A stretch of DNA of 31,300 nt, taken from a virus. The DNA lies in the IMG/VR virus record IMGVR_UViG_3300042465_001285, positions 1 through 31,300 of that record, one strand, 5' to 3'. The notes under the pieces are model-generated. The model saw nothing but the letters and a program-made list of their open reading frames with translations, had not been told where the DNA came from and searched no databases. The position numbers and the translations under genes were made by a program. Position 1 is the first letter of the stretch. The number at the start of each line of letters is the position of its first letter. Shown one piece after another: positions 1 through 31,300 of this stretch.

Positions 1-1582
1 CGCCGAACAATATGCCAAAGCTCAAGCGGCAATAAGAGCGGCCAGTACAGAATCAAAGTTAATTGTTGAAAAATCATCAAATGAAAAAGTAAATTTTCAA
101 CTTAAAGAACAACAAATCGGAAGGGAAGAAGAAGAAGAAGCAAAACGAAAAGCCGAAGAAGCAAAACAACGCGCGGAACAAGCGAGACAAAAAGCGGAAC
201 AAAGAAAAAATGAAGAAATAAAAAGACGTCAAGATTTATTAAAAAATCTAAATGACAACATTAATCGTGAAATAGAAATTCGCGAAAATCTTGAAGATAG
301 CAAAATTAAATTAATGGACGAAGGACTTGAAAAAGAAGTCGCAACCTTAAATGAAACTTATGGCGACTGGCGTCAAGAATTATTAAACAAATCAATTCAA
401 AACGAAATTGAAGCTTTGGATCAAAAGTTTACAAAAGGCAAAATGAGCGAGATTGAATATCGCGCCGAATTGGAAAAAATAAATTTAAGCGCTGTTGAAA
501 AATTATCGGAAAGCGAAAAGGAATTAATTACCGCAAAGGAATTAGAACTTCAAAAAGAAATTTTAAAACTTAAAAAAACCAAGGACGATGCGGAATTATT
601 AGCAGCTGCGGAATTGGAAACCAAAAAATTGGAATTAAGAAAGCAATTTCAAACATTGGTAAACGATGAATTTGAAAATGAAAAAATGAATTTCATTGAT
701 TCTCAAAAAGAACAGTTAAAACAACTTGAAGAAGGTTTAAAAACCGAAGCGATTACCAAAGCGGAATATGACCAGGCGATTATTAAAATGGAAAAGGATA
801 AAATCAAAACGCTTGAAGATATAAACAAAAAAGCTTTGGACGCCAAAAAACTTGCGGAACAAGCGCAACGCGAAGAAAATTTAAAAGGAGTTACGGAAGG
901 ACTTGCCAAAGCGCAACAAGTTTTGGATCAAGTTAAAATCGTAAATGATTTATTAAATGAAATCGGCGCGGCGCGAATCAACAAGATTACCAAAGAACGT
1001 GACGAAGATCTTGAAAGTATTGAAGCTCAAAAACAAGCGGAATTAAATGCCGAAGGATTGACCGCCGAACAAAAGACATCCATTGAAGAAAAGTTCGCAA
1101 AGCAAAAATATGCGGTTCAATTGGACGCGTTCAACAAAGAAGATAAAATCAACCGCGCAAAATTTAACCGAGACAAAGCGATAAAGCTTGCGCAAGTTGG
1201 AATGGACACGGCATCGGCAATCGTTAAAGGAATCGCACAATTCGGGCCGCCACCTTCGCCGGGTGGTATTGCTGCAATCGCATCGGCCGGAATTATCGGA
1301 GTGACGCAAGCGCTTGCAATTGCGAATCAAAAATACCAGGGCGGAACGGCGCCCACAATGCCGAGCGTTTCCGGTGGTGGTGGTGGTGGTGGTGGTGGAT
1401 CAATGGCCGGAACAAGCGGTTCAAGTTTTACCGCATCAACATCGACAACATCGACGTCAACGAATGGACTTCTTCAAGATGCACAAACCGCATCGCAACC
1501 GGTTCAAGTTTTTGTTTTGGAAAATGATATTTCATCTACTCAAAACAAGGTGGCCGTTCAAGAACAAAAGTCAAGTTTTTGA
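1..1582 (+). CDS. Tape measure protein, C-terminal part (5' end outside window)
   Basis: This frame is open from base 2 to the TGA at 1580-1582 and has no start inside the window (526 residues seen). The first 110 residues are charged and glutamate/lysine-rich with heptad-like spacing, followed by more long coiled coil. Near residues 400-445 lies a hydrophobic, Ala/Ile/Gly-rich segment (IVKGIAQFGPPPSPGGIAA), and the tail is rich in Gly, Ser and Thr. This coiled-coil plus late hydrophobic layout is typical of tape measure proteins of Bacteroidetes phages, which set tail length and sit inside the tail tube. The N-terminal half is almost certainly the open frame at 30238-31300. Together they give at least 880 residues, which by the usual 0.15 nm per residue suggests a tail near 130 nm. 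Its last 47 bases overlap the reverse-strand gene. Confidence 0.8.
   Translation, partial: AEQYAKAQAAIRAASTESKLIVEKSSNEKVNFQLKEQQIGREEEEEAKRKAEEAKQRAEQARQKAEQRKNEEIKRRQDLLKNLNDNINREIEIRENLEDSKIKLMDEGLEKEVATLNETYGDWRQELLNKSIQNEIEALDQKFTKGKMSEIEYRAELEKINLSAVEKLSESEKELITAKELELQKEILKLKKTKDDAELLAAAELETKKLELRKQFQTLVNDEFENEKMNFIDSQKEQLKQLEEGLKTEAITKAEYDQAIIKMEKDKIKTLEDINKKALDAKKLAEQAQREENLKGVTEGLAKAQQVLDQVKIVNDLLNEIGAARINKITKERDEDLESIEAQKQAELNAEGLTAEQKTSIEEKFAKQKYAVQLDAFNKEDKINRAKFNRDKAIKLAQVGMDTASAIVKGIAQFGPPPSPGGIAAIASAGIIGVTQALAIANQKYQGGTAPTMPSVSGGGGGGGGGSMAGTSGSSFTASTSTTSTSTNGLLQDAQTASQPVQVFVLENDISSTQNKVAVQEQKSSF
1373..1399 (+). repeat. (GGT)n tract encoding nine glycines
   Basis: Eight GGT codons followed by GGA encode nine consecutive glycines in the C-terminal linker of the tape measure protein. 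Such a tract can change length by replication slippage, each step adding or removing one glycine without breaking the frame. Confidence 0.9.
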
Positions 1583-2213
1583 TCCAGTGACCGCCGGCGG
1601 AATTTATGAATTCATCGCTTGAAGAAAAACAACCGTAATCGCGAAGGAACAATTCGGCCTTCGCAATGTCGCCGGTTGGAAGCTTCAAGTTTGTTCCAGG
1701 TCGAATATTTTTTGGTTGATTGGCATTCAAATAAATTGACTTGATGAAATGGTTGTCATTTTGCCAATTAACTTTGTTGAATGTTTTGATTAATTTTTTC
1801 GCATCCATTAACACCGGCGAATGTGTTTCGAAGTTATAAATTGAATGACCAAAGTATTCCAAGAATTCAATCGAATTTTTGCAAGCGATTTGATAATGTC
1901 CCGGATGTTTTGGATTGATAATTAATTCACCGTTATAAATTGGAACATCGGCGCGAAGCTTCGGAGTGACAAAGAAGTCATCATTCATATAAATGAATTT
2001 TCCGCCGATTTCATTTGCAAAGGTTAAAATCTTGTTTGTCACATCGACACCGCGAATCTTTGAAAAGACCGGACAAGGAATATTTTGAACGCCTTCGATT
2101 TCGTCGCCAATTGTGAAAATCTTTGCCAGGGGAAAAGACATTCGAATCCAACGGATTGATTGAATCAATTCAAAATCGGATGTTCGTTTTTTATAAGGGA
2201 ATACAAAAGTCAT
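1536..2213 (-). CDS. Stealth-like sugar-phosphate transferase (GT-A-type)
   Basis: A 225-residue protein, and the only convincing reverse-strand gene in the window. Around residues 11-35 it has the motif DFELIQSIRWI followed by AKIFTIGD. Near residues 73-80 it has FIYMNDDFF. These resemble conserved region 2 of Stealth proteins (ELxxSLRSI...IxIVTDG...FIYLNDDMF), which transfer hexose-1-phosphates in capsule and cell-wall polysaccharide synthesis; the paired Asp after YMN would be metal or substrate ligands. Length is short compared with bacterial Stealth proteins, so only the core is present. It converges with and overlaps the tape measure gene by 47 bases and is divergent from the protease gene. 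It behaves like a moron: an independently expressed cargo gene, perhaps altering host surface glycans. Family assignment is from motif reading only. Confidence 0.7.
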   Translation of the reverse strand: MTFVFPYKKRTSDFELIQSIRWIRMSFPLAKIFTIGDEIEGVQNIPCPVFSKIRGVDVTNKILTFANEIGGKFIYMNDDFFVTPKLRADVPIYNGELIINPKHPGHYQIACKNSIEFLEYFGHSIYNFETHSPVLMDAKKLIKTFNKVNWQNDNHFIKSIYLNANQPKNIRPGTNLKLPTGDIAKAELFLRDYGCFSSSDEFINSAGGHWIKNLTFVLERPPCFE

Positions 2214-2217
2214 CGAA

Positions 2218-2245
2218 CAAAATTACATAATATAATATGAACAAA
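2218..2245 (-). promoter_or_regulatory. Candidate promoter for the reverse-strand gene
   Basis: On the minus strand TTTG (2245-2242), a 16-base spacer and TAATTTTG (2225-2218) match the Bacteroidetes -33/-7 pattern, although the spacer is short. The -7 box ends only four bases before the ATG at 2213, so transcription would begin at or near the start codon and give a leaderless message. Confidence 0.35.
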
Positions 2246-2836
2246 GAAATTCCAACATACGAAATCTCGATTGACCTGAACGATCAAGAAACAACCGTTT
2301 CATTTAATTCACTTGTATCGATGCCGGCGCATGAAAAAAACTTCATGACATTTTCGAAACAAGTTAAATTTGAATTTAACGACGAAGAACAAGTTATCAC
2401 CGGAATCGCTATTTCGGCCGATACGCCAATTTATAGATTCGACCAAGAAACCGGCGAAGAATATTATGTTGTTTTTACCAAGCAAGCAATTAAAGACATT
2501 ATTTTTGATTATGCCAGGAAAGACAATTTCAACAACGTAAATTTGGAACACAATCCGAATCGAATCGTCAAATCAATCTTCATGATTCATTCATATCAAA
2601 TCGACGCGGCAAAAGGATTCACCGCACCGGAAAGATTCAAGGACGCGAATGACGGATCTTGGATCGTATCTTATAAGGTGACCGACAAAGAATTGTTTGA
2701 AAAAGCAAAGAACGGCGAATTTAACGGATTCTCGATTGAAGGCGTTTTCAACTTGATTGACACAAAAGAAGAACAAGAAATGGCGCTAATTTTTACCGAA
2801 TTATTAAAGTTAAAATTACAAATCGCGAACAATTAA
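2237..2836 (+). CDS. Prohead (capsid maturation) serine protease, XkdF-like
   Basis: 199 residues. The motif NLEHN near residue 103 and GFSIEGVF near residue 163 match the histidine and the serine (GxSxEG) of phage prohead proteases of the XkdF/S78 type. These cleave the scaffold and sometimes the capsid protein during head maturation. The position directly before scaffold and major capsid genes supports the call. The length is typical. The start at 2237 follows the AT-rich leader ACATAATATA (2225-2234), with no Shine-Dalgarno sequence. The last 20 residues run on past the protease core as an amphipathic tail, possibly the contact to scaffold. Confidence 0.8.
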   Translation: MNKEIPTYEISIDLNDQETTVSFNSLVSMPAHEKNFMTFSKQVKFEFNDEEQVITGIAISADTPIYRFDQETGEEYYVVFTKQAIKDIIFDYARKDNFNNVNLEHNPNRIVKSIFMIHSYQIDAAKGFTAPERFKDANDGSWIVSYKVTDKELFEKAKNGEFNGFSIEGVFNLIDTKEEQEMALIFTELLKLKLQIANN

Positions 2837-2848
2837 ACATAATATATA
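2827..2848 (+). repeat. 22-base direct repeat, copy 1 (leader of scaffold gene)
   Basis: Identical over 22 bases to 9382-9403. It begins in the last codons and stop of the protease gene and ends in the leader of the scaffold gene; its core is ACATAATATA. The core also lies at 2225-2234 before the protease gene. Its placement ahead of late genes suggests a regulatory or initiation signal. Confidence 0.6.
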
Positions 2849-2863
2849 TAAACACAAATAAAC

Positions 2864-3436
2864 ATGAACAAGAATTTTAAAAAAGTAATGGAGTTAATCA
2901 GCGAAATGAAACAATCATTCGCAAGCGCTTCGCAAAAATTCGAACAAGCTACTTTAATGGACGGAACAATCGTTGAATTCGAAATCTTTGAAGTTGGACA
3001 ACCGCTTTTCGTTGTAACGGAAACGGAAACAATACCAGCACCGGAAGGAACACACGCTTTGAGCGGTGAACTTGAAGGCGTTTCGGTTGTTGTTGATGCC
3101 AATGGAATCATTGTTGAAATTATCGACGAGCGTGGAACTGAAGAAGTTGTTTCCGAAGAAGAAGTTGTTGCCGAAGAAATGTCAACCGAAAAGGTTGAAT
3201 CAATAATCAATGCAAAATTAGAATCATTCGCATCAAGCATCGAAGCGGTTGCCGAAATGATGAAAGTTATTGCCGATTCAAACAACAATTTGTCGAATGA
3301 AATCGCGACTTTGAAAGGTGAATTCGAGACCTTCAAATCAGCACCGACAAATAACACAAATGAAGGCGAGAAATTCGCAAAAGTTGGCAACTTGACAGCT
3401 AAACAATTATGGTTGAAAAATAATAAAAATAAATAA
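2864..3436 (+). CDS. Capsid scaffold protein
   Basis: 190 residues between the protease and the major capsid protein, the standard place for a scaffold. Residues 30-85 hold small beta motifs (LMDGTIVEFE, VGQPLFV, PAPEGTHAL, VVDANGIIVEI) that I recognise from scaffold proteins of Bacteroidetes phages. Residues 90-110 are very acidic, and residues 108-160 are predicted coiled coil. It should guide capsid assembly and then be degraded by the upstream protease. The leader carries the 22-base repeat at 2827-2848 and the start is preceded by an A-rich stretch. Only two bases separate its stop from the capsid gene start. Confidence 0.75.
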   Translation: MNKNFKKVMELISEMKQSFASASQKFEQATLMDGTIVEFEIFEVGQPLFVVTETETIPAPEGTHALSGELEGVSVVVDANGIIVEIIDERGTEEVVSEEEVVAEEMSTEKVESIINAKLESFASSIEAVAEMMKVIADSNNNLSNEIATLKGEFETFKSAPTNNTNEGEKFAKVGNLTAKQLWLKNNKNK

Positions 3437-3438
3437 AA

Positions 3439-4410
3439 ATGTCACTAAAAAAATATTTAAAGACGTCGTTTGATTACGATGTTGTTGGACTTGCACCGTA
3501 CACTGACGAGCAAAGAGAAGATTTAATCGTTCGTTCGGTTACCGAAGCGCAAACTTTACAATACATTGCGATTCAACAAGGAATCAAAGGAAGCGAAGAA
3601 TTGAAATTAATGGACGATTCAATCGTTTATCAAACGGCTGATTGTTCAATGACACCAGACGGTGACACCGTGTTCACTGATCGTGCAATTTCAGTTGAAA
3701 CAATCGGTTATATGAAAAGATTTTGTCAAAAGGATCTTGCTGGATTTTGGACGCAATTGGCGTTACAACCTGGAGCAATGGCCGAAGACAAAACACTTCC
3801 TTTCGAAGCGCAAATCACTGATTACCTTTTGAAGCTTCACGCTTTCGAATTGGACAAGTTGATTTGGAACGGTAATAAATTAACCGGAACTGGAAACCTT
3901 GCTTTTATGAACGGATTCCGTCAATTCTTAACGGTTGCTGGTGGTTGTGTTAACTTGAACACTTCATCAACGGCAGCAATAAATGTTGGTAACGCTTACG
4001 ACGTATTTTATGAAGCATTCACCAACACACCAACAAACGTTGCGGAAGGCGAAGAATTCATTTGCATGACGGGACGTGAAAATTTCAACTTGTTATTAAA
4101 GAATTTAGTTGATTTAAATCTTTATCATTTTGCACCAGGGGAATTCGCAACAATGAACGAACTTTTATTACCAGGTTCAAACATGCGAGTTGTTAAAGTG
4201 AACGGATTAAACGGAACTGATAATATCTACACCGGAAAATCAAGTCACTTTGTTTTCGGAACTGATTTATCAAGTGACTTCGAATCTTACGATCTTTGGT
4301 ATTCATTCGACGACGACGTGATTTATTTACGATCTAAATTTAGAGCTGGCGTTCAAGTACCTTTCTTGAATCAAATCGGAGTTTGGAACGGAACAAGTTC
4401 ACCGAGCTAA
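3439..4410 (+). CDS. Major capsid protein
   Basis: 323 residues, directly after the scaffold gene and before a GC hairpin. The length and order (protease, scaffold, this gene) fit an HK97-fold major capsid protein; the N-terminal ten residues are basic and the middle contains the mixed alpha/beta pattern expected, with no membrane segment. Codon use differs a little from neighbours (more GGT, GCT, CGT, CCT), as expected for a very highly expressed gene. I recognise the type from Bacteroidetes phages but cannot name a specific family. No cleavage site could be defined by eye. Confidence 0.75.
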   Translation: MSLKKYLKTSFDYDVVGLAPYTDEQREDLIVRSVTEAQTLQYIAIQQGIKGSEELKLMDDSIVYQTADCSMTPDGDTVFTDRAISVETIGYMKRFCQKDLAGFWTQLALQPGAMAEDKTLPFEAQITDYLLKLHAFELDKLIWNGNKLTGTGNLAFMNGFRQFLTVAGGCVNLNTSSTAAINVGNAYDVFYEAFTNTPTNVAEGEEFICMTGRENFNLLLKNLVDLNLYHFAPGEFATMNELLLPGSNMRVVKVNGLNGTDNIYTGKSSHFVFGTDLSSDFESYDLWYSFDDDVIYLRSKFRAGVQVPFLNQIGVWNGTSSPS

Positions 4411-4433
4411 TTAAATAAATTATAAACAACGAC

Positions 4434-4449
4434 GGCCGGGCAACCGGCC
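4434..4449 (+). terminator. GC hairpin with GCAA tetraloop after capsid gene
   Basis: GGCCGG, loop GCAA, CCGGCC: a perfect six-pair stem closed by a GNRA tetraloop, 24 bases after the capsid stop. No U-run follows (TTCATT), so it may act as a weak or partial terminator or as a 3' end stabiliser that sets capsid message levels apart from the next gene. Confidence 0.55.
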
Positions 4450-4469
4450 TTCATTAAAAAAATAGAAAA

Positions 4470-5003
4470 ATGAGTTTATGTGATATGATCGCCGGTTATA
4501 ATGACCGGACATGTACAAACGGAAAAGGCGGAATCAAGTCGGTTTTATTGTTTCCTTTGGGTGCGGTGACCGCTTCGACTGTTTTAGCAAATGAAGTAAC
4601 GGCCTTGACTGTTTCCGGTGAAACATTCCTTTACAAGTTGAAAAGCAATTTGTCAAGTTACACCGCACCAATAAAAGTTGACAAGAACAACGGAACGCTT
4701 TGGTATGAACAATCTTTGTCAATGATCCTTGCATCCGATAATAAAGAATTAAGAAGTGAAATTCACTTGTTGGCACAAAACGAAGTTGTTTGTTTGGTTG
4801 AAAATGCTGACGGAACAATTGTTGCGCTTGGATTCGGCGAAGGACTTCAAATCGCGGATGCGAATGAATACACTTCCGGCGTTCTTAAAAGCGACCGACG
4901 TGGACATGTTGTTGTTCTTAATGGAATGGAAAACGACGAAGTGCCTGACGTTGCGCCAGCACTATATGCAACATTATTGTTACAACAATCACCGATTATT
5001 TAA
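4470..5003 (+). CDS. Major structural protein, possibly tail tube
   Basis: 177 residues. The opening MSLCDMIAGYNDRTC and the later GLQIADANEYTSGVLKSDRR belong to a family that follows the capsid gene in many Bacteroidetes phages and is usually listed only as structural. The middle alternates short beta strands. Since a tape measure gene exists, a tail tube protein is needed, and this is the best candidate in the window; a head decoration protein is the main alternative. It ends just before a strong terminator, so protease, scaffold, capsid and this gene form one expression unit. Codon use resembles that of the capsid gene, suggesting high expression. Confidence 0.55.
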   Translation: MSLCDMIAGYNDRTCTNGKGGIKSVLLFPLGAVTASTVLANEVTALTVSGETFLYKLKSNLSSYTAPIKVDKNNGTLWYEQSLSMILASDNKELRSEIHLLAQNEVVCLVENADGTIVALGFGEGLQIADANEYTSGVLKSDRRGHVVVLNGMENDEVPDVAPALYATLLLQQSPII

Positions 5004-5027
5004 GAAGTTTAGTTTGGTTAATTTAAG

Positions 5028-5064
5028 AAGGGAAGGAAAAAATTATTTCTTTCCCTTTTTTTTT
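5028..5064 (+). terminator. Rho-independent terminator
   Basis: AAGGGAAGGAAA (5028-5039) pairs with TTTCTTTCCCTT (5046-5057), twelve pairs with one G-U, over a six-base loop, and runs straight into a nine-T tract (5056-5064). It closes the head-protein unit that begins with the protease. Confidence 0.85.
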
Positions 5065-5078
5065 GTAATTTTAGCACT

Positions 5079-5321
5079 ATGAAAATAAAAAAGGAATTTA
5101 TCGGATCAAAATGTTGGTCAAGTTTATTGTCAAGATGGTTTGTGATTGAAGAATCAAAAGGTGATTTATATTACAATCTTGGAATCTTTGACATTTACGA
5201 AATTGAAAAACCAAAACTAATAAAAAAAGAAAATGTTATTAATACAAAGAAACGGAACAACGCCATTAATAGTGACGGTGACGGAATTGACAACGATCCA
5301 GAATCCGGCGTATTTATTTGA
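5079..5321 (+). CDS. Small phage protein of unknown function, overlapping next gene
   Basis: 80 residues, starting 15 bases after the terminator T-run. The opening resembles short proteins often found at this place in Bacteroidetes phages (MKIKKEFIGSK, then a short beta segment and LYYNLGIFDIYE). The first 50 residues look natural. The last 30 overlap the next gene by 89 bases in another frame and read as a polar calcium-loop-like stretch (SDGDGIDNDPES). TAATTTTA at 5066-5073 is a near match to the -7 box, so a leaderless start here is possible but weak. Function unknown. Confidence 0.55.
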   Translation: MKIKKEFIGSKCWSSLLSRWFVIEESKGDLYYNLGIFDIYEIEKPKLIKKENVINTKKRNNAINSDGDGIDNDPESGVFI

Positions 5322-5604
5322 GTTCATCCATGAACAAAGCTTCAAGGAATATCGATGCGTATTGAATAATATTTCAACCGCAACGCCGCGCTTTGACGAG
5401 TTTATTTTGGTTGACGGGGTTGATGTAAATTTCGATTATAACGGTTACTATATTTATAACATTTACGAACAACAATCGCCGGGAAACCTTGATCCGAATA
5501 ATACCGTGTCAATGGTTGAAACCGGACGCGCCGAAGTCATCGAACTTGATTCGCCGGCTAATGAATACGATTCACCGATTTACTTTAATATATATGAACA
5601 ATAA
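5233..5604 (+). CDS. Small structural protein of Bacteroidetes phages
   Basis: 123 residues. It matches a family I recognise by its plan: MLLIQRNGTTPLIVTVTE, then PAYLFEF, RFDEFILV, YNIYEQQS, NLDP, and a closing VETGRAEV. The pattern is a beta-sandwich-like protein usually placed between tail or connector genes in these phages. The exact role is not established to my knowledge; a tail or baseplate accessory is likely. The A-rich stretch before 5233 supports this start despite the 89-base overlap with the preceding gene. Its 3' end is at 5604, eight bases before the preferred portal start. Confidence 0.65.
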   Translation: MLLIQRNGTTPLIVTVTELTTIQNPAYLFEFIHEQSFKEYRCVLNNISTATPRFDEFILVDGVDVNFDYNGYYIYNIYEQQSPGNLDPNNTVSMVETGRAEVIELDSPANEYDSPIYFNIYEQ

Positions 5605-5611
5605 AATTAAA

Positions 5612-7135
5612 ATGACTTCGCTTTCCTTCCGGAAAGAATTCGTTAAACCGGACGAAGAAAAAGATCGTTCACTTGGATTCATCAAGTGGGGAAAGAAAAA
5701 CGATTATCCGTATTTTTTAATCGACCTTTTCAACGGATCGGCCTGGCATCAAGGAATTGTAAAGACGAAAACTTTCTACATTGCCGGTGGTGGCCTTGAA
5801 GTTGTGACCGGTGACATGCAAGCTTTCATCGACAACCAGTATTCGGACTTCAATATGAACGAAATTTCCGAACAAATGGCTTTTGACTTCGAACTTTTCG
5901 GCGCTTTTGCCGTTAAAGGTACTTGGAATCGCGAAGGATCACGCGTTGCAAAGTGGGAATACTTGGACGTTGATGCAATAAGAATGACCGAAGACGAAAG
6001 ATTTTATTACTTGTCGGACGATTGGACGGCAATGAATCAAAGCGCTGAAAAAACAAACCTTCGAATGTTTCCGGCACTGGATGAAAATAACCGAACCGGA
6101 CAATTCGTAATATATTACAAAGAACCGGCAAAGAAATCAAGAAAAGAAAAAGGAATTTATCCGAAACCAACATACAACGGCGGATTGACGGCGATTCAAA
6201 CGGATTGCGACATCGCAAAGTTCCACATGTACGAGCTTCAAAACGGATTCAAGTCCGGGACGCTGATCAACATGCCGTCCGGATTCCCGGAATCAACCGA
6301 AGAATTAAATCGAATAACCGAATCAATCAAAGGACGAACGCAATCGGTTGAAGATGCTGGCGAAATTATTATCACGTTTTCGGACGGCGCTGATTTAGCG
6401 CCAACGGTTCAACAATTAAACGGAAACGACCTTGACAAGCGTTATGAAGTGACAATGCAATCCGTTCAACAAAACATCTTGGTTGCGCATTCAGTGACCG
6501 CGCCGACATTGTTTGGAGTTATGCAACAAGGATCTTTCAACGCGGCCGAATCCGGCGATTTATTCGAAATATTTAAAACAACATACGTTTCGACAAGACA
6601 AAAACGGATTGAATGGATGTTGAATTACATGGCGGAACTTGGTGGCTATATTGGAACTGTTAAATTGGTTGATGTATTGCCGTTAACTTTGGACAATGGA
6701 ACGACCATTGAACCGGTTGTTGCGGTCAATCCGGCAAATGTATCGGTTGCGCCGGTTGATGCTGCGGTTGATGTTGCGAAATCGGCATTGAATGGATCAC
6801 AAATCGCAAGTTTGATTGAAGTTGCTGCGCAAATTAAGGCCGGAATTTTGACTCAAGATTCCGCATTAAATATAATTTTATCTTCGTTCCCGTCAATCGA
6901 TGAAAGACAAGCGCGAAAAATTGTCGGACTTCCGGCAACCGCTTTTTCAATGTGCAAAAATGACGATGAAATTTCAATCTTTCAAGAATTCGGAGAAAGT
7001 CAAGACGATTACATAGTTTTGGGAAACATTCCAATTGAATGGAACACACCGAACCAAGAAATCATGAAAAGACATGATCAATTGTTTGAAAAAATTGGTG
7101 AAATAACCTTGACGCCTGGCGGTTCGGGAAAGTAA
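5612..7135 (+). CDS. Portal protein (0-frame product)
   Basis: 507 residues from ATG 5612; an in-frame ATG at 5594 would add six residues, and upstream in-frame codons are shadow of the previous gene. The opening LSFRKEFVKPDEEKDRSLGF with IKWGKKNDYPYFL is the recognisable portal start of Bacteroidetes phages. Later segments (YELQNGFKSGTLINMPSGFP; QQNILVAHSVTAPTLFG) fit the stem and wing of the portal ring through which DNA is packaged and ejected. Usual portals of this group carry a further C-terminal region, which here lies in the -1 frame beyond the TAA at 7133-7135. The stop directly follows a slippery heptamer, so this product is probably the majority form and a longer form is made by frameshifting. 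Confidence 0.85.
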   Translation: MTSLSFRKEFVKPDEEKDRSLGFIKWGKKNDYPYFLIDLFNGSAWHQGIVKTKTFYIAGGGLEVVTGDMQAFIDNQYSDFNMNEISEQMAFDFELFGAFAVKGTWNREGSRVAKWEYLDVDAIRMTEDERFYYLSDDWTAMNQSAEKTNLRMFPALDENNRTGQFVIYYKEPAKKSRKEKGIYPKPTYNGGLTAIQTDCDIAKFHMYELQNGFKSGTLINMPSGFPESTEELNRITESIKGRTQSVEDAGEIIITFSDGADLAPTVQQLNGNDLDKRYEVTMQSVQQNILVAHSVTAPTLFGVMQQGSFNAAESGDLFEIFKTTYVSTRQKRIEWMLNYMAELGGYIGTVKLVDVLPLTLDNGTTIEPVVAVNPANVSVAPVDAAVDVAKSALNGSQIASLIEVAAQIKAGILTQDSALNIILSSFPSIDERQARKIVGLPATAFSMCKNDDEISIFQEFGESQDDYIVLGNIPIEWNTPNQEIMKRHDQLFEKIGEITLTPGGSGK

Positions 7136-7170
7136 CTGGGGACGGCGAATCCCCGAAATTCGAAATTCGC
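7126..7170 (+). promoter_or_regulatory. Programmed -1 frameshift signal with H-type pseudoknot
   Basis: The heptamer G_GGA_AAG (7126-7132) has the X_XXY_YYZ form and is the same slippery sequence used in the lambda G/GT tail genes. The 0-frame stop TAA follows at once. After a five-base spacer, GGGGA (7138-7142) pairs with TCCCC (7150-7154). The loop bases GCGAA (7145-7149) can pair with TTCGC (7166-7170), giving a compact H-type pseudoknot with loops of 2, 0 and 11 bases. The -1 frame is then open to 8172. Heptamer, spacing and structure are read directly from the sequence; activity is inferred. Confidence 0.8.
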
Positions 7171-8172
7171 TATTCATATCGAACGAGACCGGATGTTCCC
7201 GATCCGATTACGCAATCGCGCGCGTTTTGTGAAAAGTTAATTGACTTAAATCGAACGTACACACGCGAAGACATCAACGCAATTTCAACGCGAGTTGATC
7301 GCGATGTTTGGAAATATAAGGGCGGTTGGTATACGAATCCGGACACCGGAAAAACAACGCCTTATTGTCGCCATGAGTGGGTTCAACAAATTACAATCAA
7401 AAGACCGGCCGTCGGAATTACCGCGCCTGAACAACCATTGGTTGAACAACCATTGATTGAAGTTGGTGAAATAAAAATAAACACAATCAAAGAAGGTCGC
7501 GAATTTGCGAAAAAAGTAATTGAAGAAACACTTGGAGTTAAAGTTTCAAGACTTACAATTGCAAGGGACATGACACCAGCACGAATTCAAAAATATATGG
7601 AATCGGTTGCTAAAATAAAAAATGAATATAAGTTTGACCAAGAAGTTGCCGATGAAATTAAACTGGTATTAAATTCAACGGCTACAAGTTATGGATTTGT
7701 TCGTTCCGGATGGAGGTCAATGGCAAAAGGTGGCGGAACTGAAATAATTGAAATAAATCTTGGTAACTCAACCGATTCATTTAGAAATAGAAATCCAAAA
7801 ATTAGAGTTCAAGAAATAAATGGTCGAATTATAAGCGCTGGAAAATCATCCGTTGATGAAAAGAACATTGAACTTGCAACCGCCGTTCATGAAATGGGAC
7901 ACGTTATGGCTTTAGATCGTTCAAGAACAGCGAATGTTCAAGATTATTTTAATAAATTAAAAGCCATTAGAACGGAATATCTTAAAGAAATTAATATTTT
8001 AGCAAAAGATAAAAACATAACTGAATTAAATAAAGTGTATCTTGGCACTTATGCAAATAAAAACATTAATGAATTTCACGCTGAATGTTGGACGGAATAT
8101 AGATTGAATTCTAATCCGTCAAAATATGCTACCTTAGCCGGAAACTTAATGGATAAATATTTTAAAAAATAA
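7132..8172 (+). CDS. Portal C-terminal extension: MuF-like segment plus zincin metallopeptidase (made by -1 frameshift)
   Basis: 346 codons in the -1 frame after the slippery site; the full fusion would have 853 residues. There is no ATG in this frame before 7570, although recognisable sequence starts at once (VTGDGES, FEIRYSY, RAFCEKLIDLNRTYTREDI, GGWYTNPDTG, PYCRHEW), a short MuF-like segment normally joined to portal or minor head proteins in this phage group. A Pro/Glu-rich linker follows near 7420-7460. The last 200 residues hold HEMGH (fusion residues about 760-764) and NEFHAE (about 820-825), matching the HExxH and NExxA[DE] zinc ligands of gluzincin-type peptidases and resembling the metallopeptidase toxin domains attached to MuF proteins. 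Likely carried in the virion in few copies. A frame-disrupting mutation is the alternative. Confidence 0.75.
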   Translation, partial: VTGDGESPKFEIRYSYRTRPDVPDPITQSRAFCEKLIDLNRTYTREDINAISTRVDRDVWKYKGGWYTNPDTGKTTPYCRHEWVQQITIKRPAVGITAPEQPLVEQPLIEVGEIKINTIKEGREFAKKVIEETLGVKVSRLTIARDMTPARIQKYMESVAKIKNEYKFDQEVADEIKLVLNSTATSYGFVRSGWRSMAKGGGTEIIEINLGNSTDSFRNRNPKIRVQEINGRIISAGKSSVDEKNIELATAVHEMGHVMALDRSRTANVQDYFNKLKAIRTEYLKEINILAKDKNITELNKVYLGTYANKNINEFHAECWTEYRLNSNPSKYATLAGNLMDKYFKK

Positions 8173-8177
8173 AAAAA

Positions 8178-8360
8178 ATGACCGAAACAATTGATTTGAT
8201 ATGCAATCGATGCAAACATACGAATCCATTTCGCATTGGATGTGACGCCTTTCCCGAAGGAATTCCGGATGAAATACTTTTGACAAACGAACATTCAATA
8301 CCATTACCAGAACAAAAAAATAATATTGTTTTTGAACCAATAATTGAAGAAAAATTATGA
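8178..8360 (+). CDS. Small CxxC protein, candidate partner of the zincin domain
   Basis: 60 residues, five bases after the zincin stop. It has CNRC (residues 9-12), a further Cys near residue 22 and the motif DAFPEGIPDEIL, then NEHSIPLPEQ and a closing IVFEP. Small proteins of this plan (CxxC, C-x-AFP-x-GIP-x-EI, H) are found next to MuF-type minor head proteins in many prophages; I know of no proven function. Zinc binding is likely. A role as inhibitor or immunity partner of the adjacent metallopeptidase is inference from position. The stop overlaps the next gene by four bases. Confidence 0.65.
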   Translation: MTETIDLICNRCKHTNPFRIGCDAFPEGIPDEILLTNEHSIPLPEQKNNIVFEPIIEEKL

Positions 8361-8875
8361 ATTACCTTTTATCCGTTGAAAATTTAAAAAAGCTTGGATT
8401 GATCCATTCGAACACCGACACCAAAATTCTCGCGGTGGCGATTAAACGAAGTCAAGACATCCAGTTGCAACCGGCATTATCAACGCCGTTATTCAAGGCG
8501 CTATTATTGCGCGTTCAAAACAATACTTGGACGCAAAATTATCTTGATTTGATGAATGATTATGTTGTTCCTTGTTTGGTGGCATTCGTTGACTACCGTT
8601 GCGCGTTACTATTGAACGAAAAATTGACAAACAAATCGGTTGGTCGCATCCAGGATGAAAACATTCAACCGAATTCGGACGCCGAAACAAGCGCTTTGCG
8701 CGACCAATTAAGAAAAGACGCGTATTTCTATAAGGAAAGATTAATCGTTCATCTAATGGCTGATAATGGCGTCAAATATCCGGAATATATTGAAACGAAT
8801 TCAAGTCCGGGACATTGTTCCGAAGACATGCGAAAAGATCGAAGCGGTTACACGCCAATAAATTTTATTATATGA
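8357..8875 (+). CDS. Head-tail connector protein (DUF6712-like)
   Basis: 172 residues, helix-rich, beginning MNYLLSVENLKKLGLIHSN and containing LQPALSTPLFKALL and YVVPCLVAFVDYR. This is the connector/adaptor plan seen after the portal in Bacteroidetes phages (a six- to eight-helix protein that binds the bottom of the portal ring and completes the head). Start overlaps the preceding gene in an ATGA arrangement, so translation is likely coupled. The C-terminal 30 residues are polar. Confidence 0.6.
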   Translation: MNYLLSVENLKKLGLIHSNTDTKILAVAIKRSQDIQLQPALSTPLFKALLLRVQNNTWTQNYLDLMNDYVVPCLVAFVDYRCALLLNEKLTNKSVGRIQDENIQPNSDAETSALRDQLRKDAYFYKERLIVHLMADNGVKYPEYIETNSSPGHCSEDMRKDRSGYTPINFII

Positions 8876-8994
8876 AGTTCAAAGCATCGAAGGAACAAAT
8901 CGAAAAGCTAAAAAAATATTTAAAAAATGGAAAAAACAATAAATCAATTAAAAAGGGAATTTCAAATAATTGCGACCGAACACCGGCAAATTAA
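8872..8994 (+). CDS. Possible 40-residue basic peptide
   Basis: A short frame opening ATGA-style on the end of the connector gene (MKFKASKEQIEKLKKYLKNG...). The first 20 residues form a plausible basic amphipathic helix. The second half overlaps the next gene and looks like shadow sequence. It may serve only to couple translation across the 51-base gap. Unrecognised; low confidence. Confidence 0.3.
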   Translation: MKFKASKEQIEKLKKYLKNGKNNKSIKKGISNNCDRTPAN

Positions 8995-9391
8995 TGATTT
9001 CTTTTTTGGCGATTTTATCGATGCCGTTTCACGCGACGCCGTTCAATATCCGATTATGATTGTTACTTTGCAACCTGGAACGATTGGTGATAATTTTGTC
9101 GGAGTGAATTGCATTATTTCAATCGCTGATAAATATAATCTTCAAGAATATCGTCAAATCGATGAAATTCATTCCGATTGTTTATCCATTTGCAAAGATA
9201 TTCACGTCACTTTCAAACAATGGCGCTTTGAAGAATTCTTGGATATTCAAGGAACGATTTCGACAACGCCATTTATTAACCGTTCACACGACGTGACCGC
9301 CGGTTGGACGATGAACATGGCCTTGAATATATACGATTACGAAAATTGGTGCGAAATTCCATACGACAATTACGATTTTGAGAACAATTAA
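8927..9391 (+). CDS. Tail completion / neck protein
   Basis: 154 residues. The plan MEKTINQLKREFQIIATEH, INDFFFGDF, YPIMIVTLQPG, then a beta strand plus IADKYN and DEIHSDCLSICKDI, is familiar from a Bacteroidetes phage family that sits between connector and lysis or tail genes. The fold pattern (helix, beta sheet with a long central helix) resembles tail terminator proteins that cap the tail tube and join it to the head. Assignment rests on pattern memory and position. Its 3' end carries the second copy of the 22-base repeat. Confidence 0.55.
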   Translation: MEKTINQLKREFQIIATEHRQINDFFFGDFIDAVSRDAVQYPIMIVTLQPGTIGDNFVGVNCIISIADKYNLQEYRQIDEIHSDCLSICKDIHVTFKQWRFEEFLDIQGTISTTPFINRSHDVTAGWTMNMALNIYDYENWCEIPYDNYDFENN

Positions 9392-9403
9392 ACATAATAT
9401 ATA
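9382..9403 (+). repeat. 22-base direct repeat, copy 2 (leader of lysis cassette)
   Basis: Exact copy of 2827-2848. As there, it starts in the last codons and stop of the gene before and ends just ahead of the next start codon (9405), which opens the lysis cassette. Confidence 0.6.
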
Positions 9404-9404
9404 G

Positions 9405-9566
9405 ATGAACAAGCATTTGAGGTCATTGTCGGTAATGTTTTTTATTGCAGCTTATGGAACGGCAATCGCAATGTATTTCGAAGAACCTTTGTTCTTGAAG
9501 CTTGGAGGCGTTGCGCTTGGAATATTTTTAACATTCCAGGTGATTGAAAAATTTGAAAACAAATGA
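9405..9566 (+). CDS. Small two-segment membrane protein of the lysis cassette
   Basis: 53 residues: a basic start (MNKHLRSLS), a first hydrophobic segment at about residues 9-23, a short polar turn (FEEPLF), and a second hydrophobic segment at about 32-46, ending KFENK. Its stop overlaps the holin start in an ATGA arrangement. Position before holin and amidase suggests a holin partner, either antiholin or second holin. No family recognised. Confidence 0.6.
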   Translation: MNKHLRSLSVMFFIAAYGTAIAMYFEEPLFLKLGGVALGIFLTFQVIEKFENK

Positions 9567-10054
9567 AAATACAATTATTTATTTTATTGGCAAACATCCG
9601 TTTATCATTGCCAAAATTATTGGCGGTTGTTGGTTCGTTTTTTTTACCGATTTCAGGCATTTTGTTCCTGGTTGGATTCGCGATATTTGTCGACACCTTG
9701 ACCGGACTTTGGAAAGCTAAAAAATTAAAGATTTCGATCACATCGCGTAAACTTTCCGCCATTGTTTCAAAAATGTTTTTATATGAATTGGCGGTCATTG
9801 GATTTTATTTGATTGATTTTTGGATCTTAAATGATATTATCATGAAATTCTTTTCCGTTCCTTTAATGTTGACAAAGATCCTGGCATTGATATTAATCAG
9901 TATCGAAACGATGTCCATTAATGAGAACTATATCGCAATTCGGGGCATTTCGATTTTTCAAGCAATGAAGTCACTATTCGCCAGGGCAAAAGAAATAAAA
10001 AACGACATAAATGGAATTAGATCAAACCAAGATAGTTCAACACCGTCTATCTAA
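9563..10054 (+). CDS. Phage holin
   Basis: 163 residues with at least three hydrophobic segments (about 19-45, 70-90, 95-115). The motif VDTLTGLWKAKK followed by SRKLSAIVSKM and later the ISIETMSINENY stretch match the phage holin family common in Bacteroidetes phages (Phage_holin_4-like). It would form inner membrane lesions that free the amidase at the time of lysis. The amidase gene begins 44 bases before its end, in another frame, so the two are tightly linked. Confidence 0.75.
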   Translation: MKIQLFILLANIRLSLPKLLAVVGSFFLPISGILFLVGFAIFVDTLTGLWKAKKLKISITSRKLSAIVSKMFLYELAVIGFYLIDFWILNDIIMKFFSVPLMLTKILALILISIETMSINENYIAIRGISIFQAMKSLFARAKEIKNDINGIRSNQDSSTPSI

Positions 10055-10658
10055 CGACCAATTTTTTCAAGACGTTCACGAAAAGAAACAAATTTATTTG
10101 CATCACACGGCCGGCGGTGGCAATCCGGTAGCGGTTGCGAATTACTTCCAACAAAAAGAAGGAAAGGTCGCGACGGCTTTTGTGATTGGTGAAAAAGGAA
10201 CAATCGTTCAATTATTCAGCTCGAAGCATTGGGCATACCACCTTGGATTGAAACCGGAAGTTTTCGCCGAAATGGGCGTGACGTATCGAAGTCTTGACAA
10301 GATATCAATCGGAATTGAAATATGTAATTACGGGCCGCTAAAAAAGCAAAACGGATATTTTGTGAATTATGTTGGTGGCAAAGTTGACCGTTCGCAAGTA
10401 ACGGAATTGAATGGCAAATATAAAGGCCACATTTTTTGGCAAAAATATACCGATGAACAAATCGAATCAACGCGTCAATTATTAGTTTACCTTTGCGATA
10501 CTTACGGAATAAGCAAAGAATACAATGATTCAATATTTGACATCGACAAGCGCGCTTTGAAAAGTGAAAACGGAATCTTTACTCACAATTCAGTTCGTCA
10601 CGACAAGTCCGACATTTATCCATGTCCAAGAATGATTGAAATGCTGAAAAACTTATGA
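10011..10658 (+). CDS. N-acetylmuramoyl-L-alanine amidase (endolysin)
   Basis: 215 residues, Amidase_2 (T7 lysozyme-like) fold. YLHHTAGG (residues 29-36) gives the first zinc histidine; H197 and C205 in RHDKSDIYPCP have the same eight-residue spacing as H122 and C130 of T7 lysozyme, so the third ligand appears to be a cysteine. It cuts the bond between N-acetylmuramic acid and L-alanine in peptidoglycan. No signal peptide is visible, so release depends on the holin. The start at 10011 lies inside the holin gene; the stop overlaps the spanin start (ATGA). Confidence 0.85.
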   Translation: MELDQTKIVQHRLSNDQFFQDVHEKKQIYLHHTAGGGNPVAVANYFQQKEGKVATAFVIGEKGTIVQLFSSKHWAYHLGLKPEVFAEMGVTYRSLDKISIGIEICNYGPLKKQNGYFVNYVGGKVDRSQVTELNGKYKGHIFWQKYTDEQIESTRQLLVYLCDTYGISKEYNDSIFDIDKRALKSENGIFTHNSVRHDKSDIYPCPRMIEMLKNL

Positions 10659-11119
10659 AAAAATTAATCGCATTTTTAAGCGTTTTGACGATGTTTGGTT
10701 GTTCATCCGAACGAATGGCACAATATCATTATAAAAAGGCCTTAAAACACGGCTTAAAGCTTGTCCAAGATAGCGACACGATAAGAATTGCAACCGTTGA
10801 TTCGGTCGCGTATTATATAAATGATACGATTCGATTCGAAAAAGTAATTCGTTACCGCGATTCGGTCATTTTTTTTAGAAACGTTTATGTTCCGAAAACG
10901 AAATGGCAAACGAGAATTGAATATCGCTACAAAACGCAATTGGTCAAACAAGATGTCTTGAAATATAAGTACATTTACAAAGATTCAAAAGAAAAAAGAA
11001 AAGAAGTTCAACAAACAAAACGCAAAACGAATTGGAATCTTTTTCTTTGGGGGTTCGTTTCGGGAGCTGGTTTATTTTTTCTTTTGCGCTTACTTGATAA
11101 ACTAAGACGAATAATTTGA
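10655..11119 (+). CDS. Putative unimolecular spanin (lipoprotein with C-terminal anchor)
   Basis: 154 residues. The N-terminus (MKKLIAFLSVLTMFGCSS) is a lipoprotein signal with Cys16 as the lipidation site. The middle is charged and rich in beta-prone and Tyr/Lys/Arg segments. Residues about 128-146 (NLFLWGFVSGAGLFFLLRL) form a single membrane segment. An outer-membrane lipid anchor at one end and an inner-membrane anchor at the other is the hallmark of u-spanins such as T1 gp11, which fuse the two membranes in the last step of lysis. Placement after holin and amidase supports this. A plain membrane lipoprotein is the alternative. Confidence 0.7.
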   Translation: MKKLIAFLSVLTMFGCSSERMAQYHYKKALKHGLKLVQDSDTIRIATVDSVAYYINDTIRFEKVIRYRDSVIFFRNVYVPKTKWQTRIEYRYKTQLVKQDVLKYKYIYKDSKEKRKEVQQTKRKTNWNLFLWGFVSGAGLFFLLRLLDKLRRII

Positions 11120-12150
11120 TAAACAATTTTCGACCAAGACTAAGCGCCGACGAGGCCGAAGTTTTACATAAATACCGAGCGATTAAAAGAACCGCCAACG
11201 AAATGGACATGGATGACAAAAACGTCAAACATGGTTGGATAAAAAATAAAACCGCATCGCTATTCTTTAAGAATCCGAACTTTAAGACCGAAGATCAACA
11301 AGGATTCGAAGCGATGAAACAAGATATTATTGATTCGATTTCAAACCACATTCCGAAATACATTCCAATTAAACGCGAAGAAATGATTGAAGGTCATCTT
11401 TTGGTTGTTGATCCGGCCGATATTCATATCGGAAAGTTGGTCGAAGCTTTCGAAACCGGCGAAGATTACAATTGCCAGGTTGCCGTCAAACGAGTTCGCG
11501 AAGGCGTGAAAGGAATAATCAACAAGGCCAAAGGATTCAACATCGACAAGATTCTTTTTATTGGTGGCAATGACATCCTTCATGTTGACACGCCGAATCG
11601 AACCACAACCGGCGGAACACCCCAGGATACCGACGGCAATTGGTATTCTAATTTTTTAACCGCTAAAAAGCTATATGTTGAAATTTTAGAAATGCTTTTG
11701 CCGATTGCTGATGTTCATTTTACCTTCAATCCTTCGAATCATGATTACATGTCCGGGTTCTTTTTAGCCGATGTCATCCAGACTTGGTTCAAGGATTCAA
11801 AGAACATTACTTTCGATTGTTCGATTGCGCATCGCAAAGGATTCCTTTACGGAAAGAACTTGATCGGAACGACACACGGCGACGGAGCAAAGCAACAAGA
11901 CCTTCCATTGTTAATGGCTGCCGAATTTCCGATTGAATGGTCACAATCAAAGCATCGATATATTTATACTCACCATGTTCACCACAAATCGTCGAAAGAT
12001 CACATTGGGATCACCGTTGAATCATTGCGCTCGCCTTCGGGTTCGGATTCCTGGCATCACAAAAAAGGTTATTTATCAATCAAGGCGGTCGAAGGATTTT
12101 TGCATCACAAAGAATTCGGCCAGGTGGCACGATTGACGCACATTTTTTGA
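11116..12150 (+). CDS. Calcineurin-like metallophosphoesterase
   Basis: 344 residues from a TTG start that overlaps the spanin stop (TTGA); the first ATG lies about 30 residues in, within sequence that already looks genuine. Metal-binding motifs appear in order: DPADIHIGK (about residue 98), GGNDILH (about 150), NPSNHDY (about 206), THGDG (about 254) and THHVHH (about 282). This is the metallophosphoesterase fold shared with SbcD/Mre11-type nucleases and phosphatases, needing two metal ions. Similar genes occur in many Bacteroidetes phages; the substrate is not known. The first 80 residues are helical and charged, probably a DNA- or partner-binding part. It ends the late block; 357 bases without a gene follow. 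Confidence 0.75.
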   Translation: MINNFRPRLSADEAEVLHKYRAIKRTANEMDMDDKNVKHGWIKNKTASLFFKNPNFKTEDQQGFEAMKQDIIDSISNHIPKYIPIKREEMIEGHLLVVDPADIHIGKLVEAFETGEDYNCQVAVKRVREGVKGIINKAKGFNIDKILFIGGNDILHVDTPNRTTTGGTPQDTDGNWYSNFLTAKKLYVEILEMLLPIADVHFTFNPSNHDYMSGFFLADVIQTWFKDSKNITFDCSIAHRKGFLYGKNLIGTTHGDGAKQQDLPLLMAAEFPIEWSQSKHRYIYTHHVHHKSSKDHIGITVESLRSPSGSDSWHHKKGYLSIKAVEGFLHHKEFGQVARLTHIF

Positions 12151-12190
12151 CTTAGTTTTTAGCGCAATAAACTTGACTAATTCTACAAAG

Positions 12191-12205
12191 ATTTGTGACA
12201 CAAAT
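12191..12205. promoter_or_regulatory. Perfect 15-base palindrome, operator-like
   Basis: ATTTGTGACACAAAT: seven pairs around a central A, with the size and symmetry of a binding site for a dimeric regulator. The phage encodes small HTH proteins (13560, 20190) that could bind it; that link is inference. Confidence 0.45.
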
Positions 12206-12263
12206 TAACGGTAAAAGCAAATAACTACCGAGTATATGCACCTTCTTATTTTACTTTGTTGGT

Positions 12264-12324
12264 TATAACTAACATAATAGCTAAAATAATGGCATAATGT
12301 CTAATATAACTAACATAATAGCTA
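12264..12324 (+). repeat. Pair of 20-base direct repeats
   Basis: TATAACTAACATAATAGCTA occurs exactly at 12264-12283 and 12305-12324, 41 bases (about four helical turns) start to start. Equal helical phase suggests that two protein units bind on the same face of the DNA upstream of the early promoter. Confidence 0.8.
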
Positions 12325-12448
12325 TTTTTTGTAAAGTATATTTAAGGTTATGGCCTTATTTCTCATGTATAAATTAAGGGTATTCCTTTACATTGTTATT
12401 TAGAATCATTCCAAATTGTGTATTATTTAAAATAAATGTTAATATTTA

Positions 12449-12480
12449 TTTGCACATCTAAAATTAACACCTTAGTTTTG
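12449..12480 (+). promoter_or_regulatory. Bacteroidetes-type promoter for the early block
   Basis: TTTG (12449-12452), 20 bases, TAGTTTTG (12473-12480) is a full match to the -33 TTTG / -7 TAnnTTTG pattern. The expected start of transcription near 12486 leaves a leader of about 20 bases before the ATG at 12508. The host housekeeping sigma factor should read it. Confidence 0.7.
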
Positions 12481-12507
12481 CTTCACTAATCAATTAAACA
12501 AAACAAC

Positions 12508-12669
12508 ATGAAAGACTTCATCGCAACGCTTGACTTTTTAGAAAAGCAACAAAAGGAAAATTCCTTGACTACTCACCAATTACATTTAATTATTCAAACA
12601 ATGGCGACATTTATCCATGACGAAAACTTGAAAGAAATCGAAACCGCGTTCAACCTTTTTAAAAACTAA
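12508..12669 (+). CDS. First early protein, 53 residues, unknown
   Basis: Opens MKDFIATLDFLEKQQKENS and is predicted to be two amphipathic helices with no Cys and no membrane segment. It is the first gene after the early promoter, so it should be made soon after infection; small proteins in this position often act on host processes, which is inference. Preceded by an A-rich leader (AAACAAAACAAC). No family recognised. Confidence 0.55.
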   Translation: MKDFIATLDFLEKQQKENSLTTHQLHLIIQTMATFIHDENLKEIETAFNLFKN

Positions 12670-12672
12670 ATT

Positions 12673-12810
12673 ATGAAAACTAAACTAAACAATCTAATCT
12701 ATTATTTCACACCGTTAACCGATGAACATAAAGACATTTTAAACACGTCAATTGTCTTCGTTTTGTTTTGGGTGGCCGTTTATACATTTTGCTATTTAAC
12801 TAATCTTTAA
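12673..12810 (+). CDS. Small single-pass membrane protein, 45 residues
   Basis: Polar N-terminus (MKTKLNNLIYYFTPLTDEHK) and one hydrophobic segment at about residues 24-42 (ILNTSIVFVLFWVAVYTF). Three bases after the preceding stop, so the same message. Early membrane proteins of phages can act in superinfection exclusion; nothing here proves that. Unrecognised. Confidence 0.5.
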   Translation: MKTKLNNLIYYFTPLTDEHKDILNTSIVFVLFWVAVYTFCYLTNL

Positions 12811-12820
12811 AACGAAGAAA

Positions 12821-13144
12821 ATGAATATTGAAGATATTGAATTTATCGACCGAAACAACGTTTGTATTTATTACGAAATTGACAACATCGAATTTCACTT
12901 AAATTTCACCTGGGAATTCGTTCATTATAATGAAGACGAATACGAAGCAAAAATTGACGTTTACGCCGAAAATTGTGAACAATATATCAACGGCGTTTGT
13001 CATCCATACTTTCCGAGCAGCGAAGAAATGCGCGAAGTGAAATCCGCAATTGAAGACATTGTTCTTCAAGATTTGATTTATTATGGAATTGATGAATGGT
13101 TGGAAAGTAAAGAACTTGACGACGATTATTTTAATGAAAACTAA
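12821..13144 (+). CDS. Acidic early protein of unknown function
   Basis: 107 residues, strongly acidic, with alternating beta pattern in the first 60 residues (VCIYYEIDNIEFHLNFTWEF) and helices after. Three cysteines. The C-terminus DDDYFNEN is very acidic. No known motif seen. The acidic, soluble character resembles DNA-mimic or anti-host proteins, but that is only a resemblance. Ten bases from the gene before, twelve from the gene after. Confidence 0.65.
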   Translation: MNIEDIEFIDRNNVCIYYEIDNIEFHLNFTWEFVHYNEDEYEAKIDVYAENCEQYINGVCHPYFPSSEEMREVKSAIEDIVLQDLIYYGIDEWLESKELDDDYFNEN

Positions 13145-13155
13145 AAACTAAACAA

Positions 13156-13347
13156 ATGAAAAAACCAATTAAACAACAAGAAAACGAATTCACACCAATC
13201 CGGCCGAATGTCATGGCTTGCGTTCGGTGGTGGCGGAATCAATCAGTAAAAGAAGACAAAGGCGGAAGCTTTAATATACAATTATACCTTGACTATTTAA
13301 ACGAACAAGATTTTAATCAACATAAAACTTTTGAAAATGAACGATAA
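13156..13347 (+). CDS. Small early protein, 63 residues, unknown
   Basis: Opens MKKPIKQQENEFTPIRPNVM, then VRWWRNQSVKEDKGGSFNIQLYLDYLNEQDF. A basic, aromatic centre (RWWR) and a helical end. No family recognised. It overlaps the next gene by 11 bases. Confidence 0.5.
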   Translation: MKKPIKQQENEFTPIRPNVMACVRWWRNQSVKEDKGGSFNIQLYLDYLNEQDFNQHKTFENER

Positions 13348-13573
13348 AAAAACGGCGGTTGAATGGTTATCCGAAAATTTAGTAAATGAAATGAATTTTG
13401 ATTATTGGAGTGCAATTGAAAAAGCATTACAAATGGAAAAGCAACAAATTATTGATGCTTATAGAGACGGCCGAAGCGACCAACAATCGGAAAGACAAAG
13501 TAAATTTTACAATAGAATGTCGGAACAATACTACAACGAAACATTTAAAAAGAACCAACATGAACCAATTTAG
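13337..13573 (+). CDS. Small early protein with TAVEWL motif, unknown
   Basis: 78 residues from ATG 13337; a TTG two codons upstream is less likely. The opening KKTAVEWLSENLVNEM with later MEKQQIIDAYRDGR is a plan I recognise from many small proteins of Bacteroidetes phages and prophages, without known function. Mostly helical and polar. Overlaps the next gene by 14 bases. Confidence 0.6.
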   Translation: MNDKKTAVEWLSENLVNEMNFDYWSAIEKALQMEKQQIIDAYRDGRSDQQSERQSKFYNRMSEQYYNETFKKNQHEPI

Positions 13574-13757
13574 AATGATGCGAATAATCAAGTTAATGCA
13601 ATTTCTTCAAGTCAAACCACGACCAATTAAATCAATGGCGCGCTATCTTGGAATTAGTGACCGTTCCGTTTATCGTTACTTAAAAATGTACGAAAAAATC
13701 GGTTACGAAGTAAAAAAAGACATTCATAATAAATATTATATCAATGAAACGATTTAA
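13560..13757 (+). CDS. Small helix-turn-helix regulator
   Basis: 65 residues from ATG 13560. Residues 8-55 form a winged helix-turn-helix of the HTH_11/DeoR-like type: IIKLMQFLQVKPRPIKSMAR, turn, LGISDRSVYRYLKMYEKIGY, then a two-strand wing (EVKKDIHNKYYI). In-frame sequence upstream to 13398 is shadow of the preceding gene. Likely a DNA-binding regulator of early genes; possible sites are the palindrome and repeats upstream of 12508. Overlaps neighbours on both sides. Confidence 0.65.
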   Translation: MNQFRMMRIIKLMQFLQVKPRPIKSMARYLGISDRSVYRYLKMYEKIGYEVKKDIHNKYYINETI

Positions 13758-13890
13758 AGTCACTTATAATTATTTCGAAGGCGGAAACAAACGGATTGCG
13801 ATTCGCATCCTGGAAGCTTACGACCGAGACCATGCAATCAATTTAATGGCCATGTGGCCAAAACTAATTTTAAAAGTAGAAACATTATGA
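13744..13890 (+). CDS. Small early protein, 48 residues, unknown
   Basis: Opens MKRFKVTYNYFEGGNKRIAI and continues ILEAYDRDHAINLMAMWP. Alternating beta strand and helix (beta-beta-alpha). This plan is common among tiny phage proteins, but I do not recognise a function. It overlaps the HTH gene by 14 bases and the DnaA-like gene by four (ATGA). Confidence 0.5.
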   Translation: MKRFKVTYNYFEGGNKRIAIRILEAYDRDHAINLMAMWPKLILKVETL

Positions 13891-14267
13891 TTGAAAGAAT
13901 TAAACAAATTATTGAAGATGAACAATTGAAAAAAAATTGTAATCGACCGGAAAAAGTTTATCGAAGGTGGTTTTTTTATTGCTATTTAAGAAAACAAAAA
14001 TATTTTTTGCGTGAAATTTCTGAAATTTTTTGCAAGCATCACGCCACAATTATTCACGGAATCAAACAAGCGGAAATTTTTGAAAGTCAAAATGATGAAT
14101 TTTATTTGTTGCATACGAAAGATTTATTCCAGGAGTTCAATGACAAAACTTTGTTTTTTGATAAACGAAATTTGATTGAAGATGTTCAAAACGCAAAGAA
14201 TTTTCAAGATTTATGCAAAATTAAACGCCGAATTAGTCAAAACATTTATCAGCGTGACGATGCGTGA
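13887..14267 (+). CDS. DnaA domain IV-like DNA-binding protein, possible initiator
   Basis: 126 residues from ATG 13887, coupled to the preceding gene by ATGA. Residues about 36-70 (YCYLRKQKYFLREISEIFCK, then HHATIIHGIK) match the C-terminal DNA-binding domain of DnaA, whose signature helix is HHSTVIHA and which reads DnaA boxes. No ATPase part is present. The gene runs directly into the iteron cluster: its last codons (QRDDA, stop) are themselves made of the first two iterons. This arrangement fits an origin-binding protein that recognises the repeats; binding is inferred. Confidence 0.65.
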   Translation: MIERIKQIIEDEQLKKNCNRPEKVYRRWFFYCYLRKQKYFLREISEIFCKHHATIIHGIKQAEIFESQNDEFYLLHTKDLFQEFNDKTLFFDKRNLIEDVQNAKNFQDLCKIKRRISQNIYQRDDA

Positions 14268-14522
14268 CGATACCAAGACCGATTGTCACGGGTTGAAAGT
14301 CAACGCCAGTCACAAAACAAGGTCAAAGCGTGACGGTGACGATAGCAAAACAATGAGAGATTCTATTAAAATTGAAAAAGTGGTTTTTTATCTCAATTTT
14401 TTTGAAATTTATCGTCACATCGTCACGCTCGGTCGGAAAGTCAATGTGAGGTTGATTATTAGCCGTGACGATAAACGTGACGATACAAGATTTATCGTCG
14501 CGAAACAAACATTATCGTCACG
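14252..14522. repeat. Iteron cluster, probable replication origin
   Basis: Eleven copies of the 9-mer CGTGACGAT. Exact forward copies: 14253, 14263, 14464, 14476. Exact reverse copies: 14419, 14514. One-mismatch copies: forward 14329 and 14335, reverse 14282, 14411 and 14494. They lie in a 271-base stretch between the DnaA domain IV-like gene and the primase-helicase gene, with AT-rich DNA between and after them (for example 14344-14410 and 14525-14600). Iterons beside initiator and helicase genes with an AT-rich unwinding region are the classical form of an origin. A 170-codon frame open across the cluster is explained by the repeats lacking stops. Apart from the iterons, bases 14268-14659 hold no gene. 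Confidence 0.7.
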
Positions 14523-14533
14523 TTTTGAACATA

Positions 14534-14566
14534 TTTGCAAATTATTGAAAATTTATATTACCTTTA
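14534..14566 (+). promoter_or_regulatory. Candidate promoter for primase-helicase
   Basis: TTTG (14534-14537), 21 bases, TACCTTTA (14559-14566), seven of eight matches to TAnnTTTG counting the free positions. Start would fall near 14573, leaving a leader of about 85 bases that contains the hairpin at 14596-14648. Confidence 0.35.
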
Positions 14567-14595
14567 CAAAGTTAGATGCAGCAAACAAAATTTTT

Positions 14596-14648
14596 AAGGC
14601 CATTAACCGAGTACCGACTGCATCCGGGAAAGGTTCTTGGCTTTTTTT
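14596..14648 (+). terminator. Terminator- or attenuator-like hairpin before primase-helicase
   Basis: GCCA (14599-14602) and AACC (14605-14608) pair with GGTT (14632-14635) and TGGC (14638-14641) across a small internal loop; seven Ts follow (14642-14648). The apical loop is large, so the structure is only moderately stable. It ends 11 bases before the primase start and could attenuate that gene or end early transcription. Confidence 0.35.
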
Positions 14649-14659
14649 AATGACTAAAC

Positions 14660-17062
14660 ATGAACATTCCAAAACTTTCCGTCTTTAAAAGTTTATTTAA
14701 TTCCAAGGAAACGCCATATACTTTGACGATTCTTGATGTTTACGAACGAATAAAAAACGGATATTCCGATCTTAATAAAAAGATTGAACGACTTCGCGCA
14801 ATGGATGAAAATTCCGAAGAACATCGCGCCTTGAAAAATTCACTATTGGCCATTATGTTCAACGGAACATTCAACGAACGAAATGACAACGGCCTTGTCG
14901 AACATTCCGGCCTTTGTGTTTTGGACTTCGACGATTATCCGGATGCCGTCACAATGAAAAACGAACGGGAACGGTTGATGAATTGTCCGTTTGTTTATTT
15001 GGTATTCACTTCGCCAGGTGGCAAAGGATTGAAAGTCGTTATTAAGATTCCGAAATCGACCAAAGATGAACATAAAAGAAGATTCCAATCGTTCGAAAAG
15101 TTCATTCAAAGTGATTATTTTGATAAGACGTCTTGTAATGTTTCAAGGGTATGTTTTGAATCATTTGATCCTGAAGCTTACATCAATGAATTTTGTCAAG
15201 AATTCACCGACATCGAACAAGAAAAAGGATTCGACTTTACTGAAAAAGCGCCAACATGTATATTGACCGATGAAGACAAAATAATTGACCGAATCATGAA
15301 ATTCGATTTCGGTTGTTCATTTATTGAAGGATCAAGAAACGCTTATATTTTTAAGGTGGCTGCATGCTTTTGTGAATACAATATTTCAAAAGATACGGCC
15401 GAATATTATTTGAAGGCCAATTTTATTTCGGAATCATTTACTTTGTCCGAATTGGTATTGACAATAAAAAGCGCGTATAAAAAAGCATCGCCAGGAATCA
15501 AATATTTTGAGAATGTCGATTTGGTTCAAAAGGTTAAACTAAAATTGAAACAAGGCGTAAATTTGCGCGATATTAAAAAGCAATTAAACGTTGACGAAGA
15601 TGTCATCGACGATATCAAAACGGATCTTTCAACTTCCGAAGATATCTTTTGGATAATTGAACAAAAAAAGACCGGCGAATCAATAACAATTGAACCGTTG
15701 AAATATGCTGAATTTTTGGTCAAGAATGGATTCAATAAGTATTATCCGGAAAATGCTGAAAAACCGACATTTGTCCGAGTTCAAGAAAATAAAGTTCGTC
15801 TTTCATCGGCCGATCAAATAAAAGACTTCGTTCTTCAATTCTTGATGTCACGCGGTGAAATTAAAGTTTGGAATTATTGTTCGAAATCAGTTTACTTATT
15901 CAATGAAAATCATTTAAACATGATTGATTCGATTGGATTGAAGATGCTGCAAGACACGAAAGATGTTTCATTGATTCCGTTTCGTAATGGCGTCGCAAAG
16001 GTGACCAAGAATTCCGTCGTTCTTCAATCGTATATTGATGTCGAAGGATATATTTGGGAAAATCAAATCTTAGACCGTGATTTTATTCCAGTTGATGAAT
16101 TCAATAATGACTTTCAAGATTTGATTTCAAAAGTATCGGCCGAAAATCCGGAACGAATTACGGCGCTTGAATCAACGCTTGGATATTTATTGCACACGTT
16201 CAAAGATAAGACCGATCAAAAGGCAATCATTTTCAATGACCAAGAAATTGACGACAACGCAAATGGTGGTTCTGGCAAGTCTTTAATGTTGACGGCATTG
16301 TCTTATATTCGAAAGATTGTAAAGATTGACGGCAAAGCTTTCAATTCGAAAGGTGACTTCGTTTATCAGCGCGTTAATTTAGATACTCAAGTTTTGGCAT
16401 TCGACGACGTTAAAAAGAACTTTGACTTTGAACAATTGTTTTCGTTAATATCCGAAGGAATAACCGTCAACCGAAAAAACAAGGATGAAATATTTATTCC
16501 ATTTGAAAGGTCACCGAAAATAATTATAACAACAAATTATGTTATTGCCGGCGCTGGATCAAGTCACGACCGAAGAAGGCACGAATTGGAATTCTTTCAA
16601 TACTTTAATGCGAAAAAATCACCGCTTGAATTATACGGCCGATTATTATTCGATTCTTGGTCGGTTGAAGATTGGTCAAGGTTCGACAATTACATGATCC
16701 GGAATCTTCAAATGTTCTTGAAGTATGGATTGAAACAATCGATTTCAATTAACGCCGATTCGAAACGATTTATCCAGGCGACAAGCAAAGATTTCTTTGA
16801 CTTTGTAAACGACGGCCACATCGAATCCAACATTCGCCATTACAACAACGCGTCAATCCAATTGTTCCAACAAGAAACAAACGGTTGGAAAGAACTTGAA
16901 TCGCGAAGATATTTGAAATGGATTTCGGAATACGCGAAATATAAGAACTTAGATTTAAGAAAAGAACGCGATCACGGCGGACGGTTCTTTGAATTAATTG
17001 ATGAAGATTCGGTCACAAATCAAGGCGATATTTGGGACGAAATTAATAAACAAGTAAACTAA
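14660..17062 (+). CDS. Primase-helicase (BT4734-like primase domain plus SF3-type helicase)
   Basis: 800 residues. The N-terminal 200 match the BT4734/VirE N-terminal primase-like domain: CVLDFDDYP (D89, D91, D92) and FTSPGGKGLKV. A linking helical part follows (EGSRNAYIFKVAACFCEYNI, about 222-241) like a primase C-terminal domain. The helicase part has Walker A GGSGKS (536-541), Walker B-like QVLAFDD (about 573-579) and IIITTNY (about 615-621), as in superfamily 3/D5-type helicases. It would lay primers and unwind DNA at the adjacent iteron origin. The start follows a hairpin and T-run. It is the largest replication gene; no DNA polymerase is seen, so the host enzyme is probably used. Confidence 0.85.
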   Translation: MNIPKLSVFKSLFNSKETPYTLTILDVYERIKNGYSDLNKKIERLRAMDENSEEHRALKNSLLAIMFNGTFNERNDNGLVEHSGLCVLDFDDYPDAVTMKNERERLMNCPFVYLVFTSPGGKGLKVVIKIPKSTKDEHKRRFQSFEKFIQSDYFDKTSCNVSRVCFESFDPEAYINEFCQEFTDIEQEKGFDFTEKAPTCILTDEDKIIDRIMKFDFGCSFIEGSRNAYIFKVAACFCEYNISKDTAEYYLKANFISESFTLSELVLTIKSAYKKASPGIKYFENVDLVQKVKLKLKQGVNLRDIKKQLNVDEDVIDDIKTDLSTSEDIFWIIEQKKTGESITIEPLKYAEFLVKNGFNKYYPENAEKPTFVRVQENKVRLSSADQIKDFVLQFLMSRGEIKVWNYCSKSVYLFNENHLNMIDSIGLKMLQDTKDVSLIPFRNGVAKVTKNSVVLQSYIDVEGYIWENQILDRDFIPVDEFNNDFQDLISKVSAENPERITALESTLGYLLHTFKDKTDQKAIIFNDQEIDDNANGGSGKSLMLTALSYIRKIVKIDGKAFNSKGDFVYQRVNLDTQVLAFDDVKKNFDFEQLFSLISEGITVNRKNKDEIFIPFERSPKIIITTNYVIAGAGSSHDRRRHELEFFQYFNAKKSPLELYGRLLFDSWSVEDWSRFDNYMIRNLQMFLKYGLKQSISINADSKRFIQATSKDFFDFVNDGHIESNIRHYNNASIQLFQQETNGWKELESRRYLKWISEYAKYKNLDLRKERDHGGRFFELIDEDSVTNQGDIWDEINKQVN

Positions 17063-17068
17063 ACAAAA

Positions 17069-17539
17069 ATGATAAAAATTAAAATTACAGAATCACAAAT
17101 CAAACGAGCAAAGAAATTGTATTCGTTTAACGAATTGAAAAATTCAATCAAGAACGGCGAAGGGAATTTGACCGGCGCGGTTGGTGAAATTGTCGCTTTC
17201 GATTATTACCAGGAACAAGGAAAACTTGTCATTCATTCAGGCGATTTCAATTTTGACTTGTTGATTGACGGATCAAAGATTGAAGTTAAGACAATGGAAT
17301 GTAATTCACCACCAAGGGACGAATATGAATGCAACGTTTCATTATTCAATGCGGAACAAGAATGCGATTATTATTTGTTTGTTGATGTCGATTCAAGTCA
17401 TTCAACGGCATTTATAAAAGGTTATGTTTCAAAGGAACGATTTAAAAAGATTCGCCAATTAAGATTGAAAGGCGAAAAGAATGGAAGCTTCGAGTATAAA
17501 TGTGACACTTTTGTTGTCTTAAATAGTCAATTATCATGA
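17069..17539 (+). CDS. PD-(D/E)XK-type nuclease-like protein
   Basis: 156 residues. GAVGEIVAFDYY (about 37-48) supplies a conserved Glu, FNFDLLIDGSKIEVKT (about 61-76) supplies the Asp and the E-x-K motif; this is the order of a restriction-like nuclease core. Families of this plan (LTGAVGE...YDLLI...KIEVKT) are common in phages and are annotated as putative nucleases or resolvases. A second part (NVSLFNAEQECDYYLFVDV) is typical of the same family. Target unknown. Six bases after primase-helicase; the stop overlaps the next start (ATGA). Confidence 0.65.
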   Translation: MIKIKITESQIKRAKKLYSFNELKNSIKNGEGNLTGAVGEIVAFDYYQEQGKLVIHSGDFNFDLLIDGSKIEVKTMECNSPPRDEYECNVSLFNAEQECDYYLFVDVDSSHSTAFIKGYVSKERFKKIRQLRLKGEKNGSFEYKCDTFVVLNSQLS

Positions 17540-18009
17540 ACAAAGAATCCAAAACAAGATTGAAGGAACTTGAATTCAAATATCTTTCATATCGATATCC
17601 GAGCGCACCAGGTCACACGATACCGTTCACCGTTTACAACGACAAGACCGCAAACGGATTGACAAAATGTATCGTTGATTTTTTAAATTATTCCGACTTT
17701 CAAGCGGAACGAATTAATACAATGGGCGTGTTTCGAAGGTCACGACGAACCGACGGAACAATGACCGAAGGGCAATGGACGAAAGGAACGGGAACACCAG
17801 GGAGCGCCGATATTTCGGCGACGATTTATGGACGTTCGGTCAAGATTGAAGTCAAGATTGGAAAGGATCGCCAGTCCGAAGCGCAAAAGAATTACCAAGC
17901 AATGATTGAACGATCCGGCGGAACTTATACAATCGCCAAAGATTTTGATTCGTTTCTTGAATGGTTTGACAAATTTTGTCTTGACATATCGATAAAAGAT
18001 AAGTGGTAA
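17536..18009 (+). CDS. VRR-NUC domain nuclease
   Basis: 157 residues. The C-terminal half holds GTPGSADISATI (Asp), VKIEVKIGKDRQSEAQ (E-x-K and the basic-Gln stretch) and a final VIxG-like strand (GGTYTIAKDFDSF). This is the VRR-NUC form of the PD-(D/E)XK fold, found in phage replication modules and related to structure-specific nucleases such as FAN1. It may resolve branched DNA produced by replication or ERF-driven annealing. The N-terminal 60 residues are helical and specific to this protein. Its stop lies within a small imperfect hairpin (18003-18019). Confidence 0.75.
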   Translation: MNKESKTRLKELEFKYLSYRYPSAPGHTIPFTVYNDKTANGLTKCIVDFLNYSDFQAERINTMGVFRRSRRTDGTMTEGQWTKGTGTPGSADISATIYGRSVKIEVKIGKDRQSEAQKNYQAMIERSGGTYTIAKDFDSFLEWFDKFCLDISIKDKW

Positions 18010-18094
18010 AAATTGCCACATGTCTTGACAAGAAATGATAAATTTTGCGCAAAGTATGAAAATTAAGTAATAATCACCACAATTAATTAAAATT

Positions 18095-18313
18095 ATGAAA
18101 GCAACAATCGAATACAATTTACCGGACGATCAATTCGAATTTGACAACGCCGTCAAGTCGAATAAAATGTGGCACGCTTTGACCGAAATCAAAGATGAAC
18201 TTCGAAGAATTTGGAAATACGAAGATCTTAAAGAAAATCAATTCGAAATGGTTGAAAGGATTCGCGAAAAGTTTTTTGAAATATTACAAGAAAATGAAAT
18301 AAATCTTGATTAA
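18095..18313 (+). CDS. Conserved small phage protein, unknown
   Basis: 72 residues: MKATIEYNLPDDQFEFDNAV, then KMWHALTEIKDELRRIWKY and a long helix with REKFFEILQENE. I recognise this as a widespread small protein in replication modules of phages from many hosts; its role is not known. The 85-base gap before it holds TAAATTTTG at 18039-18047, a -7 box with one extra base, so a weak promoter is possible. Confidence 0.7.
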   Translation: MKATIEYNLPDDQFEFDNAVKSNKMWHALTEIKDELRRIWKYEDLKENQFEMVERIREKFFEILQENEINLD

Positions 18314-18315
18314 AA

Positions 18316-18346
18316 ATTGTATTAATGAAATAATTGACTATCTTTG
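18316..18346 (+). promoter_or_regulatory. Bacteroidetes-type promoter for recombination genes
   Basis: ATTG (18316-18319), 19 bases, TATCTTTG (18339-18346): full match of the -7 box and a TTG -33 element at good spacing. Transcription would begin near 18352, about 20 bases before the ERF start at 18372. Confidence 0.6.
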
Positions 18347-18371
18347 ATAAAATTAAACTAAACAAATTATT

Positions 18372-18917
18372 ATGGATGCAAAACAACCGGCGGTCAAAAC
18401 ACCGTCAAAACCAATCAAACCGATTGGAATTTATGCGCGATTACATTGCGCGAAACAATCAATTGGAAAGGTCGCAAAGAACGCGACGAATCCACATTTT
18501 AAAAAGAATTATTCCGATATCAATGCTTTGCTTGAAACGGTTGAACCAGTTCTTTGGGAAAATGGCCTTGTCTTATTACAACCAATTAAGGACGATGTTG
18601 TCATGACACAAATCGTTGACATCGAAACCGGTGAAATGATTGAATCTTGGATGAGGTTGCCAATGATTACCGATCCGCAAAAGATACTTTCCGCAATCAC
18701 TTATTTTCGTCGTGGAACGCTTCAATCAATGCTTGCCTTGCAATCTATTGACGACGACGGACAAACGGCATCAGCAGCGCCAAAAAACAAACCAGCGATT
18801 ACAACGGAACGATTTGAAAAAGCTTTGCTTGCAATATCTAAAAAAGAATTCACCGTTGAACAATTAAAGTCAACTTATTCATTGACGGATGTTCAATTAA
18901 AAGCGATTGAATTATGA
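18372..18917 (+). CDS. erf: ERF-family single-strand annealing protein
   Basis: 181 residues. NPHFKKNYSDINALLETVEP with LWENGLVLLQPI and the later DPQKILSAITYFRRGTLQSM, then LALQSIDDDG, follow the ERF family order (YADLxxIxxxxxPxLxxxGL...YxRRYxLxxxxGxxxDDD). Such proteins coat single strands and anneal complementary DNA in phage recombination, in place of RecA. The last 50 residues are a separate small helical domain, likely for partner binding. It has its own promoter and overlaps the exonuclease gene by four bases, forming a Red-like pair. Confidence 0.8.
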   Translation: MDAKQPAVKTPSKPIKPIGIYARLHCAKQSIGKVAKNATNPHFKKNYSDINALLETVEPVLWENGLVLLQPIKDDVVMTQIVDIETGEMIESWMRLPMITDPQKILSAITYFRRGTLQSMLALQSIDDDGQTASAAPKNKPAITTERFEKALLAISKKEFTVEQLKSTYSLTDVQLKAIEL

Positions 18918-19534
18918 AATGGCATCCTTCGTCATTGGGAAAACTAATGACAACGCCAAAATCAAAAGGCGAGAATTTAAGTCAAGGCGCGAAGACGTAT
19001 ATTCGCCAGGTGGCAAAGCAACATTTTTTCAATTACCGGATTGAACTTGACAACAAGTATATCAACAAGGGAAATGATCAAGAACAAGATTCAATCGACT
19101 TATTGAATGCCGTTCGGTTCACTAACTATAAAAAGAACGATGTTCGACTTGAAGACGAATACATGACCGGCGAATGCGATATATTGGCCGATGACCGAGT
19201 AATCGATATCAAGACATCTTGGAATTTGGAAACGTGGCCGGCAACATCAAGCGAAGCTCATGACAACGATTATGAATGGCAAGGTCGCGCATATCTAATG
19301 TTATACGATCGCGAGATCTTCGAACTTGTTTTTTGTATGGTAACGACCAAAGATGAATTCTTGAACCAGTGGGAACAAATCGACATTCATCGCGTTGATC
19401 ACATTGCACCTGAAAAGCGAATCACTTCGGTAATTTATGAACGTGACTTGGATAAAGAAATATTGATTCGTGAAAAATTAATCTTCGCTAATGAATATTA
19501 TTCGCAATATATTAATGAATTAAATTCGAAATAA
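18914..19534 (+). CDS. YqaJ/lambda-exonuclease-like recombination nuclease
   Basis: 206 residues. The order matches PD-(D/E)XK viral exonucleases: opening MKWHPSSLGKLMTTPKSKGE, then NKGNDQEQDSIDLL (Glu), GECDILADDRVIDIKTSW (Asp and the D-x-K form of E-x-K), and YEWQGRAYLML (Gln-containing helix). Such enzymes chew one strand of duplex ends so that the annealing protein can act. The ATGA overlap with the ERF gene supports joint work in recombination, repair or making of concatemers. Confidence 0.75.
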   Translation: MKWHPSSLGKLMTTPKSKGENLSQGAKTYIRQVAKQHFFNYRIELDNKYINKGNDQEQDSIDLLNAVRFTNYKKNDVRLEDEYMTGECDILADDRVIDIKTSWNLETWPATSSEAHDNDYEWQGRAYLMLYDREIFELVFCMVTTKDEFLNQWEQIDIHRVDHIAPEKRITSVIYERDLDKEILIREKLIFANEYYSQYINELNSK

Positions 19535-19758
19535 TGGCAGCAAAAGAAAAGGCAAAAGAATTGTATTTAAAAATGTTGCATTGGCAAGTTGAAATGAATA
19601 CATGTATTGAAAACGATATCATTTCAACATCGGCTCAAGAATGCGCGTTGATTGCAATAAATGAAATGATTGACATGCGCAATGGACTTTATCTAAATGA
19701 AGGCAGCATCGTTCATCAATATCTTTTGGATGTTAAACAAGAAATACTAAAACTATGA
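19534..19758 (+). CDS. Conserved small phage protein (KEKAKELY type)
   Basis: 74 residues beginning MAAKEKAKELYLKMLHWQ, with CALIAINEMIDM and a closing helix. Similar all-helical small proteins are frequent in replication regions of phages from Bacteroidetes; role unknown. The start shares one base with the preceding stop (TAATG). Confidence 0.65.
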   Translation: MAAKEKAKELYLKMLHWQVEMNTCIENDIISTSAQECALIAINEMIDMRNGLYLNEGSIVHQYLLDVKQEILKL

Positions 19759-19859
19759 CACTAATTATCTTAACAATTTTAATGATTCCGGCAATGGTTG
19801 TCGGATGGCTCGCATTCGGCTATTGGATGTATGAATATTATAAAAACAAAAAACAATGA
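19755..19859 (+). CDS. 34-residue membrane peptide
   Basis: MTLIILTILMIPAMVVGWLA, then FGYWMYEYYKNKKQ: one hydrophobic segment over the first 25 residues and a basic tail. It overlaps the genes on both sides by ATGA, so it looks deliberately placed in the operon. Too short for family assignment. Confidence 0.5.
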   Translation: MTLIILTILMIPAMVVGWLAFGYWMYEYYKNKKQ

Positions 19860-20176
19860 ATTACACTATTGAAGGAAAAATTGTGGTTGTCACCGAGACA
19901 ACACAAATCACCGAGAAGTTCGCAAAGCGCGAAATCGTAATCGAAACCGATGACAAATATCCACAACAAGTCATGCTTGAATTTAGCCAGGACAAATGTC
20001 AATTGCTTGATGAATGCAAAGTTGGTGACCAGGTTCAAATCGGATTCAACATTCGTGGCCGGGAATGGAATGGAAAGTATTTCACACGCCTGGAAGGTTG
20101 GAACATAAAGATTGACATTTCAAACGAAACTAAAAACGATATTTTAAATGAAATCAATGACGATCTACCTTTCTAA
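19856..20176 (+). CDS. SSB-like DUF3127 protein
   Basis: 106 residues. The strand order GKIVVVTETTQI, KFAKREIVIET, VMLEFSQDK, GDQVQIGFNIRGREW, YFTRLEGWNI is that of DUF3127, an OB-fold family of Bacteroidetes and their phages. The acidic C-terminus ending NDDLPF is like the tip by which bacterial single-strand binding proteins recruit partners. I infer a single-strand DNA-binding role next to ERF and exonuclease. Length is typical of the family. Confidence 0.8.
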   Translation: MNYTIEGKIVVVTETTQITEKFAKREIVIETDDKYPQQVMLEFSQDKCQLLDECKVGDQVQIGFNIRGREWNGKYFTRLEGWNIKIDISNETKNDILNEINDDLPF

Positions 20177-20189
20177 TAATGAAACCTTA

Positions 20190-20357
20190 ATGGATTTCAT
20201 GATGAAGATGACAAAGGACAAAATATCCAAGCGATATAAAATGAAACATTTGGCCGAAGACATTGGCGTTTCTTATGCAATGCTTCATCGATTTCTAAAT
20301 AATAAACCAGTCGGACAAATCTTTTTTGTTAAATGGTTCGATTTTTTTATAATTTAG
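20190..20357 (+). CDS. Small XRE/Cro-like HTH protein
   Basis: 55 residues from ATG 20190; an in-frame ATG at 20148 lies inside the preceding gene. KHLAEDIGVSYAMLHRFLNN is a clear helix-turn-helix of the XRE/Cro type, followed by a short hydrophobic end (IFFVKWFDFFII). The family-typical third part is shortened. Likely a DNA-binding regulator; its last codons overlap a candidate promoter for the sigma-like gene. Confidence 0.5.
   Translation: MDFMMKMTKDKISKRYKMKHLAEDIGVSYAMLHRFLNNKPVGQIFFVKWFDFFII
20325..20357 (+). promoter_or_regulatory. Possible promoter before the sigma-like gene
   Basis: TTTG (20325-20328), 21 bases, TAATTTAG (20350-20357): one mismatch in the -7 box. The start codon of the sigma-like gene is at 20362, so a message from here would have almost no leader. 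Weak. Confidence 0.25.
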
Positions 20358-20361
20358 CAGA

Positions 20362-20841
20362 ATGTTTTGGGAAAAGGACGCGTACTTAATTGCAAAGAAA
20401 TTGACTAATAATCACGAATTGCATCGCGACCTTGTTTCTCATGTGTTCATCTTATTGCACAAATATGAACTTGAAGCGAATGTCTTACCAAAGATGTTCG
20501 CTCGGTTCGCTTGGAATCAATGGAACTGGAAAGAATCGGCATTCAATAAAGAAATGCGCTTTCCTTCAAATGAACTGTTCGAAATCGAACAAGACGAATC
20601 CGAAGATGTTCCGAACAAATATCAAAATTTAATTAATAGCTTTTTATCAACCAGGCCAAAAGACGATCAAGAATTGTTCATCAAAGAAGTTACGAAAATG
20701 CACCTTTACGGAATGACATATCGTGAAATTCGCGACAATACCGGAATTTGCTTGGACACAATTCACAAAACAATTAAAAAATTTAAATATGATTTATATA
20801 ATTATAGCGGTGGCGATTGCGAGGGCGTTGACATCTTTTGA
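20362..20841 (+). CDS. Sigma-70-like transcription factor
   Basis: 159 residues. N-terminal helices (LHRDLVSHVFILLHKYEL, FARFAWNQWNW) resemble sigma region 2. The C-terminal part, DDQELFIKEVTKMHLYGMTY, REIRDNTGICLDTIHKTIKK, is a region 4-like helix-turn-helix. This shortened sigma-like protein is common in Bacteroidetes phages and is a reasonable candidate for switching host polymerase to late genes. Whether it directs promoter recognition is unproven. It precedes the terminase and tail block, as a late activator would. Confidence 0.65.
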   Translation: MFWEKDAYLIAKKLTNNHELHRDLVSHVFILLHKYELEANVLPKMFARFAWNQWNWKESAFNKEMRFPSNELFEIEQDESEDVPNKYQNLINSFLSTRPKDDQELFIKEVTKMHLYGMTYREIRDNTGICLDTIHKTIKKFKYDLYNYSGGDCEGVDIF

Positions 20842-20992
20842 TTTACCGCAATTCAAACCGTTCAATTGTTTGTCTTGTCTTTCGTTTTGGACGGCGGTTG
20901 CAATTTATTCATTCGTTGATTATCGAATGATTCCATTGGCGTTCGTTTCTTATTTATTATCCGATTTAATTTTGATTTATGAAAGTAAGTGA
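20789..20992 (+). CDS. Small membrane protein with CxxC
   Basis: 67 residues from ATG 20789, starting 53 bases inside the end of the sigma-like gene. Hydrophobic segments at about 1-13 and 30-60 with NCLSCLSFW between. I recognise this plan (two or three membrane segments, CxxCLSFW) from small proteins of Bacteroidetes phages; role unknown. Overlaps the next gene by 14 bases. Confidence 0.6.
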   Translation: MIYIIIAVAIARALTSFDLPQFKPFNCLSCLSFWTAVAIYSFVDYRMIPLAFVSYLLSDLILIYESK

Positions 20993-21338
20993 CGGCCTTC
21001 TTTACCAGGCGAATCAATTTTCAAAAACGCGTTCATTCAGCTTGAACAATACAATGAAGGATGAACTTGGAAAAATATATCATGAGCTTGGTCATGGCGT
21101 ATTGAATAAGCAATGCGCAACTTGCGTTCGGATTGCAATGGATCGTTTGAATTATGAATTGATGCGCGGTGACCTTCCGAAGCTTATTCAAAAGACGGAT
21201 GTCAAACCAACGCTTCATTTCATCGGCGTCAAACAAAAGACATTCAACGAGCTTCGAAGCGAAGCGAAGGAAAAAGGATTCAAGGCGACAAGGACAACGA
21301 CACGCGAAGACATCGAAACATTCTTGAACAATGATTGA
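20979..21338 (+). CDS. Small protein with CxxC and a SAP/HeH-like end
   Basis: 119 residues. The middle has KQCATCVRIAMDRLNYEL, a Cys pair on a helix common in small phage proteins. Residues about 88-118 (FNELRSEAKEKGFKATRTTT, then REDIETFLN) resemble the helix-extension-helix SAP/HeH motif that binds DNA or anchors larger proteins. Function unknown; a packaging or DNA-linked role is possible since the terminase genes follow. The stop overlaps the next start by eight bases. Confidence 0.6.
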   Translation: MKVSDGLLYQANQFSKTRSFSLNNTMKDELGKIYHELGHGVLNKQCATCVRIAMDRLNYELMRGDLPKLIQKTDVKPTLHFIGVKQKTFNELRSEAKEKGFKATRTTTREDIETFLNND

Positions 21339-22080
21339 AGCAACAATTGCAATGCCGGTATACAAGGCCGACAAGATTGCTTTCCTGGCAATGGAATCAT
21401 TATGCAATCAAAAGACATCAATCAACTGGGAATTGATTGTCGCCGAAGAAATACATTCGCAACAACTGGGAATCGATTTCATTGAACAATATGCGGAACG
21501 CCTGAAGGATGCCGGTTGCGAATCAATCAAGTATCTTGAATATAAAGAATGGATTTCATTACCAAAAAAATGGAAAGACATCGGACAACACGCCGATCCG
21601 AATTCAAAGGTTTTCCTTTTGCAAGCGGTTGATTGTTATTCGGCGGCGGATCGAATCGAAGAAGCTTTCGATTGCATCGTCAATCGCAATTTTGATTGGG
21701 TTGATTACGAGAACGGATTCTTTTATAATTTGGCGACCGGGCAAATGATTCAATATTCAGCGAAGGCGCGAACGAATCTTGACATGGCATTCAAAACAAA
21801 ATACGCCAGGACAATTCCGGATTCGGCGCTTCGCAAAGGAATCGACGGATTCTTGTTTTCGCACGTCACAAAGCAAGCGAAGATTGTTAAACGGTTGTTG
21901 ATATCGAAACCGGCTAAAATGGATTCTTTCGACACCGACGGCGAAAACAATATTTCAATCAAACGAACATCGTTTTATTCAAACATTCGTCATCCTTTTA
22001 TTCGGACGTCAATAAGACTTGAAGACCTTGATATCACTGATAATATTAAAGATAAATTGAAAGATTTACGAACAAGATAA
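21331..22080 (+). CDS. Glycosyltransferase family 2-like (GT-A) protein
   Basis: 249 residues. The opening ATIAMPVYKADKIAFLAMES, then LCNQKTSINWELIVAEE, is the nucleotide-sugar binding start of GT-A family 2 enzymes. A metal-binding motif is less clear: FLLQAVDCYS (about 91-100) holds a single Asp where DxD is expected. It may add sugar to virion, DNA or host surface. The location immediately before terminase is odd for a surface enzyme but recurrent in Bacteroidetes phages as I recall. An inactive or divergent enzyme is possible. Confidence 0.65.
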   Translation: MIEATIAMPVYKADKIAFLAMESLCNQKTSINWELIVAEEIHSQQLGIDFIEQYAERLKDAGCESIKYLEYKEWISLPKKWKDIGQHADPNSKVFLLQAVDCYSAADRIEEAFDCIVNRNFDWVDYENGFFYNLATGQMIQYSAKARTNLDMAFKTKYARTIPDSALRKGIDGFLFSHVTKQAKIVKRLLISKPAKMDSFDTDGENNISIKRTSFYSNIRHPFIRTSIRLEDLDITDNIKDKLKDLRTR

Positions 22081-22098
22081 TATAATAAGAGTAAAGTT

Positions 22099-22497
22099 AT
22101 GGCATATAGTAACGAATATATTAAGAATCTTGAACTTTGGGCAATCGAGTACATTGAAGAATGTTCATCGCATAAAAAAGAAACGCTTTCAAATAAAGGC
22201 GAAATCATTATGGTAATGGATCGCCATATACCAACTATTGATTATTTCTTAAGAATCTGGATTCCAATCATTCGAAAGGAAAAAGGAATTGATCCTTCGA
22301 CTTGGTATAATTGGTTGCAATCTGAAGACAAACTTAAATTCGAGACTATAAAAAAGATAGACGACCTTTTCAAGGGACTTGCTCAAGACATCGTCGCCAA
22401 TGAAGGCAAGGGAATATTCTATGCAAAGAACCGCCTTGGCATGCACGACCGCCAACAAATCGAAACGCGCACGGTTGACAAGTTCGACTTTGAATGA
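22099..22497 (+). CDS. terS: Terminase small subunit
   Basis: 132 residues, helical. FLRIWIPIIRKEKGIDPSTW with YNWLQSED is a helix-turn-helix-like DNA-binding part, and the end (KGIFYAKNRLGMHDRQQIET) is the familiar C-terminal stretch of small terminase or DNA-packaging proteins in this phage group. It recognises the packaging start and loads the large subunit. Four-base overlap with the large subunit gene confirms the pairing. The leader holds ATAATATAATA (22077-22087), also present before the protease gene at 2227-2237. Confidence 0.75.
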   Translation: MAYSNEYIKNLELWAIEYIEECSSHKKETLSNKGEIIMVMDRHIPTIDYFLRIWIPIIRKEKGIDPSTWYNWLQSEDKLKFETIKKIDDLFKGLAQDIVANEGKGIFYAKNRLGMHDRQQIETRTVDKFDFE

Positions 22498-23696
22498 CGT
22501 TGATAAAAGGTTATAAACCGCACGACAACCAGCGCGCAATTCATTCCGCCATTAATTCGGGAACGGAAAAGTATTTCGCTTTGAACATCGGACGCCAGTT
22601 CGGAAAGACTTTGCTTGGCATCAACCAATTATTGTATTGGTCAATCAATGATCCAGGTTGCAAAATTGCATGGATCACGCCAGTATATAAGCAAGGGAAA
22701 AAAGTATTCGCCGAATTGGAAAAGGCGGTGGCGAAGTCCGGATTGTTCGAGTTCAACAAATCGGATCTTCGGATCACGGGGTTCGGTTCATCCATTGAAT
22801 TCTTTTCCGGTGAACGGCCGGATAACATTCGCGGAAATACATTCGACTACATGGTCGTTGATGAAATGGCGTTCACGCGTCCGGAACTTTGGGACGAAGT
22901 ATTATCGGCGACGGTAATGGTCAAGGGAAAAAAGATAATCTTTATTTCAACGCCGAAGGGAAAGAATCACTTTCACCGGTTGTGCATGCAACCGAATTAC
23001 GATGAAAGATATCGTTACATCCATTACACAAGCTACGACAATCCAATGATTGACGCCAGGGAATTGGACGAGCGCAAACGTTCTTTGCCGGATCACATCT
23101 TTCGTCAAGAATACATGGCCGAATTTATTGACAATGCATCCGGGTTGTTTCGGAATGTCAAGGATTGCATCGGAACGGCGAACAAGACCAATCGCAACTA
23201 TGCCGGCCTTGATATCGGACGCGCGGACGATTACACGGTTCTAACTATCTTGAATGACAAAGGACAAATGATTCACGTTCAAAGGTGGCGTCACGATGAA
23301 TGGTCAAAGATAATCGATAAGGTTGCCGAAGTCATCCGTCAATATCAAGCGGTGACATTGGTCGAAGTCAACAATCAAGGTGACGTCTTCTTTGAAATGC
23401 TGCGGTCGTCTTGTCGCAACCTGGTCAATCCATTTACAACCACATCGAAATCGAAACCGGTAATTATTGAAGACCTGGCGATGAGCTTCGAACAAAAGTC
23501 AATTTCGATAATTAATGAAACATGGTTGGTTGATGAATTGGAAAGTTTTACTTACATTTACAACGTGAACACCAGGAACGTTCAATATAGCGCACCGAGC
23601 GGAATGCATGACGACGGCGTGATATCGTTGGCGCTTGCCGTTCATTGCTTGAAGAACTACAAAAGAAAAGGAATTTACCATGCAATCCGGACTTAA
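22494..23696 (+). CDS. terL: Terminase large subunit
   Basis: 400 residues, all key motifs present. ATPase: Walker A GRQFGKT (33-39), Walker B VVDE (121-124), coupling motif IFISTPKG (about 149-156). Nuclease of RNase H-like fold: D240 in AGLDIGR, E291 in VEVNNQGD, D373/D374 in MHDDGVISLA. It pumps DNA through the portal and cuts concatemers. Somewhat short for the family but complete. The packaging mode (headful, cos or other) cannot be judged from this sequence by eye. Confidence 0.92.
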   Translation: MTLIKGYKPHDNQRAIHSAINSGTEKYFALNIGRQFGKTLLGINQLLYWSINDPGCKIAWITPVYKQGKKVFAELEKAVAKSGLFEFNKSDLRITGFGSSIEFFSGERPDNIRGNTFDYMVVDEMAFTRPELWDEVLSATVMVKGKKIIFISTPKGKNHFHRLCMQPNYDERYRYIHYTSYDNPMIDARELDERKRSLPDHIFRQEYMAEFIDNASGLFRNVKDCIGTANKTNRNYAGLDIGRADDYTVLTILNDKGQMIHVQRWRHDEWSKIIDKVAEVIRQYQAVTLVEVNNQGDVFFEMLRSSCRNLVNPFTTTSKSKPVIIEDLAMSFEQKSISIINETWLVDELESFTYIYNVNTRNVQYSAPSGMHDDGVISLALAVHCLKNYKRKGIYHAIRT

Positions 23697-23865
23697 CTAC
23701 AAGCGAATGGTTGTTCAACAATTCATCAAGGATAAGACCGGACGAAATGTATTAATAGTATTTAACAAACCGAATGAAATGCAACGACATATTTTTATGT
23801 TGGAACATGCTTACCAAATCGCAAAGGAACACAATGATAAAATTAAATCTACCAAAAACAATTAA
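23680..23865 (+). CDS. Small protein after terminase, unknown
   Basis: 61 residues: a short beta segment (GRNVLIVFNKPNEM) between helices, ending in a basic run (KIKSTKNN). It overlaps the terminase end by 17 bases and the next gene by 32. No family recognised. Confidence 0.5.
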   Translation: MQSGLNYKRMVVQQFIKDKTGRNVLIVFNKPNEMQRHIFMLEHAYQIAKEHNDKIKSTKNN

Positions 23866-24541
23866 CGATTGCCGGCCGGATCAATTGACCAAATGGATCA
23901 TGCTTGCCGATGCAATGAAGGAACGCCAGGACGATGAATGGTTGGGAATGATTGAATTCCAATGTCAACTTCTTTCAATCTTTTCAGGCGTTTCGATTAG
24001 CAAAATCAAACAAGGAAACATCGACGATGTCAAAGAAGCTTCAAGTCAATTGTTCAACATGTTGTCGGAATACAAATCGGACGAACCGATTGGAATGGTT
24101 GAAATCGAAGGAAAGAAATTCGTTTTTCAAAAGGACTTCCGATATATTACGACCGGTCAAATTATTGACTTGAAATTGATTGAAGACATTGCAACCGATC
24201 CATGCAAGGCGGTCGCGATTTGTTATATCGAAAGCGGAATGGATTATTGTCACGAAGATTCGAAAGGTCGAATCACGAATCCGACGGATGTCCGATATAA
24301 ATTATTCAAGGAACATTTTCCAGGCGATGAATTCTTAAATTTCTTCGGTTTTTTTTTGCGCGAATACGAGACGCGGAGTCACGCTATATCGGCGATTCAA
24401 CAACTGAGGACGATGTTGACGACGAAAGAAATGATTCAAGAATCCGAGATTCAAGCTGGTTTATATGGACGACTATTCTCCATCGATTATCAAAAGAAAT
24501 GGGACAAGATGTGGAAAAGATTACGGCGCAACCTTACGTGA
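23834..24541 (+). CDS. Tail-module protein, possible assembly chaperone
   Basis: 235 residues from ATG 23834; the in-frame extension upstream is shadow of the previous gene. It opens MIKLNLPKTINDCRPDQLTK and is mostly helical (WLGMIEFQCQLLSIFSGVSI; FLNFFGFFLREYETRSHAIS). This long helical plan, starting with a strand and THxDLTxxQ-like segment, recurs after terminase in Bacteroidetes phages without a settled function; a tail assembly chaperone is plausible by size and place. A nine-T run (24349-24357) lies in the FFGFFL codons. Overlaps the following small frame. Confidence 0.55.
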   Translation: MIKLNLPKTINDCRPDQLTKWIMLADAMKERQDDEWLGMIEFQCQLLSIFSGVSISKIKQGNIDDVKEASSQLFNMLSEYKSDEPIGMVEIEGKKFVFQKDFRYITTGQIIDLKLIEDIATDPCKAVAICYIESGMDYCHEDSKGRITNPTDVRYKLFKEHFPGDEFLNFFGFFLREYETRSHAISAIQQLRTMLTTKEMIQESEIQAGLYGRLFSIDYQKKWDKMWKRLRRNLT

Positions 24542-24603
24542 AATCTTTATTCTGGATGAATTACTTTAAAATAGTTGACGAACAAAAAAGCATATTAAAA
24601 TAA
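24499..24603 (+). CDS. 34-residue protein with FWMNYFKIVDE motif
   Basis: Short frame (MGQDVEKITAQPYVKSLFWM, then NYFKIVDEQKSILK) overlapping the 3' end of the preceding gene by 43 bases and sharing a base with the next start (TAATG). The LFWxNYxKIVDE motif is one I have seen in small phage proteins at this position, which is why I keep it. It is in the -1 frame relative to the preceding gene, so it could also be the end of a frameshift product. Confidence 0.45.
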   Translation: MGQDVEKITAQPYVKSLFWMNYFKIVDEQKSILK

Positions 24604-25127
24604 TGGCCGGTGAATTTGATTTTCTTGAAGGGTTCGGAATATCTTCGACCGATGTCGCGCAACCTTCAAATGTTTATGAACAATTTCTTTTGACGGTTGG
24701 CAACCAGGTGACAAAAGACTTGTCCGACTATATTAAATCGAATGCAAATAATACGGGCGGATTGGCCGCTTCGGTTGTTTACTTTCCGACGGGCGCATTG
24801 TCTTTCGAGATTCAAGCGGATGACTATTTTAAATTTCAAGATCAAGGCGTCAATTCGGTTGGTTCGAATAATCACGGCAGCGAATTTAGTTTTCGTTATC
24901 CTGGCGTTTCACCAAGAATGGCAACGGCTATTCAACAAGCTTACGGCGTCACATCGTCGCATGCTTATGCGATATCGTCAAAAATAAAAGAACACGGTAT
25001 TCGACCAAAGAAAATAATTGAAACAGTTTTGAACGAAGAAGTTCTTGACCGCATCGCAAATGATTTGGCCGAAGTGACCGGTTTGATTTTTAGTATTAAA
25101 TTTGACAAAGCAACAACACAAAAATAA
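24603..25127 (+). CDS. Tail completion-type protein
   Basis: 174 residues. A helical start (VYEQFLLTVGNQVTKDLSDY), a beta region (GALSFEIQADDYFKFQDQGV), the segment FRYPGVSPRM, then a helical end (AYAISSKIKEHGI, RPKKIIETVLN). The plan is close to HK97 gp10-like tail completion proteins that join tail tube to neck, a group seen in many Bacteroidetes phages. Specific role not proven. Directly abuts the next gene with no gap. Confidence 0.55.
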   Translation: MAGEFDFLEGFGISSTDVAQPSNVYEQFLLTVGNQVTKDLSDYIKSNANNTGGLAASVVYFPTGALSFEIQADDYFKFQDQGVNSVGSNNHGSEFSFRYPGVSPRMATAIQQAYGVTSSHAYAISSKIKEHGIRPKKIIETVLNEEVLDRIANDLAEVTGLIFSIKFDKATTQK

Positions 25128-26327
25128 ATGGCAATAACAATCCAACAACAACCGCAACTTTTTTCAACGGCCGGCAATCCAATCGTTTGGACTTTCGAAT
25201 CGGATCAAACCGCGCAACCGAATTTTTGTTTCATCGTTGAACTTTACCTTTTCGGAAGTTTATATTCAACACATCAAGTCTTTCCACAATTCGGAATCTT
25301 GTCAAGGTTCAACGCGTCCGAAGCTTTGAAATCTTTCTTGTCTTCGCCATTGATTGTCAACGGAACATTGACGACCGATTACAATACCGCGATTACGAAT
25401 GCTTGGATTGTCGTTTCGGAAAAGTACGGAACACCGCCGGTCATTGGCGCATCGGCCACAACGGCAACGATGAAACCTTTCAACGGCGCTTTGCGACATC
25501 CGGAATTCATCAATTGGAATTATCAAGACTATAATGTCGACACCAACAATCCATTAACACCAGGCGTTAAATTCTTGACATCATGGCCACGAACGCGAAA
25601 GTATTTTTGTGGATTGAATGAAAATATATTCCTTGGATTCATTTCAAACGATACGGCATTTAATGTTCGCTTTCGATTAAAGAATTCGGCCGGCGGAATA
25701 ATTGCAAACGTTGTGACTTCATTGACCTTGAATGATTTGACGGTTGTTGATTGCAGTCCGGCAACGATTATTGCGAACACAACAATCACGGCGGCCAACT
25801 TTGCGGCGGCTGCTTATTATGAAGTTATTGCGCGCGCGGCCGGAACTGGATTGTTCAACGGATCTTCGGAAACCTTTCAAATCTACATTGACAACGAATG
25901 CCACCGATATCCAACAAGGCGATTGCATTGGTTGAACAAGTTCGGAGTTTGGGACTCGTTTACGTTCACGCTTGTTTCAACCGAATCAACAACGGTTGCC
26001 GGTTCAACATACGAACGCGAGTCCGGAATTTGGAGCGGAACGAATTATATATATCCATTATACCAGGGACAAATCACAACGTTTTCAAAACGCGCCGAAG
26101 ATACAATGATTTTGAATTCGGATTGGATAAGCGAAGAAGTTCAACAATGGTTGGTTCGGGAATTATACGAATCGCCGAATGTTTATCTTGAAGCTTCGAC
26201 CGGCGCATTCGAACCAGTGAACATAACGAATCAAGGTTACGACTTGAAGCAATCAAGAAAAGACGGGTTGATCAGGGAAACAATCGAAATCAAAAAAACT
26301 TATTCTTATAATTCACAACTTAATTAA
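25128..26327 (+). CDS. Tail tip / distal tail structural protein
   Basis: 399 residues, rich in beta strands, Thr, Asn and aromatic residues. Opens MAITIQQQPQLFSTAGNPIVWTF-like (first 20: MAITIQQQPQLFSTAGNPIV). A central segment DNECHRYPTRRLHWLNKFGV, then WDSFTFTL, is a marker of a tail protein that precedes the SKT-LPGT protein in Bacteroidetes phages. Probably part of the tail tip or baseplate. No enzyme motif seen. Start immediately follows the preceding stop. Confidence 0.6.
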   Translation: MAITIQQQPQLFSTAGNPIVWTFESDQTAQPNFCFIVELYLFGSLYSTHQVFPQFGILSRFNASEALKSFLSSPLIVNGTLTTDYNTAITNAWIVVSEKYGTPPVIGASATTATMKPFNGALRHPEFINWNYQDYNVDTNNPLTPGVKFLTSWPRTRKYFCGLNENIFLGFISNDTAFNVRFRLKNSAGGIIANVVTSLTLNDLTVVDCSPATIIANTTITAANFAAAAYYEVIARAAGTGLFNGSSETFQIYIDNECHRYPTRRLHWLNKFGVWDSFTFTLVSTESTTVAGSTYERESGIWSGTNYIYPLYQGQITTFSKRAEDTMILNSDWISEEVQQWLVRELYESPNVYLEASTGAFEPVNITNQGYDLKQSRKDGLIRETIEIKKTYSYNSQLN

Positions 26328-28646
26328 ATGGCCGGCGAATTATACATCAATTCAAGGTTGGTTGATATCGACCAATCGATTCCGTTTCCATTGACGTTCA
26401 ATATTTCGGACATCAAGGATATTTCATCAAGGAAAGGAAACAAATCGAAAACGATTACTTTACCAGGGACGCGAATTAATCACGAATTAATGGTATCGGT
26501 TTTTTTATTAACGGCAACGGAAAAGATTTCAACCACAACATCCGGAATCGTGAACTTCGATCCGTCGATAAAAGCGACTTGTCAATATTACAATAATGGA
26601 TTGCTTGAATTCAACGGCATCGCGCAATTAATGGAATGCAAGTTGAACAACGGTACTTGGTCTTTCGAAATCACAATGGTATCGGACACGATTGACTACA
26701 TTGCGCAATTGAAAAAGGTTAAAGTTAATGAACTTGATTATTCGGAATATCAACACAACTTGACATTAGCCGATCAACAAGAAACGTGGAACGGATTCAA
26801 TCAAATCAACGGCGTTTCGACACCAATAAAAACCGGATCGGATTGGGACGGCATCGGATATTATTACGGCCTTATTGATTACGGATATAATCGACCGACA
26901 CCGGACACATTTGCCGTTGACAACATACCGGTTCAAACGTTTGTTTATGGCATCTTAAAAAAGATATTTGAATTCGCCGGAATTACTTGGTCATCTAATT
27001 TTTTAGAATCACAACGGTTCAAAAGATTGTTGCTTGCATATTACGGCGGCGCATTGCCAACAATAACGGCCGGCGATTCATTAAGCGATTCGGCAACCAC
27101 AACCGAGAACAACAACGCTGGCGGTTTTATTATGAACGGAACGGCAACGGTTGCGAACGCGCCGGTTGTTTCTTTCCCGGACGCGACAATGCTTGACATT
27201 TACGACGCGACAATTGTGACCGATCCTTCGTCACAAATTTTGTCAACAACGCCATTGAAATTCCGGGCGTCTTCGAATGGAATGTTCCAGGTGCAATATT
27301 CAGGAACACACGACGTCGCCTTTTCTTTTCCGGCAAGCGGTCAAATGTTTGTTGAATATACTGTTTCATTGATTATCAAGAAAAACAATATCGTTGTTTC
27401 AACCGATCCAATTTATAACGGAACATTGAACGGCGTAATCATGCCATTACCGCCAACAACATTTTCTTTCAATTTCAATCGTTCGGTCAATATGTTGATC
27501 AACGATGAATTGACTTTTGAAATAATGTTGTCAAGAACAAATTTACAATTGATTATTCCGAATTATGCAAATCATTCGGTTACACAAACCGTGACATCAA
27601 CCGGCGCAACATTGGACATTATCAAAAGTCAACAAGCATTGACACCAGGATCGGCCGTAACGTTGAATCCATTTTTACCGGACATGACTTGCGATGTTTT
27701 TTTGAAGGGAATAATTACGGCCTTCAATTTATATTTGAAACCGGATGCCAACAATCCGACGATTCTTGAAATCGAACCGCTCGCCGATTTTTACAACGGA
27801 TCGGACAAGGCGCTTGATTGGACGTATCTTGTCGACAAGTCAAAAGAAATCAAGGTCACACCGACAATCAACTTCGCGTCGAAAGATTATAATTTCATGT
27901 TTGAAAGCGAGGACGATTATTGGAATACGCAATATGTAAACGGATTCGCGGAACAATACGGATCATTCACTTTGTCGTCACAATCGCAATATGCAACCGA
28001 CACAACCGACATGAAGCTTCCATTCGGTCAACATCCATTGGCGTTGATTGATTCAACCAATTTAATTGTTCCAAGATTTTACCAGGTGAACTTCGATGAA
28101 TTTGGGAATGGTCAAATCGTTTTGAAAAAAGGAAAGTCTTTCATCGTTCAACTTGGCGAAGCGCGCGACGGTAATTGGATTCACCGGAACGAAGCCGGAT
28201 TTGATTTTCCACAATTAAAATATCCATACGTCGGACACCTGGACAACATCGACACGCCAACATTCGATTTCAATTTCGGCGTTCCCGAAGTAGTTTATTA
28301 TCCGGCGACAATTTACACGTCAAACAATCTTTACCAATATCACGAAAGATTCATCAAAGAAATCGTTTCAAGGTTCGGTAAAATGTTGACATTATACGCG
28401 ACGATTGATTCCGATATTATCAACAAGTTGGATTTTAGAAACTTAATTAACATCGATGCGGTCGTTTATCGATTGCAAAAAATAAATGATTACGATTCCG
28501 GGAAAGGTCAATCGACATTGGTCGAACTGATTCGCATAATAGAAGGGGAAAGCGAAGGCGGTGAAATCGAAACATATTACCGACTAAGCGAAAACGGAAT
28601 AATACGACGAGAAGAATTTTACAAAAATAAACGAATAACGGAATAA
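26328..28646 (+). CDS. Large tail protein (baseplate hub/tail tip), SKTITLPGT type
   Basis: 772 residues. The start has the marker FNISDIKDISSRKGNKSKTI, then TLPGTRINH, of large tail proteins in Bacteroidetes phages. It is followed by hub-like beta domains, and the end (YYRLSENGIIRREEFYKNKR) is polar. Size and place, between the distal tail protein and fibre, suggest a baseplate hub that anchors fibres and contacts the tape measure. No peptidoglycan hydrolase motif was seen. It abuts the preceding gene directly (TAAATG) and lies two bases from the fibre gene. Confidence 0.65.
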   Translation: MAGELYINSRLVDIDQSIPFPLTFNISDIKDISSRKGNKSKTITLPGTRINHELMVSVFLLTATEKISTTTSGIVNFDPSIKATCQYYNNGLLEFNGIAQLMECKLNNGTWSFEITMVSDTIDYIAQLKKVKVNELDYSEYQHNLTLADQQETWNGFNQINGVSTPIKTGSDWDGIGYYYGLIDYGYNRPTPDTFAVDNIPVQTFVYGILKKIFEFAGITWSSNFLESQRFKRLLLAYYGGALPTITAGDSLSDSATTTENNNAGGFIMNGTATVANAPVVSFPDATMLDIYDATIVTDPSSQILSTTPLKFRASSNGMFQVQYSGTHDVAFSFPASGQMFVEYTVSLIIKKNNIVVSTDPIYNGTLNGVIMPLPPTTFSFNFNRSVNMLINDELTFEIMLSRTNLQLIIPNYANHSVTQTVTSTGATLDIIKSQQALTPGSAVTLNPFLPDMTCDVFLKGIITAFNLYLKPDANNPTILEIEPLADFYNGSDKALDWTYLVDKSKEIKVTPTINFASKDYNFMFESEDDYWNTQYVNGFAEQYGSFTLSSQSQYATDTTDMKLPFGQHPLALIDSTNLIVPRFYQVNFDEFGNGQIVLKKGKSFIVQLGEARDGNWIHRNEAGFDFPQLKYPYVGHLDNIDTPTFDFNFGVPEVVYYPATIYTSNNLYQYHERFIKEIVSRFGKMLTLYATIDSDIINKLDFRNLINIDAVVYRLQKINDYDSGKGQSTLVELIRIIEGESEGGEIETYYRLSENGIIRREEFYKNKRITE

Positions 28647-28648
28647 TT

Positions 28649-29908
28649 ATGGCTGATGTTAAAATTTCACAATTAACACCAAAGGGATTACCTTTGGATG
28701 CAACCGACTTACTTGAAGTATCGGTTTATAATGGATTAACTTATAATTCATTTCATTTAACCGGCGCTGAAATAATTAACGCAAGCGCTTTGACGGTTGG
28801 AACAACGCCAATTTCTTCGGGTTCGGTTGGTGGTATATTGTTTCAAGGAACGGGAAACGTGGTTCAAGAAGATACCAATTTCATTTGGGACAATACGAAC
28901 AAACGACTTGGACTTGGAGCAACGCCGTCAACAAGCGTTAGACTTGACGTAAGGGCGCAAGGCGCGTTGAGTACGGACATAGCATTGCGCGTTCGTAATA
29001 GTGCTAACACGGCGGATATTTTAAACGTAAACGGCAAAGGTCAAGTTTGGGCAAATGGAACGGGTGCAATCGCAAGCAATACCGCGTTCGGTGAAATGAC
29101 CTTGAATTCATTAACAACGGCAACGGGAAATACCGCTTTTGGTTTTAGTGCTATAAAAGCAAATTTAACGGGAACTGGTTTAACCGCTTTTGGAAACAAC
29201 GCTTTGTTAGCATCAACGGGCGCGGGAAATACGGCGGTTGGAAACGGAGCGGGACAAAGTAATGTTGGCGGAACAAACAATACTTATTTGGGATATTCGG
29301 CCGGGCAAAACGGAACAACGGCGGTTGGTAGTGTGTTCATCGGTTATGCGGCGGGGCAAAGTTCGAATGCACAATACGGAGTTTTTATTGGGCAAAGTGC
29401 AAGTACAACGGGCGGAAATGGAACGGTTGCAATTGGTTATTCTGCGGGCGCTGGAACGGGAACATATAACATATCAATTGGGCAAAGTGCTGGATTTGGA
29501 ATGACAATTGGTGGAAATAACATTCATATCGGATATAGAACCGTTGCAAGTGGAATAACAACTGGAACAAATAATACAATAATTGGTGGCAATAGTGTTG
29601 TCGGCGCGGTTTCAAATAACGTGGCTATTTCGGACGGAGCTGGAAACAAAGTTCTTTGGTTCAATTCAGTTAACGCGCTTGTTTCGGATTTAAAAATTGA
29701 CACCGTAACGGGAATAAAAATCGGAACGGCAACCGCTCAAAAAATAGCATTTTGGAACGCGACGCCAATTGTTCAACCAACAACGGCAACAACGCCAGCA
29801 ACGGTTGTAAGTGGAGCGGGCGGAAATGTAAAACATGACGATACATTTGACGGATATACATTGGAAAAAGTAGTAAGGGCATTAAGAAATACGGGAATTT
29901 TAGCATAA
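28649..29908 (+). CDS. Tail fibre / receptor-binding protein with YadA-like beta-roll repeats
   Basis: 419 residues. N-terminal 100 form an attachment part (MADVKISQLTPKGLPLDATD). Residues about 135-330 are degenerate 14- to 28-residue repeats of the form GNTAFGxxA, LGYSAGQN, FIGYAAGQS, VAIGYSAG, typical of the left-handed parallel beta-roll of YadA heads and other trimeric adhesins. The end (TGIKIGTATAQKIAFWNATP, then VVRALRNTGILA) is the usual fibre tip of Bacteroidetes phages. Likely trimeric and host-binding. Codon use (GGG, AGT, ACG) differs from neighbours, consistent with exchange between phages. Confidence 0.75.
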   Translation: MADVKISQLTPKGLPLDATDLLEVSVYNGLTYNSFHLTGAEIINASALTVGTTPISSGSVGGILFQGTGNVVQEDTNFIWDNTNKRLGLGATPSTSVRLDVRAQGALSTDIALRVRNSANTADILNVNGKGQVWANGTGAIASNTAFGEMTLNSLTTATGNTAFGFSAIKANLTGTGLTAFGNNALLASTGAGNTAVGNGAGQSNVGGTNNTYLGYSAGQNGTTAVGSVFIGYAAGQSSNAQYGVFIGQSASTTGGNGTVAIGYSAGAGTGTYNISIGQSAGFGMTIGGNNIHIGYRTVASGITTGTNNTIIGGNSVVGAVSNNVAISDGAGNKVLWFNSVNALVSDLKIDTVTGIKIGTATAQKIAFWNATPIVQPTTATTPATVVSGAGGNVKHDDTFDGYTLEKVVRALRNTGILA

Positions 29909-29927
29909 ACAATTTAAAAAACAAATC

Positions 29928-30236
29928 ATGAGCATCACAATCAAATCAACGGAACAAAAAACAATAATGATTTCGGGAACTGAAATTTCTTTAAACGAAG
30001 TTTATGGACGTTTGGAATTCGTCGGACGCGCAAACGGCACAACCTTAGAAATTGCAACATCAACCTTTGTAAGTAGAAATACTTACGAAGAAGGGAAACC
30101 GCTATTTACCGATATTCCGTCCGGGAACATTAACGCCAGTTTAGAAATTGACGAGGAACAAAGCTTGGAAACCGCGCATAAATACGCAAAGATAGCATAC
30201 GAGCAACTTGGATATGAAGTTTTAATCAATATATAA
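29928..30236 (+). CDS. Small protein after the fibre gene, possible fibre chaperone
   Basis: 102 residues: beta-rich first half (MSITIKSTEQKTIMISGTEI; VYGRLEFVGRANGTTLEIAT) and a helical end (SLETAHKYAKIAYEQLGYEV). It sits between fibre and tape measure, where small fibre assembly or tip proteins occur. Codon style resembles the fibre gene, hinting that both moved as a cassette. No family name. One base separates it from the tape measure start. Confidence 0.55.
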   Translation: MSITIKSTEQKTIMISGTEISLNEVYGRLEFVGRANGTTLEIATSTFVSRNTYEEGKPLFTDIPSGNINASLEIDEEQSLETAHKYAKIAYEQLGYEVLINI

Positions 30237-30237
30237 T

Positions 30238-31300
30238 ATGGCTACCAAAGAAGCGGTTTTTTCGCTACGCGTTGACACCGGAAATTCGGTTCAAGATATT
30301 CAAAACGCTGATCAAGCGGTCAAGAATTTTAATAAAGACCTGAAAGAAACGCAAACAATCGCATCAAGTGGAACGGGAATTGACGCGTTCCAACAAAACT
30401 TGGACGAATTGAATGCACGCGTCGAAGGCGGTGGTTTAACAATGCGCGACATGACACGCGCAATGAAGGAATATCAAACAATTGCAGCGCAAGCCGGAAT
30501 GGAAAGTCCGGTCGGACAACAAGCGATTCAAGCGGCCGCGCAATTGAAGGATGAAATTGGCGATTTGAAAAACGCGACAACGGCATTGTCTTCGGACTTT
30601 GTTGGACTCGATACGGCAATGGCCGGAATCGAAACCGGCGCGGCGGTATTCCAGGGCGTTCAATCGGCGGTTGCATTGACCGGAATGGAAAACGAAAAGT
30701 TGATGCAAACAATGGTAAAATTGCAAGCGGTTCAAGGAATCGTTAATGCCGTTAACACCGTTGCGAATAAATTGAACAAAGATGCAATTCTTGGAATTCA
30801 AGTTCGAAATGTAATTACAAAATTATCCAATTTTATTGCAACGGGATCGGCAACAACAACCGCCGCGCAAGCGGCCGCATCGGCTGCATTGGCAACAACA
30901 CAAACCGGCGTTGCCGTTTCAACCGGCGTTGCATCCGGAGCGATGAAAGCTTTTCGAGTTGCATTAATATCAACCGGAATTGGCGCGGTTGTAGTTTTGG
31001 CCGGAGCGTTGATTGCAGCGTTTCAAGCTGCGGGAGCGGAAGCCGAAGCCGCCGCGTATAAAATCGGCGAAATGGAAAAAAGTCTTGAAGGTTTGGCCGA
31101 AGCGCATAAATTCGAAGCCGATCTTGGTGACACGTTTGGTGAACGAGTAATGCTTCAAGCAAAATTAAGGGGTGCATCCAGTCGCGAATTATTGAAGATT
31201 GAAAAGGACAACATGAGATCAAGCATGAATCAACGGCTTGCACAATTACATGAAATTAAACAAACGAATGCGAAAATAATTGCCAATGAATTTGCAACCG
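30238..31300 (+). CDS. Tape measure protein, N-terminal part (3' end outside window)
   Basis: 354 complete codons, open to the window end. Opens MATKEAVFSLRVDTGNSVQD; residues about 115-250 are rich in Ala, Val, Thr and Gly, including LQAVQGIVNAVNTVANKLN and a membrane-like segment VALISTGIGAVVVLAGALIA (about 240-262). Charged helix follows. This is the usual head of tape measure proteins in Bacteroidetes phages (LQAVQGIxNA and hydrophobic segments). The C-terminal part is at 1-1582; joining the window ends directly breaks the frame, so 1+3n bases are missing between them. Confidence 0.8.
   Translation, partial: MATKEAVFSLRVDTGNSVQDIQNADQAVKNFNKDLKETQTIASSGTGIDAFQQNLDELNARVEGGGLTMRDMTRAMKEYQTIAAQAGMESPVGQQAIQAAAQLKDEIGDLKNATTALSSDFVGLDTAMAGIETGAAVFQGVQSAVALTGMENEKLMQTMVKLQAVQGIVNAVNTVANKLNKDAILGIQVRNVITKLSNFIATGSATTTAAQAAASAALATTQTGVAVSTGVASGAMKAFRVALISTGIGAVVVLAGALIAAFQAAGAEAEAAAYKIGEMEKSLEGLAEAHKFEADLGDTFGERVMLQAKLRGASSRELLKIEKDNMRSSMNQRLAQLHEIKQTNAKIIANEFAT

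Follow-up and report, generated by a model that had tools for sequence, protein, structure and literature searches.

A Stealth-like transferase gene set antisense between the tape measure and protease genes of an uncultured phage lineage

Phages carry extra genes known as morons, each with its own promoter and placed at a junction where, in relatives, two genes directly adjoin. Moron genes as an idea, glycosyltransferases borne by phages and the Stealth fold are all already known. The Stealth proteins include the hexose-1-phosphotransferases GNPTAB and Mycobacterium tuberculosis CpsY, and in the accessible part of the report on the latter (PMC10668966) members of the group make capsular polysaccharides and share the motifs IDVVYTF in CR1 and the tetrapeptide CLND or CIND in CR4. 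The same text gives a 200- to 500-fold loss of activity for the E305A, N322A and D324A substitutions of CpsY and complete loss for R419K.

The window, by which we mean the whole stretch of DNA analysed, is a virus record of 31,300 bases. Both of its termini fall inside the gene for the tape measure protein (TMP), and comparison with five relatives suggests that the TMP lacks a short central segment, so we regard the record as near-complete but not closed. An original prediction, made from the letters of this DNA, had picked out a reverse-strand gene opposing its neighbours and overlapping the end of the TMP gene by 47 bp, and this arrangement is confirmed, the TMP frame ending where the prediction requires it (Table 1). 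Tail-to-tail overlap with the TMP gene is found in all 14 representatives compared, with a range of 9–50 bp, and 23 bp separate the transferase start from that of the divergent protease gene. The further statement that every other gene runs forward is supported in that forward ORFs tile the window, but the minus-strand ORF 9442-9798 lies partly in a gap. For this ORF (118 aa, ATG start), counterparts of 81–86% were seen only in two close relatives. All remaining minus-strand ORFs of at least 100 aa overlie forward ORFs, and most of them have a TTG start. Profile searches covered the forward ORFs and the transferase ORF.

Table 1. Positions of the transferase gene, its flanking genes and its principal sites in the window
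Feature	Position	Strand	Remarks
Stealth-like GT-A transferase ORF (P0001, 225 aa, phrog_7999 relative)	1536-2213	-	ATG start, stop codon
TMP, C-terminal part, flanking gene	2-1582	+	
XkdF-like S78 protease, flanking gene	2237-2836	+	Pfam PF14550, E 5.1e-12
Tail-to-tail overlap of transferase and TMP genes	1536-1582		47 bp
Candidate Bacteroidota-type -7 promoter box TAATTTTG	2225-2218	-	4 nt 5' of ATG; predicted transcription start at the A of ATG
Codon N60, 17 residues ahead of N77	2034-2036	-	Putative position of CpsY catalytic Glu305, equated by spacing
Codons N77-D78-D79, NDD motif	1977-1985	-	N77 and D79 invariant in 38 rows
Codon K158	1740-1742	-	Arg in actinophage relatives

The transferase ORF is a genuine gene under purifying selection. 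Its dN/dS against 19 relatives is 0.129–0.265, and across 20 sequences the variable columns number 139, 65 and 39 at codon positions 3, 1 and 2, respectively. Homologues were found at 262 loci, 245 of them full-length, 15 cut by a contig end and 2 with an early stop, and the positions invariant in a 38-row alignment include N60, N77, D79, H131, P133, K158 and Y161. The early stop falls at residue 175, and the two loci that carry it (L033 and L199) are one contig. The idea of a chance antisense frame without function could draw on the antisense placement, the TMP overlap and that one contig, but purifying selection, the retention of fold and family and the predominance of full-length homologues (the 15 cut loci being truncated by contig ends only) make it scarcely credible, and this candidate was rejected on the dN/dS values.

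The sequence alone places the protein only at a distance from described families. Pfam Stealth_CR2 (PF11380) scores 14.1 bits, where the cut-off is 39.4, and matches 11 of 22 family members at E ≤ 1 (best 0.00098); the actinophage relatives from Ruthiejr (28.1 bits) and BrutonGaster (25.3 bits) also fall below the cut-off. The PHROG family phrog_7999, of function unknown, matches residues 1–166 of 225 with an E of 2.1e-11 and two other clades of the family with 1.9e-15 and 1.6e-11, and relatives of its Ruthiejr member occur in 50 actinophage records among the matches listed. A tblastn search of 50,697 phage records with the window protein gave no match, whereas a member of another clade matched actinophages; the capsid-region protein of the window (MCP) found no match in the same records. 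NCBIfam brought no gain for the identity of the transferase, PADLOC gave no match, and Stealth_CR2 was not found in the genome containing the MAG contig L082.

The link to Stealth enzymes emerges when the actinophage relatives are included. A profile of the window clade alone (A1) retrieved no Stealth enzyme from the PDB. The profile of the window clade plus actinophage relatives (A2), run against 177,635 distinct PDB sequences, listed eight, of which the best five are Stealth enzymes (GNPTAB of zebrafish, human and fly, and CpsY; E 5.2e-7 to 1.1e-3) and the remaining three are unrelated, with E 0.22 or worse; the Ruthiejr protein by itself reached GNPTAB just at E 0.88. In hhalign comparisons the window clade aligned with the actinophage family at 98.9% over residues 1–190, and the actinophage family with nine bacterial Stealth proteins at 98.5%, with CR2, CR3 and CR4 matched in order; when the window clade was aligned with the bacterial proteins directly, the link was weak (57%, residues 18–143). 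The nine proteins came from 16 Pfam-Stealth loci, those left out being L131 and L140-L142 (no frame with the motif filter), L132 and L144 (mixed frame) and L143 (start motif). The A2 matches in the PDB and this chain of alignments support placing the protein inside the GT-A/Stealth group.

Structure prediction agrees. A first model, built on a 22-row alignment, had a pLDDT of 77, and a second, on 38 rows, reached 93 with a pTM of 0.89 and about 217 residues confidently folded. Compared with known structures over residues 1–218, the second model matched eight Stealth phosphotransferase entries with Z 14.3–16.2 and rmsd 2.8–3.3 for 197–211 aligned residues, and the ninth row was a core-2 N-acetylglucosaminyltransferase with Z 10.4. 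The same eight entries headed the comparison for the first model (Z 9.6–10.8 versus 8.7 for the next), and Foldseek ranked CpsY first with both models. On these models the transferase has a Stealth/GNPTAB-type GT-A fold. The Stealth identity proposed originally is accordingly upheld at the level of fold and of the profile chain via actinophages, but not by the CR2 score or by the CR1 and CR4 signatures: IDVVYTF was not found in the transferase, where MTFVFPYK stands in its place, and neither was CLND or CIND, the corresponding stretch reading GCFSSSDEF.

Comparison with CpsY suggests that the active site is altered too. N77 and D79 fit N322 and the metal-binding D324 of CpsY, and D78 between them is replaced by Lys in three of the nine window-clade rows of A2. 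If spacing is a guide, N60 would occupy the position of E305. The basic residue following the H-x-P signature lies 27 residues past His131 here, as K158, and 29 past the His in Ruthiejr, as Arg; the same interval in the bacterial Stealth protein of L135, counted by eye, is 28 or 30. By this spacing K158 is probably the counterpart of R419 in CpsY, and hhalign placed the K158 stretch differently from this match. Two catalytic positions therefore seem changed relative to the Stealth phosphotransferases (E305 to N60 and R419 to K158), and the transferase is, as its residues read, no textbook Stealth enzyme. Because the CR2 match is below the cut-off and these two positions are seemingly substituted, Stealth-type phosphoglycan (hexose-1-phosphate) chemistry cannot be assumed, and on this point the original prediction is not supported as written.

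The position of the gene was followed across relatives. A gene search left 80 loci, 79 with a flanking gene in view, and the transferase runs opposite to it in all 79. As these loci had been fetched via the transferase itself, others were fetched via neighbouring genes. With the protease as query the transferase lies antisense directly upstream in 69/69 loci with enough DNA (11 of 80 had too little upstream), and with the capsid-region protein at 3439-4410 it occupies the same antisense place in 48/48 (18 of 80 had no protease in view and 14 too little DNA). These two sets have no start region in common, and 39 of 58 and 33 of 43 of their distinct start regions, respectively, also occur among the transferase-fetched loci. 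A further clade (L305-L317) has the gene in 13 of 13 loci.

In a nearby clade (L318-L326), by contrast, the transferase is present in none of nine loci, and in the eight whose TMP gene is visible that gene directly precedes the protease gene, with 21–94 bp between them in the five printed; L324, with 244 bases ahead of its protease gene, cannot show the junction. This TMP-protease junction is a natural empty site. Whole-record searches on the transferase-lacking side found the gene in 0/9 and 0/2 records, many of them fragments, and the control searches returned one copy in each of 11 transferase-bearing records; an HMM run over loci L318-L404 found it in 0/87, several contigs being included twice. 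Among more distant loci a long forward ORF stands directly before the protease gene in 10 of 12 printed. Eight such ORFs were scanned, and four match tape-measure families (E 4.6e-4 to 1.5e-8); the other four match only phrog_21917 (function unknown), besides one weak spanin match, so that these are presumed TMPs, judged by their size and location.

Trees of the protease, the capsid-region protein (without L338) and the TMP (without ten rows) nest the nearby clade within the transferase-bearing group, which corresponds to one gain and one loss, and the S78 protease and MCP trees contain well-supported branches that force those two changes. Holding the transferase-bearing rows together was not rejected by the AU test for the capsid-region protein (p 0.303) or the TMP (p 0.415), and a fourth gene (4470-5003) unites these rows in a single clade, modestly supported (84/49). 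To account for these trees, a single gain with no more than one loss is enough. The original description of the gene as a moron is supported as regards anatomy, with an empty site in relatives and a conserved promoter-like box ahead of the gene, but not as regards distribution, since the gene is not patchy. A recent, patchy moron was rejected, as no neighbour-fetched spanning locus lacks the gene and, leaving the overlap aside, the gene's GC content of 0.376 is close to the 0.383 of the window. No integrase was recognised among the window ORFs scanned.

The region ahead of the gene is conserved as well. The 52 distinct start regions (45 bases upstream and 12 of the gene, from 116 loci) all contain TAnnTTTG, placed 4 nt (34 regions) or 6 nt (18 regions) ahead of the ATG, with nn being TT, AT, AA, TA or TC and never containing G. 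Across 23 divergent representatives the box keeps its six fixed positions, and the TTC after it, without change, while the n positions vary. Invariant bases also occur upstream of the -7 box and exceed the promoter consensus, so part of the conservation in this region may serve the divergent protease gene. The -7 elements of Flavobacterium johnsoniae read TAHHTTTG at -12 to -5, with the start 4–5 nt downstream, in the accessible part of PMC6847099, and by that spacing the predicted start of the transferase message is the A of the ATG or 1–2 nt before it. The mRNA is thus predicted to be leaderless or nearly so, a class that makes up 5.5% of mRNAs in F. psychrophilum according to the available text of PMC9723704. 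Within the window alone, such a box occurs 3–7 nt before an ATG 10 times versus 2.9 expected, and because the pattern is not rare there, it is the conservation across relatives that carries the promoter claim. An E. coli-type promoter is not favoured, as sigma70-like sites between positions 1000 and 3000 are no commoner than chance (6 observed versus 5.6 expected in shuffles). The candidate promoter announced for this gene is supported in the form of a conserved -7 box. One 9-of-12 sigma70-like match does lie directly upstream, at 2255-2227 on the minus strand, and may be the promoter seen earlier. Minus-strand hairpins that might serve as a terminator occur at 1354-1339 and 1356-1341, but such sites are no commoner in the region than in shuffles (3 versus 2.9). 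The promoter type, together with a BT4734-like primase domain (E 8.5e-18), leads us to propose a Bacteroidota host, which the lineage probably infects.

Taken as a whole, we consider it likely that the gene encodes a minimal Stealth-fold GT-A enzyme and forms a self-contained unit of promoter and ORF, inserted backwards between the TMP and protease genes, that became a core gene, is expressed mainly early and transfers a sugar or sugar phosphate. The enzyme would depend on a nucleotide sugar and probably on a metal. A unit of host-type promoter and ORF would have entered, most simply once, between two adjacent genes and become fixed in an uncultured phage lineage whose hosts are probably Bacteroidota. 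The host's RNA polymerase, carrying the housekeeping sigma factor, would start at the ATG or just ahead of it and yield the (nearly) leaderless message. As the gene is independent of the late operon and opposed by it, expression would fall mainly early, before late transcription crosses, and the enzyme would then transfer its sugar or sugar phosphate to an acceptor. It is doubtful, if conceivable, that the backward placement is itself a control device, in which late TMP transcription interferes and restricts an enzyme of altered chemistry and leaderless mRNA to early infection, the divergent start and the 9–50 bp overlap being kept for that reason.

The surroundings offer little to name the acceptor. 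Apart from the transferase, none of the window ORFs scanned could be recognised as a sugar, capsule or envelope gene, which leaves no pointer to the acceptor, and the genes present in 8/8 transferase-bearing and 0/5 transferase-lacking records are five of the replication/recombination region plus the transferase; as this contrast separates replication/recombination-region genes only, no acceptor gene stands out. Our guess, with the chances about evenly balanced, is a host envelope glycan or host protein; a virion protein we guess to be the acceptor with distinctly lower probability, and some other molecule with lower probability still. The favoured reading is early action directed at the host. 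A host acceptor is preferred over a virion protein because expression is independent of the late unit and the nearby clade keeps its head and tail genes without the transferase. Two observations run the other way, the location among structural genes and the placement of the relative in the Streptomyces phage TurkishDelight, adjacent to the major tail protein with a second glycosyltransferase close by.

Three functions can be weighed on this basis, none of which we rate as probable in itself. The first, put forward in the original prediction beside the idea that the gene might hide the infected cell, is superinfection exclusion, in which an early enzyme alters the receptor polysaccharide and so blocks adsorption of later phages. 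The host-type promoter box and the moron-like insertion fit such a role, as does the making of capsular polysaccharides by Stealth relatives noted above (PMC10668966); no flippase, anchor or partner gene was recognised, however, and the catalytic positions seem unlike those of the Stealth phosphotransferases. We regard it as possible, and as the leading one of the three. Somewhat less likely is decoration of one of the phage's own capsid or tail proteins, with the gene placed next to the tail and head genes because that is where the enzyme's substrate is produced. In every spanning locus it sits between the TMP and the head protease, the TurkishDelight member has the major tail protein on one side and the head-to-tail adaptor on the other, an annotated glycosyltransferase standing beyond the tail gene, and glycosylation of virions by phage glycosyltransferases is described for mycobacteriophages in the accessible portion of PMC12363180. 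Yet the gene opposes the late unit and carries a host-type promoter box, the nearby clade has head and tail genes without the enzyme, and five of the eight actinophage contexts examined are away from structural genes. The family member is inside a glycosyltransferase cluster in Rasputia, just past rIIA/rIIB-like genes in Cece and Zooman, upstream of terminase in Ruthiejr, near a tail protein and a methyltransferase in Gaia, and near replication genes in BrutonGaster and JonJames. The contexts beside replication or rIIA/rIIB-like genes would suit a third function, an intracellular transferase acting on a host protein, nucleotide or DNA in host take-over or counter-defence, but the window ORFs scanned included no recognisable gene for base hydroxylation or any other base modification and PADLOC was silent, and we hold this to be unlikely, a little more so than decoration of the virion. 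DNA glycosylation in particular is not supported, given the lack of a recognised base-modification gene among those ORFs.

As far as the literature shows, in the parts available, what is new here is the Stealth identity of phrog_7999 and of the distant clade of the window, with its seemingly changed catalytic positions, and a gene that is fixed, antisense and probably leaderless and whose empty site is seen in a nearby clade; among the open-licence papers listed on Stealth and phage, on morons of freshwater Bacteroidetes phages and on leaderless genes in Flavobacterium or phages, the gene is not described in the titles or the beginnings of the abstracts. A family that carries the label 'unknown function' in PHROGs, its members being called 'hypothetical' in those 50 actinophage records among the matches listed, thereby gains an identity at the level of fold, and it includes laboratory-grown phages of M. 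smegmatis and Gordonia. The empty and filled TMP-protease junctions form a pair within a single uncultured lineage, and with an antisense gene of the late block that is conserved and probably leaderless, timing and function become directly testable.

Set beside the known systems, the window gene resembles the morons of tailed phages in adding a promoter-like box and an ORF between genes that are adjacent in relatives, but it is fixed in its lineage, overlaps the TMP gene tail-to-tail and has no clear terminator. With the virion glycosyltransferases of the mycobacteriophages Che8, Corndog and Myrna it shares, by description only and in the available part of PMC12363180, the character of a phage-borne glycosyltransferase. 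Its predicted model has the fold of the Stealth hexose-1-phosphotransferases, and the window protein differs from them in comprising only about 217 folded residues. The phrog_7999 family, exemplified by gene 5 of Mycobacterium phage Ruthiejr, has the same NDD, H-x-P and (K/R)-(S/T)-x-Y signatures; the window protein is 15–23% identical to eight actinophage rows, Lys158 is present in 9/9 window-clade rows where Arg stands in 8/8 actinophage rows, and the window gene lies antisense between TMP and protease, whereas the actinophage members examined lie within forward gene runs.

The replication/recombination region of the window, which is GT-bearing (i.e. carries the transferase gene), looks like a module swap relative to the five GT-lacking records in the comparison with L421-L430, since it has no counterpart in them at E 1e-3 despite the many head and tail genes that they have in common with the window. 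On comparison of the tape measure with that of five relatives, a short middle stretch is seemingly missing.

Features of the window
Feature	Position	Strand	Remark
Tape measure gene	1-1582 + 30238-31299		Split over both record ends
Second minus-strand ORF	9442-9798	-	118 aa; overlaps holin gene
Replication/recombination region	12821-20357		Erf-like annealing protein, exonuclease, SSB
Candidate TAATTTTG box up to the ATG of the next gene	20967-20979		Box lies 4 nt upstream of that ATG
Gene upstream of terminase genes	20979-21338	+	

The second minus-strand ORF is probably spurious; its counterparts are confined to two close relatives (81-86%). The spacing of the candidate TAATTTTG box to its ATG matches the predicted leaderless arrangement of the transferase gene.

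A shortened copy of the transferase gene, ending prematurely at residue 175, is present on a single contig that was retrieved as both L033 and L199. Further afield, bacterial genomes (L140-L142) gave matches to the Pfam profile Stealth_CR2 below threshold, two of them in short frames of 237-238 aa, and the L141 frame, the sole one viewed, resembles the phage transferase family by eye. These loci may be prophage or chromosomal relatives of that family. Two large Microbacterium phages (L124 and L128) carry rIIA/rIIB-like genes followed by a gene of the phrog_7999 type, the PHROG family related to the window transferase.
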